Shown here one piece after another: positions 1 through 64,000 of a DNA stretch of 64,000 nucleotides. The stretch covers positions 62,001 to 126,000 of the forward strand of contig NZ_JAQWXX010000073.1 in NCBI RefSeq assembly GCF_029254265.1. Reading direction: 5' to 3'. Source of the stretch: Algoriphagus sp. GTDB lineage: Bacteria > Bacteroidota > Bacteroidia > Cytophagales > Cyclobacteriaceae. Under the pieces are notes generated by a model. It was not told the DNA's origin. It saw only the letters and a program-made list of their open reading frames with translations, and ran no database searches. The translations under genes were made by a program, and so were the position numbers. Every line of letters begins with the position of its first letter. Position 1 is the stretch's first letter.

Positions 1-1
1 A

Positions 2-277
2 AATGCTGATGAGAATACTGCCGAGAAAATGATTGAAATGCTTCTTGAAAAAGCTTCACAGCGACTAGAGATAGAGGTCGAGCTTAGCAAAAAGGCTATT
101 GCAGCGGGAGGATCTAAAGAAAATGAGCAAGAAATCTTAGATACTTGGCTCGACTATTATGAAAAGTCACTGGATACGATCAAGGATTTGCTGCTAGGAG
201 ATGATGCTGAAATTTCAAAAAAGATAACAAAGGCCAAAACAGCAATTAAAGCACAAGTGATCGAATTCCAGTTCTAA
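2..277 (+). CDS. Partial gene: C-terminal part of an unidentified helical protein
   Basis: The frame is open from base 2 to a TAA at 275-277. The first ATG at 29 may therefore be internal, and the gene probably begins before the window. The visible 91 residues are highly charged and predicted helical, rich in Glu, Lys and Ala, with no signal peptide or membrane segment. I recognise no family motif. The sequence could be the tail of a cytosolic helical-bundle protein. No neighbour on the left is visible to help. Confidence is high that it is coding, because of its composition and clean stop, and low for any function. Confidence 0.6.
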   Translation, partial: NADENTAEKMIEMLLEKASQRLEIEVELSKKAIAAGGSKENEQEILDTWLDYYEKSLDTIKDLLLGDDAEISKKITKAKTAIKAQVIEFQF

Positions 278-389
278 TACATTTTATTTTCCTGGCGGAT
301 CAAACGAGTTTGGAAATTGAGCATTATCCATTTTCATTTCCAAAAGTTCATTTCAGCTAATCTTAGCCAAAGCTGAAATCTTTTAGAAC

Positions 390-920
390 TCAATTCTTCG
401 GTAAATACTTTTCTGGGATGGGATTTTCTTCCGATTCCTGCATCCAGTAGATATTAATAATCCACCATCTTTTGCCATCGTTCAGCAGTTGAATACTGTT
501 AATTCCCCTCGCAAATGGCGTATCCATTGATTCATTATTATAGGAATTATAGGTGCTGAATACCTGGGTGATAGCACCAAATGTGTCTGCCGTTCTATGG
601 CTTTCTTTCTCAAAGAAACCGGTGTCAACTAACATTTTTCCAGCTCTGGAAATATACGCTTCTGGTGTCAAAAAAGTAGCTCCGATTACCCCAGCTTGGT
701 TTTTACCAGAAGGGATCAGCTTGGCGTCTGGATGGAATAGATATTTGAATAACTCCCAATCTCTTGCTTGACCTTTTTCTCCAGAAATCACTCCATACAA
801 TGTTTCTATTGTGCTATCAAGCGTCTGAACCTTGCTTAAGTATTTGGAATCCGTGGATTGCGCATTTACGGTCATCGAAATGGCAAAGAATGTGATTGCT
901 AGAATTGCTACCTTTTTCAT
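390..920 (-). CDS. Exported NTF2-like (SnoaL/DUF4440-type) protein
   Basis: This 176-residue protein starts with a typical signal peptide (Lys-Lys, hydrophobic core, cleavage near VNAQ at residues 18-21). The rest resembles the NTF2-like/SnoaL fold used for small-ligand binding or as a stand-alone periplasmic domain: an early helical part (DSTIETLYGVISG), a LFHPDAKLIP segment and a C-terminal strand pair with KRWWIINIYWM. Bacteroidota encode many such exported proteins of unknown ligand. The ATG at 920 is the only sensible start because it leads directly into the signal peptide. The leader carries a 27-base sequence that is repeated about 98 bases further upstream. Function beyond the fold is unknown. 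Confidence 0.75.
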   Translation of the reverse strand: MKKVAILAITFFAISMTVNAQSTDSKYLSKVQTLDSTIETLYGVISGEKGQARDWELFKYLFHPDAKLIPSGKNQAGVIGATFLTPEAYISRAGKMLVDTGFFEKESHRTADTFGAITQVFSTYNSYNNESMDTPFARGINSIQLLNDGKRWWIINIYWMQESEENPIPEKYLPKN

Positions 921-1039
921 GTGTTTATAATTTGATTTTTAGCGGTCATATGGAACGCCCTAATCCCGATATTTCTGGACATTCTCCTGTATGAGAACTT
1001 TTCTTATGAGCATTTCATGTGTTTATAATTTGATTTTTA
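915..1039 (-). repeat. 27-base direct repeat duplicating a gene leader and start codon
   Basis: The 27 bases at 915-941 (leader, ATG and second codon of the NTF2-like gene, read on the minus strand) recur exactly at 1013-1039, 98 bases away. The second copy also contains an ATG-AAA on the minus strand, but that frame stops after four codons. It looks like a duplicated promoter/start region or the stub of a lost gene. The copies are identical, so the event is recent or maintained. Confidence 0.8.
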
Positions 1040-1067
1040 ATGGCCACATAGAATCTTCGCAAGGCTT

Positions 1068-1085
1068 CCCCGATAGCTATCGGGG
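1068..1085. repeat. Perfect 18-base palindrome CCCCGATAGCTATCGGGG
   Basis: The sequence is its own reverse complement across 18 bases and would form a strong hairpin. From memory, short palindromes of this type (CCGATAGCTATCGG core) are scattered through intergenic DNA of many marine Bacteroidota. It lies in the 379-base gap 921-1299. Apart from this palindrome, the 27-base duplication and a short repeat at 1215-1250, I see nothing gene-like in that gap. Confidence 0.7.
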
Positions 1086-1214
1086 CATACCTCTGTGTGT
1101 CGATTACGACCCGCTCGATTTCATAAGATTTGTTTTATAATTTATGAGATACTTTACTTTTCTTAAGTAGAAAATTGAAAGCCTCTTAAGAAATGATCAA
1201 CATTTGGAAATCCC

Positions 1215-1250
1215 TACTTCAGTCATCGGTCTTTGGTCTATTAAAATAAA
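1215..1250. repeat. Dispersed intergenic repeat, copy 1 of 3
   Basis: The stretch ACTTC-AGTCAT-CGGTCTT followed by a TAAAATAAAG tail matches sequences at 3124-3170 and 63405-63450, which read ACTTCG...CGGTCTTCTGTC...GTAAAACAA. All three copies are intergenic and in the same window orientation. It is too short to encode anything. This copy sits just downstream of the DUF2207 gene. Confidence 0.6.
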
Positions 1251-1299
1251 GAAATTAAGCTTCTGACTTCACCCAGAATAATGATAATTTTTAAATCAT

Positions 1300-2982
1300 C
1301 TACCAGCTTCCTCCACCGCCGCCACCAAATCCACCTCCAGATGATCCTCCGCCTCCCGAACCTCCAGAACTGGAAGGAGAACTCACCATAGTGGATTGGG
1401 TAGATTTGATAGAATTATTAAAGGATTTGGAGAAATGATTCATTGACATGATCCTTCCTGAAGTAGAATAGTACCAGGTTGGTGGCTGTATGTTTAGGGC
1501 ATCGAATTTCTTTGCCCATTTGTCAAACATGCCAAAAGCCAAGGCATAGCTCATCGTAGACTCGAAATAAGAAGGGTCTTCCTTGAGTAGCATTTTGAGT
1601 TTGTTCTCCTCAGCGACTTTGATGAATTGTTTGAAACCTTTCAACTCGGATAGAATCGCAGTTCCTTCTTTATTCTTTTTGATCAAAAACTGACTCATGA
1701 CTATCAAGAAAAGTAGCAAAACTACGACAGCGATTGCGGCTATTATTCCCCAGAAAAACAGAAATAATGGCGTAAGAATTAAAATCAGAATTACTAATCC
1801 GACGATTGTAAAATTTTTAATTCTACGAGACTTATTCACATAGTAAATCTGCGCTGCGGCTTTTAGATCACCACTTGCGGTACTCATTGTGGTATAAAAC
1901 TTCTCTTTGAGACTACTGACTAGCACTTCTGTTGTGCTTGCAAATAGTCCATTGAAAAGTTGGCGCTGATATAAAGGAGCATCAGCTTCAAGATCTTTCA
2001 ATTTGTTAAGCCTAGTGTCATCCTTGGCAAACCAACCCTTTTCATCTATCTCCTCAATAGTGAGGTAGCCATTGGAAGCCCAGAAGGGAATGAGCGATAT
2101 CAAATCTGTTGTATCTCCAGAATCATCGATCAAGTAACCCACCATAGCCGGATCCATACCTTTTGGCGGATAGTAACTCGTCGTAGTGGTGACATGATCG
2201 TCTTTTCCATGTTTTTTCCAAATTGCATGAAATGCAATATAGACTAAGGTCAAAATGATTATCCATCCATAATTTGTCCAGAACGGCCAGAAGGGTTTGA
2301 TTTCTTTAACACTCCCCAAAGGCAATTTCAAAAGGACTGTCACCGCTTCTCCGCCAGAAGAAACTACATCAGGTTTGCTGGTGCCAGAAAAAGTACCATT
2401 AGAATAACTTGACTGAAAATCTGAGGAGGGCACATTTGAACCTATCATTCCGGAATACAAAAAGTAATCTCCTTCCTCAAGTGTGACTCCATTAGGCAAA
2501 TGAACTTTGAAATCAATTTTATTGAAAGGAGCATTCCAATCACTAGGCTTGATATTCCAATAGAATTGTATGGCCTCCTTCTCGTGAAGAAAAGCGTTCT
2601 CCACTCTATACCTGATTTCGTACTGCTGTGGGCCTTCCAAAGTCACATCGCCATCACCGATTTTGATCTGTAAATTATCGGACATTTTCTGCCCAAATGC
2701 TGAGGGAGCCTCAAACTTATAGCCTGGAACTTCAATGTTGCTTACTTTGATCTTACGGGTTTCTTGCTTGTGATCTTCAGTCAACAAATCATAGGAAGTT
2801 TGAATATCCCGAAAAATCCCATGTTTTGGAGTTTCAAAATTGAGGTTGTATTTCTCAACTACATCAAAATAACCATCCTCATGAATCGTAATTTCCACTG
2901 AGTAGGAAGTGACTGTAAAATCTTGAGCATAGACTTTTAGCTGCGCAAAAAATAAGAGTAATAAAAATGAGATTTTTTTCAT
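1300..2982 (-). CDS. DUF2207-family membrane protein with Gly-rich tail
   Basis: This 560-residue protein matches the DUF2207 (PF09972) layout. It has a signal peptide (residues 1-19), a large extracytoplasmic beta-rich domain to about residue 225, one membrane segment (about 232-255), a cytoplasmic region, two further membrane segments (about 392-435) and a very Gly/Ser-rich C-terminus ending in GSW. The family is widespread, predicted to be in the inner membrane and biochemically uncharacterised. It is very often encoded next to LemA, and here the lemA-type gene lies upstream on the same strand (219 bases between them), so the two probably form one unit. The ATG at 2982 opens the signal peptide. 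The family call is firm and the role is unknown. Confidence 0.9.
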   Translation of the reverse strand: MKKISFLLLLFFAQLKVYAQDFTVTSYSVEITIHEDGYFDVVEKYNLNFETPKHGIFRDIQTSYDLLTEDHKQETRKIKVSNIEVPGYKFEAPSAFGQKMSDNLQIKIGDGDVTLEGPQQYEIRYRVENAFLHEKEAIQFYWNIKPSDWNAPFNKIDFKVHLPNGVTLEEGDYFLYSGMIGSNVPSSDFQSSYSNGTFSGTSKPDVVSSGGEAVTVLLKLPLGSVKEIKPFWPFWTNYGWIIILTLVYIAFHAIWKKHGKDDHVTTTTSYYPPKGMDPAMVGYLIDDSGDTTDLISLIPFWASNGYLTIEEIDEKGWFAKDDTRLNKLKDLEADAPLYQRQLFNGLFASTTEVLVSSLKEKFYTTMSTASGDLKAAAQIYYVNKSRRIKNFTIVGLVILILILTPLFLFFWGIIAAIAVVVLLLFLIVMSQFLIKKNKEGTAILSELKGFKQFIKVAEENKLKMLLKEDPSYFESTMSYALAFGMFDKWAKKFDALNIQPPTWYYSTSGRIMSMNHFSKSFNNSIKSTQSTMVSSPSSSGGSGGGGSSGGGFGGGGGGSW

Positions 2983-3111
2983 GTTAGTGCTAAAGTTCCT
3001 ACAAAGCTTAACTGAAGATTTGTAAGGATAATTGTTTTCTAATTAAGAGATAGGTGTTTCTTACTTTCTGAAAATATTTTGACAAAAGCATCAGTGAAAA
3101 AGCTCCAAACT

Positions 3112-3198
3112 AGATTTTAGGCTACTTCGGTCACCGGTCTTCTGTCTTACGTCCGGTAAAACAAAGAATTATGGGTAATGGCATCAAAAAGGATAATC
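3112..3198. repeat. Dispersed intergenic repeat, copy 2 of 3
   Basis: GATTTTAG, ACTTCGG, CGGTCTTCTGTC, GTAAAACAA and GGATAAT occur in this order. The same modules occur in the same order at 63395-63482, and a shorter version lies at 1215-1250. This copy lies between the lemA-type gene and the DUF2207 gene, inside their probable transcript. Confidence 0.65.
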
Positions 3199-3201
3199 AG
3201 A

Positions 3202-3762
3202 TCAAGTAAAACTCACTTTTACATTTTCACGACTTTCTGGCTCAGTTTCGAAATAGTCAAAATGTTGGTAATTGAACATACCCGCAACCATCACTGCTGG
3301 AAAACTTTCCCCATAGGTGTTGTTTTCGCGAACAGTGCCATTGTAATAGCGTCTTGATCGTTCTAGATTTTCTTCTATTTCATTCAGTTTGTCTTGGAGT
3401 TGAAGAAAGTTAGTATTGGCTTTAAGATCGGGGTATGCTTCACTTAATGCAAAGATGCTTCTCAGTGTTTTTTGGATTTGATTTTCTGCTTGGATCTGTT
3501 GGTTGATGTCATCAGAAGGTACAGCCATCGCAGCATTTCTGGCTTGGATTACCGCTTCAAGGGTTTCTTTTTCATGACTTGCATAGCCTTTTACAGTTTC
3601 CACAAGATTAGGAATAAGGTCATAGCGTCGCTTAAGAGCTACATCTATATTACTCCAGCCATCTTTTACTGTGTTTTTGTTTTTTACAATTTTGTTGAAA
3701 ATACCGATTAGAATAATGCTTAGAAACACGATGATTCCAGCAATAATGAGAAATACTACCAT
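3202..3762 (-). CDS. LemA family protein
   Basis: The 186-residue length and layout are typical of LemA (PF04011): one N-terminal membrane anchor (residues 3-23, very hydrophobic) with a short periplasmic N-terminus, then a long helical coiled-coil domain. Family-typical segments are visible: NKIVKNKNTVKDGWSNIDV, RRYDLIPNLVETVKGY and a C-terminal ARRxYN-like stretch (SRRYYNGTVRENN). LemA proteins are inner-membrane proteins of unknown biochemical role, commonly paired with DUF2207 or metalloprotease genes. Here the gene precedes a DUF2207 gene on the same strand, which supports joint function. The ATG at 3762 fits the membrane anchor. Confidence 0.93.
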   Translation of the reverse strand: MVVFLIIAGIIVFLSIILIGIFNKIVKNKNTVKDGWSNIDVALKRRYDLIPNLVETVKGYASHEKETLEAVIQARNAAMAVPSDDINQQIQAENQIQKTLRSIFALSEAYPDLKANTNFLQLQDKLNEIEENLERSRRYYNGTVRENNTYGESFPAVMVAGMFNYQHFDYFETEPESRENVKVSFT

Positions 3763-3972
3763 AATGCGTTGGGTTTAAAATGGATTAGGACAGAGATATC
3801 AAAAAAGTAAATTGGTATACAGTCTTTTCGTACTCCAATGATTTTATAATATCAAAATACCAACTTTTATTGAAAACTCAAGAATATCGGCATATCCAAA
3901 TATGGAAAACAAAGCCTCCACCCGAAGATTATTAAATTACCCTTACAATAAGCAACGCTATCCGATCTTGAA

Positions 3973-4671
3973 ATGAAGTCACTCCACTTAATCCTAATTT
4001 CTTTAGTTCTTTTTGCATTTCAGCCTAAAGAGTATACATCTGACTATCTGAATGATCTGAAAATCGAATTCCAGAAAAAATGGCCTGAAAACAGGACGAT
4101 CAACTTGGTTTTTCATGGACATTCTGTACCTGCCGGTTATTTCAAAACCCCAATTGTAAATACCCTCGAATCCTATCCTTACCTAGTATTAAAGGAGCTA
4201 AAAGCACAATATCCATACGCTGTGATTAACATCATCAATACCTCGATTGGTGGCGAAGATTCTAAAAGTGGAGCCCGGCGATTCAAATCAGATGTCCTAA
4301 TTCATAAACCTGATGTACTATTTATTGACTATGCCTTAAATGACAGAAGTCTTGGAATTGATAGCGCAAAAGTTGAATGGGAATCAATGATCCAAATGGC
4401 CTTGGAAGCGGATATAAAAATCATTCTTTTAACTCCTTCACCCGATCAGAAAATAGATTTAAAAGAAGATGATACCATTTTAGATCAGCATGCAAATCAA
4501 ATTCGTGCCTTATCAGAAAAATACGAGGTAGGCCTTGCTGATAGCTACGCATTGTTCAAAAATGAAGTAATCTCTGGAGGCGATCTTGTTTCCTTGATGT
4601 CTCAAGGAAATCACCCGAATGAAAAAGGACATGCACTAATTGCCAAAGGGATTTTGGAGTATTTCCAGTAG
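3973..4671 (+). CDS. Exported SGNH/GDSL-type hydrolase
   Basis: This 232-residue protein has an N-terminal hydrophobic export signal (about residues 4-16). SGNH blocks are visible: block I as VFHGHSVPAGY with Ser51 as the likely nucleophile, an Asn in YALND equivalent to block III, and block V as NHPNEKGH with the catalytic His. The Asp normally three residues before that His (DxxH) is Gln here (QGNH), so the triad looks incomplete. Substrates of the family range from acyl esters to acetylated sugars, and nothing here identifies one. The gene stands alone between divergently and convergently placed neighbours and starts at the only plausible ATG. Confidence 0.82.
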   Translation: MKSLHLILISLVLFAFQPKEYTSDYLNDLKIEFQKKWPENRTINLVFHGHSVPAGYFKTPIVNTLESYPYLVLKELKAQYPYAVINIINTSIGGEDSKSGARRFKSDVLIHKPDVLFIDYALNDRSLGIDSAKVEWESMIQMALEADIKIILLTPSPDQKIDLKEDDTILDQHANQIRALSEKYEVGLADSYALFKNEVISGGDLVSLMSQGNHPNEKGHALIAKGILEYFQ

Positions 4672-4803
4672 TATTTAATAGGTTGCACATGTTGACCCTG
4701 ACAAGGGTTCTATAGCTTATTTTGATTTCCAATTATCCAGGTACAAACCCCGTAAATTGTATTGGCTTTATTACAATTTCGGATAGCCTTCGGTTTAATC
4801 TCC

Positions 4804-5820
4804 CTAATTACTTAACCCAAAAGCTTGTTTGGGATTATCTATTAATAGCGTTTCCCAATCTTGTTTTGTAAACCCTTTAGCATCCAGTTTAGGCACTAAG
4901 TCAGTAAAAATCGCTGTGAAAGGCTGAAAATCTCCGCCATTCGCTTCACCTGGCTTGTACCAACCAGCGTCATGAGAGATTAAAACCTGATCTAAAAAAT
5001 CATTTTCCTTGGCAAATAGTAATCGATCGACATAGGAATCTACTTCCCACCCAATCCCATCCCAGGAAATCCAAACACCCAATTCCGCTGCTTTCTTGAA
5101 ATTCTCGAAATCGGGTTCATTTTGGGCATGCACCCAAACGAAAGCCGAAGGATCAATTCCCATTTCTTGCAAAACCGCAACTTCCTGCGAAGCCGCAAAC
5201 CAAGGACCTGTATGAGAGACAATTTGTAAACCAGTCTTCTGAAAAGTTATTCCAGCAGCTCTAACGAGTTTGGAATCGACATCACGCAACGGTTCCTCCG
5301 CATTTACAGATATTTTGATGAATCCAGGTTTAATGCCGGTGGAAGAAATCCCATTTTCAAATTCATCAATCCATCTAGCCGCAAGTTCCTCAGCTGACTC
5401 AGAAAATGCATGTTTGGGCAAGTATTTCCCATCCACAGCTCCATAATACCCTGTATTAGTAACCAGCTGAATTCCCGACTTTTCACTCAAAATCTTTAAA
5501 AGCTCTGGATCTTTTCCTAAATAGGATGGAGTACAATCGAAGATAGTTTTGACACCAAGTTTTCTGACCTCCAAAAGATATGGCAAGACTTTTTGAACTA
5601 CAGAATCCCGATTATATCGATCCTCGGAAACCGAATCCGCACCAATGAAATCGACTAGCATATGCTCGTGAATCAAGGTGAGCCCTAAGGAATCAATCGA
5701 ATGACTGCCTGAAACTGAATTAAAAAATCCATTTGATTCGTGACTCACTTTCTCTTGGCAGGAAAAAGACAGAAGTCCAATAATAAGAAGAACTGATATA
5801 CTAAATCCGAAAGGCTTCAT
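4804..5820 (-). CDS. Phosphotriesterase-family lipoprotein (amidohydrolase fold)
   Basis: From the ATG at 5820 the protein is 338 residues. A GTG 57 bases further upstream is possible, but the ATG places a lipoprotein signal (LLSFSC, Cys21) at the true N-terminus. The TIM-barrel metal ligands of the phosphotriesterase family (PF02126) are present: HEH at 51-53, a candidate carboxylated Lys in the GFIKISV strand, His in VSHTG, His in WVHAQNE and Asp in ISHDAGW. Members include lactonases and esterases acting on organophosphates or acyl-homoserine lactones. The actual substrate here is unknown. The protein probably sits in the outer or inner membrane facing the periplasm. The gene follows the hypothetical gene at 5844-6530 after a 23-base gap and may be cotranscribed with it. 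Confidence 0.88.
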   Translation of the reverse strand: MKPFGFSISVLLIIGLLSFSCQEKVSHESNGFFNSVSGSHSIDSLGLTLIHEHMLVDFIGADSVSEDRYNRDSVVQKVLPYLLEVRKLGVKTIFDCTPSYLGKDPELLKILSEKSGIQLVTNTGYYGAVDGKYLPKHAFSESAEELAARWIDEFENGISSTGIKPGFIKISVNAEEPLRDVDSKLVRAAGITFQKTGLQIVSHTGPWFAASQEVAVLQEMGIDPSAFVWVHAQNEPDFENFKKAAELGVWISWDGIGWEVDSYVDRLLFAKENDFLDQVLISHDAGWYKPGEANGGDFQPFTAIFTDLVPKLDAKGFTKQDWETLLIDNPKQAFGLSN

Positions 5821-5843
5821 TAAAGGCAATTTAACTGATTCAG

Positions 5844-6530
5844 TTAATCCATCAATATTATTTCCTCTACTTGACACTTGCAGACAGCAGTATTCAGACC
5901 TATTTTTTCAAGGGAACAAGCTAAGGTTTTTGCAGAGGTAAGATTTATTTTGACTTCATAAACCCCCTCCTGATCTCCTAAGAAGCCGAATGAATACTGC
6001 GTGTTTTCAGTAAGCCATTCTGCAATTTCTTCAAGTTTAAGTCCTTTAACCTCTACTGAATTATTTTTATGGGCAATGAACTTTTCAATTCCTCGATTGG
6101 GATTAAACAAGGCATTCTTCAAAAGTGAATCGTCTTCAACTTTCATGCAATTGAACTCTATTGACTTAGTTCCTATTGAGAATCGATCAGGATATCTATT
6201 TATCAGATCGTCTAAGACTTCTTTTAAAAATGCGGAATTGATTTCCTGATCAGAACTTGTAAGCTTTAAACTGTATTCGCTCTTTTCCCATTCAGATTTG
6301 ATTGAGAATTCAGGCCAGACCTGTTTGAAGACTTGATCCGGTTTTCCAATTACTTGAATCATTTTTGGACCTGAAGCACTACCTCCTTTGTGAAAACCTG
6401 TTTGAGGAAGTGGTATTAGCTCAAATGAATAATTAGCATTTTTGATTACAAACTCATCTTGAGTCTCTTTGGCGAAAGAAAACTCAACAAAAAAAAGACA
6501 AATCAGAAATACTAATGAAAGTGGTTTCAT
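5844..6530 (-). CDS. Exported protein of unknown function
   Basis: This 228-residue protein has a clear signal peptide (residues 1-20, cleavage near FAKE). I do not recognise the family. The C-terminal half (from about residue 155) has a KGLKLEEIAEWL segment and alternating strands, reminiscent of small secretin- or TonB-like 'N' domains, and contains three Cys near the end (ACSLEK, AVCKC). It lies directly upstream of the phosphotriesterase-like lipoprotein gene on the same strand, so the two may act together at the cell envelope. Its upstream side is a 691-base stretch dominated by a pseudogene remnant. Confidence 0.7.
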   Translation of the reverse strand: MKPLSLVFLICLFFVEFSFAKETQDEFVIKNANYSFELIPLPQTGFHKGGSASGPKMIQVIGKPDQVFKQVWPEFSIKSEWEKSEYSLKLTSSDQEINSAFLKEVLDDLINRYPDRFSIGTKSIEFNCMKVEDDSLLKNALFNPNRGIEKFIAHKNNSVEVKGLKLEEIAEWLTENTQYSFGFLGDQEGVYEVKINLTSAKTLACSLEKIGLNTAVCKCQVEEIILMD

Positions 6531-6605
6531 AATAGACTGGATTTAAATCGAACTTAAATTTAAAACTGAAAAATTATTTTCAAGGTTTTGCATATGCCAC
6601 TAAAT

Positions 6606-7000
6606 TTATTCCTCTTCTCCAAATAGTATCTTTTATTCAAACCTATCTATCCCTCGCTCTTCCTGCAGAAATCTTCCAAATGAAGCAGTATTCCCATGAG
6701 TGAGGTAGACTTTTTCAGATTCTGTGGCAAAAACCTATCCTTACCATTCCCCATGATCCGAAAGCACAAAGCCACGGTTTGCGGTTCGTCTTCTTCTTGC
6801 TACTCGGACAGCCAGATAGCCAGAGCAAACTCCAGATCGATTAGTTAAGAATCTCCGCATTCAAGCAGTAAACATGGCTGATGGAGGAGCGATAACCAGG
6901 GAACCTTTGAAACTATACTTGGGTGTTTCAGCTGTTACTTTTTTACATTCCAGATTTCCATTCCATTTGTAATTGAACCTTGGTTGGTATTCCAAATAGC
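6606..7000 (-). pseudogene. Decayed copy of the 3' end of the MBL exonuclease gene (13535-14530)
   Basis: Base for base this stretch resembles roughly the last 135 codons of the exonuclease gene at 13535-14530 and is in the same orientation. Shared runs include ATCCCTCGCTC, CTTCCAAATGA, GTATTCCCATGAGT and GGTTGGTATTCC, with many substitutions and indels between them. Its end still reads LFGEEE followed by a TAA at the position where the intact gene reads LFGEEEES-stop. Frameshifts and stops rule out a functional product. No counterpart of the N-terminal metal-binding half is present. Genes at 7.2-13.3 kb lie between this remnant and the intact gene. Confidence 0.88.
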
Positions 7001-7050
7001 TCTGACAAATCAAAAAACTGAAAGCACAATCAGATTAAGTTCCAAATTCC

Positions 7051-7072
7051 AATAGCAAACAAGTTTGCTATT
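7051..7072. other. 22-base hairpin (10-base arms) in the leader of the cytochrome gene
   Basis: AATAGCAAAC, two bases, then GTTTGCTATT form perfect arms. There is no T-run, so a classical terminator is unlikely. The rest of the 6531-7221 gap is the exonuclease remnant plus A/T-rich leader with no other gene. Confidence 0.5.
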
Positions 7073-7221
7073 AAAGAAAGCATCCTTTTATAATACAGTA
7101 CTCTCGAAGAAATATGTATTTTCTCTACTCTCTATCAGAAGTTTACCTTAATTTAAAATCGATTCTTGAACAGAAATGAATATTGAAATAGAATTAGCAA
7201 ATAAGCCCACTTAACCTAATT

Positions 7222-9942
7222 ATGAAAAGACTCCTGTTTGGTTTGAATTCTCTTTTATTCCTTCTGATTTTCATAGGATGTAATTCCAATACAACAGAAT
7301 CAGAAATTCCAATTGGTTTTAACCTTCAGGAATCAGACCTCCCGGATTATGAAAAGGATATTGACCATGAAGGACTCTTAACTGCATGGGATGATAGGCA
7401 AGGGGAATCTATTCGAACAGGCGAGCATATTTATAACAATATCTGTTTCAATTGCCATGGAAATCCTGATCAGGAAGGCTCAATGCCAAATGCTTTTAAA
7501 TTTTGGAAGGATGAATTTAAAGTAGGAAAAGATCCCTATTCGATCTATCAAACGCTTACCAGAGGCTACGGGTCAATGCCACCACAAGTCAATTTAACCC
7601 CGGTAGAAAAGTATGATATTATCAATTACTTAAGGGAAGAATTTTTAAAAGAAGACAATCCGAATCAATATTTAGAAGTAGACTCCACATATCTCGCAAG
7701 CTTACCTTCTGGAATGAATATTGGTCCTGCTCCCAAAGAATTCAAACCTTGGGCTGAAATGGATTATGGGAATTTTTTAATAAATACCTATGAACTCGCA
7801 GGACTTGATGAAGCTCCAAGAGAACGCTCTGGTGGTCCAGCTCCGCTACCAGATGAAAATCTGGTGAATTCCAATTTTGCTTATAAGGGCATTGCAGTAA
7901 GACTTGACAAAGGGGAAGGAGGAGTTGCCGCTGGCAAAGCTTGGATGATGTTTGATCACGATCTGATGAGGGTTGCAGGCGCTTGGACAGGTGAAGGCTT
8001 TATAGATTGGGAAGCAATTTTATTTAACGGAAGACACAACATTTCCCCTAGAACAATCGGAGAATTACATTTTGAAAATCCTGTTGCACCGGCTTGGGCA
8101 AACCCAGCCACCGGAAGCTTTGATGATCCCAGATTTACGGCAAGAGACAAAAGGAAGTTTGGCCCATTGCCAAGAGATTGGACTCATTACGAGGGTCTAT
8201 ACCAATTCAATGATCGGGTAATTATTTCATACACGGTGGGCAAAGCAAGAGTATTGGAAACTTTTGGACTGGAAACTTTGGATGATCAACCTGTTTTCAC
8301 CCGAACACTAAACATATCTCCCTCTGACAAACCACTCAGAATGAGAGTTGCCCCAAGGACTACAGCTGTTGCATTGGTAGGTGACGGAGCGGAATTAAAA
8401 GATCAAGGAGGATTTAAAGTATTGGAAGTAAATCCTAACAAATCTCTGAAAATCAAATTATTGATAGCAAAGTCAGAAGTAACAGGACTCCAGCAGTATT
8501 CTAAATCTTCATCACAACCAGAGGATTTGAATACCTTGATCAAAGGAGGTCCTGCCAGATACCCTCAAATATTAACTACAGAAATTCAGAAGGGCGAGCA
8601 AGAAGGTCCCTTTCAAGTGGACATTCTGAATCCACCATTTGATAGCCCTTGGAAAAATCAATTCAGACTAAGCGGTCTGGACTTTTTCAAAGATCCCAAC
8701 AAAGGTGTGATTTGCTCTACTGACGGAGACGTTTGGTTGGTAGAAGGTTTCCTCGAGGATTCCGGAGAACTTACTTGGCAACGTATCGCTTCAGGTTTGT
8801 TTCAGCCTTTGGGAATAAAAGTGGTGAAAGAAGAAATTTATGTCACCTGCCGAGATCAACTTGTTCGCTTGCATGATTATAATGGAGACATGGAAACAGA
8901 CTTTTATGAAAGCTTTAACAATGATCATCAAGTGACCGATCACTTCCATGAATTTGCCATGGGGCTTCAGGTTGATGATGAAGGCAATTTTTATTACGCC
9001 AAAAGTGCCCGCCATGCCAGAGAAGCTTTGATTCCCCAGCATGGGACACTTATCAAAGTCAGCAAGGACGGTCAAAAAACCGATATCGTCGCAAGAGGTT
9101 TCAGAGCAGCAAACGGGGTTTGCATCAATCCTGACGGCACTTTTATCGTAACGGATCAGGAAGGTCACTGGAACCCGATGAATAGAATCAACTGGGTAAA
9201 AGAAGGCGGATTCTATGGAAACATGTTTAGCTACAACCCACCTCCTGACAGCACTGAAAATGGAATGGAACTTCCCTTAGTTTGGGTAGAGCGAGATATT
9301 GATCAATCACCTTCTGAACTTTTGTGGGTAGATAGCAAAAAGTGGGGAGCGCTGAATGGGAAACTCCTAAACTTCTCCTATGGCTATGGAAAAGTCTTTG
9401 TAATTCCATACGAGACAGTTGTGGATCAGGTACAGGGAGGCATTTTCGAATTACCTATTCCGAGATTTTCTACCGGTGTGATGCGTGGTCGATTCAATCC
9501 CGGAGATGAGCAGTTGTACCTCTGTGGCTTATCTGCTTGGGGTTCCACACAGCCACAATTGGGAGGACTTTATCGAATAAGAAAAGTAAATCAACCCATG
9601 GTTATTCCAATTGGAATCAAGGCCACTACTGCAGGAATTGAGCTAAGATTTACCGATGAACTCGATCAAACTAGCGTCAATCAAGTTGCTAATTATACCG
9701 TAGAAACATGGGATTTGTTGAGATCAAGGAATTATGGATCAAAGCACTACAATGAAAAAACTCTACCTGTCACCAAAGCGGAGTTAGGGAAAGATGGAAA
9801 AACGATAACGCTGACTATCCCCGACATTAAACCAACATGGGTCATGGAAATTCAATATCAAGTGAAGGATAAGAATGGAAAAAGCATTGAAGGATCAATC
9901 CAAAACACGATTCATCAATTGGGAGAAATAGCCGTTAGGTGA
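7222..9942 (+). CDS. Cytochrome c-containing lipoprotein with propeller and C-terminal Ig-like region
   Basis: This 906-residue protein starts with a lipobox (IFIGC, Cys20). A single haem c site CFNCH is at residues 75-79 and the likely axial Met is in YGSMPPQ at about 119, so residues about 60-140 form a cytochrome c domain. The long middle part resembles the DUF6797-type region and then a six-bladed propeller with FHEFAMGLQVDDEGNFYYA and ANGVCINPDGTFIVTDQEG segments, as in sorbosone or sugar dehydrogenase-like proteins. The last 100 residues look like a beta-sandwich. It is probably a periplasmic lipid-anchored electron-transfer or oxidoreductase protein, and the substrate cannot be told from sequence. 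It may be cotranscribed with the acyl-CoA synthetase gene 60 bases downstream. Confidence 0.85.
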   Translation: MKRLLFGLNSLLFLLIFIGCNSNTTESEIPIGFNLQESDLPDYEKDIDHEGLLTAWDDRQGESIRTGEHIYNNICFNCHGNPDQEGSMPNAFKFWKDEFKVGKDPYSIYQTLTRGYGSMPPQVNLTPVEKYDIINYLREEFLKEDNPNQYLEVDSTYLASLPSGMNIGPAPKEFKPWAEMDYGNFLINTYELAGLDEAPRERSGGPAPLPDENLVNSNFAYKGIAVRLDKGEGGVAAGKAWMMFDHDLMRVAGAWTGEGFIDWEAILFNGRHNISPRTIGELHFENPVAPAWANPATGSFDDPRFTARDKRKFGPLPRDWTHYEGLYQFNDRVIISYTVGKARVLETFGLETLDDQPVFTRTLNISPSDKPLRMRVAPRTTAVALVGDGAELKDQGGFKVLEVNPNKSLKIKLLIAKSEVTGLQQYSKSSSQPEDLNTLIKGGPARYPQILTTEIQKGEQEGPFQVDILNPPFDSPWKNQFRLSGLDFFKDPNKGVICSTDGDVWLVEGFLEDSGELTWQRIASGLFQPLGIKVVKEEIYVTCRDQLVRLHDYNGDMETDFYESFNNDHQVTDHFHEFAMGLQVDDEGNFYYAKSARHAREALIPQHGTLIKVSKDGQKTDIVARGFRAANGVCINPDGTFIVTDQEGHWNPMNRINWVKEGGFYGNMFSYNPPPDSTENGMELPLVWVERDIDQSPSELLWVDSKKWGALNGKLLNFSYGYGKVFVIPYETVVDQVQGGIFELPIPRFSTGVMRGRFNPGDEQLYLCGLSAWGSTQPQLGGLYRIRKVNQPMVIPIGIKATTAGIELRFTDELDQTSVNQVANYTVETWDLLRSRNYGSKHYNEKTLPVTKAELGKDGKTITLTIPDIKPTWVMEIQYQVKDKNGKSIEGSIQNTIHQLGEIAVR

Positions 9943-10002
9943 TATTTCTCTTTTCAAAAAAATAAAATTCCTATATTTCTATTAACCTAAAATAACCGAT
10001 AC

Positions 10003-11646
10003 ATGAAAAGCTTTAATACTCCCTTGGAGGCGTTTGCCCATTGGGTAGATACAACACCAAGCAAAACATTCCTAAGACAACCTATTAATAGGGTATTTAA
10101 GGAATACACTTTTCAAGAAGCAGACCAAGAAATACGAAAAATAGCTTCTGCATTAAAAGCCATGGGACTGTCAAAAGGCAGTCATGTTGCACTTCTTTCT
10201 AAGAATTGCGCCCATTGGATCATGGCAGATCTCGCTATTATGATGGCAGAATGCATTTCCATACCCATATATCCCACTTTAGGCGCAGAGTCAATTAATG
10301 AAATATTGGTTCATAGTGAGTCAAAAGCCATCATAGTCGGCAAATTGGACGATTATAGTCAGCAAAAATCAGGGATACCTCAAATTCCGATAATTGGAGT
10401 TGAACTATATGACATTAATGAACCTCTCAGTTGGGAAGGGCTTGTAGCAAAAAATCAGGCTTTAAAAGGTCTAATTGATCAGAAGCATGAAGACCTTATG
10501 ACCATCATGTACACCTCAGGAACTACTGGTAGCCCTAAAGGTGTCATGCACACTGTGGGTAATTTTAACACCTTGCTCAATACAGCATTTGAGGTTATTA
10601 AATTACCTAAACAACCTCGATACTTCTCTTATCTACCGATGACCCACATTGCTGAAAGAGCGGGGGTTGAACTATCTGCTGTCTACCGCGGTGCTTGCGT
10701 AAGCTTCCCAGAATCACTTGCCACATTTGGAGAGGACCTTGCTTTGGTTCAGCCTGAAACATTCTTTGGAGTACCTCGAATTTGGCAGAAATTCCAAGAA
10801 AAGATTCTCGAAAAGATGCCTCAAAAAAAACTGGACCGGCTCATTAGTCTGCCAATTTTAGGTGGTTTTATCAAGAAAAAAATCCGAAAGAAATTAGGCT
10901 TGGATGCCTCATTAGCAAATTTTTCTGGTGCAGCACCTATCGCGATTAGCTTGCAGAAATGGTACGCAAAACTTGGTATAGAAATCAATCAAGCGTATGG
11001 TATGACAGAAGATTGTATTCTTTCGCATTTTAATTTACCTGGCTCTAATAAATTTGGTACTGTAGGTAGACCACTGCCTGGAGTTATATCGAAACTATCT
11101 GGAGAGGGCGAGATCCTGATTAAGAGTGATTGCCTAATGGAAGGTTATTTTAAAGAGCCAGAGAAAACAGCTGAGATGTTTACTGAAGATGGTTTTTTAA
11201 GAACTGGAGACATTGGAGAATTCGATCATGATGGCTACCTATCTATTACCGGACGTATCAAAGATCAATTCAAAACAGACAAAGGGAAATACATCAGTCC
11301 TGCACCTATTGAATTGGAGTTGTTGAAAAACGGAGACATTGATCAGGTCTGTATTGTAGGAACTGGTATTCCTCAACCAATTGCTTTGGTCGTAGTATCT
11401 GAACTTGGAAAGTCAAAAAGTAAAGCAATATTGGAGAAGTCACTGATGGGTACTATCAACGAACTCAATCTTGACCTTGAAAGCTATGAGAAAATTGCCA
11501 AGGTGATTATTATGGAAGAGGATTGGTCTGTAGACAACGGATTATTGACTCCTACTTTAAAAGTAAAACGAAATAGAGTCGAAGGAATTCATAAAGATCG
11601 ATACGGACATTGGTTCGAATCTAAAGGCGATGTGGTTTATGAGTAA
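10003..11646 (+). CDS. AMP-binding acyl-CoA synthetase (long-chain type)
   Basis: This 547-residue ANL-superfamily enzyme activates a carboxylate (probably a fatty acid) with ATP and transfers it to CoA. The P-loop motif YTSGTTGSPKG is at about residues 169-179, the adenylate motif AYGMTED at about 330, RTGDIGEF at about 401 and the C-terminal hinge/lid region ITGRIKDQFKTDKGKYISP near 420. The absence of a signal peptide places it in the cytosol. It is a bit shorter than typical bacterial long-chain synthetases (about 600 residues) because the C-terminal lid is compact. It lies 60 bases after the cytochrome lipoprotein gene and ends in front of a strong two-way terminator shared with the convergent serine ammonia-lyase gene. 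Confidence 0.92.
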   Translation: MKSFNTPLEAFAHWVDTTPSKTFLRQPINRVFKEYTFQEADQEIRKIASALKAMGLSKGSHVALLSKNCAHWIMADLAIMMAECISIPIYPTLGAESINEILVHSESKAIIVGKLDDYSQQKSGIPQIPIIGVELYDINEPLSWEGLVAKNQALKGLIDQKHEDLMTIMYTSGTTGSPKGVMHTVGNFNTLLNTAFEVIKLPKQPRYFSYLPMTHIAERAGVELSAVYRGACVSFPESLATFGEDLALVQPETFFGVPRIWQKFQEKILEKMPQKKLDRLISLPILGGFIKKKIRKKLGLDASLANFSGAAPIAISLQKWYAKLGIEINQAYGMTEDCILSHFNLPGSNKFGTVGRPLPGVISKLSGEGEILIKSDCLMEGYFKEPEKTAEMFTEDGFLRTGDIGEFDHDGYLSITGRIKDQFKTDKGKYISPAPIELELLKNGDIDQVCIVGTGIPQPIALVVVSELGKSKSKAILEKSLMGTINELNLDLESYEKIAKVIIMEEDWSVDNGLLTPTLKVKRNRVEGIHKDRYGHWFESKGDVVYE

Positions 11647-11653
11647 TAAAAAG

Positions 11654-11698
11654 AGTAGGTGAATCAGAAGAACATCTTTTGCTTCACCTACTTATTTT
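11654..11698. terminator. Bidirectional intrinsic terminator between convergent genes
   Basis: AGTAGGTGAA (11654-11663) and TTCACCTACT (11683-11692) form a perfect 10-base stem with a 19-base loop. It is followed by a T-run on the plus strand and an A-run before it (T-run on the minus strand). It serves the acyl-CoA synthetase gene and the serine ammonia-lyase gene. Confidence 0.85.
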
Positions 11699-11722
11699 TT
11701 TGATTTTAAGATCTTTGAGTTC

Positions 11723-13291
11723 TTAGCAACTTTTATAAAAATGCTTCTGAGTAAGTCTAGCTTCGATTTCCTTGGCAGTTTTCGTAATAGAAAGCCCTCC
11801 CAAATTGGTACATCTTAGGGTATTGGGAATACTTTTTCCTACTTCATACATGGTTTCTATTACCTCGTCCAATGGAATTAGATGATCGTAACTTGCCAAG
11901 GCCATATTCGAACAGGAAAGTGCATTTGAAGCAGCCATCACATTTTTATTTAGGCAAGGTGCTTCTACCCTATTTCCAATTGGGTCGCAAATCATTCCTA
12001 AAGAACTTTGCAAAGCCATGGAAGCAGCAGAAATACTTTGATTCAAGGTACCTCCAGCCAAACTTACAATTGCTGCGGCAGCCATAGTAGACCCAGAACC
12101 GCATTCTGCCTGACAACCACCGACTTCAGCCGCAAAGGTGGAATGAGCCGCGATAAATACTCCTATCAAACCGGCAATCATTAAGGCTTTGACTGTCTCC
12201 TCATCGGAAAGTCCCAATGAATCAGCTACTCCTAATACAGCACCTGGCATCGCTCCACAGGATCCGGCTGTGGGAGCAGCAACGATCACACCCATGGAAC
12301 TCTTTACCTCCATGATTGCGGATACATACATGATAATCCTGTTTAAAACATCCCCGTCAATCAGTTTTTTTTCTTCCATCATGGACTTAAAATTCACTGA
12401 TTGTGGCCCCAAAATACGGTCTTCAAATTCAGTTCCTTTCAATCCAGTTTCTACAGCGTTTTTAAGGATTATTCGAATTTCATTCATTTTTGAAAGCACT
12501 TCATGCTCGGGAATATTTCCCCGCATACTTTCATATTTTACTGCCAGTTCCCATAAACTAAGATTCTTATCTTTATTATACGCTAGCATCTCATCACAGG
12601 TGATGAATGGAACAGTTATGTTTTTTCCCGCCAGAATCGGTAATACTGGCTTGATTTGCTTCACTTGAGAGACACCTTCGATTTCTTTTAGCTCCTCGAT
12701 AATTGACTCATTCAAAAAAGCCTGAGACGTTAATGCCAAAAAATATCCTTTCTCAACATGAAACTCCACATCCTCTAATATTCCGGATTGCAGCAGGTAA
12801 TTATTCAACTTTTGTAGATCAGATGAGTAGATCAAGGTTACAAATTTATCTCCTGCTAAAGAGACCTTTACACCATCAATTTCTATAACTTCTATCATTC
12901 CACCCCCAGTGGAGTTGGCAATTACCTGGTGAGTCTCCCAGGGATTCTTTAAAGTAATTTGATAGGTATTTGGATGATCATACTTAAGATCCTTGATATT
13001 GATTTCAAATTTAATTCCAGCAGCTCCGAGATGCATTTCGGATTGAACCAATCGCTCGTCATATGCTTCCCAACCCAAAAAACCTCCAAACAAACCCATA
13101 TCCGAACCCTGCTCTTTGTGCGTAGTAGCCAGAGAACCATTGGGATCAAAATCAATGATGATTTCAGAAATCCTACCATTCATCAAGTCATGGCAAATCC
13201 TACCAATTCTTAAAGCTGCTGCACAATGGGAACTGGATGGGCCTCTCATCACGGGACCGACCACGTCATTAAATATGCTTGGGTAATTCAT
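11723..13291 (-). CDS. sdaA: L-serine ammonia-lyase (single-chain, 4Fe-4S type)
   Basis: This 522-residue protein is an L-serine dehydratase that deaminates L-serine to pyruvate and ammonia in the cytosol. The beta domain is N-terminal with the GPSSSHC signature at about 18-24. The alpha domain follows with APTAGSCGAMPGA at about residue 340. Candidate cluster Cys residues lie in GGCQAECGSG, CDPIGNRVEAPC and SNALSCSNMAL. It is longer than the E. coli enzyme (454) because the region between the domains is extended. The ATG at 13291 places the start just ahead of the SIFNDVVGPVMRGPSS segment typical of the family. It converges on the acyl-CoA synthetase gene. Confidence 0.95.
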   Translation of the reverse strand: MNYPSIFNDVVGPVMRGPSSSHCAAALRIGRICHDLMNGRISEIIIDFDPNGSLATTHKEQGSDMGLFGGFLGWEAYDERLVQSEMHLGAAGIKFEINIKDLKYDHPNTYQITLKNPWETHQVIANSTGGGMIEVIEIDGVKVSLAGDKFVTLIYSSDLQKLNNYLLQSGILEDVEFHVEKGYFLALTSQAFLNESIIEELKEIEGVSQVKQIKPVLPILAGKNITVPFITCDEMLAYNKDKNLSLWELAVKYESMRGNIPEHEVLSKMNEIRIILKNAVETGLKGTEFEDRILGPQSVNFKSMMEEKKLIDGDVLNRIIMYVSAIMEVKSSMGVIVAAPTAGSCGAMPGAVLGVADSLGLSDEETVKALMIAGLIGVFIAAHSTFAAEVGGCQAECGSGSTMAAAAIVSLAGGTLNQSISAASMALQSSLGMICDPIGNRVEAPCLNKNVMAASNALSCSNMALASYDHLIPLDEVIETMYEVGKSIPNTLRCTNLGGLSITKTAKEIEARLTQKHFYKSC

Positions 13292-13534
13292 GGGATCATA
13301 ATTTTTAAACGAATCAATATATTGATTTTAAGTTAATTAAGACTAAGGTAGAACATAAGATTTTTGGTTTTTTTTAATATTCTTTAAATGGATATCTGTT
13401 CTATTGAACTTACCCTTTGAGAAGAGTTTTTTGAAAATTAAATGAGCTTCCCCCGCCCTTCTAAAGAAATTGACTAGATTTTAAATCCTTATAATTTTGA
13501 ATTCAATAACCTACGTGCAGAAATTAAAAAAAAT

Positions 13535-14530
13535 TCAAGATTCTTCCTCTTCCCCAAAAAGTGTCTTCAATTCAACTGCGTCAATCCCTCGCTCCTCTTG
13601 AAGAAACCTTCCAAATGACGCCGTATTCCCATGAGTCAGATAGACTCTTTCTGCCTCAGTAGCAGTGATGGCTGAAACCAAGCCTTCCCAATCGGCATGA
13701 TCTGAAAGAACGAATCCACGATCTGAAGCTCGCCTTCTCCTTGCCCCTCTCACAGCCATCCAACCAGAGCAAATTCCTGTTCGGTAAGGAGAAAATCTGC
13801 GAATCCAAGGCGTACCCATGGCTGAGGGTGGGGCAATAATCAAAGAACCTTTGAAAGCAGACTTGGGTAAATCCGCTGTCACTTTTGGGACATCCCAGAT
13901 ATCAATTCCATTAGCGATTAATGCTTGATTGGTATTCCAGATGGCCCCATGTACATATACTGAACCGACACTTTGATCAAGGTTTTGGAGGATACGCTGA
14001 GCCTTTCCTAAGGAGTAAGCAAAAAGCACGGTATTCCTTCCTTCCGCGACATTTGACCTCCACCAGGAATTGATCTCTTTAAAAATTTCTGATTGGCTTT
14101 CCCATTTATAGATCGGAAGTCCGAAAGTACATTCGGACACGAATTCATGACATCTGACAGGTTCAAATGGCGTGGATAAACCATCTGAATCAACTTTGTA
14201 GTCACCGCTGACGACGGCTACTTTCCCTTGATATTCTATCCGAACTTGAGATGAACCGGGAATATGACCTGCCGGATGGAGGGAGATTTTAACTCCATTG
14301 ATGTGAATGTCTTGGTTGTAATCAAGGGTCTGAAGGCTAATTTCTTTTCCAAGGCGAAGCCTCATAACTTCGGCAGAATGATGATGTGCCAGGTAATGTT
14401 TCATCCCCCAGCGAGAATGGTCCGAATGTGCATGAGTAATTACGGCACGATCCACCGATCTCCAGGGATCAATATAAATTCCGGCGGCCGGGCAAAATAA
14501 ACCTGATTCGGTAAGTTCTAGGAGTTTCAA
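13535..14530 (-). CDS. Ligase-associated-type DNA exonuclease (MBL/beta-CASP fold)
   Basis: This 331-residue protein fits the ligase-associated DNA exonuclease family (TIGR04122). The MBL metal motif HAHSDH is at 33-38, followed by HPAGHIPGSSQ, VVSGDYK and a C-terminal SDHADW and LTHGNTASF. Family members are usually encoded with an ATP-dependent DNA ligase and an Lhr-like helicase. Neither is next to it here. The likely start is a TTG at 14530, because the family begins immediately before the LTExGLxCPAA segment and I find no usable ATG upstream. A decayed second copy of its 3' end lies about 6.5 kb downstream in the same orientation. Expected role: nuclease in double-strand break or end repair. 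Confidence 0.9.
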   Translation of the reverse strand: MKLLELTESGLFCPAAGIYIDPWRSVDRAVITHAHSDHSRWGMKHYLAHHHSAEVMRLRLGKEISLQTLDYNQDIHINGVKISLHPAGHIPGSSQVRIEYQGKVAVVSGDYKVDSDGLSTPFEPVRCHEFVSECTFGLPIYKWESQSEIFKEINSWWRSNVAEGRNTVLFAYSLGKAQRILQNLDQSVGSVYVHGAIWNTNQALIANGIDIWDVPKVTADLPKSAFKGSLIIAPPSAMGTPWIRRFSPYRTGICSGWMAVRGARRRRASDRGFVLSDHADWEGLVSAITATEAERVYLTHGNTASFGRFLQEERGIDAVELKTLFGEEEES

Positions 14531-14617
14531 TTTATTGTTACAAAATCTTAAAAGAAGACTGTCTTTGTATTAGAAATTGAATGGAGGATTTTTCTATTTA
14601 GTTTTTTTGGCCAAAAA

Positions 14618-15247
14618 TTAAATTTCAGATGGCATCTGAACAGGCTTAGCATAGCTCAACCTACTTAGCTTCAATCCTTTGTGATACTCATCCAAACCAG
14701 AAACAGTTACTGTGTCTAGCACATTCAAATCCAAAGAGCCATCAACCCTCAAGCCTTTTTCTTCTACGAAGATATGTGAAATACTACCTATTAACAGCAC
14801 AGTCTGATTTACCTTCAAAGTCTGCGTCTCAACCAGTTCGCAAGCAAGTTTTAAAGGACTGTTTTTCACAAATGGTGCTGAGAAACCAAGTAAGTATTCG
14901 GGGACTAAACTCGTATTTTCAAATTCCGAGCCATCCCAATTCGCGGAGGACCAATGGGCTTCCTTGTAAAATTCGGAGGTGACATGATTAAGAGTAAAAA
15001 AGCCAGTTTCCAGAATGTTCTCAAGCGTATCACGCTTTACAGTATGAGGACGAAATAAAATCCCTACCAAAGGAGGAGATGCCCCAATATGAAAGACCTG
15101 TGAAAAAGGAGCGAGATTGGTTACGCCTTCCTTATTCTGAGTTCCAATTAAATTTAAACTCTTATAACCTGAGAGGCAATTAATTAGATTTCTCCGGTAA
15201 AAGGAGTCTGCCGAAAGTATTGCTTCTTGATCGAAATGTTTTATCAT
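14618..15247 (-). CDS. Flavin reductase-like protein (FMN-binding split barrel)
   Basis: This 209-residue protein belongs to the flavin reductase-like split-barrel family (PF01613). The NLIGTQNKEGVTNLAPFS segment (about 34-51) and the following GASPPLVGILFRPH and DTLENILETGFFTLN segments are typical of the FMN-binding core. Such proteins reduce FMN with NAD(P)H or act as flavin-linked accessory reductases, and no oxygenase partner is visible nearby. Its ATG overlaps the stop of the preceding gene (15244-15247, ATGA), indicating translational coupling. It is the last gene of a small minus-strand operon of three genes. Confidence 0.88.
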   Translation of the reverse strand: MIKHFDQEAILSADSFYRRNLINCLSGYKSLNLIGTQNKEGVTNLAPFSQVFHIGASPPLVGILFRPHTVKRDTLENILETGFFTLNHVTSEFYKEAHWSSANWDGSEFENTSLVPEYLLGFSAPFVKNSPLKLACELVETQTLKVNQTVLLIGSISHIFVEEKGLRVDGSLDLNVLDTVTVSGLDEYHKGLKLSRLSYAKPVQMPSEI

Positions 15248-15687
15248 TTCATTATTGCTTCTTCGATGGAGTCACAATACTGTATATCCAACTGGTCTAT
15301 AATATTTTCAGGGTAATTTTGGAGGATTTGAGCTTTGGCTATTTGAACCATTTTTTCAAACCACTTTTCTGAAGGAAGTATTTTTCGATGTTTGGTTACA
15401 CCGTATTTAAGCATTTCACTTTTCCAATGGATAAAGTACCATTCCATCGTAGGTTGATGAAATGCCCGCAAGGAACGCTTATCAAAAATGAATTTTTGAA
15501 AGTCTCCTTCTTTGACCAAATCTCCGATTCTATAAAAAGTCTCTTTGAAATCATCGATAGGTATGTAATCCGCAAGCAATTCACAGATAACCATTTTTTT
15601 CTCCACATTAATTAGCACCCGAGCATATTTCTCCTCAAAGGCTAATTCAAAATCTCGCGTTTCGGAAGGATATTGAGTTTCGTTCAT
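15244..15687 (-). CDS. Unidentified cytosolic protein, possibly STAS-like
   Basis: This 147-residue protein has no signal peptide or membrane segment. The pattern RVLINVEKKMVICELLADYIPIDDFK, followed by a helix and FQKFIFDKRSL, resembles the alternating strand-helix layout of SpoIIAA/STAS-like single-domain proteins that Bacteroidota often encode. No catalytic motif is seen. Its stop overlaps the start of the flavin reductase gene by four bases, so the two are probably made in fixed ratio. Sixteen bases separate it from the coiled-coil gene upstream. Functional call is uncertain. Confidence 0.65.
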   Translation of the reverse strand: MNETQYPSETRDFELAFEEKYARVLINVEKKMVICELLADYIPIDDFKETFYRIGDLVKEGDFQKFIFDKRSLRAFHQPTMEWYFIHWKSEMLKYGVTKHRKILPSEKWFEKMVQIAKAQILQNYPENIIDQLDIQYCDSIEEAIMK

Positions 15688-15702
15688 GACAGGCGTGTTT
15701 AA

Positions 15703-15966
15703 TCAATAAACAGATTTATTTTTTTGAGACTGAGAAATAATTACATCTGACTTGATTTGATCAAGCTTTACTTCAAGATTGGATGCATAATCCAAGGTAG
15801 TACGAAGCATTTCCTGTTGAGCTTGGATTTGCTCTTTGAGACGTTCGAGTTCTTTATTGACTCCGCTCAATTTTTGATCATACTCCTTTTTGAGCCTTTC
15901 TTTCTCAAGTTGGGCTTTCCTCAATTCTTCTTTGAATAATAAGAATGATTCAGGTGGTGTCTTCAT
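15703..15966 (-). CDS. Small coiled-coil protein of unknown function
   Basis: From the ATG at 15966 the protein is 87 residues. An upstream TTG at 15993 would add nine residues but is less likely. Residues about 12-72 are an almost uninterrupted heptad-like coiled coil rich in Leu, Lys, Glu and Gln (KERLKKEYDQKL, ELERLKEQIQAQQEML). There is no signal or membrane segment. It is the first gene of the short operon with the STAS-like and flavin reductase genes. I do not recognise the family. Confidence 0.6.
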   Translation of the reverse strand: MKTPPESFLLFKEELRKAQLEKERLKKEYDQKLSGVNKELERLKEQIQAQQEMLRTTLDYASNLEVKLDQIKSDVIISQSQKNKSVY

Positions 15967-16038
15967 ATTCACAGTTCTTACTTCTCGGGACAATACCCAT
16001 TAAGAGTACACTTTTCGAAGTCAAATTGTTTAAAGATC

Positions 16039-16719
16039 TTATTTAAGATTTGACATACCTCCATCTAAATGCAGGATTTGACCTGTCATCCATGAGGAGT
16101 TTTCCGATAGTAGATAGAATGCAGCGTTAGCAAGATCTTCCGGAGAACCTATTCTTCCCAGTGGATGTCGCTTGTCTGATGCTTCTTTTTTCTCAGGAGT
16201 AGACAGCAGGTTTGATGCCAGAGGTGTATCCGTCAGAGATGGAGCAATCGAATTTACTCTGATTTTGGAGGGAGCCCACTCAGCTGCCAAGGATCTGGTT
16301 AATCCTTCAACAGCCCCCTTTGCGGAAGCTATTCCTGCATGAAATCCCATCCCAGTCTGCACTGCAACAGTGCTAAATAAAACGACTGAAGCAGAATCGG
16401 ACTTTTTCAATCCTTTAAGACAGGCCTGAAGAACTCGTACTGCTCCAAAAAAATTAATGTCCATTTCATTTTGGAAATCTGAAATGGCTATCCGGTGAAA
16501 TGGCTTCAGGTTGATTGTACCTGGACAATAAACCAATCCATCAATGACCTCTGGAAGGTCAAGAATTTGATCAAAGTCTACAGAAACGTCCAGAACATTA
16601 GTCCCATTTCCACTTTTTGAATACAAGAAAAGATGAGCTCCAGCGTCGGAAAGTTGATCGGCTAGTGCTTTTCCAATCCCGGAGTTTCCTCCAATTATTA
16701 CAATATTTTTACCTTTCAT
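16039..16719 (-). CDS. SDR-family protein lacking the catalytic Tyr
   Basis: This 226-residue short-chain dehydrogenase/reductase has a Rossmann glycine motif GGNSGIG at 9-15 and RVNSIAPSLTDTPLA and the ending TGQILHLDGG typical of classical SDRs. At the active site the usual YxxxK reads IASAK: the codon for the Tyr position is ATA (Ile), while the Lys and an upstream Ser in LFSTVAV are kept. It may therefore be inactive as an oxidoreductase or use another acid. It lies just downstream of folE and a PTPS-family gene, which in some organisms accompany a sepiapterin reductase-type SDR, but a terminator separates it from folE. A role in pterin metabolism is only an inference. Confidence 0.85.
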   Translation of the reverse strand: MKGKNIVIIGGNSGIGKALADQLSDAGAHLFLYSKSGNGTNVLDVSVDFDQILDLPEVIDGLVYCPGTINLKPFHRIAISDFQNEMDINFFGAVRVLQACLKGLKKSDSASVVLFSTVAVQTGMGFHAGIASAKGAVEGLTRSLAAEWAPSKIRVNSIAPSLTDTPLASNLLSTPEKKEASDKRHPLGRIGSPEDLANAAFYLLSENSSWMTGQILHLDGGMSNLK

Positions 16720-16764
16720 ATAGTCTATAAAAGCAATTTTGGATGTTTTTTGTTTTAGAAAGTC

Positions 16765-16790
16765 AAAAAAAAACCGGACAAAAATCCGGC
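16765..16790 (-). terminator. Intrinsic terminator after folE
   Basis: On the minus strand CCGGA and TCCGG form a 5-base GC-rich stem with a short T-rich loop and are followed by nine T residues. It lies 25 bases past the folE stop, separating the folE transcript from the SDR gene. Confidence 0.75.
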
Positions 16791-16814
16791 TTTGTTGGTC
16801 TAGTCTTCTGAATT

Positions 16815-17519
16815 CTATTTTTTCAATTCGATATATTTCAAAAACTCTTGTCGGGTGTGCTCATCGTGCTGAAATTTTCCTGAATAGAATGAAGTTACAG
16901 TGGAACTGTTTGTATCCTGGACACCACGAGAACTTACACACATGTGGTATGCATCCATGATCACTGCTACGTCCTCGGTTCCTAAAGCTTCTTTCAATTC
17001 ATTACCAATCTGCATAGTCAATCGCTCTTGAACTTGTGGCCTTTTGGAATAATACTGAACAATCCGGTTGATTTTGGAAAGGCCAATAACATCTCCGTTG
17101 GAGATATAAGCAACGTGAGCTTTACCATAAATTGGCACAAAGTGATGCTCGCAATGAGAATGAAATGTGATATCTTTTTCTACCAACATCTCATTATACT
17201 TATACTTATTCTCGAATAGTTTAGCAGCAGGCTTATTCTTGGGATTTAATCCGCTAAAAACCTCTTTCACATACATCTTCGCGACACGGTGCGGCGTTCC
17301 TTGGAGACTGTCATCGGTGAGATCTAACCCCATGATGTGCATGATCTCTCTGAAGTGCTTCTCAATAAGTTCAATTTTCAAGTTGTCATCCATTTCGAAA
17401 GCATCCTCTCTAAGGGGAGTTTCAAAGGAAGTTCCTACATGGTCTTCTCCCAATTCATCAAATGAGGAGTTGGAAATATTAATTCCCATTGTATTCAACA
17501 AAGTTTCTTTCTGTTTCAT
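16815..17519 (-). CDS. folE: GTP cyclohydrolase I
   Basis: This 234-residue protein catalyses GTP to 7,8-dihydroneopterin triphosphate, the first step of folate and biopterin synthesis. Zinc and active-site elements are present: HSHCEHHFVP (about 128-137), GLSKINRIV, RPQVQERLT and CVSSRGVQD. An N-terminal extension of about 45 acidic residues precedes the conserved LIEKHFREI region. The ATG at 17519 lies inside the end of the PTPS-family gene (41-base overlap). A second ATG ten codons later (17489) would shorten the overlap to 11 bases. Both indicate tight coupling with the upstream PTPS-family gene. A terminator follows. Confidence 0.97.
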   Translation of the reverse strand: MKQKETLLNTMGINISNSSFDELGEDHVGTSFETPLREDAFEMDDNLKIELIEKHFREIMHIMGLDLTDDSLQGTPHRVAKMYVKEVFSGLNPKNKPAAKLFENKYKYNEMLVEKDITFHSHCEHHFVPIYGKAHVAYISNGDVIGLSKINRIVQYYSKRPQVQERLTMQIGNELKEALGTEDVAVIMDAYHMCVSSRGVQDTNSSTVTSFYSGKFQHDEHTRQEFLKYIELKK

Positions 17520-17889
17520 AAAGTCGAATCTTTAATTCGAATCTCCGATCAATTTTTTCCCTTAAAATATTCCAAATAACCACTGCAATATTCTCAGCGG
17601 TTGGATTAAGTTTACTGAATTCATCGGTATCCAAGTTTAAATTTTTGTGGTCAAATTTATTTAAAACGTGTTCTTTTATAAGATCACTTAATATTTTCAT
17701 GTCATAGACATATCCAGTATCTGGATCAATTTCCCCAAACAGTTCCACAAACAATTCGTAATTGTGACCATGGAAACTAGGATTGTTACACTTCCCGAAT
17801 ATGGCTTGGTTTTTTTCTTCTGACCAAGAGGGATTGTTTAATCTGTGCGCGGCATTGAAATGCTCTTTTCTGAATACGGATACTTTCAT
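17479..17889 (-). CDS. 6-pyruvoyl-tetrahydropterin synthase / 6-carboxytetrahydropterin synthase family protein
   Basis: This 136-residue protein is of the PTPS/QueD family (PF01242). Zinc-binding His residues are seen in FNAAHRL and FHGHNYEL, the catalytic Cys in FGKCNNPS, and the ending ETERNFVEY is family-typical. It uses the product of GTP cyclohydrolase I, whose gene overlaps its end, so the pair makes either tetrahydrobiopterin precursors or the queuosine/7-deazapurine precursor. No queC or queE is nearby, and an SDR gene follows, which slightly favours a biopterin-type role. An inverted repeat (17915-17950) lies 26 bases upstream and may be its operator. Confidence 0.93.
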   Translation of the reverse strand: MKVSVFRKEHFNAAHRLNNPSWSEEKNQAIFGKCNNPSFHGHNYELFVELFGEIDPDTGYVYDMKILSDLIKEHVLNKFDHKNLNLDTDEFSKLNPTAENIAVVIWNILREKIDRRFELKIRLYETERNFVEYNGN

Positions 17890-17914
17890 TGGATGTTGAA
17901 CCCTGATTATTTAT

Positions 17915-17950
17915 TTTTGTTTAATTTTTATAAAATTTCGTTAAACAAAA
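17915..17950 (-). promoter_or_regulatory. Perfect inverted repeat upstream of the PTPS-folE operon
   Basis: TTTTGTTTAA (17915-17924) and TTAAACAAAA (17941-17950) are perfect 10-base arms separated by 16 bases. The position 26-61 bases before the start codon at 17889 fits a dimeric repressor or activator site overlapping the promoter. The cognate regulator is unknown. No other element is obvious in the 297-base gap to 18187. Confidence 0.6.
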
Positions 17951-18186
17951 TTTCCAAAACCTTGCTATTCAACGAATTATTTTTTCTTTGGAGTTTATAA
18001 ATTTACAGAATAATATTCTGCTATTAACTTTCGTTATTTTTATTGATCCGGATAATAAACCCCAATTTCTTCGAAATAGGTTCCCGGAACCAAATTTCTG
18101 AATTTTTGATTTATAAGATGTATAACCAATAGGTAGACAAATTTCAATCACCAGAAAGTTCTCTACATTCATATTTCTGAATCTCT

Positions 18187-18879
18187 ATGCGACTATCCAT
18201 CTTATTTCTTTCACTACTTGTATTATTTGCGAGTTTTATCCCTACTAATATTGATGCTTCCTTTCCTGAGACAGGCGACAAATCAATCGATTCAATTGAT
18301 AGCATATACGAAAGTTTAAAATCAAAAAATCCTGAATTACCTTCAAAGGAGGTATTCAAGCTAGCCTACATAGGATGGGAAAAATTGGATCAGGAATTAA
18401 AAACTCGAGTTCTAACGATCATTGATTTTAGTCTTCCTTCTACAGAAAAACGCCTTTGGGTGATTGCTCCCGAAGAAAAGGAAGTACTTCTCCACTCGGT
18501 AGTTGCCCATGGAAGAAATTCAGGAGAACTTATGGCGAGTAAGTTTTCGAACAAACCAGAGTCTTATCAAAGCAGCCTTGGTTTCTATATGACTGGAGAG
18601 ACTTATCAAGGAAAACACGGATATTCTTTACGTTTAGATGGCCTTGAAAAAGGTGTTAATGACCAAGCCAGAAACCGAGCAATAGTTATTCACGGTGCAG
18701 ACTATGCAAATGAGTCTTTTGCAAAAATAAACGGAAGGCTAGGGAGAAGTCTAGGTTGTCCGGCCTTACCTTCGGAATTGTCAACCAAAGCAATCAACTT
18801 GATCAAGGACGGTTCACTTTTATTTGTTTTCGCTAAAGACGAAAATTACCTCTCAAGCTCCCAGCTTCTACAACCTTAA
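18187..18879 (+). CDS. Exported murein L,D-transpeptidase catalytic-domain protein (YkuD_2 type)
   Basis: This 230-residue protein has a signal peptide (1-25) and a catalytic domain of the YkuD_2 type (PF13645). The motif is IVIHGADYA (about residues 158-166) followed by GRLGRSLGCPALP with the nucleophilic Cys, equivalent to HGT...SHGCIR in classical YkuD enzymes. It should form or exchange 3-3 peptidoglycan cross-links, or attach proteins to the wall, in the periplasm. Its stop overlaps the stop of the next gene, a different L,D-transpeptidase on the opposite strand, by four bases. Two unrelated LDT families in a tail-to-tail arrangement suggest joint cell-wall function. Confidence 0.9.
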   Translation: MRLSILFLSLLVLFASFIPTNIDASFPETGDKSIDSIDSIYESLKSKNPELPSKEVFKLAYIGWEKLDQELKTRVLTIIDFSLPSTEKRLWVIAPEEKEVLLHSVVAHGRNSGELMASKFSNKPESYQSSLGFYMTGETYQGKHGYSLRLDGLEKGVNDQARNRAIVIHGADYANESFAKINGRLGRSLGCPALPSELSTKAINLIKDGSLLFVFAKDENYLSSSQLLQP

Positions 18880-20501
18880 TTCCTCAAAAATTCTAACACT
18901 TCCTGATCACGATCATAGATATCCGGCCTGAAATAAGCTTTTCCATTCGAATCCGCCCAAAAAGTAAGATAAAGTAATACAACAGGGATTTTCTTTTCCA
19001 AATTCACAATACGCTCGACGTTTTGATGCATAGCTTCATCGATTTTTTTTGAAGTCCATTCTGGATTATCTTTTAGAAGTAATGACGCTAGTTTTATTGG
19101 ATCTTGAACTCTTATACATCCATGACTAAGTGCACGCTCTTCCTTTGTAAATAAAGCTTTCGACGGGGTATCATGTATATAGACGCTATATCGATTTGGA
19201 AACATGAATTTCACTAACCCCAAAGAATTACTTCCACCAGGTTTTTGTCTTATTAGGTAAGGAAATGATTTAGAAGACCAATTAATGGAACCAGGATCAA
19301 CAACTTTTCCCGAATAAGTGATCACTTCCATATTCTTCTGATTCAAATAATTGGGGTTTTTCTTTACAGAAGGAATAATCTCATTTTTAATAATTGAATT
19401 TGGGATATTCCAATATGGGCTAAAAACAATATAACTCATATCTGCCGTAAAGATTGGCGATTCATGATATTGCTTTCCTACTATCACTCTGGCCGAAAAC
19501 AAGGTATCAAGATTATGAATATAGTCTAACTGATAATTTGCGATATTAACCAGTATAAACTCATGATTTATAACTGTATCAGGAAGCCATCTAAGCCGCT
19601 CTAAGTTTACTGAAGCCTTATCTATAAGATCTTCTGGTGAATAGTTGAGTGCCTGACCAGTCAAATTTCCGATGGCTCCATCTGGCTCCATACCATTATT
19701 CTTCTGAAACTCTTTGACTCCTTTCAGCATCGTCGAGTCGTAGCGTTTTTGATCCCAAACAGGATATTGAGATAAATAACCCCAAAAAATCAAACGGTCT
19801 CGAAGAATTGGAATAATTGAATTTTCATCTCCTACTTTAATTGTTTTATCAATTTTTACTCTTTTCCAAGAAAGTGTATCGGACTTGCGAAGCTCATCCA
19901 TTGACCTGATTACCTCTCTTCCCCTTTTGTAAATCACAAAATCAGGATAAAGTTTTTCAAGTTGTCTTCGTATATCAACAGAACTCACACCTTCTTCAAG
20001 CAGTGCGCTATAATCTGCTTTTTTAGGCTTTCGCGTAATATCCCAAGTTGATTCCAAAGCTATTGGATCCACTTTACCGCGCTCCAGATGAGACGCCAAA
20101 TGAAAAAAAGCATCACTTAGAATCAAATCTAAATCTGCTAAATCGCCTGGATTATTTTTAGTTTTATTCTTTTTGTTGTTTTCGAAAGTTTGAAAAAAAG
20201 TCTCTAAAATCTCAAGATTGTAATCTGATGGATTGAGCCCATCAAACTTTGATTGAAGGATTTCAAATCGCATTTCATATGCTAATTCCTTCAAAATCCC
20301 ATTTTCAGACCATACCTCTTCAAAATTTCGATTAGCATAAAAGGTCTGAATCTCGTCCTTGCTTAGTAATGAGGTTCCACGGATTTCGATTTTCTTTCCC
20401 GGCTCATCAGACTCCAACCTAAATCTAATCTGATCGCTGATAGTTGATGAAAAGCCAGTCTGCAGATAAAAAAAACCAAGAATAGCTAATACAATGTTCA
20501 T
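18876..20501 (-). CDS. L,D-transpeptidase, YcbB/LdtD-like
   Basis: This 541-residue exported protein has a signal peptide (1-20), a helical scaffold region with a DPIALESTWDITRKPKK segment and FDGLNPSDY, a peptidoglycan-binding-like motif (MLKGVKEFQKNNGMEPDGAIG, about 255-275), and a C-terminal YkuD domain with YIHDTPSKALF and ALSHGCIRV, where the Cys is the nucleophile. The layout matches LdtD (YcbB), which builds 3-3 cross-links with the peptide stems of peptidoglycan. The ATG at 20501 opens the signal peptide. It converges with the YkuD_2 gene with a four-base stop overlap, and lies nine bases after kdsA on the same strand. Confidence 0.93.
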   Translation of the reverse strand: MNIVLAILGFFYLQTGFSSTISDQIRFRLESDEPGKKIEIRGTSLLSKDEIQTFYANRNFEEVWSENGILKELAYEMRFEILQSKFDGLNPSDYNLEILETFFQTFENNKKNKTKNNPGDLADLDLILSDAFFHLASHLERGKVDPIALESTWDITRKPKKADYSALLEEGVSSVDIRRQLEKLYPDFVIYKRGREVIRSMDELRKSDTLSWKRVKIDKTIKVGDENSIIPILRDRLIFWGYLSQYPVWDQKRYDSTMLKGVKEFQKNNGMEPDGAIGNLTGQALNYSPEDLIDKASVNLERLRWLPDTVINHEFILVNIANYQLDYIHNLDTLFSARVIVGKQYHESPIFTADMSYIVFSPYWNIPNSIIKNEIIPSVKKNPNYLNQKNMEVITYSGKVVDPGSINWSSKSFPYLIRQKPGGSNSLGLVKFMFPNRYSVYIHDTPSKALFTKEERALSHGCIRVQDPIKLASLLLKDNPEWTSKKIDEAMHQNVERIVNLEKKIPVVLLYLTFWADSNGKAYFRPDIYDRDQEVLEFLRN

Positions 20502-20510
20502 ATATTAAGA

Positions 20511-21359
20511 CTACAATACTTGAAAATCCTGGTACTTCCGGCCTAGTTTCCAAGCTTCATGGAGCATTTCCAAAAAGTCTCCCATACGATGAAGAGGGAT
20601 CAAGTTAGGCCCATCACTTAAGGCTTTTGCAGGTTCTGGATGAGTTTCTATAAAAAATCCATCAATTCCGGTTGCCGCCGCCGCTCGAGCCAAAATCGGT
20701 GCAAATTCCCGCTGACCTCCACTGGTACCTCCTTGTCCACCCGGTTGCTGAACGGAATGAGTGATATCAAATACCACAGGTGCAAACTGTCTCATGATCG
20801 GAAGCCCTCTCATATCCACAACCAAATTATGATAGCCTAAAGAGAATCCTCGCTCAGTTAGACATACATTATCATTTCCCGTAGATCGGACTTTTGTTAC
20901 TGCATACTGCATATCCTCTGGCGCCATAAATTGACCGCGTTTTATTTTAACAGCCTTTCCGGTATTTCCAGCTGCCAAAAGCAGATCGGTCTGACGACAG
21001 AGAAAAGCTGGAATCTGAAGTACATCCACTACCTCGGCAACTTCAGCAGCTTGATAACTTTCATGAATATCTGTCACTAATGGAACATTGAGGGCCTTCC
21101 CAACTCGTTGAAGCACCTCCAGCGATTTATCCATTCCTATACTTCGAAAAGAACCTGAGGATGTGCGATTTGCTTTATCAAAAGAGGCTTTAAAAACATA
21201 TGAAAACCCATACAATTCAGCCCATTCTTTTACTTTAGTCCCGATTTCCATACAGATATCAAAGCTCTCCACCGCGCAAGGCCCAGAAAACAAAACCGGC
21301 TTATCTACTCCCAAGATCACATCTTCAGTGATCTTCATAACTTGATTAGTTCTTATCAT
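20511..21359 (-). CDS. kdsA: 3-deoxy-8-phosphooctulonate synthase
   Basis: KdsA condenses phosphoenolpyruvate with arabinose 5-phosphate to KDO 8-phosphate for lipopolysaccharide. Family segments are clear: FSGPCAVES, YVFKASFDKANRTSSGSFRS, VTDIHESYQA, IPAFLCRQTDLL and VFDITHSVQQPGG. The start was taken as the ATG at 21359 (282 residues). A TTG at 21383 and an ATG at 21338 are alternatives, the latter giving a clean 7-base gap to kdsC. It follows kdsC on the same strand with overlapping ends, so the two successive steps of KDO synthesis are coupled. Confidence 0.96.
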   Translation of the reverse strand: MIRTNQVMKITEDVILGVDKPVLFSGPCAVESFDICMEIGTKVKEWAELYGFSYVFKASFDKANRTSSGSFRSIGMDKSLEVLQRVGKALNVPLVTDIHESYQAAEVAEVVDVLQIPAFLCRQTDLLLAAGNTGKAVKIKRGQFMAPEDMQYAVTKVRSTGNDNVCLTERGFSLGYHNLVVDMRGLPIMRQFAPVVFDITHSVQQPGGQGGTSGGQREFAPILARAAAATGIDGFFIETHPEPAKALSDGPNLIPLHRMGDFLEMLHEAWKLGRKYQDFQVL

Positions 21360-21930
21360 TTTCCTTTTGGGATAAATTTTCAATTATAGGGACAAGCAAT
21401 TGACTGGCATGAAGCAGCAAATCGCCGATTTCTCTAAAGACTCCTTTTCCACCGGGAAATCTGGAAACATAATGAGCAAAGGGTTTTACGTATTCTACCG
21501 CATCTGCCGGGCAAATCGCCAAGCCGACCTTCGAAAGGATAGGAATATCGATCAAATCATCTCCGATATAAGCCACTTGATCTGCCTCCAATTCTAAAGT
21601 CTCAAGCACTTCTTCGAGTTTCTTTCCTTTATTCTTCACTCCATGGTAGTGAAAATCAAACTTCAATTCTTCGCATCGATTTTCTACCACTCTTGAGTTA
21701 CGGCCGGTGATTGCCCCCACCATAAATTTATTCCTTCTCAAGTGATTTACGATCAATCCATCTTTGACATCATATTTCTTATACTCAACTTCCATATTAT
21801 CATAGATGATACCACCATCTGTCAATACTCCGTCCACATCTGTGATGAGTAGTTTGATTTTTGAGGCTTTTTCCCAGACTTCATCCGGAATATGAGAAAA
21901 ATATAAGGCAACTATTTTTTCTGTTTCCAT
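21346..21930 (-). CDS. kdsC: 3-deoxy-D-manno-octulosonate 8-phosphate phosphatase (HAD)
   Basis: This 194-residue HAD-superfamily phosphatase has the nucleophile motif LLITDVDGVLTDG at about 27-39, AITGRNS (motif II), KGKKLEEVL (motif III Lys) and YIGDDLIDIPIL (motif IV). It removes the phosphate of KDO 8-phosphate in the cytosol. It is a few residues longer than E. coli KdsC at the N-terminus. It overlaps the downstream kdsA start by about 14 bases and the upstream GNAT-nitrilase gene by 19 bases, so three genes are translationally linked. Confidence 0.94.
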   Translation of the reverse strand: METEKIVALYFSHIPDEVWEKASKIKLLITDVDGVLTDGGIIYDNMEVEYKKYDVKDGLIVNHLRRNKFMVGAITGRNSRVVENRCEELKFDFHYHGVKNKGKKLEEVLETLELEADQVAYIGDDLIDIPILSKVGLAICPADAVEYVKPFAHYVSRFPGGKGVFREIGDLLLHASQLLVPIIENLSQKENDKN

Positions 21931-23453
21931 TGGATCGAATAAAGGTCAAGTCTTCGTTGTTCAAGGTTTCTTACACTTCCTGCTTTTCGTTGCTTGGTCA
22001 ATAAGTCCAAATCAACATCCGCTACAATAATTGTTTCTTCGTTTTCCGAAGCTTGCGCTACTATAGCATCATGCGGAAAAGAAAAGTCAGAAGGTGAGAA
22101 AATTGCTGCTTGGGAATATTGAATATCCATATTCTCAACTTTTGGGAGGTTACCCACAGAACCAGTGATTGCCACGTAGCATTCGTTCTCGATCGCACGT
22201 GATCTGGCGCAGGTATTTACTCGAAGAAAAGCATTCTTGGTATCAGTCCAAAAAGGAACAAATAGAATATCCATTTCCTGCTCAGCAAGAATTCTTCCCA
22301 ACTCAGGAAATTCCACATCATAACAAATCAATATTCCAATTCTTCCAGCATCAGTATCAAAAACATTGATACCATTACCACCCTGCAATCCCCAATAGGA
22401 AGCTTCATCAGGAGTAATATGCAATTTGTATTGTTTGTCTTGAGTACCATCCCTTCGGCATAGGTAACTTACATTTCTAAGTTTCTTTCCATCATATTCG
22501 GGCATAGAACCGGCGATGATATTTACGTTATAGGAAACCGCTAGATCACTCATTCGACTAATAATCTCATCAGTGTAGTCAGCCAAATTTCTAATAGCCT
22601 CTGAGGCATCCATATCATTAAATTCCGCAAGAAGCGGTGCATTAAAAAACTCAGGAAGAAGACAAAAATCAGATTTATATCCAGAAACCGTATCTACGAA
22701 AAACTCAACTTGTTGCATCAAATCATCCACATTGGAGAAACGACGCATTTTCCACTGTACTAATCCAAGTCTGACGATTGACTTCTTGTTTCCAATTAAC
22801 TTTTCGTCCTTTTCATAATAGATATTAATCCATTCCAGGAGAGTAGCATAGGCTCTAGAATCTGTATCAGAAGGCAAATATTTAGTAATAACCTTTCGGA
22901 CGTGAAACTCATTGGCTAATTGAAACGAAAGAACTGGATCAAAAACCTCTTTATTTTTAACTAAGTCGATGTACTTTCTTGGAGTCATCTCATCAGCATA
23001 TTTCGAATAGCCAGGAATACGTCCGCCAGCGATAATTGATCTTAGATTTAAATTCTCGCAGAGTTCCTTTCGGGCATCGTATAATCTTCTGCCAATTCGC
23101 ATCCCACGATAATCGGCATGGACGAATACATCTGTTCCGTAAAGCGTATCTCCTTCATCATCATGGGTATCAAATTTGCCAAAACCGGTGATCTGATCGT
23201 AGGTATGATTATCTCCAAATCGCGCATAATCCACGATTAAGCTCAAAGCCGCAGCTACTACAATCCCATTATCCTCTATACAAATTTGGCCTTCAGGAAA
23301 GGCATTAAGTTGATTTTTTAGTTCTGATTTTGTCCAAGCTCCACCCTGATTTTGATAGATCGATATCATTATTTTGCGGATATCTTCGTAGTCAGAAAGC
23401 TTGATGTTTCGAAGTTTGAGTCTATGCTCGAGTTCTTCTCTGTGTTTGCTCAT
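21912..23453 (-). CDS. GNAT acetyltransferase-carbon-nitrogen hydrolase fusion
   Basis: This 513-residue protein has two domains. Residues about 10-215 form a GNAT-like N-acetyltransferase domain with the acetyl-CoA loop region YRGMRIGRRLYDAR. Residues about 225-505 form a nitrilase-superfamily hydrolase with the Glu-Lys-Cys triad in LLPEFFNAP, DKQYKLHIT and GILICYDVEFPE. Such fusions are known across bacteria, but the reaction is not established to my knowledge; cleavage or transfer of an amide/acyl group is likely. The cytosolic gene overlaps kdsC by 19 bases, so it may be the first gene of the KDO operon. Confidence 0.92.
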   Translation of the reverse strand: MSKHREELEHRLKLRNIKLSDYEDIRKIMISIYQNQGGAWTKSELKNQLNAFPEGQICIEDNGIVVAAALSLIVDYARFGDNHTYDQITGFGKFDTHDDEGDTLYGTDVFVHADYRGMRIGRRLYDARKELCENLNLRSIIAGGRIPGYSKYADEMTPRKYIDLVKNKEVFDPVLSFQLANEFHVRKVITKYLPSDTDSRAYATLLEWINIYYEKDEKLIGNKKSIVRLGLVQWKMRRFSNVDDLMQQVEFFVDTVSGYKSDFCLLPEFFNAPLLAEFNDMDASEAIRNLADYTDEIISRMSDLAVSYNVNIIAGSMPEYDGKKLRNVSYLCRRDGTQDKQYKLHITPDEASYWGLQGGNGINVFDTDAGRIGILICYDVEFPELGRILAEQEMDILFVPFWTDTKNAFLRVNTCARSRAIENECYVAITGSVGNLPKVENMDIQYSQAAIFSPSDFSFPHDAIVAQASENEETIIVADVDLDLLTKQRKAGSVRNLEQRRLDLYSIQWKQKK

Positions 23454-23600
23454 GAGCCAAAATTAGCCAAAACTCTCTAATATTGTGGCATTATCAAATT
23501 CGAATTGATATTAAAGAAATCGTAACTTGCCTTATAGGATTCACCCTTTTGGTATTGATTTAGCTGTAGAAAATCAAAAAAAAATAAGGGCAAATATTTA

Positions 23601-24503
23601 ATGGAACAGGAAATAGAAGCAGTAGCAAAAGAAAAAGCAGAGGGAATTATTGATTGGTTTGAAAAAATCATGAATTTGAGCCTTTTTAATTTGGGAGATT
23701 CCAAATTGACTATAGGACTTATAATTACATTGGTTATTTCCTTCATTATACTTTTTGTGGGCTCCGAGTGGATTCGTAAACTTATCGTCAATAAGATTTT
23801 AAGCCGCTACAGATTGGATTTAGGAACTCGGACCTCTATAGGAACGATGGTTAAGTACTTTTTAATCTTGGCAGGTATTTTTTCTATTCTCCAAACCAAT
23901 GGCCTTGATTTAAGTGCATTTGGAATCTTGGCAGGAGCGGTAGGTGTTGGTATAGGTTTTGGACTCCAAAATATCACCAACAACTTCATTAGTGGATTGA
24001 TTATCCTTTTTGAACAACCAATCAAAGAAGGGGATCGAATAGAAGTTGGGGATGTTTCAGGTGATGTAATTAAAATATCCGCAAGATCAACCATGATCGT
24101 AACAAATGACAACATAAGCATCATCGTACCAAATAGTCAATTTATTGATAGTCAAGTAATAAACTGGTCACATAATGATCGAAATATCCGATTCAACTTC
24201 CCTGTAGGTGTTTCATACAAAGAAGATCCCGAAAAAATAAAACGAATTTTACTTGATGTAGCTAAGCATAATGGTGGGGTTTTGAATTTACCTGAACCAG
24301 ATGTTTTATTTGAGGAATTCGGTGATAGTAGTCTTAATTTTAGCCTTCGGGTTTGGACTTCGGAATATATCAATCGGCCAAAAGTTCTTAAAAGTCAATT
24401 ATATTACGAGATCTTTAGGATATTTAAGGAAGAAAACGTTGAAATACCATTCCCACAACGCGATCTTCACATGAAATCAGGGTTTGAAAATCTAATAAAA
24501 TAA
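23601..24503 (+). CDS. MscS-family mechanosensitive channel
   Basis: This 300-residue inner-membrane protein has membrane segments at about 36-54 and 80-98 and the pore-lining helix with Ala/Gly-rich packing (AGAVGVGIGFGLQ, about 113-125). The conserved MscS beta domain follows (FEQPIKEGDRIEVGDVSGDV) and a cytosolic alpha-beta domain ends with PFPQRDLHM. It should release osmolytes on hypo-osmotic shock. No fused sensor domain is present. It starts 147 bases from the divergent GNAT-nitrilase gene and precedes the DUF6089 barrel gene by 50 bases on the same strand. Confidence 0.93.
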   Translation: MEQEIEAVAKEKAEGIIDWFEKIMNLSLFNLGDSKLTIGLIITLVISFIILFVGSEWIRKLIVNKILSRYRLDLGTRTSIGTMVKYFLILAGIFSILQTNGLDLSAFGILAGAVGVGIGFGLQNITNNFISGLIILFEQPIKEGDRIEVGDVSGDVIKISARSTMIVTNDNISIIVPNSQFIDSQVINWSHNDRNIRFNFPVGVSYKEDPEKIKRILLDVAKHNGGVLNLPEPDVLFEEFGDSSLNFSLRVWTSEYINRPKVLKSQLYYEIFRIFKEENVEIPFPQRDLHMKSGFENLIK

Positions 24504-24553
24504 GTCTAATTTTCAGCTCTAATAAGAAAAAGAGGCTAGAGTAAAGTCTGAAC

Positions 24554-25477
24554 ATGAAAAAACTAATATTTATTTTTCTTTTTTTCTCCACTGCCTCTGC
24601 CTATTCACAAAGCTTCTACAGGTATCGATTTGAAGAACCATGGTCGATATCGGCGAGTATCGGTCCTACCCAATATTTTGGAGAACTCTATTCTTTTTGG
24701 AAGTATAGCGAGGGAGTTCAACCCGATTGGAATGCAAATATAAGTTTCCACTATACCTTTGGCACCCACCTGAGAGCTCGAGGAGATTTCTCTTACATCA
24801 AAATGTCTGGTCAAGACCCGCCATCAGATCCAAGAGCAAATCGTACTCCAAGAAATCTGGACTTTAGAGCTCAAAACTGGGAAGTAACCGGAATAGTGGA
24901 ATATTATCTATATCCAGTCAAAACACCAAACATCAACCGCCCCCTTTGGAATGCGTACTTGTTTGCAGGGGTAGGAATGTCGACAAACAATCCAGAAACC
25001 CAGTTAGATGGAAACTGGGTTGACCTTCGACCGCTACAACTCGAAAATAACCCTTATGAAAGGTATATTTTAGTGATTCCAACAGGACTGGGATTCAAAT
25101 ACAAGTTAAATGTATACATGGATCTGACCTTAGAAGGAAATTACCGATGGACTTTTACAGACTACATGGATGACATTTCTGCATACAATGTATCAGAGTT
25201 TTATTTAGATCTAGTGGATGATTATGTCACTGGAAATAATCCTGATCGACTTAGGCTTGCAATCAGAAATCCGAACTTCATGGATGACAACGGTCTGCCT
25301 GATGTCGATAAAATCCTAAGAAACAATGGCCGAATCCGAAGAGGATCAGGTCTTACCCATAGATACGATGGATACATGACAGTTAATCTTGGTCTTGAAA
25401 TCCACTTGTCTCGAGATATTTTCGACAACTGGATCTTCAGAAACCGAATCAACGAAAAGCGATTCAGATTCTGGTAA
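24554..25477 (+). CDS. DUF6089-type outer-membrane beta-barrel protein
   Basis: This 307-residue protein has a signal peptide (1-20) and repeated amphipathic strands ending in aromatic residues. The start of the mature part (WSISASIGPTQYFGEL) and the GTHLRARGDFSYI segment are like the DUF6089 outer-membrane family common in Bacteroidota. The C-terminus ends in an aromatic residue (RFRFW), fitting barrel insertion. Role is unknown, possibly structural or a gliding/secretion-associated barrel. It follows the MscS gene and converges on the USP gene with only one base between the two ends. Confidence 0.85.
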   Translation: MKKLIFIFLFFSTASAYSQSFYRYRFEEPWSISASIGPTQYFGELYSFWKYSEGVQPDWNANISFHYTFGTHLRARGDFSYIKMSGQDPPSDPRANRTPRNLDFRAQNWEVTGIVEYYLYPVKTPNINRPLWNAYLFAGVGMSTNNPETQLDGNWVDLRPLQLENNPYERYILVIPTGLGFKYKLNVYMDLTLEGNYRWTFTDYMDDISAYNVSEFYLDLVDDYVTGNNPDRLRLAIRNPNFMDDNGLPDVDKILRNNGRIRRGSGLTHRYDGYMTVNLGLEIHLSRDIFDNWIFRNRINEKRFRFW

Positions 25478-25478
25478 G

Positions 25479-26303
25479 CTAGCTTTTTACACTTAGCACC
25501 CCTAAATCACTCTTGAAGATCAAAGTCTCTGTAGTTCCAATTTGATAGGAAGATGCATGGCTATGATCACTTGAAACCAAAATAATCCATTTGATATTCT
25601 GGGTTTCAGTGAAAGCAATCATCCCTTTTTCTACATCTGAGTCATTGAAAATATGCTGATGAAAAGTCAATTCTTCATGTCCTTTCATAAATGCATTCAT
25701 TCCTGAGGTAATTTCTTGCGTCGAAGTGAAATGAGCAGGAACATTGACGAACAGTAAATGAACTGTACTTTTGAATAGCTTTATAAGAGGCTTGATTTTC
25801 TCAAAAGCAATTTTAGATTTCGGTTCAAAATCTGAAGCAAAAGCAACTTTTCGGAAATCATTTCCATCCAATGCCTCTTTTACAGCTAAAACAGGGCAAG
25901 AGGCTTTGCGAAGCACTTTTTGGAGCGTGGAACCTATAAAGTTTCCTTCAACATAACCTTTTCCATAAGCACCTAGTACTACTAAATCCGGATTTTCCTC
26001 TTGAACTACTCGAAGGATTAACTCATTGGGAACGCCTATCCGAATTATTTGCCGGATTGGAGCTTTTGCAGGAGCAATCTTAAGAAGATAATCTGGAAGA
26101 ACTTCCTGAGCTTCTTCAAATTCTTCGATCAAATCCGGATAGTTTTTTTTTGCCTCATCGGAGAGTAACTCCCAATCCACCTCTGAAGGAATTACGGTAA
26201 CACAGAGAATCTCTGCATCAGATTTGGCACTTATTTTTTGAGCAGTTTTTAGTGCCGCCAAAGAATAAGAGGAAAAATCAAAAGGAACGAGGATCTTTTT
26301 CAT
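25479..26303 (-). CDS. Tandem universal stress protein
   Basis: This 274-residue cytosolic protein has two UspA domains. The first (1-143) keeps the full ATP-binding motif G-x2-G-x9-G-S as GAYGKGYVEG followed by NFIGST. The second (about 150-274) begins with RKVAFASDFEP but lacks that motif (SDHSHASSYQIG), so only one nucleotide site is expected. Such proteins support survival under stress or starvation and their exact targets are unknown. It converges on the DUF6089 gene. Confidence 0.92.
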   Translation of the reverse strand: MKKILVPFDFSSYSLAALKTAQKISAKSDAEILCVTVIPSEVDWELLSDEAKKNYPDLIEEFEEAQEVLPDYLLKIAPAKAPIRQIIRIGVPNELILRVVQEENPDLVVLGAYGKGYVEGNFIGSTLQKVLRKASCPVLAVKEALDGNDFRKVAFASDFEPKSKIAFEKIKPLIKLFKSTVHLLFVNVPAHFTSTQEITSGMNAFMKGHEELTFHQHIFNDSDVEKGMIAFTETQNIKWIILVSSDHSHASSYQIGTTETLIFKSDLGVLSVKS

Positions 26304-26404
26304 GACAATAGGGAAATTGATTGATCCTCAATTTCAAAATATTCAATTTATTTTCAGCTATCAAAAATCAGCTAAACTCATGATAAAAATTAGCAAAAAA
26401 ATCT

Positions 26405-26866
26405 TTACAAATCCATTTCCATTTTTACATCACATCGACAATACTTCCCTTCTTCTGGTACAACTGATCTAAAACCAAGTTTTTGGTAAATATGGAGCGC
26501 TGCTTTCAGCTTGGTATTACTGTACAAAACAAGCTTTTTACCTCCCATTTCTCGGGCTTTGGCGATGATAGATTTTCCCAAAAGCATTCCAATCCCTTTA
26601 CCTTGGGCCTTTGGATCAACCCCCATTTTAATCATTTCAAAGGTATCGTCCCCCGATTTGTATAAAGCTACAGTTCCAAGAATCTCGTCTCCAAGTTTAG
26701 CGAAGATAATTGTGCCTCCAGTTTTTATAATAGTCTCCTCTGGCCGCTCGAACTGTTCGATATCAAAAGGCTCAAGCGAGAAAAGTGATTCTACCCAAGC
26801 TTGGTTGATTGCTTTGAAGGCAGAATTATAAGCTGGGGAGTAAGGTAAAATTTGAACTTGGTCCAC
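26405..26866 (-). CDS. GNAT-family N-acetyltransferase
   Basis: This 153-residue protein is a single GNAT domain. The acetyl-CoA binding loop is visible as VDPKAQGKGIGMLLGKSI (about 87-104), followed by LVLYSNTKLKAALHIYQKLGF, the usual C-terminal part. The start is a GTG at 26866, since no in-frame ATG lies nearby upstream. The substrate is unknown. It is divergent from the exported RidA gene (81 bases apart). Confidence 0.88.
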   Translation of the reverse strand: MDQVQILPYSPAYNSAFKAINQAWVESLFSLEPFDIEQFERPEETIIKTGGTIIFAKLGDEILGTVALYKSGDDTFEMIKMGVDPKAQGKGIGMLLGKSIIAKAREMGGKKLVLYSNTKLKAALHIYQKLGFRSVVPEEGKYCRCDVKMEMDL

Positions 26867-26947
26867 GAGTTCTATTTTTTGAGGGTTGAGATTGTTAAAT
26901 GTAAACAGAATCGATTAGCTTAGAAAAACATTCAAATCAAAAACACC

Positions 26948-27460
26948 ATGAAACCATCCCAATTCTTCACTTTGCTGGCAATGCTGGTCACTTTCCCATT
27001 TTTCGCAAATGCGCAATCACCTGATGTACGGATCAAAGAACTAGGCATCAATCTGCCTGAAGTGGGACAACCCATGGGGACTTATGTCAAGTGGAGACAG
27101 GTAGGGAATACACTTTATTTGGCAGGTAATGGCCCGGATGTATATGGAAAAGTTGGAGATGATTTGACACTGGAGCAAGGCTATCAAGCAGCCAGAGAAA
27201 CCGGTATCGAGATTTTAGCCGTACTCAAAGCTGCCACAAGTGGTGATTTAAGCCGGATCAAACAATTTGTAAAAGTGCTGGGAATGGTGAATTCCGCACC
27301 GGATTTCACGGATCATCCTAAAGTCATTAATGGATTCTCGGATCTAATGGTCGAAGTTTTTGGTGAACCTGGAAAGCATGCTCGATCAGCAGTGGGTGTT
27401 GCTGCCTTACCAAATAATATCGCAGTAGAAATAGAGGTAATCGTTGAGTTGAAAGACTGA
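26948..27460 (+). CDS. Exported RidA/YjgF-family protein
   Basis: This 170-residue protein has a signal peptide (1-22, FANAQ) followed by a RidA-like domain (PF01042). RidA proteins hydrolyse reactive enamine/imine intermediates. The Arg needed for imine hydrolysis is present in KHARSAVGVAALP (about residue 147). The exported location is unusual compared with classical cytosolic RidA, but such periplasmic versions are frequent in Bacteroidota. The substrate is not known. Its stop is four bases from the stop of the convergent ogt gene. Confidence 0.9.
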   Translation: MKPSQFFTLLAMLVTFPFFANAQSPDVRIKELGINLPEVGQPMGTYVKWRQVGNTLYLAGNGPDVYGKVGDDLTLEQGYQAARETGIEILAVLKAATSGDLSRIKQFVKVLGMVNSAPDFTDHPKVINGFSDLMVEVFGEPGKHARSAVGVAALPNNIAVEIEVIVELKD

Positions 27461-27464
27461 GTTG

Positions 27465-27941
27465 TTAAAAATCAAGACTGGCCTGCTTTGCCTGTTGAGG
27501 TCTTCCTTCTAGCTCTAGTAACTTCTCTTTTCTATCCAATCCTCCGGCATAGCCAGTAAGTTGGCCATTGGTACCGATGATTCGATGACATGGGATAATG
27601 ACCAAAACCGGATTAGCTCCAATTGCTGCTCCGACGGCGCGAATGGCAGCGGGATTTCCTAAAGCCTGTGAAAGTTTCAGATAGGAAGTCGTTTGACCAA
27701 ACGGGATCGTATTCACCGCTGTCCAAACGCGCTGCTGAAAGGACGTTCCAGTCATAGCTAATGGCAAATCAAAAGTCTTCCGCTTGCCTGAAAAGTATTC
27801 CTGCAATTGCTCCTGAGCCTTCAAAACGACAGCTTCCAAAATCTCCGTGGAAACAGACTCCTCTGTGAAACGGAGTTCGGAGATCATTTCTTCCTGGGTA
27901 TTGATCAAGATATTTCCAAGTGGAGAAGGGATGATGGGCAT
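27465..27941 (-). CDS. ogt: Methylated-DNA-protein-cysteine S-methyltransferase
   Basis: This 158-residue DNA-repair protein transfers alkyl groups from O6-alkylguanine to its own Cys. The active-site motif VIIPCHRIIG is at about 113-122, preceded by the helix-turn-helix segment QRVWTAVNTIPFGQTTSY and followed by LTGYAGGLDRK. The N-terminal ribonuclease-like domain is short, as in Ogt. It lies next to the S24 repressor/dinB region, in line with a local concentration of DNA-repair genes, but a repeat cluster separates it from them. Confidence 0.95.
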   Translation of the reverse strand: MPIIPSPLGNILINTQEEMISELRFTEESVSTEILEAVVLKAQEQLQEYFSGKRKTFDLPLAMTGTSFQQRVWTAVNTIPFGQTTSYLKLSQALGNPAAIRAVGAAIGANPVLVIIPCHRIIGTNGQLTGYAGGLDRKEKLLELEGRPQQAKQASLDF

Positions 27942-27972
27942 TGATTGCTTTTTTATTTAAAGATAAGAGTAG

Positions 27973-28141
27973 GAAATAGACTTTTTGAAATACGCTTCGC
28001 GAAATACAGCTTCGCTAAAATACGCCTGCGGCGAAATATGCTCTGCGAAATAGTATTCGAATCCAGTATTTCACCGAGCAAAGCGAGGTGTATTTCCATT
28101 TATTTCTACCTTATTTCACCGACCAAAGGGAGATATATTTC
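27973..28141 (-). repeat. TATTTC..CGAAG repeat cluster (copy between ogt and the S24 gene)
   Basis: Read on the minus strand this follows the same module order as the clusters at 42835-43058 and 46716-46811: GAAATACACCTCGC, a CGGTGAAATACTGG block, ATTCGAAT, then units of about 15 bases beginning TATTTC and containing CGAAG or CGCAG. A partial second unit is at 28110-28141. It fills most of the ogt-S24 gap and any reading frames through it are repeat translations. Confidence 0.85.
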
Positions 28142-28173
28142 TATCGTATTTCTACTGTATTTCTATTTTAATT

Positions 28174-28869
28174 TCAACTCATCGCCAGTCGATATCTCCA
28201 CACTTCCCGAACCTGCTCAACCTCCACTTCGAAGGGCGGATAGATTGGGTTTGCGGAGCAAAGCAATAATTTCTGGTCTGAGTTGATTCGGTTATAGGCA
28301 ATCTTAAAGGTCACTCCATCTTGCTCGGTGACGATCACATAGCGTTCGCCATCTTTGATTGCCAGCCAGTCATCCACATATTCACAGACAATCCAGGCTC
28401 CATCCGGAATCGGCAGCATAGAATCTCCGTCTATCTGAAAAACCCGATGTTTCTTATCCATGGGCAGAAAAGGCAATGCAAATCGTGGCAACTCCGCAAT
28501 AAACTCCGGATCGGAAAACCCAGCTAGGTAACTCGCCTTTGCGCGTTGGGAAACTACTTCAATCAATTCTCTTCCCTGCTCATCCACCGTCGTAGCTAAG
28601 ATTCGCAACTTTCGCCCGCGAAGAAATTGATCCGTCTCAAGCAGTTCGCGGAGCTTGTAAGGGGAATAGGAAGCAAGATCTTCCCGAAGTAAAATATCCA
28701 CCGATACCCCGAGGTAATCCGAAATTTTCACCAGTGTCTCCAAAGGCGGATTCACATTCAGCTCATAGCCCGCCAACTTAGATCTTGAGATTCCTATTGC
28801 GGAAGCCATGGTTTCTTGGGTGAGGGATTTTTGTTTTCGGAGGAATTTGATGTTAGAATTAAGCGTCAT
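28174..28869 (-). CDS. HTH-S24 LexA/CI-like repressor
   Basis: This 231-residue cytosolic regulator has an XRE/Cro-type helix-turn-helix at residues about 4-60 (KSLTQETMASAIGISRSKLAGYE region) and a LexA/UmuD-type S24 peptidase domain at about 130-231. The catalytic dyad is Ser150 (IDGDSMLP) and Lys189 (TFKIAYN), and a candidate Ala-Gly self-cleavage bond is A116-G117. This predicts RecA-stimulated autocleavage and SOS-type derepression. It is divergent from dinB, with a four-helix-bundle gene and repeats between them. A motif shared by the dinB and dnaE promoters (see 29625 and 46671) is its best candidate operator. Confidence 0.92.
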   Translation of the reverse strand: MTLNSNIKFLRKQKSLTQETMASAIGISRSKLAGYELNVNPPLETLVKISDYLGVSVDILLREDLASYSPYKLRELLETDQFLRGRKLRILATTVDEQGRELIEVVSQRAKASYLAGFSDPEFIAELPRFALPFLPMDKKHRVFQIDGDSMLPIPDGAWIVCEYVDDWLAIKDGERYVIVTEQDGVTFKIAYNRINSDQKLLLCSANPIYPPFEVEVEQVREVWRYRLAMS

Positions 28870-28884
28870 TTGTTCATTTAGTAA

Positions 28885-29010
28885 TAGTTTAAGATAGCTT
28901 CGCAGATATTTTCAAGATAGTCTAAGACAGATAGCCTACCCCCTGACTTACATTAGACAATTGTGAATTATATCTTTCCGAAGACCTATTTACACCGAAG
29001 GTATATACAC
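28885..29010. repeat. TATCT..CGAAG repeat variant, left flank of the four-helix-bundle gene
   Basis: On the minus strand, 28885-28935 reads as TATCT units with TCTTAGAC and GCGAAGC. From about 28970 the plus strand reads TATCTTTCCGAAGACC, then TATTTACACCGAAGG. These are the same units of about 15 bases as in the main family but with TATCT in place of TATTTC, in two orientations. The second block overlaps the last codons of the adjacent gene. Confidence 0.65.
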
Positions 29011-29015
29011 AAACT

Positions 29016-29414
29016 CTATTTGGACGAAACTTTGTCTTTTGCATCATAAGTTGTCTTGATCTGCCGATTAAGTTTGATCTGCAAATTTTTTGCAATACAA
29101 TTGATCTCTTGATATTCCTCTTCTAGCACTATTTTGCGCTCATGACCTAGATTAATCCAGTGTTCAACACTCTCTGAAAGTGATGCCCTAGCGATATAAT
29201 AAAACCTTATTCTATCAAGAAAATGAAATCTCGCATAGCCCTCGGCAATGTTTGCTCCCACAGAATCTATAGAACTTATCATCTGATCTCCCCAGTTTTT
29301 CCTTAGGTGATAATCTAGTCTTTGATAGATAGTCCATGCCTTAGCAGACAATTGTCTTGACAAAATATAGATGTCCAATTCCTTGAGGGGGATGTATTTT
29401 GAGCTGGATTCCAT
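29016..29414 (-). CDS. Four-helix-bundle protein of the 23S rRNA IVS (S23) family
   Basis: This 132-residue protein matches the 23S rRNA intervening-sequence protein family (PF05635): YILSRQLSAKAWTIY, LRKNWGDQMISSIDSVGANIAEGY (about 38-61) and the RFYYIARASLSESVEHWI segment (about 69-86). The related Avd subunit is found in diversity-generating retroelements, but no reverse transcriptase is nearby. Stand-alone members have no established function. The gene sits in the divergent S24/dinB intergenic region and is flanked by TATCT..CGAAG repeats on both sides, suggesting a gene-plus-repeats unit inserted there. Confidence 0.9.
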   Translation of the reverse strand: MESSSKYIPLKELDIYILSRQLSAKAWTIYQRLDYHLRKNWGDQMISSIDSVGANIAEGYARFHFLDRIRFYYIARASLSESVEHWINLGHERKIVLEEEYQEINCIAKNLQIKLNRQIKTTYDAKDKVSSK

Positions 29415-29446
29415 GGCTTTGTCTGAATTAGTTTACTACTGTCTCT

Positions 29447-29556
29447 CCCTATATCTCCGCGCAACGATATCTAGTGAAACCTGTCTTTTCCTATCTCACC
29501 AAAGGTCTATCTCGCGAAGCTTATCTTGCCGAAGGCCTATCTTTCTTTCCTCGTCA
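29447..29556 (+). repeat. TATCT..CGAAG repeat variant, right flank of the four-helix-bundle gene
   Basis: Units read TATCTCACCAAAGGTC, TATCTCGCGAAGCT, TATCTTGCCGAAGGCC, TATCTTTC in direct succession, with a preceding CTATATCTCCGCGC head. The period (14-16 bases) and CGAAG core match the TATTTC family elsewhere in the window, and the main block on the gene's left side is the inverted version. Confidence 0.75.
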
Positions 29557-29599
29557 ACCTCCGTCAATCCAATTTTAAGCTTCTCCAAATATAAAAACT

Positions 29600-29639
29600 T
29601 TGATTAAATTATAAACAATATAATGTCAATTTAATCAAC
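29600..29639 (+). promoter_or_regulatory. dinB promoter/operator module shared with dnaE
   Basis: ATTATAAACA (29608-29617) followed after seven bases by GTCAATTTAATCAAC (29625-29639) has an equally spaced match before dnaE (46654-46685: ATTATAAACA, then GTTGATTTAATTAAC). The region also forms a perfect inverted repeat TTGATTAAATT / AATTTAATCAA (29600-29610 and 29628-29638). It ends eight bases before the dinB ATG. It is a candidate S24-repressor operator. Confidence 0.65.
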
Positions 29640-29647
29640 AATTAGAA

Positions 29648-30838
29648 ATGGAAGTGAAGCGGAATATTGTGCACATGGATCTGGATTCCTATTTCGTGTC
29701 GGTGGAGCGGCTGTTTGATAGCCGGTTGAATGGAAAGCCTATCCTGATTGGGGGTTCGGGTGATCGAGGTGTCGTGGCATCTTGCAGTTACGAAGCCCGG
29801 AAATTCGGTGTGCACTCGGCCATGCCCATGCGGACGGCGCGGCAGCTTTGCCCCGAGGCACTGATCATCCGGGGTGACTTCGAGAAGTACAGCCAAAAAT
29901 CCCACGAAGTCACCGAGATCATCCGAGAGGAAGTCCCGCTTTTCGAGAAGTCATCCATTGATGAATTCTACATCGATATGACGGGAATGGATCGGTTTTT
30001 TGGTTGCTTTAAACTTTCCCAGCAGATCCGAGAGCGTATCATCAAGGAAACTGGACTCCCTATTTCCTTAGGACTCTCTGCTAATAAAACCGTCTCCAAA
30101 GTAGCTACCGGCGAGGCTAAACCAAATAATGCCAAGCAGATTCTTCTGGGCGAAGAAAAGCCTTTTCTTGCGCCTCTTTCCGTTCGCAAAATCCCGATGA
30201 TCGGTGAAAAAACCTCCCAGACACTTTATAATATGGGGGTGAAAAAAGTGCTAACCTTGCAGCAGATGCCCGCCGAACTCCTACAGGCAACCTTCGGAAA
30301 AAATGGTACGATGATCTGGGAAAAAGCAAACGGAATCGACACCTCGCCCGTTACGCCCTACTCCGAGGCCAAGTCCATCTCGACGGAAAACACCTTCGAG
30401 CAGGACACCATCGACGTGCGCATGCTGGAGGCAACACTCGTGGCGATGTGCGAGCAACTCACCGGCAAGCTGCGTCTGAACGGCCAACTCACCGCCTGTG
30501 TGAGTGTGAAGATCCGATACTCGGACTTTGATACCCATACGACACAGCAGCGCATCCCCTACTCTTCGGCTGATCATACGCTAATTCCGCTGGTCAAGGA
30601 GCTCTTTCGTAAGCTCTACAACCGACGCATGCTGATCCGGCTCATCGGCGTGCGCTTCAGTTCCCTCGTCTATGGCAACTATCAAATCAGCCTCTTCGAA
30701 GACACGCAGGAGCAGATCAACCTCTATCAGGCACTGGACAAAATCAATGGGAAATTTGGTGAAAAAAGCGTCTGCAGAGCGGTGGGGATGAGTGTCGGCA
30801 GACGACGGTTTAATCCGTTTAATGGGATGGCGGTGTGA
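29648..30838 (+). CDS. dinB: Y-family DNA polymerase (Pol IV type)
   Basis: This 396-residue translesion polymerase carries the catalytic carboxylates in HMDLDSYFVSVE (Asp11, Asp13) and SSIDEFYIDMTG, the fingers segment PMRTARQLCP, an HhH region (RKIPMIGEKTSQTLYNMGVKK) and a little-finger domain. Active-site residues are intact, so it should be an active polymerase and not an ImuB-type scaffold. No C-terminal clamp-binding motif is obvious. The gene is notably GC-rich (36 of 60 bases in 30361-30420 by hand count) relative to its neighbours, hinting at transfer. A diverged copy of its last 13 codons occurs 3.2 kb downstream at 34051-34098. Confidence 0.95.
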   Translation: MEVKRNIVHMDLDSYFVSVERLFDSRLNGKPILIGGSGDRGVVASCSYEARKFGVHSAMPMRTARQLCPEALIIRGDFEKYSQKSHEVTEIIREEVPLFEKSSIDEFYIDMTGMDRFFGCFKLSQQIRERIIKETGLPISLGLSANKTVSKVATGEAKPNNAKQILLGEEKPFLAPLSVRKIPMIGEKTSQTLYNMGVKKVLTLQQMPAELLQATFGKNGTMIWEKANGIDTSPVTPYSEAKSISTENTFEQDTIDVRMLEATLVAMCEQLTGKLRLNGQLTACVSVKIRYSDFDTHTTQQRIPYSSADHTLIPLVKELFRKLYNRRMLIRLIGVRFSSLVYGNYQISLFEDTQEQINLYQALDKINGKFGEKSVCRAVGMSVGRRRFNPFNGMAV

Positions 30839-30885
30839 TGGAATTTAAAATGAAGGAATTTAAAATTAGACTGAATTGTAAGCAT

Positions 30886-31926
30886 CTAATTTCCCTCAAA
30901 CCCAAATGGAATCACCTTCTCGGGAACTTGTCCCTTGAGCGGATAGCGGTATACCTCAAATGACTTTTTTCCTTTTCTTCCTTCATACACATAGCCATCA
31001 TCAATGACCATTGGAAAAAAGTAAAGATTGAGTAGCGGTCGAAGTTGATTGTCAGCTGTGATTTGATTAAGTGTATAAACACGCTCAGCATCTTCCAAAC
31101 CAGACTCCCAAGAGAGCAGATACACTTCACCTGCCTCATGATCAAAGTACATCTTCATCTCCGTATTTTCACTGGCGATAGGCACCTTGCTCCTTTGCAT
31201 ATCCCCACTTTTATCCAGTCTGATCAGTGTCTTGTGTGTGGAAGCCCAGATATAAGTTGTTCCATTTTTATAGCCATTATCACTAGAAAATGTCTCATCG
31301 GACTTCCCTACTAATTTCCCATAGGGCTGGAATATGACAGTCGTATCCTCCTTGGAGAGAAAGCCATAGTCAAAAGGCGGCCTTTCCTTAAAGTCATAAC
31401 CCATATGACGCCGGCTCGGGTTGATAAACTTTTTCTTCGGCCGATCAATTAAAAAGAGCTGCACACCTTCCGTATCTTCATTTCGGATATAATCAAAGCC
31501 GACAATGTACTCTGGGTTCATAAATGTACCTGGCGTATTAATCCCATGCTTGGGTCCATTGTAAAACTCGTAAGCCTCTTCGACTACCAATTCCTTTTCC
31601 TTCACCTTGATCATTATCGCATAGCTTACATCCTCAGGACTGAAAATAGAATCATTCACCTTTACAAAAGACTGAGCCGCATCAATCTTCATATCATCGA
31701 CGATCAGGTTGGACTTATCCAAAAGATACATGTGCCGCTTCATCGGTTTATTATTTGACGCATAGATAAGCACCTTATACTCGCCCATGGGTAGGTACGA
31801 GGTCAACACGCAGTTCTCACAAGCATAGACCAGCTCGGGTTTTGCTTCTTGAGAAAAAAGAGTCGGTGTACTCAAGAAATTAATCCAGAATAAACTCAGC
31901 AGAATTCTTTGGCGAAAGCGATACAT
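30886..31926 (-). CDS. Exported propeller-like protein of the peptide/DUF4221 cassette
   Basis: From the ATG at 31926 the protein is 346 residues (an upstream ATG at 31950 would add eight). A signal peptide covers about 1-26 (TLFSQ). The mature part begins with a CENC pair and continues with repeated beta segments (GKLVGKSDETFSS, YIWASTHKTLIRLDKSGDM, DDGYVYEGRKGKKSFEVYRY) like the blades of a beta-propeller. I cannot assign a named family, though it resembles Bacteroidota 6-bladed propeller lipoproteins of DUF4221/BF3164 type. It is the last gene of a four-gene minus-strand operon and overlaps the CGLC lipoprotein gene by 47 bases. Confidence 0.72.
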   Translation of the reverse strand: MYRFRQRILLSLFWINFLSTPTLFSQEAKPELVYACENCVLTSYLPMGEYKVLIYASNNKPMKRHMYLLDKSNLIVDDMKIDAAQSFVKVNDSIFSPEDVSYAIMIKVKEKELVVEEAYEFYNGPKHGINTPGTFMNPEYIVGFDYIRNEDTEGVQLFLIDRPKKKFINPSRRHMGYDFKERPPFDYGFLSKEDTTVIFQPYGKLVGKSDETFSSDNGYKNGTTYIWASTHKTLIRLDKSGDMQRSKVPIASENTEMKMYFDHEAGEVYLLSWESGLEDAERVYTLNQITADNQLRPLLNLYFFPMVIDDGYVYEGRKGKKSFEVYRYPLKGQVPEKVIPFGFEGN

Positions 31927-32344
31927 AGCGATACTCTTTTTTTGAAACATCTATAATAATTGGACTAAAGGCATTCAGGTCATAAGATTTTGACCTACTG
32001 TTTTCGTCGATAATAAGTTGAAGATTTTTCTTTTGTAATAACTTTTTAGCCTTGTCCAGTCGATCTTTAGCTACTTGATTACCAGATAAAATGACCGAAA
32101 TAAGTTTTTCAGTTTTTTCCAAGTCTTCAAGTACCTGATCTACACAGAGACCGCAGCTGTCAAGGGGAAGAAGCAGTACCTCATCATTTTGAAGATCAGC
32201 TTCAATTGCTTTCAGATAGTCTTGAAAATCATTCTGGTAAGAATAAACCTCCATGCCCCTATCCGAACACGAACTAATTACCAGCAGCATACAGAAACTA
32301 CTTATCTTCCAAAACGAATAATCCAAAAACCATCTGATCGTCAT
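31880..32344 (-). CDS. Lipoprotein with CGLC motif, possibly thioredoxin-like
   Basis: The ATG at 32344 is preferred to an upstream GTG because it gives a lipoprotein signal (LVISSC) at the expected place; the protein is then 154 residues. A CGLC motif in LLPLDSCGLCVDQV, followed by a helix and an NLQLIIDENSRS strand, suggests a thioredoxin-like fold with a redox-active Cys pair. This family is not one I can name with certainty. It overlaps the end of the DUF4221 gene by 47 bases and the start of the propeller-like gene by 47 bases. Its Cys pair could act on the Cys-rich peptide encoded first in this operon (inference). Confidence 0.68.
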   Translation of the reverse strand: MTIRWFLDYSFWKISSFCMLLVISSCSDRGMEVYSYQNDFQDYLKAIEADLQNDEVLLLPLDSCGLCVDQVLEDLEKTEKLISVILSGNQVAKDRLDKAKKLLQKKNLQLIIDENSRSKSYDLNAFSPIIIDVSKKEYRYVSLSPKNSAEFILD

Positions 32345-33455
32345 TTTCTCTTGAGTTTTGATAAATAAATAAGCCCTCTTCACTTACAAATGAAAACAGG
32401 GGATTGAATCGATTAGCATCCAGTGTATATGTCCCTTTTGGATCTAACTCTTCATCCAAAATAAATATCTTCCAGTCCGCATCAAATGCTGTATTTTTCT
32501 CCCCGTCTGATCTTCGGAGTTCCTGACTTTCTTTTCCAAATCGATAATAGACCTTGCGGAAAGGGTCATAAGTCAACTGCTGAAACCAAGCCGAGGAAAT
32601 ATAATGGTTGACGAACTGCTGCATATCATCTTTTCGATCAATTCCTTCATTCGTAAATCGCTCCCATTCTGGGTAGTGATGGTAGATGACTGTATCCACT
32701 CCGAGTTGGTATTCATAAATCCCAGGATCAGCAGGAAAGGTTACCAAAAATGTCCCTTGTGGGGTTGGGGTAAGATTGGGCTCACGTAAAACATCAAAGT
32801 AATTATCTTCTCGATACATTTGTGGATAGGCTCCAAACTCATCCACCACTTCATCCTTAACTGGATCATAAACCATGAATTTATTCCGCTCATAGTAGGG
32901 CTTCTTCTTCACGTTTAAGTCCGGATATACAGGTAAAATCCAAACCGAATCTAAAAAAACCGGCCACTGACCCAGATAGGAATAAGAGACAGGAAACATC
33001 TCCACCCCTTTGGAATCCCTTATTGTCTTTCGGTAAGAGTTGATCAATTTCCCTTCTCTATTCAGCACTTTAAATCGTAGGGCGCGGTCTTGTATGGTCA
33101 CAATACTGTCCTCCGAAAACAGGTGAATGATATCCAAATCAGCATCAACAGCACTTGGTCCATCCTCGGCAAAAAGTAAGTGCTTAATCTCGTAACCAGA
33201 TTCCAATGGGATAAAGTCCAGCGAAACACTTTGCCTGTTGAATCCCAACAAATAGGGCACATTATTCTGCTCAATCAGTTGGAAATAATCATAAAAAGGC
33301 AAGGAAAGTGAATCAATCAAAATGACTTTTGATTTCGAATTAATCAAGGTTTTTTCATCTTCAAACCGATGAGTCAGTTCCTTTTGAATGGAAGCATTTT
33401 CAGTATGCTGAGTACATCCTGCAAGCAAAAAAATACTTAACCGAAGAATTTTCAT
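32298..33455 (-). CDS. DUF4221-family lipoprotein
   Basis: From the ATG at 33455 (residues MKILRL) the protein is 385 residues with a lipobox LLAGC at about 9-13. A TTG 69 bases upstream would add a non-signal stretch and was rejected. The sequence has the DUF4221 pattern of an early VILIDSLSLPFYDYFQL strand pair, LLGFNRQSVSLDFI and LFAEDGPSAV, then repeated beta blades. A second family member is at 53466-54632. DUF4221 proteins are Bacteroidota lipoproteins of predicted propeller fold and unknown role, often near NVEALA-type peptides. The gene follows the small Cys-rich peptide gene, with a stem-loop between them. Confidence 0.82.
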   Translation of the reverse strand: MKILRLSIFLLAGCTQHTENASIQKELTHRFEDEKTLINSKSKVILIDSLSLPFYDYFQLIEQNNVPYLLGFNRQSVSLDFIPLESGYEIKHLLFAEDGPSAVDADLDIIHLFSEDSIVTIQDRALRFKVLNREGKLINSYRKTIRDSKGVEMFPVSYSYLGQWPVFLDSVWILPVYPDLNVKKKPYYERNKFMVYDPVKDEVVDEFGAYPQMYREDNYFDVLREPNLTPTPQGTFLVTFPADPGIYEYQLGVDTVIYHHYPEWERFTNEGIDRKDDMQQFVNHYISSAWFQQLTYDPFRKVYYRFGKESQELRRSDGEKNTAFDADWKIFILDEELDPKGTYTLDANRFNPLFSFVSEEGLFIYQNSRENDDQMVFGLFVLEDK

Positions 33456-33473
33456 TTGAATTAAATTAAGGTT

Positions 33474-33495
33474 AGCGGCCTTAAAAAAGGCCGCT
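33474..33495. other. Strong stem-loop between peptide gene and DUF4221 gene
   Basis: AGCGGCCTT (33474-33482) and AAGGCCGCT (33487-33495) form a perfect 9-base GC-rich stem with a four-base loop. There is no long T-run after it on the minus strand, so it may be a leaky terminator or an RNA-processing/stability element leaving the peptide gene more strongly expressed than the genes behind it. Confidence 0.6.
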
Positions 33496-33504
33496 TTAAA
33501 ACAA

Positions 33505-33765
33505 TCAATCAACAAGGGCATCAATAGCGGCAGCGGTAGTAACTATTGTTGCTGCCAAAGTAGCTACATCTTTTAAATCCTTCCATAAACAAATTTTCTT
33601 TCCAGGGCAACCCTTACCAGTTTGCTTGCACTTATCTGCCTGGCTTATCGCGCAAAATTCTTTTGTAAATTCAGGTGTAGTATCTGTTGCAAAAGTGGGC
33701 TGAATTGAAAATAAGCTTACCACAAAAACTAAACTACTCATCAAAATTGAAATTCTCTTTTTCAT
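33505..33765 (-). CDS. Small exported Cys-rich peptide precursor (NVEALA-like)
   Basis: This 86-residue product has a clear signal peptide (1-27, TFATD). The mature part of about 60 residues contains four Cys (EFCAIS, DKCKQT, KGCPGK, ICLWKD) and a C-terminal Ala/Thr-rich helix (ATLAATIVTTAAAI). It resembles the small exported peptides (NVEALA and relatives) that Bacteroidota encode beside DUF4221/propeller lipoprotein genes, but the NVEALA motif itself is absent, so the family link is inference. It is the first gene of the operon. Its function could be signalling, adhesion or competition, none shown here. Confidence 0.7.
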   Translation of the reverse strand: MKKRISILMSSLVFVVSLFSIQPTFATDTTPEFTKEFCAISQADKCKQTGKGCPGKKICLWKDLKDVATLAATIVTTAAAIDALVD

Positions 33766-34050
33766 AGTTATCTAGATAAAAGTTTGTTTACCTACTCATT
33801 CGCTTTTCGGTTTCCGCGGTTACTCCAGGATTTTTAAAGTCGTTTTTCACTTTCACATACCCGACTTAAGATGGATTGCCAACCCATAAAAAGCATTTTT
33901 TTCAACTAAAATATGGTGTGTGTGTGTGTAAAAGTCAAGCAATAGAACTAAAAAATTATAACACCTGGCTAAAAAATAAACAAACTGCAAATACTCGAGT
34001 ATTAAGCGAGATATTCCAGAAATAAAAATCTCCCTATTTCCCTGTTAAAT
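33766..34050. other. Gap without gene; (GT)7 at 33916-33929
   Basis: This A/T-rich stretch holds the leader of the peptide gene and a short GT dinucleotide run. I see no coding frame with plausible composition. It ends at the dinB-tail remnant. Confidence 0.5.
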
Positions 34051-34098
34051 AAGTGTTGAAGACGGCGATTCGATCCTTTTAATGGGTTGGCGGTGTAA
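34051..34098 (+). pseudogene. Diverged remnant of the 3' end of dinB
   Basis: The 13 codons at 34060-34098 read RRRFDPFNGLAV-stop, against RRRFNPFNGMAV-stop at the true dinB end (30838). Differences are mostly third-codon or conservative, and the preceding AGTGTTGA resembles AGTGTCGGC, with a one-base gap. Orientation equals dinB. The remnant lies directly before the LysR/dab region, with the peptide cassette between the two copies. Confidence 0.8.
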
Positions 34099-34134
34099 AA
34101 GAAAAAATTTACAATTTTCCTTAAATCCGAATTT

Positions 34135-35028
34135 CTAATAACTCAAGTACCAATCAAAATACTTCTGGGTCAGGCTTTGTTTCTCATTTCGGATGTAATC
34201 CAAAAAGGCCTGACTGACTACTGAGAGTTTTTTACCTTTCAACCAAACCAACCTCCAGTCGGACTTCACAGGTAATCCTAGAGCGGGAATAATATGCAAT
34301 TCATGACTTAGCAATTCATTTCTCACCCCAATCAATGGCATAATGGAATCACCGATCCCGGCAATTACCGCCTGTTTAACGGCCTCATTGGATGTCAATT
34401 CTATTCTTTTTCTGTGGACTTCTTCCTGAGATTTAAGGTATTGTTCCATGGCAATTCGAGTGGCGGATCCCTCTTCTCGGAAAATTAAAGGTCGTTTCTC
34501 ATCACGAACAGGGCTATTTCCCATGAGATACAGTTTATTCTCAAGGAGTATTTCCTGCTCCACTTCGATTTTATCAGTCAAAACCGAAACCAAGGCAAAA
34601 TCAATTTCATTTTTTTTCAAGCTTTCAATGACCAAACTTTTATTGGTCACATCCAGGATCAGATCGACTCCTCTATATTTTTCCAAAAAACCAGTCAGAA
34701 AATAAGGGATCACATATTTCCCGGTAGAAGCAGAAGATATACTCAGTTTTCCAGTCAAGAGCCCTTTAAAAGCCTGGGATTTATAATTGATGTTTTCAAG
34801 TTCCTCGATTACGCGATCCGCAATTACAGCGACCTCCTTGCCAAATTCGGTAACATATAGCTGTCTTCCGATCACTTCTGTCAAAGGCAAATCAAACTGA
34901 TCCTGAAAATTTTTCAATTGAATAGAAACCGCAGGCTGAGTCATAAACAGCTCCTCTGAAGCCCGGGTAATACTTTGAGTTTGGACCACCTTGAGGAATA
35001 TTTTCAGTTGGTGCAGCGTGTAATTCAT
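34135..35028 (-). CDS. LysR-family regulator divergent from dabBA
   Basis: This 297-residue regulator has an N-terminal winged helix-turn-helix (YTLHQLKIFLKVVQTQSITRASEELFMTQPAVSIQLKNF, split over about residues 3-41) and a LysR substrate-binding domain (KLSISSASTGKYVIPYFL onward). It is divergent from dabB-dabA across 126 bases, the normal place for a regulator controlling the neighbouring operon and itself. CbbR-like regulators control carbon-concentrating genes in autotrophs, so this one may sense a metabolite linked to inorganic carbon. That is inference from position. The ATG at 35028 fits the family N-terminus exactly. Confidence 0.9.
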   Translation of the reverse strand: MNYTLHQLKIFLKVVQTQSITRASEELFMTQPAVSIQLKNFQDQFDLPLTEVIGRQLYVTEFGKEVAVIADRVIEELENINYKSQAFKGLLTGKLSISSASTGKYVIPYFLTGFLEKYRGVDLILDVTNKSLVIESLKKNEIDFALVSVLTDKIEVEQEILLENKLYLMGNSPVRDEKRPLIFREEGSATRIAMEQYLKSQEEVHRKRIELTSNEAVKQAVIAGIGDSIMPLIGVRNELLSHELHIIPALGLPVKSDWRLVWLKGKKLSVVSQAFLDYIRNEKQSLTQKYFDWYLSY

Positions 35029-35154
35029 AAAAAATGTTTATGCTTTTGATATTAAATATAAATAAAAACTTATTAATCCAAAGCCTCAAATTTGCAGGAC
35101 AATTATTTATGAATTAAAAAACATAATTCTTTCTGACCATTCAAAATCCACTTA

Positions 35155-36813
35155 ATGAATCTAACAAGTAATCCACTGACATTTCTTATGCTCCTAGCCC
35201 CGGCAGGCTATGCACTCACAGCAGTAATCTCATGGTTTCAACCCGGAATCAGACCTAGAGCAACTCGAATGGCCAGCAAATTCAGCGCTGGTTTCGGTAT
35301 CCTCGCTTCTCTTGGAATTACAATCCTCTTTATTTCCAAAGGAAGCATGGAATCTCCGCTATGGGGATTTGCGGAACTGGGATTTAGTCTGAGACTAGAC
35401 ATTCTCAGCCTGATTATTTACAGCATGATTTCCCTACTTGGTTATATCATCCTGCATTTCAGCATCAACTACTTGGATGGAGATTCTAGACAAGGGGTAT
35501 TTCTGGGAAGATTAGCGGCAACACTTGCGACAGTACAAATCTTGGTAATCGCTGGAAACCTAGCCTTACTGGGATTCACCTGGGTTTTGACGAGCATTTT
35601 TCTCCATCGCCTATTGGTTTTTTACCCAGAGAGGCCACTAGCAAAAATCGCTGCAAGGAAGAAATTTATCGTAGCCAGAATGTCTGACATCACATTATTC
35701 TTTGCATTTGGCCTCCTGTATTTTCTTACCGGTACAGGAAATCTAGGATCAATCTTTTCTCATGTCACAACTGAATATGCTCAAAACCCTTCAGTCTTAA
35801 TCGAGCTAGCAGCTTGTTTATTAGCTCTCGCAGCGATCTTGAAGTCGGCTCAATTCCCTACTCATGGCTGGCTGATTGAAGTAATGGAAACCCCCACTCC
35901 TGTTTCAGCCCTACTCCATGCCGGTTTATTGAATTCAGGTCCATTTCTTATCATTCGAATGGCCCAAATCATGGAAGGTAGCACTTATGCACCTTTGATT
36001 TTACTCGGCATCGGAGGATTAACAGCTATCATAGCGACTATTGCCTACCTCACTCAAACATCCATCAAAACAGCCCTAGGATACTCCAGTGTGGGTCATA
36101 TGGGATTCAGTTTAATGATGAGTGGATTAGGACTTTATTCTGCTGCTTTGCTTCACTTGGTTTCTCATTCCTTTTACAAAGCCCATGCTTTCCTTTCTTC
36201 CGGAACTGCGGTTGAGGGAATTCAAAAGGGAAAAATGCAATCCAAAAAATATTCCCCAAAACCTTGGCAATTGGGTCTTGGATTTATCCTAAGTCTAGCG
36301 CTTCTCGGAGGAATTGGTTTTGCTTTTGGAATAGATCCAAAACAAGATTGGGGACTGCTATTTTTAGGTGGAATTATGATTCTGGGAGTGTTTCAACTCC
36401 TATCCTCAGCTCTGGCAAATTCTCAAAACCCTTCCATATTCCCGCTTGTCGCCGCACTAAGTGCTGGTTTGGTAAGTATTTTCTTTGTACTGGAATCATT
36501 CACACACCAACTTATTGTTTCCCAAATTCCAGCTTTTGCTGAGCCAAGCTCTGGTAGAATAACGCTAGCCTCAGGCATAATTCTGATCTCTGGACTTGTT
36601 GTACTTGGTCAATTGCTGACACTTTCCAAGCCCAATTCCCCAGTTCGTTTAGCTTGGGCCATTCACTTTCGAAATGGACTCTATGCCAATGCGATTTTTG
36701 ACCGAATAGTAGGCGGACTAAGAGTGCCAAAATCTGCAAATCTGCTGAAAAATGAGTCCAAATGGTCAGAAAACGAATCAAAAATGAAATCCCTCGAAGA
36801 TTTCTTGGCCTAA
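35155..36813 (+). CDS. dabB: DabB-type proton-conducting subunit (NuoL/ND5-like) of the bicarbonate uptake system
   Basis: This 552-residue integral membrane protein has 13-14 predicted hydrophobic segments and the proton-antiporter core of the NuoL/MrpA family (PF00361). SAQFPTHGWLIEVMETPTPVSALLHAG spans about 238-264, with the conserved Lys at KSAQFPTHGW, followed by HLVSHSFYKAHAFLSSG. In DAC systems DabB supplies the proton gradient that energises DabA to hydrate CO2 to bicarbonate. It is much shorter than NuoL and lacks the long lateral helix. It precedes dabA by 28 bases in one operon, with a divergent LysR gene. Confidence 0.93.
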   Translation: MNLTSNPLTFLMLLAPAGYALTAVISWFQPGIRPRATRMASKFSAGFGILASLGITILFISKGSMESPLWGFAELGFSLRLDILSLIIYSMISLLGYIILHFSINYLDGDSRQGVFLGRLAATLATVQILVIAGNLALLGFTWVLTSIFLHRLLVFYPERPLAKIAARKKFIVARMSDITLFFAFGLLYFLTGTGNLGSIFSHVTTEYAQNPSVLIELAACLLALAAILKSAQFPTHGWLIEVMETPTPVSALLHAGLLNSGPFLIIRMAQIMEGSTYAPLILLGIGGLTAIIATIAYLTQTSIKTALGYSSVGHMGFSLMMSGLGLYSAALLHLVSHSFYKAHAFLSSGTAVEGIQKGKMQSKKYSPKPWQLGLGFILSLALLGGIGFAFGIDPKQDWGLLFLGGIMILGVFQLLSSALANSQNPSIFPLVAALSAGLVSIFFVLESFTHQLIVSQIPAFAEPSSGRITLASGIILISGLVVLGQLLTLSKPNSPVRLAWAIHFRNGLYANAIFDRIVGGLRVPKSANLLKNESKWSENESKMKSLEDFLA

Positions 36814-36841
36814 AACTTCTCTCCTAGCTAACCAAAAAAAT

Positions 36842-39280
36842 ATGAATTCTACCATCTCAAAAACATCTGATAGTCTTCCACCTCAACTTGAAGAAATTCT
36901 TGCGCAAGCTTGTAAAAAAATCGCACCGCTTTGGCCGCTAAAGAATTTCGTCGCGGTGAATCCTTTTCTAGGACTAACGGAGATGAAATTTGAAACTGCC
37001 GCAAATTACCTAGCTCAAGTCGGAGGAATCAGTTTGACCTTACCTAAGGATTTTTACCTGCAAAAAATCAATGAAGGACATATCCGAGCTGAAGATCTAG
37101 ACTTAAATGGGCTTTCCATAGACCCAAAGAATACGGAAAACACCAAACTGCCAGAATTGGAAAATTTCAGCGACGTAGCATCTCTGAAAACGGGCCACGA
37201 CTGGAATCATTTCTTGATCAACAGAATCACTGCCTGGGCTTCGGCCTATTTTGATCAAGGTCAGGCCAACTGGATTGCTGCAGATCAAAATGCTGGAATT
37301 TTTAAATCTTGGAAAACAGAAGCTTCTCTGGATCTTAGCCCTGAGATCGCTGGGTTGAAAAATTTCAGAAAACAGGTAAAATCCTTTTCAGATCATCCCA
37401 ATAAAGCGCTGCAAGAAGCCTTACAAATTTTGGATATCCCTGAGAAAAGCCTTCCAACCTATCTCCATCGTCTTTTGCTGAAAGTCGGAGGCTGGTCTGG
37501 ATATATTTCCCAATTGGACTGGGAAAATGAGCTTTATGGAAAAAAAGGAGGGAAACTTTCTGAATTCTTGACCATCCTCGTATGCTGGGAGGCAAGCATG
37601 AAACTCTCCCTAAGTACTCCAGCTCTTTCCCTACTTTGGGAAAAAGCCAAGCGCCAGCATCAAAAATGCGAACCTGAGGTCTTGGTTCCTCGACAATTAG
37701 CAGAAAGGCTGAAACTTCAGGAATCATTTGACCGAGCGATGCAGCAGAATTTAATTTCCAAATTCAGATCTGCCTCTCATTTATCAACGGCTTCTGTCAG
37801 CAGGCCTACAGCTCAGGCGGTTTTTTGTATTGATGTAAGATCCGAAGTCTATAGAAGAAACCTGGAAGCTTCAGACTTGAAAATAGAAACCTTTGGCTTT
37901 GCCGGTTTCTTTGGCTTCCCTATCCAGTACCTTCCCTTCGGTTATGAACACAGCGAGTCCTTGTGTCCTGTGCTGATTCCTGCAGGAATCAAAATTTCAG
38001 AAACTGCTACGCAAGCTGGACAAGAACAAAGCCTTTTAAAAAGTAAAATCCGGAAATTTCAATTGGGCAAGCTTTGGAAAAGCTTCAAATCCGGAGCAAT
38101 TACCTGCTTTAGTTTTGTCAGTCCTTTGGGGATTTTCTACCTGTTCAGACTTTTCGCTTCAAGCCTTAGAATGTCAAAACTCGGCCTTCAGGCAGAAAAA
38201 TTAAAAGGGAAATCTGCAACTAAGTCTAGTACCAAAATCAGCATAAACGAGGAAGCGAAGAACGAAATTGACTTTGGTATTCCTCTCGATCAACAGGTGA
38301 AAATGGCACAAAATGCTTTAAAAGCCATGTCTCTGCCTGATCAGCTCGCTAAATTTGTGCTGATCGTAGGACATGGATCTCATTCGGTCAATAATCCACA
38401 TGCCTCAGGCTTAGATTGTGGAGCCTGCGGAGGTCATTCGGGAGAAATAAATTCCCAAGTAGCTGCTGCTGTTTTAAATAATCCTCAGGTCCGGGAAAAC
38501 TTAGAAAAAATTGGCATCCATATTCCTAAGGATACCGTCTTCTTAGCAGCTCTTCACAATACGGTGACGGACCAGGTAAGCATTCTAAATCCAGAATTAG
38601 TTTCCGAAAATCAAAAAGAGGAATTTCAATCTTTGCAAGCTTCTTTGGAGCAAGCAGGTAAACTTACCAGATTGGAAAGAGGACTTCGATTGAATTCCGA
38701 CAAAAATTCGGATCAAGGTCTAATCTCCAGAAGCGTAGACTGGTCACAAGTAAGACCAGAATGGGGATTGGCTGGATGCTCGGCATTTGTCATTGCTCCC
38801 AGAGAAAAAACCAAATCCCTGGATCTGGAAGGAAAATCCTTCCTTCATTCCTACACTTGGGAAAAAGATCCAGGTTTCCAGATTTTGGAGGTTATCATGA
38901 CCGCACCGATGGTAGTTACCAGCTGGATTAACCTGCAATATTTCGCCTCCACGGTAGACAATACGCATCTAGGTGCAGGAAATAAAACCCTTCACAATGT
39001 CACCGGAGGTATTGGGGTATTGGAGGGATTCTCAGGGGACTTACGAGTTGGATTGCCAATGCAGTCCATCCATGATGGAGAAAAATATCAGCACGAGCCA
39101 GCTAGGTTAAATGTAATTATTGATGCGCCTCTGGAAGCCATCAATGAAATTCTGGCCAAACACCAAAACATCAGAAACCTATTCGACAATCAATGGATTT
39201 TCCTTCTGGCCTTGGATGATTCCGGAACCATTTCCCACAAATACGAAGGAAATATGGAATGGGCTGAATTGGAGAATTAA
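36842..39280 (+). CDS. dabA: DabA (DUF2309), zinc-dependent catalytic subunit of inorganic carbon uptake
   Basis: This 812-residue protein belongs to DUF2309 (PF10070). The beta-carbonic-anhydrase-like zinc ligands match the known Halothiobacillus DabA pattern: Cys329 and Asp331 in CIDVRSE, His511 in GHGSH and Cys526 in LDCGACGG; the His-to-Cys spacing of 15 is the same. DabA with DabB hydrates CO2 vectorially to trap bicarbonate at the inner membrane. In a heterotroph it probably feeds biotin-dependent or PEP carboxylation. The gene follows dabB with a 28-base gap and is closed by a terminator at 39294-39321. Confidence 0.95.
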   Translation: MNSTISKTSDSLPPQLEEILAQACKKIAPLWPLKNFVAVNPFLGLTEMKFETAANYLAQVGGISLTLPKDFYLQKINEGHIRAEDLDLNGLSIDPKNTENTKLPELENFSDVASLKTGHDWNHFLINRITAWASAYFDQGQANWIAADQNAGIFKSWKTEASLDLSPEIAGLKNFRKQVKSFSDHPNKALQEALQILDIPEKSLPTYLHRLLLKVGGWSGYISQLDWENELYGKKGGKLSEFLTILVCWEASMKLSLSTPALSLLWEKAKRQHQKCEPEVLVPRQLAERLKLQESFDRAMQQNLISKFRSASHLSTASVSRPTAQAVFCIDVRSEVYRRNLEASDLKIETFGFAGFFGFPIQYLPFGYEHSESLCPVLIPAGIKISETATQAGQEQSLLKSKIRKFQLGKLWKSFKSGAITCFSFVSPLGIFYLFRLFASSLRMSKLGLQAEKLKGKSATKSSTKISINEEAKNEIDFGIPLDQQVKMAQNALKAMSLPDQLAKFVLIVGHGSHSVNNPHASGLDCGACGGHSGEINSQVAAAVLNNPQVRENLEKIGIHIPKDTVFLAALHNTVTDQVSILNPELVSENQKEEFQSLQASLEQAGKLTRLERGLRLNSDKNSDQGLISRSVDWSQVRPEWGLAGCSAFVIAPREKTKSLDLEGKSFLHSYTWEKDPGFQILEVIMTAPMVVTSWINLQYFASTVDNTHLGAGNKTLHNVTGGIGVLEGFSGDLRVGLPMQSIHDGEKYQHEPARLNVIIDAPLEAINEILAKHQNIRNLFDNQWIFLLALDDSGTISHKYEGNMEWAELEN

Positions 39281-39293
39281 AAGGATTAAATGA

Positions 39294-39321
39294 AAAATGA
39301 GGAGCTTTAATTCCTCATTTT
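39294..39321. terminator. Terminator after dabA
   Basis: AATGAGGA (39296-39303) and TCCTCATT (39312-39319) form an 8-base stem with an 8-base loop, with A and T runs on the two sides, so it can serve both dabA (plus) and the convergent operon ending at 39389 (minus). Confidence 0.75.
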
Positions 39322-39388
39322 TCATTAGTTATATTTTCATTTTCTTACCAGAAAAAGCTTTCCAAATCCGATGGAGCAAAACGAAACT

Positions 39389-40114
39389 TTATTTCAACTG
39401 AATATGACCAGAGTTAGATTTCTCCAAGTTCACTTTGCCCACCTTATTGGGAAGCATTAAAATTGACCTTTCCCCTACCCAGCCGCTGATTGATTCAATA
39501 TCACCTCCGAGTTCGGCTTGAGTATCCTCTATTCGAATTTTAAAATTTGAGATCACATTTGCCTTCAAGTCAGACGATGTTCCATTATAATCCAGAAATC
39601 CCAACTTTACACCCCGAAAAACTGAAAAAGATTCTTTTGAAGTAACTCTCATAGAATCCTCAAAAACTAAACTAGCCTGACTAGAAATAACCTTCAAAGA
39701 ATCTTGATGGAATTTATTGAAATTCACTTCGGCAACATCTTCAAGGATCAGACTATTCAAGGTTCTTAATTTTAGCTCAAAATAGCCCGATGATCTTTGC
39801 ATTAGGCTATCAATGAAAAGCGTATCATTTGAGATTCGGTAACTTAGTTCGGGTTCTTCAGGAATCTCACCCGTATCAAAAAACAATTTGAAATACGTCA
39901 GTTTTAAGGAATCTGAACTAGTTATCGTAAGCACCCCGGAATTTTTGATTACTATGTGTTTAAACTCCTGAAGCAGAATCTCTTCTTTTTCGATCTTTTC
40001 TATAAAGCCATACCCTCGCTGATCCGAATAGCGAAATGAAATCAGGAGAGCAGCCATCAGTGTGACCCAACAGAAAGTCAAAAAGGAGAGAATAATCTTA
40101 GTACTAGTTTTCAT
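39389..40114 (-). CDS. Membrane-anchored GIN-domain-like (DUF2807-like) protein
   Basis: This 241-residue protein begins with a hydrophobic signal or anchor (about 6-28). The remainder is a chain of short strands (HIVIKNSGVLTITSSDS, LTLEDVAEVNF-like, KVISSQASLVFEDSM) resembling the right-handed beta-helix of GIN/DUF2807 auto-adhesin head domains that Bacteroidota encode beside ABC transporter genes. It is the last gene of the operon ABC ATPase-permease-GntR-GIN, overlapping the GntR gene by 11 bases. It may sense the cell surface or bind a ligand, but no direct evidence exists here. Confidence 0.72.
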   Translation of the reverse strand: MKTSTKIILSFLTFCWVTLMAALLISFRYSDQRGYGFIEKIEKEEILLQEFKHIVIKNSGVLTITSSDSLKLTYFKLFFDTGEIPEEPELSYRISNDTLFIDSLMQRSSGYFELKLRTLNSLILEDVAEVNFNKFHQDSLKVISSQASLVFEDSMRVTSKESFSVFRGVKLGFLDYNGTSSDLKANVISNFKIRIEDTQAELGGDIESISGWVGERSILMLPNKVGKVNLEKSNSGHIQLK

Positions 40115-40478
40115 GATCGTTGGATTGAATGGATTGAATAAGTGATTGGAGATCGGTGGAGTTGAGTTTCAACACCTTCACTTTATGTAACAGACCAGGC
40201 AGATCCTGCTCGAAAAAGGATTCCTTCTGAATCTTCAGGAGGTTTCTTTTTGCATCAGTAGCGACAAAAAAACCTATCCCCCGTTTGTTTTCGAGAATCC
40301 CCTCCTCTTCCATCAGCCCATAGCTTCTCATGACTGTATTCCGGTTGACCTCCAAGTCCACGGCAAGTTCTCGCACAGAAGGCACCTTGTCTCCCGGCAG
40401 GATTTTGTCCTGCATGATCTGATCCGCAAGCCAGTCCCGAATTTGAAGAAAGATGTTTTTACTTTCGTTGAAATCCAT
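40104..40478 (-). CDS. Short GntR-family regulator (YtrA type)
   Basis: This 124-residue protein has a winged helix-turn-helix of GntR type at about 10-75 (QIRDWLADQIMQDKILPGDKVPSVRELAVDLEVNRNTVMRSYGLMEEEGI, in segments) and only a short helical dimerisation tail, which is typical of the YtrA subfamily encoded with ABC transporters. It probably represses the operon in which it lies. A perfect inverted repeat TGTCATA-N6-TATGACA upstream of the first gene (42178-42197) is the candidate operator. It overlaps the GIN-like gene downstream and follows the permease gene after one base. Confidence 0.92.
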   Translation of the reverse strand: MDFNESKNIFLQIRDWLADQIMQDKILPGDKVPSVRELAVDLEVNRNTVMRSYGLMEEEGILENKRGIGFFVATDAKRNLLKIQKESFFEQDLPGLLHKVKVLKLNSTDLQSLIQSIQSNDHEN

Positions 40479-40479
40479 C

Positions 40480-41316
40480 TTAAACTTCTTTTTCGGTCAA
40501 CTTGAAATAGCTGGCTACATAAGAAAGAATTGCCACTAGCCAAATCAAAATCGCAGAAACAAACATCAGAAGTGGAACGTCAGGAAAGACTTCAGGGGCA
40601 TCAATATTGGGTAGATCAAACTTAATTTGCTCTTCCCACTGGATTGAGTCTGGCTTCAACAACCACAATAATCCTATTGTACTCACCGCCATTATACCGT
40701 AAACAAAGAGAACAGTAAGTGGCATCAGAATAAAATTCCACTTTCCAAAGAACACTCCGCCTGAAAACATCAAAGATAGAATCATGAATAGTAACCCCAC
40801 AGCCAGCCAATAAACCACAGAAATTTGGAATTCTGGGAGCTTTAATAAATCCCCTAGTTGAGCTACCTCCGGGTTACTTGATTCACTCGAGTATGAAAAA
40901 ATCAAATCTCCCAACTTGAATAATTCAACCGATAAAATAGATGCTACCCAAAAAAGTAAAGGGTAGCAAACTAGCGGTAGAAATACCCTCATTAAGAATT
41001 GGACTGTGTATTTTTCTAAATGGGAAGCAGGAAGCGTTAGATACAATCTTGCTGATTTTTTTTCCCGAAGATCCAAAAAGCTCTGACCAACAGCCAAGAA
41101 TGACAATATGAATAGGCCTATAATGAAAACTCCATGATAATAACCACTCTCCCACCTCATTGAGCCAATATTCGAGTAGAAAAAGAATTGGAAAAAGAAA
41201 ATGAGCAAAGCGATCATTCCGAATATTGCCGCCACATACATCTTCTTTCGGTTCACCCATTCGTATCGAATTAAGTTCCCTATTCGCTTTATTTGAAAAT
41301 TAGAAGTACTATTCAT
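40480..41316 (-). CDS. ABC-2-type permease subunit
   Basis: This 278-residue integral membrane protein has about six hydrophobic segments (about 29-49, 63-83, 108-128, 168-190, 197-219, 242-265). There is no enzymatic motif. Its start overlaps the end of the ATPase gene by eight bases, a common sign of a two-component exporter. Such YtrA-regulated systems are linked to envelope stress or export of small molecules in other bacteria. The substrate is unknown here. Confidence 0.88.
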   Translation of the reverse strand: MNSTSNFQIKRIGNLIRYEWVNRKKMYVAAIFGMIALLIFFFQFFFYSNIGSMRWESGYYHGVFIIGLFILSFLAVGQSFLDLREKKSARLYLTLPASHLEKYTVQFLMRVFLPLVCYPLLFWVASILSVELFKLGDLIFSYSSESSNPEVAQLGDLLKLPEFQISVVYWLAVGLLFMILSLMFSGGVFFGKWNFILMPLTVLFVYGIMAVSTIGLLWLLKPDSIQWEEQIKFDLPNIDAPEVFPDVPLLMFVSAILIWLVAILSYVASYFKLTEKEV

Positions 41317-42163
41317 GGCTAGCTAGATTTTTTTCTGATAAAATAGAAGTGGAAATCGCTCCGGATATCACTGCATTGAAGAGGAGTTCCAGACTGACCG
41401 GAGTTTGATTTTCCCCAGAATCTCGAGCTTGGATAAATTGGACTCCTAACTTATTTTTCTCCATGTAAATTGCATGTTCTGGAGCAGAGGCTGCCATCCC
41501 AAAACTGAGCCGATCACTGAGTTCCAATAAATCCTGATCCAGCCTCACCTTGCCATCTGCCAAAATCACCACCCGATCGATCAGGTTTTCTACATCTTTG
41601 ACCAAGTGGGTGGCAATGATCAGCGTCTGTTCCTCGCTGAGATTGGCAGCCACAGCCTTTCTGAAAGAAGTTTTGGAAGGAATATCCAAACCATTCGTGG
41701 GCTCGTCAAATAACAGGAGCTTGCAATTGGTGCTCAGGGCAAAAGCCAAAATCACTTTTTTCTGCTGCCCAAAGGAAAAATCCCCAAGCTTTGAATTAGG
41801 CTCAATCTCAAAATCCTTCAGGATGGATTGAAACTGCGTCTGATCAAACCTCGGATAAAAAGGGGACATCATTTTGGAATAAGCGCTCACAGACAAATGC
41901 AGCGGCAGAGCCAGTTCGTCAGGAACCATGAATAATTCTTGAAGAAAATCAGGGCTACGATCTTTAGCATACTGACCGTTCACCTCCACACTTCCACTTT
42001 TTGGAAAAATCAAACCGGATAGCAAGCGGAGAAAAGTAGATTTTCCTGCGCCATTTTTACCAAGGAACCCAACGATGGATCCTGCCGGACATTCCCAATC
42101 CAACTCCTGGAAAAGAGCTGACTTTTTAGGGTAGAAAAAACTTAGATTTTGGATTGAAATCAT
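41309..42163 (-). CDS. ABC transporter ATP-binding protein
   Basis: This 284-residue nucleotide-binding protein has Walker A GKNGAGKST (about residues 35-43), the signature FSFGQQKK (about 129-136), Walker B LLLFDEPTNGLD (about 148-159) and the H-loop IATHLVKD. The tail after residue 210 is the usual extension of ABC-2-linked ATPases. It is the first gene of the operon and its ATG at 42163 lies 15 bases downstream of the inverted repeat assumed to be the GntR operator. Confidence 0.95.
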   Translation of the reverse strand: MISIQNLSFFYPKKSALFQELDWECPAGSIVGFLGKNGAGKSTFLRLLSGLIFPKSGSVEVNGQYAKDRSPDFLQELFMVPDELALPLHLSVSAYSKMMSPFYPRFDQTQFQSILKDFEIEPNSKLGDFSFGQQKKVILAFALSTNCKLLLFDEPTNGLDIPSKTSFRKAVAANLSEEQTLIIATHLVKDVENLIDRVVILADGKVRLDQDLLELSDRLSFGMAASAPEHAIYMEKNKLGVQFIQARDSGENQTPVSLELLFNAVISGAISTSILSEKNLASHE

Positions 42164-42177
42164 AACACCTGTTTTAC

Positions 42178-42197
42178 TGTCATAGTATATTATGACA
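42178..42197 (-). promoter_or_regulatory. Candidate GntR (YtrA-type) operator
   Basis: TGTCATA (42178-42184) and TATGACA (42191-42197) are perfect 7-base arms separated by GTATAT. The site lies 15-34 bases upstream of the ATPase start, overlapping where a promoter or leader would be. The size and symmetry fit a dimeric GntR regulator. Confidence 0.75.
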
Positions 42198-42268
42198 CTA
42201 ATCTAAAAGCTTATTTTCAAAATCAAAAATCTTCGATTATTTTTTTTAAGAAATCTGTAGATTTAGGC

Positions 42269-42802
42269 ATGACCCCAACCTATCTCTTCACCTCTTCCCG
42301 ACTTGGTTTCCGGCTTTGGCGGGATTCTGACCTTCCCAGCTTTTCAGCCATGAATGCCGACGAGGAAGCCATGCGCTATTTTGAAAAACCTCTTTCTGAG
42401 GAAGAATCCAAAGCTATGATGGAGCGAATGAACAAGCTATATGACGACAGAGGCCATTGCTATTTCGCAATCGAATCCCTCGAAACAGGAGAATTCATCG
42501 GAATGATCGGGATGGGCTGGAAAACCTTTGAAGCTGACTTTACTCCTTGTGTAGATATAGGATGGCGATTGGATAAGCGATTTTGGAACCAAGGATTTGC
42601 CAGCGAGGGAGCCATACGCGTCTTGGAATATGCTAAAGAAATGGGGATCAAAGAAGTTTATTCCTACGCTTCGAGCAGCAACAAGGCCTCAACAAAAGTG
42701 ATGGAAAAGGCAGGTCTGGCTTTCATAAAGGATTTTGAATTGGAGGAGTTGAAAAACACTCCAAGGCTAAATCCTTGTAGCTTATATAAGATCACTTTTT
42801 GA
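42269..42802 (+). CDS. RimJ/RimL-type GNAT acetyltransferase
   Basis: This 177-residue cytosolic enzyme has the acceptor-side motif VDIGWRLDKRFWNQGFASEG (about 92-111), with the usual acetyl-CoA loop at WNQGFASEGA, then the helix KVMEKAGL. It likely modifies an amine on a small molecule or protein N-terminus, as many of these do. The gene stands alone between the ABC operon and a repeat cluster. Confidence 0.9.
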   Translation: MTPTYLFTSSRLGFRLWRDSDLPSFSAMNADEEAMRYFEKPLSEEESKAMMERMNKLYDDRGHCYFAIESLETGEFIGMIGMGWKTFEADFTPCVDIGWRLDKRFWNQGFASEGAIRVLEYAKEMGIKEVYSYASSSNKASTKVMEKAGLAFIKDFELEELKNTPRLNPCSLYKITF

Positions 42803-42834
42803 AATTTGATGGAAATACAATAGATATACTATAG

Positions 42835-43058
42835 AAATAAACCTCCCTACGGTCGGCGAAATACTAGATTGGAGTTCTATTTCGCGGAGCATATTTCGCC
42901 GAAGGCGTATTTCATTAAGTATATTTCATAAATGGAAATAAGATTGAAATACACCTCCCAACGGTCGGTGAAATACTGGATTCGAGTCTTATTTCGCCGA
43001 AGGTTTATTTCGCCGAAGGCGTATTTCAGCAAGACTGTATTTGACAAAGTCTATTTCA
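42835..43058 (+). repeat. TATTTC..CGAAG repeat cluster, two tandem copies
   Basis: Copy one (42835-42930) and copy two (42946-43058) each have a head GAAATAC/AACCTCC, ACGGTCGG[CT]GAAATACT and then units TATTTCGC-GGAGCA/CCGAAGG, ending in TATTTCA. The 318-base gap between the GNAT gene and the ferritin-like gene consists largely of this cluster. Short reading frames through it (for example 42932-43135) are not genes. Confidence 0.85.
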
Positions 43059-43120
43059 TTTTCAAAAAAAATGCCGCCCCTTTACAGAGACGACATCTAA
43101 CCACCCAACTATTATTTTTT

Positions 43121-43939
43121 CTAAGCCAAGAATAACGAAGCAATTCCCAGCACTTGCTGATCAGTCAATGGCTCATCCCAGGCTTCGGATACCGCACCGG
43201 CATCAATACCTGTAAGACTTACCACATTTACTCCACCTTGAGATACATTTTCTTCGCCGGCATAGATTGCTTGAGTTGCTACAGGTAGCGAGCCGATAGA
43301 TCCATTGGTGATCCAACCCTTCACGGTATCCTGACCTTTTTTGGTTCTCAGTCTTCTGACCATTGAAGCATGTCTTGCCTCCACTGAATGGATTGACAGG
43401 GCGGCAGTCAACACCACATCGCTTTCTTTCACATTAGCCGCCTGCCCTTTGTAGGCTCTAACTCCCGTATCCTCAAATGCCTGCGATAAAGCCAAAAATG
43501 TAGGGTAATCGGTGAATGGAGCGAAATTTCCGCCCGCGGTGAAATCAAAATTAGGTTCTTCTACAGGTGTCCCGCCCAATACAATTGCAATCACTTCTTG
43601 AAGAAATTTCACATGCGCTAATTCATGATCCCGGATTTTCTGAAAAATCACACGATCCGCTGAAGTAATCACATTCGATTCGATACCAGTTTGATAATAG
43701 CGGTATTCCAAATGCTCCAGAGTCAAGGCATAATTCAAAACCCCGATCAAACTAGCGGTATCAGCTTTGGCCACTTTTGGCAAAGCGGATAATATTCCAA
43801 GTGGAATTGCAGCCATTGCCATTTTCTTACTCAAGTCTCCGAATTGACGAAAGGCATCTCTTCTGGAGAAAAAAGTATCTTTTTCTTCCGGAGTTTTGGT
43901 GTCCGGGCACATGGTATCTAATAATTTTAATAAGTTCAT
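43121..43939 (-). CDS. Tat-exported ferritin-like protein (DUF/PF13668 type)
   Basis: This 272-residue protein has a Tat-like signal (SRRDAFRQFGDLSKK near residues 26-40, then a hydrophobic stretch) and a ferritin_2 domain. Di-iron-type ligands occur in LTLEHLEYRYY (Glu), KIRDHELAHVKFL and SIHSVEARHASMVR. Proteins of this kind, related to plant desiccation proteins, bind iron or act in oxidative stress, but function is not established. The gene follows the paralogous ferritin-like gene 43962-44660 on the same strand after 22 bases. Confidence 0.87.
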   Translation of the reverse strand: MNLLKLLDTMCPDTKTPEEKDTFFSRRDAFRQFGDLSKKMAMAAIPLGILSALPKVAKADTASLIGVLNYALTLEHLEYRYYQTGIESNVITSADRVIFQKIRDHELAHVKFLQEVIAIVLGGTPVEEPNFDFTAGGNFAPFTDYPTFLALSQAFEDTGVRAYKGQAANVKESDVVLTAALSIHSVEARHASMVRRLRTKKGQDTVKGWITNGSIGSLPVATQAIYAGEENVSQGGVNVVSLTGIDAGAVSEAWDEPLTDQQVLGIASLFLA

Positions 43940-43961
43940 ATCTCTAGATTTTAATTGGAAA

Positions 43962-44660
43962 TTAAGAAGGCAGCTGACTAAAGTCGATTGGTGTCTTTAC
44001 ATATGTACTTGCCGCAGTCAATACTTGAGTGAAATTCAAGGTTCGCTCCAGCCCATTGGCGTCGATTAGATCATCACCGGCAAAATCAGCCGAACCTGGA
44101 TTAATCAAATCACGAATAGCCGCAGCATGCCTTGCCTCCACGGAAACAATCTTTCCTGCGATCAATAAGAAATCCGAGCTCTCAAGAAACTGCCCTGCTC
44201 CATTATACGCAGCAACTCCCAGGTCTTCAAAAGTTTTCGCTGCGTTCAAAACAGAAGTTCGGCTATTGAAGTCAATCGAAGAAAAGTCAACTTCCAAATC
44301 AGCAATCGCCATATTGCCCAAGGCCGCTTTAAAAAACTCTCGATGAGCACGCTCATGCTTTTCGAGATCTCCCATGATGGTCTTTTCTTCCGCATTTGCA
44401 TTAGCAAAGTATCCACCGCCTAGTACCGCTGCATAAAATGCCGCTTCCAATTGTTCCAAAGCATAGGCATAATTCAAGATTCCGATATCACCGGAGCCAA
44501 GGCTTACCCCACCCATCATAGGTGGCATCATATCCTCATCCTCGTTACAGCCTACCAGAAGTAGTCCTGCCGTGGCGACCGACAATGTTCCGCGTTTCAA
44601 AAACTCCCTACGATTGGCACTTTTGACCAGCCTTACGGGTTTGATTCCCTCATTTTTCAT
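43962..44660 (-). CDS. Tat-type ferritin-like lipoprotein
   Basis: This 232-residue protein has a twin-arginine motif followed by a lipobox (RREFLKRGTL then LLLVGC, about residues 17-38) and a ferritin_2 domain with ALEQLEAAFY, DLEKHERAHREFF and KIVSVEARHAAAIRD, which carry the usual Glu/His iron ligands. It is paralogous to the following gene. The pair probably forms an operon transcribed from the 254-base gap upstream. Both Tat export and a lipid anchor would place a folded di-iron protein on the periplasmic face. Confidence 0.87.
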   Translation of the reverse strand: MKNEGIKPVRLVKSANRREFLKRGTLSVATAGLLLVGCNEDEDMMPPMMGGVSLGSGDIGILNYAYALEQLEAAFYAAVLGGGYFANANAEEKTIMGDLEKHERAHREFFKAALGNMAIADLEVDFSSIDFNSRTSVLNAAKTFEDLGVAAYNGAGQFLESSDFLLIAGKIVSVEARHAAAIRDLINPGSADFAGDDLIDANGLERTLNFTQVLTAASTYVKTPIDFSQLPS

Positions 44661-44914
44661 TTTGATTGGTTTTTAAATAATACATCGGTTAAAGTTTTAA
44701 GCCACAAAAGCATATTTCAGAAAATCATTCTTTGTGGATTTGAACTGACTTACGAAGTGGACAAAGCGATTGGATTGTCTGGATTGAAAAAAAATACAGA
44801 ATCAAAAAAATGGAATCTCATCTTATCCGCTAAAAGGTAGAAATCAGCATCTAGTCCTAGATTCGCTGCTTATTGTTTGAGAAAAGGTTTATTTTTCGAA
44901 AACAAAATTTCACC

Positions 44915-45727
44915 ATGAGATATCTAGCACTAACACTTTCCCTAATCCTAATCCATACTTTCAGCTTTGCGCAGCAAAACCCTTCCACCCGCGAGATGGA
45001 TCGGATCAACTGGATGGAATTCGCAGATTTCGTTCCTGAGAAAATCAATACGGTTTTGCTTCCAACGGGAACACTTGAACCTCATGGCGTAGTAAATAAT
45101 GGCGCAGACAATACTGCCCCCACCGCAATGGCAAAAGCAATCGCAACCGAACTCAATGCCTTAATCGCACCAACGTTAAACTATGGAATCACCGGATCAA
45201 TGGCCGCTTTCCCGGGAGCTTTTCAGATTACGGAGGAAGCTTACGCGCCATTTATCAAAGATATTTTGAAGGGGCTTGCCAAAAACGGCTTCAAAAATAT
45301 TATTATTCTAAACGGTCATGGAGGAGGGCAAACAGCTGTGCTTCAACGAATAGCAGGAGAGGTTGCCAATGAACTTGGAATCCGGACGCTGGTGATCAAT
45401 TGGTGGTCTTATGCTTCGGATGTGACCTTGGAAGTGTTCAAGGAAGATGGTGGACATGCAGGATTGAATGAGACAGCATATATCCAGGCGATTGACCCGA
45501 CTCTAGTACACAAAGAAAAATACAACGCCGATATGGCAACGGCCTACCCTAAGGCAGGGACTTGGTCTGCGGTACCTTTTCCTTCCAGTATCGGACTGTA
45601 TCAAGAAGGTCAAGGCTATCCGAATTTCAATGAAGCCCAAGCCAAAGAATATTTCCAAAAAGTCAATGCAAAAGTGGCTGGGCTAATCAAAGAAACGATT
45701 CGGAAATGGGATTTGGCAGGATTGTAA
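44915..45727 (+). CDS. Exported creatininase-family hydrolase
   Basis: The ATG at 44915 is used (270 residues). An upstream TTG would only add 14 non-signal residues. A signal peptide covers about 1-21 (FSFAQQ). The creatininase motif set is visible: LLPTGTLEPHG (metal-binding Glu and His), NGADNTAP, ILNGHGGGQTA and GGHAGLNETAYI. Family members hydrolyse cyclic amides such as creatinine or act in riboflavin/mycofactocin chemistry. Export suggests an extracellular amide substrate. The gene is divergent from the ferritin-like pair. Confidence 0.9.
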   Translation: MRYLALTLSLILIHTFSFAQQNPSTREMDRINWMEFADFVPEKINTVLLPTGTLEPHGVVNNGADNTAPTAMAKAIATELNALIAPTLNYGITGSMAAFPGAFQITEEAYAPFIKDILKGLAKNGFKNIIILNGHGGGQTAVLQRIAGEVANELGIRTLVINWWSYASDVTLEVFKEDGGHAGLNETAYIQAIDPTLVHKEKYNADMATAYPKAGTWSAVPFPSSIGLYQEGQGYPNFNEAQAKEYFQKVNAKVAGLIKETIRKWDLAGL

Positions 45728-45736
45728 TCTTCATCA

Positions 45737-45811
45737 TTGGATATTCGGTGTTCGGCATTCGACATTAACTATTTAAGAAAAATATCGAACATCGAATGTT
45801 GAATTTTGAAG
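45737..45811. repeat. Imperfect inverted repeat ahead of the pentapeptide gene
   Basis: The left arm (45737-45766) has ATTCGGTGTTCGGCATTCGACATT-like TTCG units; the right arm (45781-45811) is its imperfect reverse complement (AATATCGAACATCGAATGTTGAA). The loop is about 14 bases. Similar TTCG/TCGAA-type arrays are common intergenic elements in Bacteroidota. Confidence 0.6.
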
Positions 45812-45837
45812 TGAATTCAAATTAACCCCATCCCCAA

Positions 45838-46404
45838 ATGCCCTACTTCTCTAACCAAAACTTTCAAAATAAAGACTTTACTACGGAACCTCTTGAAAAG
45901 GGGGAGTATGAGTCTTGTCAGTTTACACAATGTAATTTTTCGGGCTTGGACTTAAGTGGCTTTAGCTTCGAGAATTGTTCTTTCTCCAGCTGTGATCTCA
46001 GCAATGTGAAAGTATTCAAAGCCGGATTTCAGGAAGTGAATTTCAAGGATTGTAAAATTCTTGGAGTTCACTTTCACACTTGCAATCCGTTTTTATTGGA
46101 ATTCAACTTTGAGAAGTGTCAGTTGGATTACTGTAGTTTTTTCAATCTTCAAATGAAAAAGACCAAGTTTGAAGGATGCCGCATGCGTGAAGCAAGTTTC
46201 ACCCAAGCAGATGTAAGCGGTGGAAGTTTTCGGGATTCGGATTTGAGCGGAGTGATTTTCGACCGTACAGTCTTAGAGAAAACCGACTTTCGAAACGCCC
46301 AAAACTTTTCCATCGATCCCGAACTCAACCGAATCAAAGGGGCATTTTTCGACTTGGATGGATTGCCTGGTTTGTTGGAGAAGTATCGAATTAAAGTGGG
46401 ATAG
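45838..46404 (+). CDS. Qnr/MfpA-like pentapeptide-repeat protein
   Basis: This 188-residue protein is mainly A(D/N)LxF-type pentapeptide repeats from about residue 20 to 155 (CNFSGLDLSGFSFENCSFSSC, split over several units), predicted to form a quadrilateral beta-helix. The C-terminal segment PELNRIKGAFFDLDGLPGLL resembles the cap of Qnr proteins that mimic DNA and protect gyrase from quinolones. Qnr proteins are about 215-220 residues, so this is shorter. Gyrase protection is an inference from similarity of layout and the tail. Flanked by inverted repeats on the left. Confidence 0.85.
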   Translation: MPYFSNQNFQNKDFTTEPLEKGEYESCQFTQCNFSGLDLSGFSFENCSFSSCDLSNVKVFKAGFQEVNFKDCKILGVHFHTCNPFLLEFNFEKCQLDYCSFFNLQMKKTKFEGCRMREASFTQADVSGGSFRDSDLSGVIFDRTVLEKTDFRNAQNFSIDPELNRIKGAFFDLDGLPGLLEKYRIKVG

Positions 46405-46653
46405 AATATAAAATTTATGATGTTAGATATATGATGTGACTTCGAGATTCATCATTTGATGTTCAGCATTCTATATTTTTATACTTTCAGATAGTTAAAC
46501 TATGAAACAAATAGCAAAATCCAATCAAGCTATCAATCTCACTTTTTTATCTTATTGAATTCTCCGTTTGATGTTTTTCTTAAAACCCCCTTTCTCAAAA
46601 TCATCTGACAATTTCCTCCTTTGCCCTTGTATTAGGGTTATTTTTTTAACTAC
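46405..46653. other. Gap without gene upstream of the dnaE promoter module
   Basis: A/T-rich sequence with short TTCG/GATG-type stretches (46405-46490). I see no coding frame, hairpin terminator or RNA gene that I can support. Confidence 0.4.
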
Positions 46654-46685
46654 ATTATAAACATTAATTTGTTGATTTAATTAAC
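46654..46685 (+). promoter_or_regulatory. dnaE promoter/operator module shared with dinB
   Basis: ATTATAAACA (46654-46663) followed by GTTGATTTAATTAAC (46671-46685) repeats the dinB arrangement with identical 17-base offset between the two boxes. It lies about 180 bases before the dnaE ATG, because a repeat element (46716-46811) sits between. It is a candidate S24-repressor operator. Confidence 0.6.
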
Positions 46686-46715
46686 ATTTTGATGAAATAT
46701 AATTGAAATATGGTC

Positions 46716-46811
46716 GAAATACACCTCGCTACGCTTGGTGAAATAATTGATTCGAATCCTATTTCGCCGAAGGCGTATTTCACGAAGCTGTATTTCACGA
46801 AGTCTATTTCA
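46716..46811 (+). repeat. TATTTC..CGAAG repeat inserted in the dnaE leader
   Basis: The element reads GAAATACACCTCGCTACG, TTGGTGAAATA, GATTCGAATCC, TATTTCGCCGAAGGCG, TATTTCACGAAGCTG, TATTTCACGAAGTC, TATTTCA. It is a single-copy version of the 42835-43058 and 27973-28141 clusters and lies between the promoter module and the dnaE start, so it is part of the likely mRNA leader. Confidence 0.85.
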
Positions 46812-46864
46812 GCATATCTCTATTTCTAAAAATAAACCAACGGAGATTTCTCACTTCGTTCGAA

Positions 46865-49828
46865 ATGACCATGTTCACCAACTGCCACTCCCACTTCAGT
46901 TTCAAATACGGTACGATGTCCATCGAGGCATTGGTGGCAGAGGCTAAAGCCAAGCGGATCGATGCATTTGCGCTCACGGATATCAACTGCACCGCTGGTA
47001 TTTTTCCGTTTATCCGAGCTGCGCAAAAGGTGGGGATTCACCCCGTGGTGGGAATTGATTTTCGAAATGGCAGTACACAATCCTATGTCGGCTTGGCACA
47101 AAATCAGGAAGGCTTCTACGAACTCAACAGCCATCTCTCAGATCACTTGGTTCATAAAAAGCCATTTGCGAAGCATGCGCCGGCTTTTGCCCATAGTTTC
47201 ATTATCTATCCGCTTCCGGAGAAGTACTTTGCCCTGCGAGAAAATGAATTTGTCGGTGTGCATCCCCACCAGCTCAATCGACTGATTTCCTCCCCTTGGT
47301 TTCGCTTCAAAGACAAACTCGTCCTGCTCCAAGCGGTAAATTTCTCTTCCAAAATCGAATTCAATGCGCATCGGCTTTTGCGCAGTATCGATCTGAATAC
47401 GCTCCTGAGCAAGCTGCCAATCGAGGAACAGGCAGATCCTAGCGATCAGTTTTATAGCTACGCCGATATGGTCGCACGCTGCGAAAATCACAGCTACCTG
47501 ATTGCCAATGCACAAAAAATTCTGGAGCAATGTCAGTTTTCCTTTTATTTCCAAGCAGTCAAAAACCGTCGGGATATTCTAGGTTCGGACTGGGAGGACT
47601 TTGACTACCTCCGACAAGAAACTTTCAAAGGTGCCATCAATCGCTATCCGAATCTCAGCCCGACGATCAGTCAGCGAATCGAAAAGGAGCTTGAACTCAT
47701 CCAACAAAAGTCCTTTACCTCCTACTTTCTGATCAATTATGACATTGTGACTTTTGCACAAGAGCGCAATTTTTATCATGTCGGCAGAGGCTCCGGTGCC
47801 AATAGTATCGTAGCCTATTGCCTCGGAATCACCGATGTGGATCCGATTGAGCTGGACTTATACTTCGAGCGCTTTATCAATCTCTACCGGGAGAATCCTC
47901 CTGACTTCGATATAGACTTCAGTTGGACGGATCGGGATGCAGTGACGGAGTATATTTTCCAAAAATACAATCAGTCCGGTCAGGAGCATGTTGCCTTGCT
48001 TGGGTCTTATAGCACATTCCAGTCCAACTCCATGATCCGTGAACTCGGGAAGGTTTTTGGGCTACCTAAAAGCGAGATCGAATCGCTGATCCACTATGCC
48101 AGCAAGCCGGACTATGCAGCTGATCAATATGGTAAACTCATTCTGAAGTACAGTCAAGTCCTCCACGACATGCCCTCGCATCTGACGATTCATGCCTGCG
48201 GAATTCTCATTTCGCATAAACCGATTCACTATTACACGGCCACAGAAATGCCCCCGAAGGGCTTTCCACTTGCACATATTGACATGCATGTGGCCGAGGA
48301 TATTGGGCTGCACAAGTTTGACATCCTGAGTCAGCGCGGATTGGGTCATATCAAATCTGCCATTCAGATCATCTATGAAAATCAAGGGATCAAAGTCGAT
48401 ATCCGTCAAGTGGAGCAATTCAAAAAAGATCCAAAGATCAAAGCGCATCTACGGGATGGGCATACGATCGGAGCATTCTATGTGGAGTCGCCCGCCATGC
48501 GTATGCTCCTGGCCAAGCTAAAAGCAGACGAATACCTCGAGCTCGTGGCTGCCAGTTCGATCATCCGTCCAGGAGTAGCTCGCTCAGGGATGATGCGAGA
48601 ATACATTCTTCGCTACATCGATCCGGAGCGTCGTAAAATGGCCCATCCGGTCATGGCCGAGATCATGCCCGAAACCTACGGAATCATGGTTTATCAGGAG
48701 GACGTGATCAAGGTCGCTCACTACTTCGCCGGACTAAGCTTGGGTGAAGCAGATGTGCTACGCCGGGGCATGAGTGGAAAATCCCGCTCCAAGGATGAGT
48801 TTGAGCGGGTGAAAGATCGCTTTTTTGGCAACTGCAAAGAAAAGGGTCATCCGGATAAGCTGGCTGCAGAAGTCTGGTATCAGATCGAAAGCTTTGCGGG
48901 CTACTCCTTTGCCAAAGGCCACTCGGCGTCCTTTGCTGTGGAAAGCTATCAGAGTTTATACCTGAAGGCCTATTTCCCGCTGGAGTTTATGGTTGGCGTG
49001 ATCAATAACTTCGGAGGCTTTTACCATACTGAGTTTTACATCCACGAACTCAGAATGAACGGAGCCGATATCCAAGCTCCGCACATCAATGAAAGCGATT
49101 ATCTGACTCGGATCACTGGTAAGACCGTTTACTTGGGCTTTATCCATCTAAAGTATCTGGAGAAATCCAGTGTGGAAAAGATTCTGAGCGATCGCCGTGA
49201 AAACGGACCCTTCGCAGGATTGGTAGACTTCACCGCACGAGCAGAGATCAGCTTGGAGCAGTTGCTAATTCTGATTCGGATTGGTTGCTTTCGCTTCACA
49301 GGAAAGACCAAGCAAGAATTACTCTGGGAGGCACATTTTATTCTCAACAAGCGGAAAGTCATTCCCGGTCCGACGGATCTTTTCAAAGGCGATAGCGGAT
49401 TCAACTTCCGGCAGCCGACTGTCCCGAAACTGGAAGAAATCGATATTCGACAAGAGATCGTCGATCAGATCGATATCTTGGAATTTCCGCTGAATTCACC
49501 TTTTCATCTGGTCAAAGATCAAAGCATCCAAGGCATCCGAGCTCAGGATATGAAGAGCTATCTAGGCAAGACCGTGCAGATCGTCGGCTATCTCGTCACG
49601 GTCAAATACACGCGTACGATCAAAGGCGATGTGATGAACTTTGGGACTTTCGTAGATAGGGAAGGACACTGGATCGACACGGTGCATTTCCCGCCTGTGG
49701 TCAAAAAGTATCCTTTCAAGGGAAGAGCGATCTACCTGATCGAAGGCAAAGTCACTGCTGAGTTCGACTTCTACAGTATCGAAGTGACCAAATGCGAGCG
49801 GTTGGAATATTGGAATGCGGGTGACTAG
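46865..49828 (+). CDS. dnaE: DnaE-type DNA polymerase (short, probable error-prone form)
   Basis: This 987-residue C-family polymerase has an N-terminal PHP domain (NCHSHFSFKYG, about 6-16, ALTDINCT, about 37-44), the polymerase core with the catalytic PDFDIDFSWTDRD (about 355-367), and a C-terminal OB-fold (GKTVQIVGYLVTVKYTRTIKG, about 908-928). It is shorter than replicative DnaE (about 1160 or more), lacking a long tau-binding tail, like DnaE2-type error-prone enzymes. GC is high (36 of 60 bases in 48541-48600). It shares its promoter module with dinB. A diverged copy of its 3' end is at 51498-51569. Confidence 0.95.
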   Translation: MTMFTNCHSHFSFKYGTMSIEALVAEAKAKRIDAFALTDINCTAGIFPFIRAAQKVGIHPVVGIDFRNGSTQSYVGLAQNQEGFYELNSHLSDHLVHKKPFAKHAPAFAHSFIIYPLPEKYFALRENEFVGVHPHQLNRLISSPWFRFKDKLVLLQAVNFSSKIEFNAHRLLRSIDLNTLLSKLPIEEQADPSDQFYSYADMVARCENHSYLIANAQKILEQCQFSFYFQAVKNRRDILGSDWEDFDYLRQETFKGAINRYPNLSPTISQRIEKELELIQQKSFTSYFLINYDIVTFAQERNFYHVGRGSGANSIVAYCLGITDVDPIELDLYFERFINLYRENPPDFDIDFSWTDRDAVTEYIFQKYNQSGQEHVALLGSYSTFQSNSMIRELGKVFGLPKSEIESLIHYASKPDYAADQYGKLILKYSQVLHDMPSHLTIHACGILISHKPIHYYTATEMPPKGFPLAHIDMHVAEDIGLHKFDILSQRGLGHIKSAIQIIYENQGIKVDIRQVEQFKKDPKIKAHLRDGHTIGAFYVESPAMRMLLAKLKADEYLELVAASSIIRPGVARSGMMREYILRYIDPERRKMAHPVMAEIMPETYGIMVYQEDVIKVAHYFAGLSLGEADVLRRGMSGKSRSKDEFERVKDRFFGNCKEKGHPDKLAAEVWYQIESFAGYSFAKGHSASFAVESYQSLYLKAYFPLEFMVGVINNFGGFYHTEFYIHELRMNGADIQAPHINESDYLTRITGKTVYLGFIHLKYLEKSSVEKILSDRRENGPFAGLVDFTARAEISLEQLLILIRIGCFRFTGKTKQELLWEAHFILNKRKVIPGPTDLFKGDSGFNFRQPTVPKLEEIDIRQEIVDQIDILEFPLNSPFHLVKDQSIQGIRAQDMKSYLGKTVQIVGYLVTVKYTRTIKGDVMNFGTFVDREGHWIDTVHFPPVVKKYPFKGRAIYLIEGKVTAEFDFYSIEVTKCERLEYWNAGD

Positions 49829-49927
49829 TTCAAGTCTTAGACTGATTCGAGACTTAGTTTTGAGTCAAAATAGTTCTAGCTTTCAGAGGGAGCAGCAGTC
49901 TAAAGACATCAAAGATATGGCCCAAGT

Positions 49928-51274
49928 CTAAAGACTTGGATCTGTGAAATTTATAAGATTCTTATGAATCTCACCATCCTTCATGATGATCAAAAATTTC
50001 TCTTTTGGTTGTGCAATCAGGCTAAGGTCATCTAAAGGATTACCGTCCACTAAAATCAAGTCTGCCAATGCCCCTTCTTCCACTACTCCCAATTTTCCAG
50101 GATAAGGACTTCTCAAACCAGACAGCTGGAGCAATTCCGCATTATCATGGGTAACGATCTTGAGGATTTCGGCATTGGAAAACCACTTTTGAAGTCGGAG
50201 AATATATTCATTCTGCAATGCATTAAGTTCAGGTTCAAATAGGAAGTCCGTGCCCCAAGCCAGTTTCACTTTGAGTTTTTTGGCCATTGGCCATACTTTC
50301 GCCTGTCCTTCGATCACAGGCTTACGTTTCTCCCGACGCAGGGGATCCATATCTGGAGTATCTTCTACCAGATTCTGAGTACTCAGCCAAACTTTTTTCC
50401 TTGCCATCAACCGAAGCGTTTTTTCATCCAGCATCTGTCCATGTTCCACACATTTCACTCCTGCCTCAATGGCCCTTTGGATTGCCCTTGGCGTGTAGGC
50501 ATGTACCATCACATAAGTACCCCAATCTTCCGCAGCCTCCACAGCAGCCCTCATTTCATCAAAAGTATATTGGGTTACATCCACTGGATCATATGCTGAG
50601 GAAGTTCCTCCTCCTGCCATCAATTTGATCTGACTGGCTCCAAAACGAAGGTTCTCACGAACAGCTGTCAATACCTCATCCCTCCCATCTGCGATAAAAG
50701 TTGCATTGTACCTTTCCGCCCTGGAAGGTTCACCAAAAAATCTCCTGGACTTTTCTTCAGGTGTCCTAAAATCCCCGTGTCCTGCTGTCTGACTGATAGT
50801 CGCTCCGGATGGCCAAATCCTCGGACCTTCAAACTTCCCCGCATCTATTGCCATTTTCAACGGAAAAATAGGCCCTCCTGCATCTCTGACAGATGTAAAA
50901 CCTCTTTGTAACATCTCCTCTGCACCTTTGGAGGTTTTCTCAACAATAACTCCCTCCGACAACATCGGCGACATCATTTCCTTCATCGTGAGTGCGCCAA
51001 AAGCCATGTGTACATGCACATCAATTAAACCGGGCATCAAAGTTTTACCGTTTCCTTGGATCCTTTTTGCACCGGGCATTATTTCAATATTTGTTGGGTT
51101 GATTGATTTGATTTTGTTTCCCTCTACCAAAACATTGACTACAGGAGTTAGCACTTCGGACTTTCCATCAAACACTCGCACATTTTCAAATACAACCAGA
51201 CTCAAATCCTGACTTTTTGATATGCCTTGGATCAAAAAAAATAATGCTCCTAAGATTAAAATGCTCTTTTTCAT
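49928..51274 (-). CDS. Exported amidohydrolase (imidazolonepropionase/Xaa-Pro dipeptidase-like)
   Basis: This 448-residue protein has a signal peptide (1-22) and an amidohydrolase TIM barrel: LMPGLIDVHVHM (metal-binding His pair, about 76-87), a His in VMVHAYTP, EHGQMLDE and LAWGTDFLFEP (catalytic Asp). It resembles the imidazolonepropionase-like/prolidase subset common in exported Bacteroidota enzymes. The substrate is unknown. Its C-terminal codons form a perfect hairpin with adjacent DNA (49922-49939). It lies between dnaE and the diverged second copy of the dnaE 3' end. Confidence 0.9.
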   Translation of the reverse strand: MKKSILILGALFFLIQGISKSQDLSLVVFENVRVFDGKSEVLTPVVNVLVEGNKIKSINPTNIEIMPGAKRIQGNGKTLMPGLIDVHVHMAFGALTMKEMMSPMLSEGVIVEKTSKGAEEMLQRGFTSVRDAGGPIFPLKMAIDAGKFEGPRIWPSGATISQTAGHGDFRTPEEKSRRFFGEPSRAERYNATFIADGRDEVLTAVRENLRFGASQIKLMAGGGTSSAYDPVDVTQYTFDEMRAAVEAAEDWGTYVMVHAYTPRAIQRAIEAGVKCVEHGQMLDEKTLRLMARKKVWLSTQNLVEDTPDMDPLRREKRKPVIEGQAKVWPMAKKLKVKLAWGTDFLFEPELNALQNEYILRLQKWFSNAEILKIVTHDNAELLQLSGLRSPYPGKLGVVEEGALADLILVDGNPLDDLSLIAQPKEKFLIIMKDGEIHKNLINFTDPSL

Positions 51275-51497
51275 CTGTTTATTCTTTTTTTATTTGCCTA
51301 ATAGCCTGTCCCGAACCCATTTTGGGAGAATCCCGCATCTAACATAATCATCCCAGTGAGTGACCCTTGAGTCACGCTCGATTTCATAAGAATACTTTGT
51401 ACCCAACTTCAATTTAAGTCAAGTTAAAAAATAAATTTTTCACCTGTTTGAAAATATAATTAACCTTTCTGCCTCGCTAATTGATTTGAGCCTACCA
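51275..51497. other. Leader of the amidohydrolase gene, no further gene
   Basis: The stretch contains a small inverted repeat GTGACCCTTGAGTCAC near 51359-51374 and a 17-base sequence (51375-51391) identical to 1112-1128 in the leader of another exported protein. I see no coding frame. Confidence 0.5.
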
Positions 51498-51569
51498 ATC
51501 AAAAGCAAAGTCTCTCAGGATTTCGACTTCTACAGTGTTGAAACTGGAATATTGGAATGGAGGGGAGTA
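51498..51569 (+). pseudogene. Diverged remnant of the 3' end of dnaE
   Basis: The translation I-K-S-K-V-S-Q-D-F-D-F-Y-S-V-E at about 51499-51543 parallels I-E-G-K-V-T-A-E-F-D-F-Y-S-I-E near the end of DnaE. GGAATATTGGAATG (51546-51559) repeats the last dnaE codons, and the copy carries a deletion of about 18 bases between these blocks. Orientation equals dnaE. Positions changed are mostly third codon positions, indicating an older or foreign copy. Confidence 0.8.
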
Positions 51570-51792
51570 ATGAATTTAAAATGAAGCATGTGAGAATTGA
51601 AAATAAACGAATCACAAGAGAATGAAAGGTCTAGGTCTTGAGAATTATCTGAAGCCTCCAGCCAATTATATGTCAAGACTGATCTCCTTTCCATTGTAGA
51701 TCATTGCGTGATTTGTGGTAAAAAACTTTTAAAAAAAAGATCTAAATTGGACAATTTACGTTATCTTAAAAGACAAATTACCTAATTGAGTC

Positions 51793-52254
51793 ATGGCAAA
51801 GAAAAATCAAAAAGTCAGCGAGCCTGCAGTTGCTTATCTCCGGACGACCAATCTATCCGTAGGGGATGTGCTTGATATTGCTTCAAGCAGGTTGGAAGAG
51901 CCACTGAGTCGGGTAGAGACCTTTAGAAATGGTCTCGAGAAAAAGTCTTTTGAAAACCTCAAAGAACTATCGGGACTTGATTACAATACCCTAGCCACAG
52001 CTTTGGGCGTTTCCTCTAAAACCCTCCAACGAAAAGAAATTTTTGATACTGCTCAGTCCGAAAAGATCTATGAGTTGGCCGAATTATATACGTTGGGCAT
52101 CAATTATTTTGGTCGAGAAGGATTCAGAAGATGGATGGAGCGACCACTTTTCACGCTTGGCAATCGTGTCCCCCTTGGTCTGATTGATCTATCAGAAGGA
52201 TTGGACCTTCTCAAAACAGAAATCATGCGGTTACAACACGGCATTGCTGTTTGA
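51793..52254 (+). CDS. Antitoxin of Xre/MbcA/ParS family (DUF2384)
   Basis: This 153-residue protein has a helix-turn-helix region (YNTLATALGVSSKTLQRKE, about 60-78) and the C-terminal DUF2384 domain (EKIYELAELYTLG...FGREGFRRWMERPLFTLGNRVPLGLI, split over about 90-135), the usual partner of RES-domain toxins. It neutralises the toxin and probably represses the operon. The toxin gene starts five bases after its stop. Confidence 0.93.
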   Translation: MAKKNQKVSEPAVAYLRTTNLSVGDVLDIASSRLEEPLSRVETFRNGLEKKSFENLKELSGLDYNTLATALGVSSKTLQRKEIFDTAQSEKIYELAELYTLGINYFGREGFRRWMERPLFTLGNRVPLGLIDLSEGLDLLKTEIMRLQHGIAV

Positions 52255-52259
52255 GCTAC

Positions 52260-52715
52260 ATGAAAGTCTATCGAATCGTCTTATCCCAATACTGTGATAC
52301 CAGTGGCGAAGGAGCCAAAATCTATGGAGGCAGATGGAATCTCCCCGGATCTCCTGCTATCTATGCGGGATCGAGTATCTCTTCTTCCTTGCTTGAAAGA
52401 TTGACGATTGATCCCGAATTGTTATCCTCGGAGCGGTATATTAGATATGCGGTGATGGAAATTACTATTCCCAATGAGCTGGTATTTTCACCAAAAATCC
52501 TGAATCTGCCGATAGACTGGAATCATATTCCTCCAGTACGAGCTTCACAAGTGTACGGCAATGAACTTTTAAAATCCGGAATAGCCTGTTTTGCTGTGCC
52601 ATCGGTAGTGGATCCCAGTTCTTTGAATTATGTAATCCATCCACTTTCTGATAAAATTCATCTTTTGGAATTCAAAACCTATCCGCTAGAGATGGATCAG
52701 CGGATTGTCAAGTGA
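52260..52715 (+). CDS. RES-domain toxin
   Basis: The ATG at 52260 is taken (151 residues); a TTG nine bases earlier is a poorer choice. The RES motif set is visible: the Arg in KVYRIV (about 4-6), AKIYGGRWNLPGSPAIY with the Glu/Ser-type RES core (YAGSSISSSLLE) and a late Ser in PSSLNYVIHPL. RES toxins degrade NAD+ by ADP-ribosyl-transfer-like chemistry and cause growth arrest. It forms an operon with the antitoxin upstream. Confidence 0.93.
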   Translation: MKVYRIVLSQYCDTSGEGAKIYGGRWNLPGSPAIYAGSSISSSLLERLTIDPELLSSERYIRYAVMEITIPNELVFSPKILNLPIDWNHIPPVRASQVYGNELLKSGIACFAVPSVVDPSSLNYVIHPLSDKIHLLEFKTYPLEMDQRIVK

Positions 52716-52745
52716 TTTATTGAAAAGTCGTTTACGCGCAAAAAC

Positions 52746-53162
52746 CTACCCAAAATACTTTCTCACAAATCCCTGACAATCAAATACGGGAATATCTGAA
52801 AAGTGAAAGTCTCCTAAATCTTCTGTTACTATCACATCACAATCAGCCCCCAGAGCAGCATAATATTCCAAGCCATCTTCCAAGTCCAAAACTTTAGGAT
52901 TTAAAACTGCCTGGCGGACTTCATTTGTACCCACTGAGGTAATCAAAAGCTTAGACTCTAAAATTCCGATTTTCTTTTTTGCGAGTGTAGATCCACTCTT
53001 TTTCTCCGAAAAATAAAAAGCAATTGCAAGACAAATTGGAGAAGTGCAGAGCTCATATCCATTGATTTGTCCCAAACTTAGAATCCTGGAAGAAAAGGGG
53101 AAAACAGGAAATTCTTTATTCAAAACAGAAATAAGAACGTTTGCGTCTAAAAACACCTTCAT
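52746..53162 (-). CDS. PIN-domain toxin (VapC-like)
   Basis: This 138-residue protein begins with the PIN signature VFLDANVLISVL (first acidic residue Asp5) and has later acids in EDGLEYYAAL and VTEDLGDF, fitting the metal-binding site of PIN ribonucleases. Such VapC toxins cleave tRNA or other RNA. The start overlaps the antitoxin stop by four bases (ATGA), typical of vapBC pairs. Confidence 0.9.
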   Translation of the reverse strand: MKVFLDANVLISVLNKEFPVFPFSSRILSLGQINGYELCTSPICLAIAFYFSEKKSGSTLAKKKIGILESKLLITSVGTNEVRQAVLNPKVLDLEDGLEYYAALGADCDVIVTEDLGDFHFSDIPVFDCQGFVRKYFG

Positions 53163-53416
53163 TTCCTAGACTCAAAGAATTCCTTTTTCTTGGAAGAGTT
53201 TTTATCTGTGGTTCGGATATACTCCGCCTCTCCTTCAGCAACTTGATCAATCCAATCTGCAATCGGAAGATCTTCTAAACCTTTAAATTCACCCGAAGTC
53301 AACTGAGAATAAATATATTCAGTCAATCTTGAAAGACTGATTTGATTCTGTTTAGCAAAGGCTTTAGCCTTTGCTATCACTTTGGAATCAAAGGCAAGTG
53401 TTATTTTAGAATCCAT
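53159..53416 (-). CDS. DUF6364-type antitoxin
   Basis: The ATG at 53416 is used (85 residues); an upstream TTG would add seven residues. The N-terminal TLAFDSKVIAKAKAFAKQNQISLSRLTE segment (in parts, about 5-33) matches ribbon-helix-helix antitoxins of the DUF6364 group. The tail is acidic and rich in Lys, and would wrap the PIN toxin. It is the first gene of the pair. Confidence 0.85.
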   Translation of the reverse strand: MDSKITLAFDSKVIAKAKAFAKQNQISLSRLTEYIYSQLTSGEFKGLEDLPIADWIDQVAEGEAEYIRTTDKNSSKKKEFFESRK

Positions 53417-53465
53417 AGCTAAATTTTTATACGACAAAAATAAATATTTTCTACGTAAAATAAAA

Positions 53466-54632
53466 TCATTCTTTAGCTATCTCATTCAATTTCAACTTAT
53501 AATAAATCACCTGATCTTCTTCGGTTTCAAAAAAATCCTGATGTTTCAATGCCAATACCTCTCCATTTTCTGTAGAGATTGTAGTAAAAATCAAACCTGG
53601 GGGAACAGGAATATCTGTTTGTAACTGACTAAAATCCAAATCAAAAACAGCCAAGTATCTTTTCTTCAGCCATTCTATTTCCCTCCTTCCTTCAGGACTA
53701 TTCCTATCAAATTGCCTTGCTTGATCTTCTGAGACTCCTTTGTGATAGATCACCAATACTTTATCCTCAGTTCGATAGATCTCCTGAATAGAACCGGGAA
53801 AACTATATTCAGTCAGTTCATTATAATCCTCAGCATTTTCAAATGGAACACCTTTTTCCATGATTGTATCAGATACATCCAAGCTCACTTCTTTGTGAAA
53901 TAATACTTCTCCCTCTTTCTCCTGATAAACCCAAAATTTCAATTCATTTCTAAAATAAAGAATCCATTGACTTCCGAATTTATTGACAGTGGGAAAGGTC
54001 CAAAAATGATAATTCCCATCATTATAAATAGAGTTGGGAGGAAATGCCATAGTAAATCGAGAGGTATGGGAAGCAGTATCGATAACTTCTAGGATAGGAG
54101 CTTTATACAGATCCTTGAATAAATCACCCAGATTATCCCAATCCAATTCACCTTTCTCTGGCCTCAAAAATGCGATGTCTTCTCCCAAAGAATAAAATGG
54201 ATCGCCTTTAATTCCATTTAAATAATAAAATTCAAATGGTGTTTTATAGCTCCAAACTCTATTCCCCTCAAGATCATAACTATAAAATCCATTTGGAGCA
54301 GTCATAAATTCAATTCCTCCATTATTTAACCCTATAGGATTTATCCATCCTGGCAAGGCATCTGGTCCATCAGTTGGGAAATTAAATATGGAAGAAATAC
54401 CTCCGATTTCATTCAAAACCAACACTTCTCTATCACCATTCCCCCAAGCAAGATATCGCTGACTGGAAGAATCATAATCCATGATCCACAAGTCACCTAA
54501 ATAATCAATCTGAAGAGAGTCCACAATCTCTAATGAATAATTTGCGGCATCATCCTGATTTGTTTGCTCAGAGGAATTACATCCTAGAATAACTAGCGCT
54601 AGAAATCCTAAAAAAGGCACTGATTTTCTCAT
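53466..54632 (-). CDS. DUF4221-family lipoprotein, second copy in the window
   Basis: This 388-residue protein has a lipobox (LVILGC, about residues 13-18). DUF4221-type blocks resemble those of 32298-33455: an early VDSLQIDYLGDLWIMDY strand pair, YLAWGNGDREVLVLN and FPTDGPDALPG, and a late RYLAVFDLDFSQLQ segment. Predicted six-bladed propeller in the outer membrane, of unknown role. Unlike the copy in the peptide cassette, it stands without a peptide or CGLC gene, beside a toxin-antitoxin pair. Confidence 0.83.
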   Translation of the reverse strand: MRKSVPFLGFLALVILGCNSSEQTNQDDAANYSLEIVDSLQIDYLGDLWIMDYDSSSQRYLAWGNGDREVLVLNEIGGISSIFNFPTDGPDALPGWINPIGLNNGGIEFMTAPNGFYSYDLEGNRVWSYKTPFEFYYLNGIKGDPFYSLGEDIAFLRPEKGELDWDNLGDLFKDLYKAPILEVIDTASHTSRFTMAFPPNSIYNDGNYHFWTFPTVNKFGSQWILYFRNELKFWVYQEKEGEVLFHKEVSLDVSDTIMEKGVPFENAEDYNELTEYSFPGSIQEIYRTEDKVLVIYHKGVSEDQARQFDRNSPEGRREIEWLKKRYLAVFDLDFSQLQTDIPVPPGLIFTTISTENGEVLALKHQDFFETEEDQVIYYKLKLNEIAKE

Positions 54633-54682
54633 GCTGAAAAATAGAGAAATGGCTTCTGAGATTTTAGTTAAAAAAAGTAAAC

Positions 54683-55564
54683 TCAGCTTTTCACACCAAC
54701 ATTAAAGACAAATGCTCGGTATTTCAGTAAAGCCACAAAAATTGCACCTCCGAAAGCATTCCCCATTAAGGCTGTACTTTGAAACGAAAGGTAATCCCAG
54801 AATGAAATTTCAGGAGAACTCATCATTCCTGAGAAAATCTCAACACTTCCGATAATACTATGATGCAATCCGGTAAATGCCATCACCGCGGTAATTAAAA
54901 AAATCATCACGATCCTGCTGATCGTATCTCGAGCTGAAGCGAGCAACCAAGACAAAAGTCCCATCAACCAGCCCGCCAAAATCGCACTGACAAAAATTAC
55001 TCCTAAACTAAAATCCAACACATGGGTAGCGATTTTCACCACAACCTCCTGATCAAATAAATGAAGACTTGGTCCTAACCAAAGTAATACCAGAGCGATA
55101 AAATACCCGCCGATCAAATTTCCGGAAATCACCAAACCCCATATTCTCAAAAGGCTTAAAACATCTCTTTTTTTATTCAAAACCGGGAGAGTCAGCAAAG
55201 CAGTTTGCTCGGTAAAGAGAATACTTTGCCCCAAGACGACCAAGATAAACCCCAGAGGATAGACGAAGGCAATCATTTTGAAAATGGTATCCTCGCCTAG
55301 TTTCCCACCCAAAAAATAAAAAAGTGAACAGATCATTAGGTAACTAAAGCCAATTTCCAAACCTGCGGTAAGGCAACTCAATAAGATACTCTGGGGACTT
55401 TTCTCGTAGGTCTCTTGTGCATCACCAAGCTGCTCTCGCAGGATTTCACCATGAGATTTGGCAGTATCTTTCTTAGGAGATTTTGACTTCTCTATCTCTC
55501 GATCAATTAATTTTTGCTGCTCCTCTTCGAGTTGCTCTTTTGTTTTTTCCTTTTTCCACATCAT
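54683..55564 (-). CDS. Formate/nitrite transporter (FNT/FocA-like)
   Basis: This 293-residue integral membrane protein has a charged N-terminal cytosolic extension of about 60 residues (KEKTKEQLEEEQQKL) followed by six hydrophobic segments of FNT type. Typical segments are LGQSILFTEQTALLTLPVL, ISGNLIGGYFIALV and FLITAVMAFTGLHHSIIGSVE, with the central-channel His within the latter. FNT channels carry formate, nitrite, hydrosulfide or lactate. The specific substrate is not evident. Confidence 0.92.
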   Translation of the reverse strand: MMWKKEKTKEQLEEEQQKLIDREIEKSKSPKKDTAKSHGEILREQLGDAQETYEKSPQSILLSCLTAGLEIGFSYLMICSLFYFLGGKLGEDTIFKMIAFVYPLGFILVVLGQSILFTEQTALLTLPVLNKKRDVLSLLRIWGLVISGNLIGGYFIALVLLWLGPSLHLFDQEVVVKIATHVLDFSLGVIFVSAILAGWLMGLLSWLLASARDTISRIVMIFLITAVMAFTGLHHSIIGSVEIFSGMMSSPEISFWDYLSFQSTALMGNAFGGAIFVALLKYRAFVFNVGVKS

Positions 55565-55624
55565 TCTAAAAATAAATTATCCCATCTAACAATGATGGAC
55601 TTATTTAATAAATCAAAAAGCATA

Positions 55625-56647
55625 CTATCTTCTACATTTCATCATTATCTGGGATTCAAACTGCTTATCATTTGACATGGTGGAGAAGAATTCCTTCAGA
55701 TAGGATTTGGCGAGCTTGACATCACGTTCTTCCATGAAAAGTTGATTGTCGACCAAAGCCATTAGCTCAGGTTCTTTAGCCAAAAACTCTTGCCGAACAG
55801 CCTGCATAATCCCCTCGTCTCTACAAAATCCACGATAAAGCCGATCGGTTATTTTTTCGATATCTACCAGGTTACTCACTTGAGCATAAGGAGGGCTAAC
55901 CAAGCCAGTCATGTCAAAATCATACGCCAAAGGAATAAATTCGGTATCGGAAAGTTTCATGATCTTCTGATTGTGATAGAACATACTTGACCAGTCTGTA
56001 TTGCCGATCATATATTGAAAAAGATCATGACGTACAGTTGCAGAATCCACCAGAAAAGTAGGCCCCAGCTTTTTTTCATCAAAAATCTCCCCGCCGAATT
56101 TCTCCGCCACCAAGTCATCATCCTCGATCAAAAATCCTATCAACTCACTTACCTCTCCTTTTTTATCATCCTCATCGATAAAGGAAATTTTTACCAAACG
56201 AGTTGGAAAAAAGTAGGGAGTGACTTTCTCATACATCTTATAGGCAAGGTATTCCTTTGCAATGTAGCTCGGAGCATTTTTTGAGTCATTACAAGGCATG
56301 ACTAACTTTAGGCTTTTTTGACCTTCAAAGGGCGTTTCTTTTGATTTCTTCTTTTTGATTTTTATCCGAATCGGAGGATAGGAACAATTGTCCCTACGAA
56401 AATTACCTCTGGCTCTCAAGTCAATATCCAGGCTATCCCAGCCACCTTCGTTGTTTTTATACATCAAGAATGTGTCAATAAAAGTAGAGTCATTCGTCTC
56501 AGATTTTACTTGTTTGGATGAAAACCGCATCTGAAGTTCTAAGGGTTCTTCAGTAGAAAACAACTCTGGATAAGTCTGAGAAAATGAATTTAACGAAAGA
56601 AAGAACCCGATTAGGAAGAGTGCGAAAAATCGATTTTGTACATTCAT
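55625..56647 (-). CDS. Exported CotH-kinase-like protein
   Basis: This 340-residue protein has a signal peptide (1-23). The core shows an ATP-grasp/kinase-like pattern of CotH-family (PF08757) type: ARGNFRRDNCSYPPIRIKIKKKK (in parts, about 77-99), SLKLVMPCND, EYLAYKMYEKV and MIGNTDWSSMFYHNQKI with PLAYDFDMTGLV as the metal/catalytic strand. CotH proteins act as protein kinases in spore coats; extracellular members in Bacteroidota are uncharacterised. The assignment is tentative, based on the order of segments only. Cotranscribed with the bestrophin-like gene 23 bases upstream. Confidence 0.65.
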   Translation of the reverse strand: MNVQNRFFALFLIGFFLSLNSFSQTYPELFSTEEPLELQMRFSSKQVKSETNDSTFIDTFLMYKNNEGGWDSLDIDLRARGNFRRDNCSYPPIRIKIKKKKSKETPFEGQKSLKLVMPCNDSKNAPSYIAKEYLAYKMYEKVTPYFFPTRLVKISFIDEDDKKGEVSELIGFLIEDDDLVAEKFGGEIFDEKKLGPTFLVDSATVRHDLFQYMIGNTDWSSMFYHNQKIMKLSDTEFIPLAYDFDMTGLVSPPYAQVSNLVDIEKITDRLYRGFCRDEGIMQAVRQEFLAKEPELMALVDNQLFMEERDVKLAKSYLKEFFSTMSNDKQFESQIMMKCRR

Positions 56648-56670
56648 TTTAATTCGGTTTAAGTTTATAA

Positions 56671-57462
56671 TTATTCAAAAATTGGGTTGGCTTCCTTTTT
56701 TATTCTTTCCATTTCGACGGAGTCCAAATCAAAAGTTTCGAGTTTGATATCATCAATACCATCCTGATCGAAGGGGTTTTCCAACTGCTCCTGCACATTG
56801 AAAAGAGAAATGAGAATAAATGAAGATACGATCGAAAGGGAATAAAGAATCCACGAATCATTCATGGATGAAGACTCATTCAATCTGAAAAGAATCGATG
56901 GAACGTAAATAATTGGGTAGAGATAGATAAATAAAAGACAATAAGCTCTGATAGATGTAGGAGTTCGATGAAGCTTGATCGCAGCAGTATTTTCAATTCC
57001 GATATGCACATCGCGCATGAAACCGAGAATTTTGAGTAGTCCGTTGACCTTTACTTTATCGTTCCAATGGATTAGCAGATCGTTTACTCTACTAACATCC
57101 GCTCTTAAGCTTTCTATAGGAAGAGGCTCTGGTCCCAAATAAGAAATCAATGACTTTGGAATCCTAAGAAGTATTTCCAAAATCTCATCTTTCTCTTTCG
57201 ATGAGATTTTCGTGTTGCTTTCGATGCTGGACTTTACTGTAATTATTCCTGCCTTAAATCTCGATAAAAACTCCAACGCTTTTTCTCTACGCTTGAATGC
57301 GCTTCTGATCGTAAAAACCAGAGGGAAAATAATTGCAATACTGATCATCGTCAAATCAAAATTGTATTGAAAGTTAAATCTGATGGTCAGAAAAGTGGCA
57401 AACCAAGTGATGCCCAATGAAATGAAAGTTCTGAAATTGATAATCGAAAGGTATTTTTCCAT
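56671..57462 (-). CDS. Bestrophin-like membrane protein
   Basis: This 263-residue protein has hydrophobic segments at about 9-24, 35-50, 171-187 and 206-222. The C-terminal motif ENPFDQDGIDDIKLE (about 227-241) corresponds to the conserved Ca2+-clasp-like region of bestrophins (NPFGxDxDD). Bestrophins are anion channels, and bacterial homologues conduct cations or anions. It is shorter than the roughly 300-residue bacterial bestrophins because of a compact N-terminus. The family call is a good inference. Confidence 0.78.
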   Translation of the reverse strand: MEKYLSIINFRTFISLGITWFATFLTIRFNFQYNFDLTMISIAIIFPLVFTIRSAFKRREKALEFLSRFKAGIITVKSSIESNTKISSKEKDEILEILLRIPKSLISYLGPEPLPIESLRADVSRVNDLLIHWNDKVKVNGLLKILGFMRDVHIGIENTAAIKLHRTPTSIRAYCLLFIYLYPIIYVPSILFRLNESSSMNDSWILYSLSIVSSFILISLFNVQEQLENPFDQDGIDDIKLETFDLDSVEMERIKKEANPIFE

Positions 57463-57612
57463 TTAAAAAAGCTTTGAAAGCAAATCAGTTAAAGAAGTAT
57501 AATTCAAACCTGATGAAAGACTCTAAACTCAAAATATTTCAACAGCTCAATGGAAATATACTAAAAATCTTAAGATGAAATCAAGAACCCAAACCAAAGA
57601 AACAGATCGGTA

Positions 57613-58287
57613 TTACCTGTTTTTTAGAAAAATCGATCTAAATTCCACCTCAGCACCTTCGGCCTGAAGAGCAATCTGACCCTTGGTGGCGGTTGCACCA
57701 AAACCTTCATTAACCAAGACTCCATTTACCCAAACGGTCACCCGATCTTGATTACACTCTACTTTTAAGTGATTCCATTCTCCTAATGCCTTTTCGGTAT
57801 CATCAGTCAGATTGATTATTCTTCGCTCTTTCCCTTCTGTCACACCCCAATTTTCCTTTGCTCCTCTCCTAGCCTCCATATTTTCCACTTGGATATTTTC
57901 TTGAATACACCAGAAATCACCTGCATTCTGATGCATCAACTGGACCTCTATGGACTTGGGAAACATCCCATATAAAGCCCGTGGAGTCGAGGCATGCACC
58001 AAAACCCCACAATTCCCCGGTTCACCAGCGAAGCGATAATCTAGTTCCAGTGTATAATTTTCATAAATCGCATCCGTAATCAAATGACCTTGAGGAGTTC
58101 CCAAACTCACCAAAAGTCCGTTTCTCACAATAAATGGAACTCGAAGCGAACTGTCTTTTTGTAAATCAGGAACATCGATATGCCATCCAGCAAGATCTTT
58201 TCCATTAAAAAGTGAAATCTCCTTTCCTTGAGCAAAAACAATTTGAAAGGAGAAAAAACAAATGGTAAAAGCAGTAGTCAGTTTCAT
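57613..58287 (-). CDS. Exported DUF1080 (3-keto-disaccharide hydrolase) protein
   Basis: This 224-residue protein has a signal peptide (1-19) and a concanavalin/LamG-like fold typical of DUF1080 (PF06439): LFNGKDLAGWH, GNCGVLVHAST, EVQLMHQNAGDFW, WNHLKVEC and VEFRSIFLKNR. Family members are sugar-binding or glycoside-cleaving proteins with substrates such as 3-keto-disaccharides. It is a single-domain protein in the periplasm, located in a row of catabolic and envelope genes. Confidence 0.92.
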   Translation of the reverse strand: MKLTTAFTICFFSFQIVFAQGKEISLFNGKDLAGWHIDVPDLQKDSSLRVPFIVRNGLLVSLGTPQGHLITDAIYENYTLELDYRFAGEPGNCGVLVHASTPRALYGMFPKSIEVQLMHQNAGDFWCIQENIQVENMEARRGAKENWGVTEGKERRIINLTDDTEKALGEWNHLKVECNQDRVTVWVNGVLVNEGFGATATKGQIALQAEGAEVEFRSIFLKNR

Positions 58288-58312
58288 AGTTCAGATTTGA
58301 TTAAAATTCAAC

Positions 58313-58708
58313 TTATCGAGGTCTTGCTTCCCAAATTCGCATAAACAGCATGTGAGCCATTCTGCGTGCATGTTCTTTGGCAAAGTCCGCTTTTTCTCCT
58401 TCAAAATACCGATCAATAGTCATAAACCAAAGCTCCAGCCAATTCCCAAAATGGGCTTGCTCGATGGAATAATCTGCTTTCTGATCCACCTGCTGATGGA
58501 CTCTTGTTGGATTGAATTGCCCTTTTCCTGGTCCGGTTTGAAGTAAAATCATTTCCCAAAAATCAGAAAGATGTACTAAATGATGATCCCAATCATGGAC
58601 AACGGAATTGAAGATCGGCCCTAGGGTCTCATGTACCCGGATTTCTTTATAGAATCTCCGAACTAAAAAATCAACTTCCTTTCGGCTCCTGATATCAATT
58701 CTATCCAT
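58313..58708 (-). CDS. Group III truncated haemoglobin
   Basis: This 131-residue protein fits the truncated haemoglobin III (trHbP) family: FYKEIRVHETLGPIFN (about 19-34), SDFWEMILLQTG, YSIEQAHFGNWLELW with the proximal His (about residue 86) and the final HARRMAHMLFMRIWEA. It binds haem and oxygen or NO in the cytosol, and is often involved in detoxification under microaerobic or nitrosative stress. It lies two bases from the NPP-like gene upstream on the same strand. Confidence 0.93.
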   Translation of the reverse strand: MDRIDIRSRKEVDFLVRRFYKEIRVHETLGPIFNSVVHDWDHHLVHLSDFWEMILLQTGPGKGQFNPTRVHQQVDQKADYSIEQAHFGNWLELWFMTIDRYFEGEKADFAKEHARRMAHMLFMRIWEARPR

Positions 58709-58710
58709 TA

Positions 58711-59961
58711 TCAGTCTTTCAGAATCTTCTCCAAAACCTCCAGTTTCCCATCAATATTTTCTGGAATAGGAAGTCCTAAAATCTTACAAATGAGCGGGTA
58801 AATATGAATATTATCAAAAGAGTCAATTGCCAAACCAGATTTTAGTTGAGGTCCCTGAGCATAGAAAATTCCATGCATCTCAGGGTACTCCTGACTGTAA
58901 CCGTGGGTTCCTCTTACTGCAGTTTGATCAATTCGCATTCTACGACCCAAGACTTCCCTGTATTCTTCATTTTCCATAAAGTAATACCCCAAATCAGCCA
59001 AAACGATCACATCTCCAATTCGGTCTCCATGGACGCTTAGATCATGGTAATATTCGCCCTCAACTGGATCAAAAACCGTGAACCCAGCTTCTTTCATTTT
59101 TATTTCTTCAATAACTTTCTGCTTGTCTTTTGGGTCATCCAAATAGATATGGGCCAAGGCTCCACTGCTGACTACTTTTCCAGAAATATTTTTTGTAATC
59201 CCATCAAGTGCAATATAATTTTCCAAAGGCACATCAGCCATCCCATGATCTGAGACTATAATAATATTGACATCTTGATTTAAGCTTTTGACACCTTCAA
59301 ATAAAGCTCCCAACTCTCGATCCAATTGAGCTAATCGCTTTGACAACTGTGCATCATTATTCGCTCCGTAACCATGGCCGACATCATCCATATCCGAAAA
59401 ATACATCGTGATCATCCGTGGACGAATAGAATCTGGCATTTGCAGCCATTCGAAAGCCTTAGAAACTCGAGTAAGGTTGTTTATTCTCCCATCATAATCA
59501 TAGTAATAACTAGGTCGAACACCCTGCACATCAGCTTCCGAACCCACAAAAAAGTAACTCGCAGCCTTCATTCCATTCTGCTCAGCAAGAACCCAAAGCG
59601 GAGTTCCACCATACCAAGTCCCATCTGTCACCAGCTCTCTTTTATTAATTCGGTATTCCTCATCCTTTTTGGGGTTATAAAATGAATTATCCACAATCCC
59701 ATGATGCTCAGGCCGTAGGCCTGTTGCAATCGTATAGTGATTTGGAAATGTCTTTGTCGGAAAAGATGGAATCAAAGAATTAGCGGCAACGCCACTTACA
59801 ATGAATTTCTGAAGATTTTCAGGTTGAAATCGCTCCACGTAGTCAAATCGAAATCCATCCAGAGATATCAAAATCACATGAGGATCTGACTTTTCCTGAC
59901 TCATTGAGGGATTTGAAATAAAAAGCAGACAAATGCTAAAAATGCTTAACAATTTTTTCAT
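58711..59961 (-). CDS. Exported nucleotide pyrophosphatase/phosphodiesterase (NPP-like, alkaline phosphatase superfamily)
   Basis: This 416-residue protein has a signal peptide (1-21). Catalytic/metal sites: ILISLDGFRFD (Asp), FPTKTFPNHYT (nucleophile Thr), SDMDDVGHGYG, IVSDHGMAD and a late RGTHGYSQEYPEMH with His. This is the NPP motif set, so it should hydrolyse nucleotide or phospholipid phosphodiester bonds in the periplasm. The gene is two bases ahead of the truncated haemoglobin gene, hence one transcript is likely. Confidence 0.93.
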   Translation of the reverse strand: MKKLLSIFSICLLFISNPSMSQEKSDPHVILISLDGFRFDYVERFQPENLQKFIVSGVAANSLIPSFPTKTFPNHYTIATGLRPEHHGIVDNSFYNPKKDEEYRINKRELVTDGTWYGGTPLWVLAEQNGMKAASYFFVGSEADVQGVRPSYYYDYDGRINNLTRVSKAFEWLQMPDSIRPRMITMYFSDMDDVGHGYGANNDAQLSKRLAQLDRELGALFEGVKSLNQDVNIIIVSDHGMADVPLENYIALDGITKNISGKVVSSGALAHIYLDDPKDKQKVIEEIKMKEAGFTVFDPVEGEYYHDLSVHGDRIGDVIVLADLGYYFMENEEYREVLGRRMRIDQTAVRGTHGYSQEYPEMHGIFYAQGPQLKSGLAIDSFDNIHIYPLICKILGLPIPENIDGKLEVLEKILKD

Positions 59962-60192
59962 GGTACTTTCCTTTAGGATTTGTCAAAGTTCTTCCTTTCT
60001 CGACAAAACACAAATGAATAGACAAACTTGGAATGAAACTTTTGAGACAAATAAAAATCCATCAGTTTCTTTTTACTCACTTTTCCCCAAAATCGGCAAA
60101 TACTTACTGATAGAAAATCAAAATAGTCCTCTGACAAGCCAATCTTGACACGGTATAAGATTTGGGTATAGGTAAGTCAAATATCAATAAAA

Positions 60193-60861
60193 ATGAAAAC
60201 GATCAACAAATTAGTAATTGGAGTAATGTTAACCGCCATATCATTTGGATCTATTAGTTGTGGTTCTACGAGCAACGCTGTCAAAGGCGGTGTAATAGGT
60301 GGTGCAGCTGGTGGCGCTTTAGGCGGAGTCATGGCAGGCGGAGAAAACACTGCTTTAGGCGTGATTTTAGGATCAGCAATCGGCGGATCAGCTGGAGCGA
60401 TCATTGGAAAGCAAATGGATAGGCAAGCAGAGGAATTAAAGAAATTGGAAAATGCAGAAGTAGAACGCGTAGGTGAAGGAATAAAAATCACTTTCGATTC
60501 CGGATTGATGTTTCCATTTGATCAATATGCGCTTATAGAGCAGTCTAGAACAAACTTGCGTGAATTAGCCGAATCTCTTAAAGAACATCCTGATACCAAT
60601 ATTCTGATCGAAGGACATACAGATAATACGGGGAAAGAGGCATATAACATGAAGTTATCAAAAAGAAGAGCTGAATCTGTAAAAGATTATTTGACTTCAC
60701 TAGGAGTGGATAGCAATAGATTAGAGGTGACAGCTTTTGGAGAAGAAATGCCAATAGCCTCAAATGATACAGAAGAAGGAAGACAAAAAAACAGAAGAGT
60801 AGAAGTAGCTATTTCTGCCAACGAGAAAATGCAAAATGACGCAATAAAAAAAGTGAATTGA
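60193..60861 (+). CDS. OmpA-family lipoprotein with glycine zipper
   Basis: This 222-residue protein has a lipobox (GSISC, Cys about 23), an alanine/glycine-zipper segment (GGVIGGAAGGALGGVMAGG..., in parts, about 33-70) and a C-terminal OmpA peptidoglycan-binding domain (ILIEGHTDNTGKEAYN, about 136-151, SKRRAESVKDYL and KNRRVEVAI). It anchors the outer membrane to peptidoglycan. It has its own terminator at 60904-60931. Confidence 0.93.
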   Translation: MKTINKLVIGVMLTAISFGSISCGSTSNAVKGGVIGGAAGGALGGVMAGGENTALGVILGSAIGGSAGAIIGKQMDRQAEELKKLENAEVERVGEGIKITFDSGLMFPFDQYALIEQSRTNLRELAESLKEHPDTNILIEGHTDNTGKEAYNMKLSKRRAESVKDYLTSLGVDSNRLEVTAFGEEMPIASNDTEEGRQKNRRVEVAISANEKMQNDAIKKVN

Positions 60862-60903
60862 GCAAGAATTAAGCGCTAATCCATAATAAATTAATGATTC
60901 TGA

Positions 60904-60931
60904 AGACGCCCGAAACGGCGTCTTTTTTTTT
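60904..60931 (+). terminator. Intrinsic terminator after the OmpA lipoprotein gene
   Basis: AGACGCC (60904-60910) and GGCGTCT (60917-60923) form a perfect 7-base stem with a 6-base loop (CGAAAC), followed by eight T residues. Confidence 0.9.
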
Positions 60932-60963
60932 CAATAGCTAAAGAAATATTCTAATTTCAAAGC

Positions 60964-62337
60964 ATGATTAATCCTTTTAAGATTTTTAGTTCGGTCAGCT
61001 ACATAGCTCTGATTAGCTTTTGCCTAGCGTTCATAGGATGCACTCAGCATCAAATCCCCAACGTTTCGACAGTAGTCGAACTTTCTGATGAGCAGCTTCT
61101 TGACTCGGTCCAATATTACACTTTTCAATACTTTTGGGATGGGGCAGAATCCAATTCAGGCATGGCACCAGAGCGCATTCATTTAGATGGGAACTATCCA
61201 GACAATGATCAAAGCATCATTACGACTGGAGGAACAGGAATGGGCTTAATCGGAATCTTAGGAGCGATCGATAGAGATTGGATCACTAGGAATCAGGCAA
61301 GGATAAGATTTGAAAAGATGGTGGCATTCTTGGAAAAGGCGGACCGCTGGCATGGAATCTGGCCCCATTGGCTGGATGGTAAAACCGGAAGAGTCAAACC
61401 TTTTTCTCCGAAAGATAATGGGGCCGACTTGGTTGAATCTGCTTTTTTAATTCAGGGATTGCTTGCTGTTCGGGAATATTTCAAGGATGGATCGGAAGAA
61501 GAAAAGTCTCTAGCTAGCCGAATCGATAAGCTTTGGCGCGAAATGGAATGGGATTTCCATACCCGAGACGGTCAAAAAGTATTGTATTGGCATTGGTCGC
61601 CAAATTTTGCCTGGGACATGAATTTTGCCCTCGAAGGCTACAATGAGGCCTTGATAACCTACATCTTGGCGGCTTCCTCCCCCACTCACCCAATTGCACC
61701 GGAAGTTTACCACCAGGGTTGGGCAAGAAATGGAAATATCAAAGCAAGTGGCATTAGTCCATTCGGTTTTCCCTTACAACTCAAACATAATGGAGCCGAA
61801 GAATATGGAGGGCCACTTTTTTGGGCACATTACTCCTATTTGAGCCTTAACCCAAAAGGGCTAAGAGATCAATATGCAGACTATTGGCAGGAAAACAGAA
61901 ATCAAACGCTGATAAACAGAGCTTGGTGCATCAACAATTCCGGCAACTTTGAAGGCTATGGGGAAGACCTATGGGGATTAACGGCCTCTTATTCGATCAA
62001 TTTCTACGACGCACATCGCCCTGGAAATGACACTGGTGTGATTTCTCCAACGGCTGCCGTCTCATCAATAGTTTATACCCCAGCCGAAAGCATGAAAGTG
62101 ATTCGAAATCTCTATGAAAACTATGGGGATAAAGTATTTGGAAAGTATGGATTCTTTGATGCGATGAGTCCACATCATGATTTCTTCCCACAGCGATACC
62201 TTGCCATTGACCAAGGACCAATGGTAACTATGATTGAAAACTATCGAAGTGAATTAGGCTGGAGACTTTTTATGAATGCCCCTGAGGTAAAAGAAGGCTT
62301 GGACAGATTGGGATTTAGCTATCAAATTCCTTCTTAA
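60964..62337 (+). CDS. Lipoprotein of the GH144-like glucoamylase family (PF10091)
   Basis: This 457-residue protein has a lipobox (LAFIGC, Cys about 26) and a catalytic (alpha/alpha)6-like domain of PF10091. Typical segments are YTFQYFWDGAESNSGMAPER (about 52-71), TTGGTGMGLIG, HGIWPHWLDG, WDMNFALEGYNEALITYI and TPAESMKVIRNLYENY. GH144 enzymes of this family hydrolyse beta-1,2-glucans. It is probably surface-exposed on the outer membrane. Confidence 0.88.
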   Translation: MINPFKIFSSVSYIALISFCLAFIGCTQHQIPNVSTVVELSDEQLLDSVQYYTFQYFWDGAESNSGMAPERIHLDGNYPDNDQSIITTGGTGMGLIGILGAIDRDWITRNQARIRFEKMVAFLEKADRWHGIWPHWLDGKTGRVKPFSPKDNGADLVESAFLIQGLLAVREYFKDGSEEEKSLASRIDKLWREMEWDFHTRDGQKVLYWHWSPNFAWDMNFALEGYNEALITYILAASSPTHPIAPEVYHQGWARNGNIKASGISPFGFPLQLKHNGAEEYGGPLFWAHYSYLSLNPKGLRDQYADYWQENRNQTLINRAWCINNSGNFEGYGEDLWGLTASYSINFYDAHRPGNDTGVISPTAAVSSIVYTPAESMKVIRNLYENYGDKVFGKYGFFDAMSPHHDFFPQRYLAIDQGPMVTMIENYRSELGWRLFMNAPEVKEGLDRLGFSYQIPS

Positions 62338-62392
62338 TCAATCAAAGCTCAACTTATAAACCATCAAAAATTCAGTGTTGTAAGAAATCTTT

Positions 62393-63253
62393 CTACCTAC
62401 TATTTCTGTATTCCTTAGGACTCATTTTAGTTAGTTTTCTAAACTGACGGTTAAAATTAGATAGATTAGAAAATCCAACTTCATAACAAACTTCAACTAC
62501 TTTCATGTCAGATTCATGGAGTAATTTACAAGCTTGGTTGATTCGAAAATCGTTTACTAATTCGATCAATGTCTTTTGAGTTCTTGATTTAAGATATCGA
62601 CAAAATCCCGCCGGTGACATTTGAACTAAATCCGCAACCTCTTCTAATCTGATTTCTCTTGAGAAATTGGCTGATAAAAATTGAAGAATTGCATCCATTC
62701 TAGGGCTATCCAAGCTACTTCGACCAAGAACAGGATTTAAGGTTAATTTACTGGATTCTTCAGACCTTGACATGTCTTCTAAAAGCATCACTAATGAAAG
62801 AAATCGTTTGACACCTCGCTTTTCCAAAATAGATTTGATTTGATGTGCAAACTTTTCTCTTGAGGTTCCAAAAAACTCTAACCCATTTGCAGAATTTTGG
62901 AGCATTTCCTGAATTTTATTCATTTCTTCTAACTCAAAAAAACTTTCCCCAAACCCTATTTTAGTAAATTGAATTACAATGGAAGCAGGCTTGACTTTTT
63001 TTTCGATGTAGATACTTTCATCTGCTGCGAACCAATGTGGAAGATTACTGCCAAGAAAAAGAACATCCCCTTCTTTATATTCTGAAAGATGATTTCCAAC
63101 ATATTTTTTTCCCCAGCCCCCATCACAAAGCAAAATTTCAAATTCCTCATGGTAGTGCCAAGGAGTTTCGAAATACGGTGACTCGAATCTATGTGCCAAA
63201 AAAGAGTTCCCCTTGCTGATTGGGAGTTTTTGTAAAAGAGGTGCTTTAGCCAT
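62393..63253 (-). CDS. AraC-family transcriptional regulator with cupin domain
   Basis: This 286-residue regulator has an N-terminal cupin-like sensor (about 20-110, HYHEEFEILLCDGG, GDVLFLGSNLPHWF) and a C-terminal AraC HTH (about 185-284) with REIRLEEVADLVQMSPAGFCRYLK and the second helix VCYEVGFSNLSNFNRQFRKLTKMSPKEYR (in parts). Such regulators usually bind sugars or similar ligands. It is convergent with the GH144-like gene, its candidate target by proximity only. Confidence 0.93.
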   Translation of the reverse strand: MAKAPLLQKLPISKGNSFLAHRFESPYFETPWHYHEEFEILLCDGGWGKKYVGNHLSEYKEGDVLFLGSNLPHWFAADESIYIEKKVKPASIVIQFTKIGFGESFFELEEMNKIQEMLQNSANGLEFFGTSREKFAHQIKSILEKRGVKRFLSLVMLLEDMSRSEESSKLTLNPVLGRSSLDSPRMDAILQFLSANFSREIRLEEVADLVQMSPAGFCRYLKSRTQKTLIELVNDFRINQACKLLHESDMKVVEVCYEVGFSNLSNFNRQFRKLTKMSPKEYRNSR

Positions 63254-63394
63254 ATATGCAAAAATAGTATCATTAATTTAGAATATTAAAGTAGAATTCA
63301 AAATTCAATCGATATAATTTTATAAATCTTTATGTATATCCGCTTTTCTGCTAGTAAAGAACTTAAAGTTGCAAATAATAAGTTAAACTCTTGA

Positions 63395-63482
63395 TTTTAG
63401 ACCACTTCGAGCATATACCATCGGTCTTCTGTCAAGTAAAACAAGGGGAATAAGCCTACTGGTATCATTGCGGATAATTATA
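63395..63482. repeat. Dispersed intergenic repeat, copy 3 of 3
   Basis: GATTTTAG, CACTTCG, CATCGGTCTTCTGTC, AAGTAAAACAAGG and GGTATCATTGCGGATAAT align with 3112-3198 in order. This copy has an insertion of about nine bases between the ACTTCG and CGGTC blocks. It lies in the leader of the SDR gene. Confidence 0.6.
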
Positions 63483-63522
63483 TAAACCTTATATCAACAC
63501 AATATTTCAATAGAATATTTGC

Positions 63523-64000
63523 ATGAAATTAAGTCAAAAAGCAATAGTGATTATTGGAGGAACTTCCGGAATAGGTCTTTCGGCAGCTAAAGCTTTAGCG
63601 AAGGAAGGCGCCAATCTGGTTTTGGTCGGAATTGACGAAGAAAATTGCAAAAAAGCTAAAGAAGAATTACCCGGAAATCCCAAAATTATTTGTGGAGATG
63701 CGAGACAAGAAGGAATTGCTAAATCTGCCATTGAAACCTGTGTCAATCAATTTGGGGGTTTTAATGGTCTCTACCATGTCGCAGGAGGAAGTGGTAGGAA
63801 ATTCGGGGATGGCCCCCTTCATGAGTTGACACTCGAAGGTTGGAATCAAACGCTTGCCTTAAATCTGACTTCCATAATGCTATCCAATCAAGCGGCAGTC
63901 AAGGCTTTTCAAAAACTAAATCACGGTGGATCAATTTTGAATCTTGGGTCCATTTTAGCTTTTTCACCTTCTCCCAAATACTTCGTCACCCATGCATATG
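63523..64000 (+). CDS. Partial SDR-family oxidoreductase (3' end outside window)
   Basis: The ATG at 63523 begins a short-chain dehydrogenase with a glycine motif GGTSGIG (about residues 12-18), the NAG-equivalent YHVAGG (about 86-91) and a catalytic Ser in NLGSILAFS. The visible end reaches HAY at 64000, the Tyr being the expected start of the YxxxK motif. 159 codons are visible. No stop occurs to the window end. Substrate and cofactor preference cannot be determined. Confidence 0.9.
   Translation, partial: MKLSQKAIVIIGGTSGIGLSAAKALAKEGANLVLVGIDEENCKKAKEELPGNPKIICGDARQEGIAKSAIETCVNQFGGFNGLYHVAGGSGRKFGDGPLHELTLEGWNQTLALNLTSIMLSNQAAVKAFQKLNHGGSILNLGSILAFSPSPKYFVTHAY

Follow-up and report, generated by a model that had tools for sequence, protein, structure and literature searches.

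Introduction

When phage e14 integrates in icd, the gene end is replaced and the old end comes to lie at the far side, a process for which an integrase and a fixed core are required. In Rhs/CDI loci, strings of displaced gene 3' ends lie downstream of an intact gene, the 3' ends themselves being the variable cargo. The minimal mobile element is generally described as having no mobility genes. In Neisseria, it is defined by two conserved flanking genes (PMC3082526). Homology-facilitated illegitimate recombination has been proposed for the T6SS immunity arrays of Vibrio cholerae (PMC5361080, which also mentions orphan 3' modules of Rhs/CDI) and for T6SS effector swapping in Pseudomonas aeruginosa, where vgrG, the anchor gene, has a dominant breakpoint at its 3' end (PMC11751169). 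Finally, studies of turnover hotspots without mobile elements (PMC5635113) and on the core defence hotspots of P. aeruginosa (PMC10250203) indicate that such hotspots often have no recognisable mobile element and that the entry and movement of their cassettes is an open question.

The locus described here, the 3' end of dinB in Algoriphagus sp., shows similarity to known minimal mobile elements as well as to homology-facilitated illegitimate recombination. Its novel aspects are the polymerase genes as anchors, the arrays separated by gene tails and the reuse of these tails; our searches of an open-access library turned up no account in which dinB or dnaE tails delimit cassettes. As with e14 in icd, a gene end is replaced and the old end displaced, whereas the need for an integrase and a fixed core sets e14 apart. 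As in Rhs/CDI, displaced 3' ends lie beyond an intact gene, but those seen here are conserved and have the cargo between them. The T6SS cases share the homologous anchor on the 5' side, the older material displaced downstream, stepwise arrays with orphan genes and, probably, the non-homologous join on the other side (PMC5361080, PMC11751169). Their anchor, however, is in the effector locus, whereas here it is an unrelated polymerase gene, which is restored to full length and has its tail displaced; the tails appear to act as arms in later exchange. Compared with the minimal mobile element of PMC3082526, varied whole-gene cassettes likewise occupy one site, apparently by homologous recombination, but the right flank varies among carriers of the same cassette and the displaced tail substitutes for it. 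The hotspots share high turnover, frequent lack of an integrase and proposed recombination at flanking core genes, but their descriptions, in the parts consulted, do not mention displaced tails (PMC5635113, PMC10250203).

A displaced gene tail is a scar from which a single entry event can be read. Because it reveals which gene end came in, in which direction and at which breakpoint, the entry step becomes countable and comparable across genomes. In Algoriphagus and close relatives, foreign cassettes appear to land repeatedly at the end of a polymerase gene, rebuild the gene and leave its old tail behind.

A second dinB tail in the Algoriphagus sp. window

The window, a 64,000-nt stretch of Algoriphagus sp. 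DNA, contains the following features at its dinB site.

29648..30838, plus strand: dinB (DNA polymerase IV, 396 aa; Pfam IMS, IMS_C), the anchor gene, tail at 30800-30838
30886..31950, minus strand: 354-aa cassette protein (the "propeller" of the preliminary description), no family match; L141 and L178 have homologues at their dinB sites
31880..32383, minus strand: 167-aa cassette protein with a CGLC motif (ORF list), no Pfam family above cut-off
32298..33524, minus strand: DUF4221 cassette protein (PF13970, 55.1 bits, cut-off 23.4)
33505..33765, minus strand: 86-aa Cys-rich peptide that looks exported (ORF list), no Pfam family above cut-off
33785..33945, minus strand: conserved leader of ~150 nt upstream of the peptide gene, common to several different dinB cassettes
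33789..33820, minus strand: match to Rfam RF02914 (DUF805b RNA) within the leader, 35.3 bits, just below the gathering score of 35.6
34058..34103, plus strand: displaced dinB tail (remnant) with its own stop codon at 34098 (repeat search, blastn, tail profile)
34135-35028, minus strand: LysR gene, which with dabBA directly follows dinB in A. boseongensis
35155-36813 and 36842-39280, plus strand: dabB and dabA (block 34135..39280 directly after dinB in A. boseongensis)

The preliminary description had claimed that the last 13 codons of dinB recur at 34060-34098 in the same orientation, and this copy was recovered by repeat search, blastn and profile. The longest direct repeat in a 9-kb stretch pairs 30800-30843 with 34060-34103 (44 nt, 80% identical), on the same strand at a spacing of 3260 nt (3.26 kb). 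The dinB reading frame stops at 30838, and the copied tail has its own in-frame stop, ending at 34098. A blastn search with the last 180 nt of dinB against the 6 kb downstream detected the copy at E 4.6e-7, and a DNA profile of dinB tails (81 loci, 80 of them the best 80 of 253 relatives) detected it at E 0.0012. The four minus-strand genes reported between the tails are all present as ORFs. The name DUF4221 was borne out by Pfam, being the family found above cut-off in one of the four proteins, whereas "CGLC lipoprotein" and "propeller" remain descriptive names with no family match. The same cassette, with its right junction unchanged, occurs in A. marinus, so the insertion in the window is not a private event.

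Second tails at dinB across related loci

We surveyed 81 dinB loci, the 80 named ones being the best 80 of the 253 relatives that were detected; these loci are mutually related, and the counts are thus not of independent events. With short tail queries at a score of at least 33 bits, same-strand downstream tails were found in 13 of the 76 loci of this best-80-of-253 sample that have at least 2 kb of flank. Control placements of the short queries gave 0/76, 1/74 and 0/74 (loci with flank under 2 kb dropped from the 81), one match in 224 scans, and on this ground we rejected a chance match. The tail profile identified 15 second copies in 12 of the 81 loci, each at E 0.0012 or better. All lie on the same strand 0.4-5.1 kb downstream, and 14 reach the stop codon (profile 397-398), while one stops at 393. 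The tail repeat of A. alkaliphilus measures about 160 nt.

Without any insertion, a same-strand downstream tail would also be expected if the end of the polymerase gene had been tandemly duplicated in place, or if a former second gene had decayed. However, in the same 81 loci the dinB head profile found no second copy and the middle profile no significant one (two weak matches, E 0.06 and 0.85), the content between tail copies is unrelated from cassette to cassette, and cassette-free relatives join a single gene end to the same flank. On the strength of the missing head and middle copies and the empty sites, we rejected duplication or a decayed paralogue, which we regard as highly improbable.

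Tail duplicates of any kind were found for 9 of 1074 other neighbouring ORFs, compared with 13 of 77 dinB genes (81 less those with flank under 1 kb); the nine are mostly short or accounted for by tandem copies. Random stretches gave a match in 4 of 471 cases, none extending to a gene end. The 13/77 set takes in L157 (25 nt, 88%) and not L199, whereas the 13/76 set takes in L199 (29 nt, 93%) and not L157 (32.8 bits). Fisher comparisons (13/76 vs 1/1073; 6/19 vs 0/471) treat loci as independent, the first omitting eight of the nine other-ORF matches (short, tandem or dnaE) and the second using a selected dnaE set, and we do not rely on their p-values. A neighbouring gene other than the polymerase, F4, likewise has a second tail at L141.

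Different gene cassettes occupy the dinB site in different strains and species (family map of the 81 loci, best 80 of 253), for which the dinB tree, with 71 of the 81 loci as rows and ten omitted, served as a proxy for the host tree. The same cassette is found before F1, F4 or LysR flanks, and there is thus no pair of conserved bounding genes; the repeats that separate cassettes in arrays are polymerase-gene tails. Several cassettes at the site have no tail, including LysR-dab and a DUF4143 ATPase. The dab block is patchy, occurring within 9.5 kb downstream in 2 of the 81 loci (best 80 of 253).

Empty sites, foreign gene ends and mosaic tails

Besides the recurrence, position and orientation of the tails, the aligned sequences display empty sites, mosaic remnants and a native-like remnant next to a foreign gene end. 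Empty partners were L156 for the window, L198 for L190 and L276 for the dnaE case described below. In A. boseongensis (L156), which has no cassette at this site, LysR lies ~35 nt beyond dinB and is followed by dabBA, an arrangement collinear with the remnant and LysR of the window.

At L190, the remnant and right flank match the cassette-free L198 at 116/123 nt, across its native dinB end and the adjoining flank. The gene body matches L198 at 978/1050 and L199 at 932/1050, but the gene end is closer to L199 (53/60) than to L198 (47/60), and L199 carries a related cassette. Similarly, the last 141 nt of L177 match L183 at 134/141, though the body of L177 is nearer L174. The dinB frame is intact despite the replaced gene ends in L190 and L177, and in both the homology-joined end that characterises homology-facilitated illegitimate recombination is found. 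Comparison of the cassette-A remnants of L177 and L178 gave 74/75 matches on the cassette side, against 77/88 on the host side. The remnants of L155 and L170 are identical on the host side (84/84), yet the cassettes differ. The empty sites, the foreign end beside a native-like tail and the mosaic tails together support a model in which cassettes insert at the 3' end and displace the recipient's tail to the outside.

These results support the insertion reading of the preliminary description, in which the cassette entered at the 3' end of dinB, restored the gene and displaced an older tail. Entry, restoration and displacement are in line with L156 and L190, and the anticipated cassette-free relative with a single dinB before LysR/dab exists in A. 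boseongensis. The tail of this species is, however, not the closest to the remnant on the tail profile (28/40 nt, against 32/40 for the window's own dinB and 35/40 for A. marinus, the best match), so the status of "older tail" is not established from these 40 nt alone.

Campbell-type integration, in which a circle carrying the cassette and a polymerase-gene tail enters by one homologous crossover in the tail, would give the same anatomy, arrays included, and would fit the mosaic cassette-A remnants. It predicts that the left part of the remnant tracks the incoming element, but at L190 this part is slightly nearer the native relative (57/61) than its own gene end (56/61), a weak counterpoint in which a four-base difference is visible. 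We consider this explanation rather unlikely.

Junctions and recombinases

Reported remnant starts range over dinB tail profile positions 223-358, but these are local-alignment edges, a single cassette-A junction being reported at 223, 229, 239 and 248. The actual junctions of different cassettes therefore span a narrower range, about 245-350. Over this range, the far-end junctions of the dinB inserts differ between cassettes and share no fixed crossover core, and on this ground we rejected a fixed attachment site. No second dinB copy starts further than ~175 nt from the end of the 1191-nt gene, a restriction not expected from random joining; longer direct repeats are assumed to delete themselves. 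The earlier claim that no integrase or transposase is present agrees with our Pfam search, in which neither an integrase nor any other mobility gene was recognised among the dinB-insert proteins scanned (part of the insert ORFs). In core and, as far as these proteins show, in gene content, the inserts thus differ from an integrase-driven genomic island.

Under site-specific integration, a tyrosine recombinase acting in trans would mobilise small elements, with the dinB and dnaE 3' ends as attachment sites, much as some phages use protein genes, and the remnant as an attachment half-site. The position at a gene 3' end, the restored gene, the direct repeat on the far side and the constant junction of a given cassette in several species all suit this explanation. 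Against it, remnant starts vary among cassettes at dnaE and, with the alignment-edge caveat, at dinB; both halves of the L190 remnant track the empty-site relative, as a direct join would explain better than a core exchange; the dinB-insert proteins scanned contain no recognised integrase, though one could act in trans; and one insert terminates within a CRISPR array. Site-specific integration therefore seems distinctly unlikely. The varied breakpoints and the lack of a recognised integrase fit instead one homologous crossover in the polymerase gene combined with an illegitimate join in its tail.

A second anchor at dnaE

The window contains a second tail-bounded cassette, at dnaE.

46865..49828, plus strand: dnaE (DNA polymerase III alpha type, 987 aa), the anchor gene
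49928..51274, minus strand: gene for a 448-aa amidohydrolase-like protein, lying between the dnaE tails; the name is based on sequence rather than on a family search
51492..51569, plus strand: displaced dnaE tail (remnant); its collinear counterpart in L276 is the native dnaE end that precedes the Xre gene
51793-52254, plus strand: Xre-type antitoxin, right flank of the dnaE site
52251-52715, plus strand: RES-type toxin, right flank of the dnaE site (pair 51793..52715)

A pair homologous to this Xre/RES pair occurs in L272 (Pfam Xre-like-HTH, Xre_MbcA_ParS_C, RES). A DNA profile identified eight linked second dnaE tails in 6 of 19 dnaE loci, a fraction that is no rate because the loci were picked to include second matches from a protein search of 72 genomes. 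This protein search matched dnaE in 69 genomes and found a linked second tail in four (G073, G025, G018 and G013), while the second tails of the window and G024 were detected by the DNA profile only. Two further loci, L284 (a tail-like piece away from dnaE) and L283 (a contig end, either gene end or remnant), were searched and kept outside the profile and counts. One dnaE insert in relatives is a Cas9-Cas1-Cas2 CRISPR locus, and at L275 the dnaE tail begins 11 nt past the last CRISPR repeat, within the array. In outgroups, dnaE adjoins dinB.

The dnaE insert of L272 encodes a Y1-type transposase (PF01797), and a short palindromic repeat precedes both tails. Positioning of cassettes by REP/RAYT activity would account for this arrangement, but it was seen at one locus, and the other left contexts, judged by eye, have no such palindrome, making this explanation very improbable.

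Proposed mechanism

We propose, with a probability of roughly 75%, that foreign cassettes repeatedly enter at the dinB 3' end, and in some of the same genomes at that of dnaE, by the following recombination. Incoming DNA would consist of a related polymerase gene plus cassette and would undergo homologous recombination within the resident gene, bringing in the donor gene end and the cassette while the polymerase gene remains whole. The far end would then be joined with little or no homology within the last stretch of the resident gene, leaving the resident tail as a same-strand remnant before the native neighbour, so that the tail would be born by homology-facilitated illegitimate recombination. 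We infer the illegitimate join, the recombination steps, their RecA dependence and the DNA uptake route; comEC and dprA are both found in this genome, which says little because they also occur in E. coli.

A captured cassette would then be flanked on both sides by polymerase-gene homology and thereby be movable by ordinary homologous recombination, which could spread it, swap it, stack it into arrays or lose it, whatever the right neighbour. Cassettes appear to spread by ordinary recombination, with the tails as portable arms. If this is true, one past landing in a conserved gene suffices for mobility, and the scar tail may help a cassette to move on without an enzyme of its own. More tentatively, and on balance doubtfully, the tail-bounded cassettes could represent an integrase-free counterpart of integrons, in which two polymerase 3' ends serve as docking sites, each capture provides a portable arm and arrays collect competition and defence cargo passed between species of Cyclobacteriaceae. 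The cargo of the tail-separated arrays would then be toxin-antitoxin pairs, bacteriocin-like pairs and CRISPR-Cas9.

Cassette proteins, leader and motifs

A gene arrangement reminiscent of a bacteriocin-immunity pair, an exported-looking protein beside a small membrane protein (F46/F102 with F25/F96), recurs among the cassettes, signal peptides and membrane spans being judged by eye, and Pfam gave no family above cut-off for either. AlphaFold2 with four sequences produced a weak model of the F102-type protein (mean pLDDT 46.5). RNAalifold on nine leaders predicted a weak structure (-10.3 kcal/mol).

SOS operators ahead of the cassettes were rejected: the exact motif CTAA-N5-TTAG, taken like GGA-N5-TCC from PMC8565304, is absent from the three regions checked and occurs once elsewhere in the window. 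A one-mismatch version lies at 28922, between an S24 gene and dinB, and the exact motif occurs no more than 700 nt upstream of dinB in 7 of the 81 loci. The window has 23 occurrences of GGA-N5-TCC, of which three fall within the regions checked.

The dinB locus and its cassette

At dinB, the closest named relatives of the window belong to Algoriphagus. The locus contains the following features:

29016-29414, minus strand: gene for a 23S rRNA-intervening-sequence-type four-helix protein, between an S24 repressor gene and dinB
29648-30838, plus strand: dinB
between the two dinB copies, all minus strand: the four genes of cassette B, encoding a product of 354 aa (called propeller in the preliminary description), a CGLC-motif protein of 167 aa, a DUF4221 protein and a peptide of 86 aa
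34060-34098, plus strand: displaced dinB tail (remnant), repeating the last 13 codons of dinB, stop included
right of the remnant: LysR, then dabB/dabA

The same-strand repeat of the last 13 dinB codons, reported in the preliminary description, is borne out by the sequence, and all four minus-strand genes that it placed between the copies were found. The cassette-free arrangement that it proposed to look for in relatives exists in A. boseongensis, where dinB is followed by LysR-dab. The four-helix protein gene is present in some mapped loci and absent from others.

Cassette B and its right junction are common to the window and A. marinus, so the insertion was either shared or transferred between them. 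The remnant of A. marinus best matches the dinB of the window (48/50), and the remnant of the window best matches the dinB of A. marinus (35/40, against 32/40 for its own gene). Over the very few bases compared, this is only suggestive that the two tails may have been exchanged.

Recurrence of displaced tails

We scanned 81 dinB loci, comprising the window and 80 named loci (the best 80 of 253 relatives, from genome contigs), using three profiles covering codons 1-132 (head), 133-264 (middle) and 265 to the end (tail). Across the 81 loci, the head profile found no second copy and the middle profile gave two weak second matches (E 0.06 and 0.85), whereas the tail profile detected 15 second copies (E ≤ 0.0012), spread over 12 loci. 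Each lay on the plus strand, 0.4-5.1 kb downstream of dinB, and 14 of the 15 reached the stop codon; one copy in locus L170 ended five profile positions earlier. When the 3'-terminal 60 nt of each of the 81 dinB genes served as queries, 13 of 76 loci had a plus-strand downstream match of at least 33 bits, namely the 12 profile loci and L199, compared with 0/76, 1/74 and 0/74 in control placements. Mapped onto a 71-row dinB tree, the presence of a remnant required 11 changes, at least 7 of them forced by well-supported branches, and clustered no more strongly than randomly shuffled labels did.

Other genes in the same loci and the whole window served as a further control. Within 6 kb and at E 1e-3, tail matches were found for 13 of 77 dinB genes versus 9 of 1,074 other ORFs. 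Five of these nine were 16-24 nt long and close to the threshold, and two came from the A. marinus cassette, in which the propeller gene is doubled along with the end of the CGLC gene that overlaps it. The remaining two were the window's dnaE (45 nt, 80%) and an A. marinus gene of family F4 (165 nt, 88%). The latter is a convergent, minus-strand neighbour near 18982 whose tail copy lies about 3.2 kb downstream on the F4 strand, beside the dinB remnant, indicating that genes other than those for polymerases undergo the process as well. When 40 random 20-kb stretches from four relatives were scanned, 4 of 471 ORFs scored 33 bits or more; no match among the four extended to the gene end, and three also showed body homology.

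Cassettes and right flanks

A family map of the dinB loci showed the same cassettes standing before different right flanks. Cassette A (DUF4160+DUF2442) precedes family F1 in L155 and F4 in L177 and L182, and its right end also occurs ahead of a tail in A. hitonicola (L178). Cassette B is carried by the window, A. marinus (L141) and A. hitonicola, with a different right neighbour in each. Inserts also include a HipA-type gene with an HTH partner (L159), and tails form arrays of three in L178 and two in L170.

Compared with the dinB bodies of the same hosts, cassettes can show either higher or lower identity. Cassette A is 92.2% identical between L177 and L182 (dinB bodies 84.5%), LysR-dab is 82-86% identical between the window and A. 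boseongensis (dinB bodies 78%), and cassette B is 65-78% identical between the window and L178 (dinB bodies 78%).

A second site at dnaE

The dnaE match in the other-gene control pointed to a further cassette within the window, again bounded by a displaced tail:

46865-49828: dnaE, the anchor of this cassette
between dnaE and its displaced tail, minus strand: amidohydrolase-like gene
51492-51569: displaced dnaE tail, decayed, ahead of an Xre-RES pair

A protein search with the last 90 aa of dnaE matched 69 of 72 genus genomes, and a second tail was linked to the gene in four of the 72 (G073, G025, G018 and G013). With a DNA profile, searched in the window and 20 stretches, eight linked second tails were found in 6 of the 19 loci holding dnaE, a proportion that is not a rate because the stretches were chosen to include protein-search matches. 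The window, L273, L274 and L277 each had one such tail, and L272 and L275 each had two. A matching empty site exists in L276, where the dnaE end runs straight into the spacer and Xre gene. In L275 (G013:C61, 6904-14365), Cas9, Cas1, Cas2 and at least 23 CRISPR repeats lie between dnaE and the first displaced tail, which starts 11 nt past the last repeat, placing the junction inside the array.

L284 (G028:C53), a 12-kb stretch with 85-87% identity to both L273 and the window, holds a dnaE-like tail ahead of an Xre-RES pair and no dnaE gene; tail and pair may have moved together. In L272, a palindromic repeat adjoins both dnaE tails, and the insert encodes a Y1-type (RAYT-like) transposase.

In eight outgroup loci (L212-L215 and L217-L220), a dnaE relative starts 17-390 nt after dinB, split into two ORFs in L219. 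The distance is 6.3-8.4 kb in Algoriphagus loci where dnaE was seen and 16 kb in the window. Given this proximity, dinB and dnaE were probably once neighbours.

Direction and mechanism of insertion

The clearest insertion history among the dinB loci is that of L190. It matches L198, which has no cassette, in its remnant (116/123 nt) and its right flank. Its own dinB end is closer to L199 than to L198, and L199 carries an F25 gene 95% identical to that of L190. These relationships indicate that the resident dinB end was displaced by one that arrived with the incoming DNA.

In four species, cassette A meets the tail at a position that is constant to within a few bases. Between L177 and L178, the remnants are identical at 74/75 nt on the cassette side and 77/88 on the host side; those of L155 and L170, which follow different cassettes, agree at 84/84 nt on the host side. 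Both patterns would be expected if recombination occurs inside the tails. Remnants start at positions 223-358 of the dinB tail profile; because the alignments place the single cassette A junction at values from 223 to 248, the range of real junctions narrows to about 245-350.

From the displaced resident ends, tail patterns and junction span, we infer a birth step followed by spread via the tail. A cassette would first be inserted at the 3' end of a polymerase gene by homology-facilitated illegitimate recombination, which the dinB-tail process resembles in the way it works. Homologous recombination would afterwards carry it further, the displaced tail serving as a portable arm. The dinB-site cassettes differ from one another and, lacking a conserved right flank, do not fit the strict definition of a minimal mobile element.

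Shared leader and possible cargo function

A leader of about 150 nt is common to cassettes B, F102 and F46 (window copy 33785-33945, minus strand); at a threshold of E 0.001, 10 of the 72 genus genomes contained it. Of nine copies with E below 1e-18, eight were at a dinB site and one elsewhere (G093). Within the leader lies a match to the DUF805b RNA that falls slightly short of the gathering score.

At their C-terminal ends, the F46 and F102 proteins carry a Gly/Ala-rich stretch bounded by Cys residues; the genes that follow theirs encode small membrane-like proteins. Family searches gave no match above the cut-off for the F46 and F102 proteins or their small partners, and structure prediction for the F102-type protein yielded a poor model. 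Judging from sequence features, F46 and F102 may be bacteriocin-like proteins paired with immunity proteins, and F25 and F96 genes that occur alone may be orphan immunity genes; together, such pairs possibly represent a new bacteriocin-immunity family with orphan partners. The F46/F102-type pairing with a small protein is kept in three distant relatives. Lipoprotein-like proteins with this Cys-bounded end, together with a small membrane-like protein, were observed in L153, L170, L178, L183 and L190, and in L233, L234 and L237.
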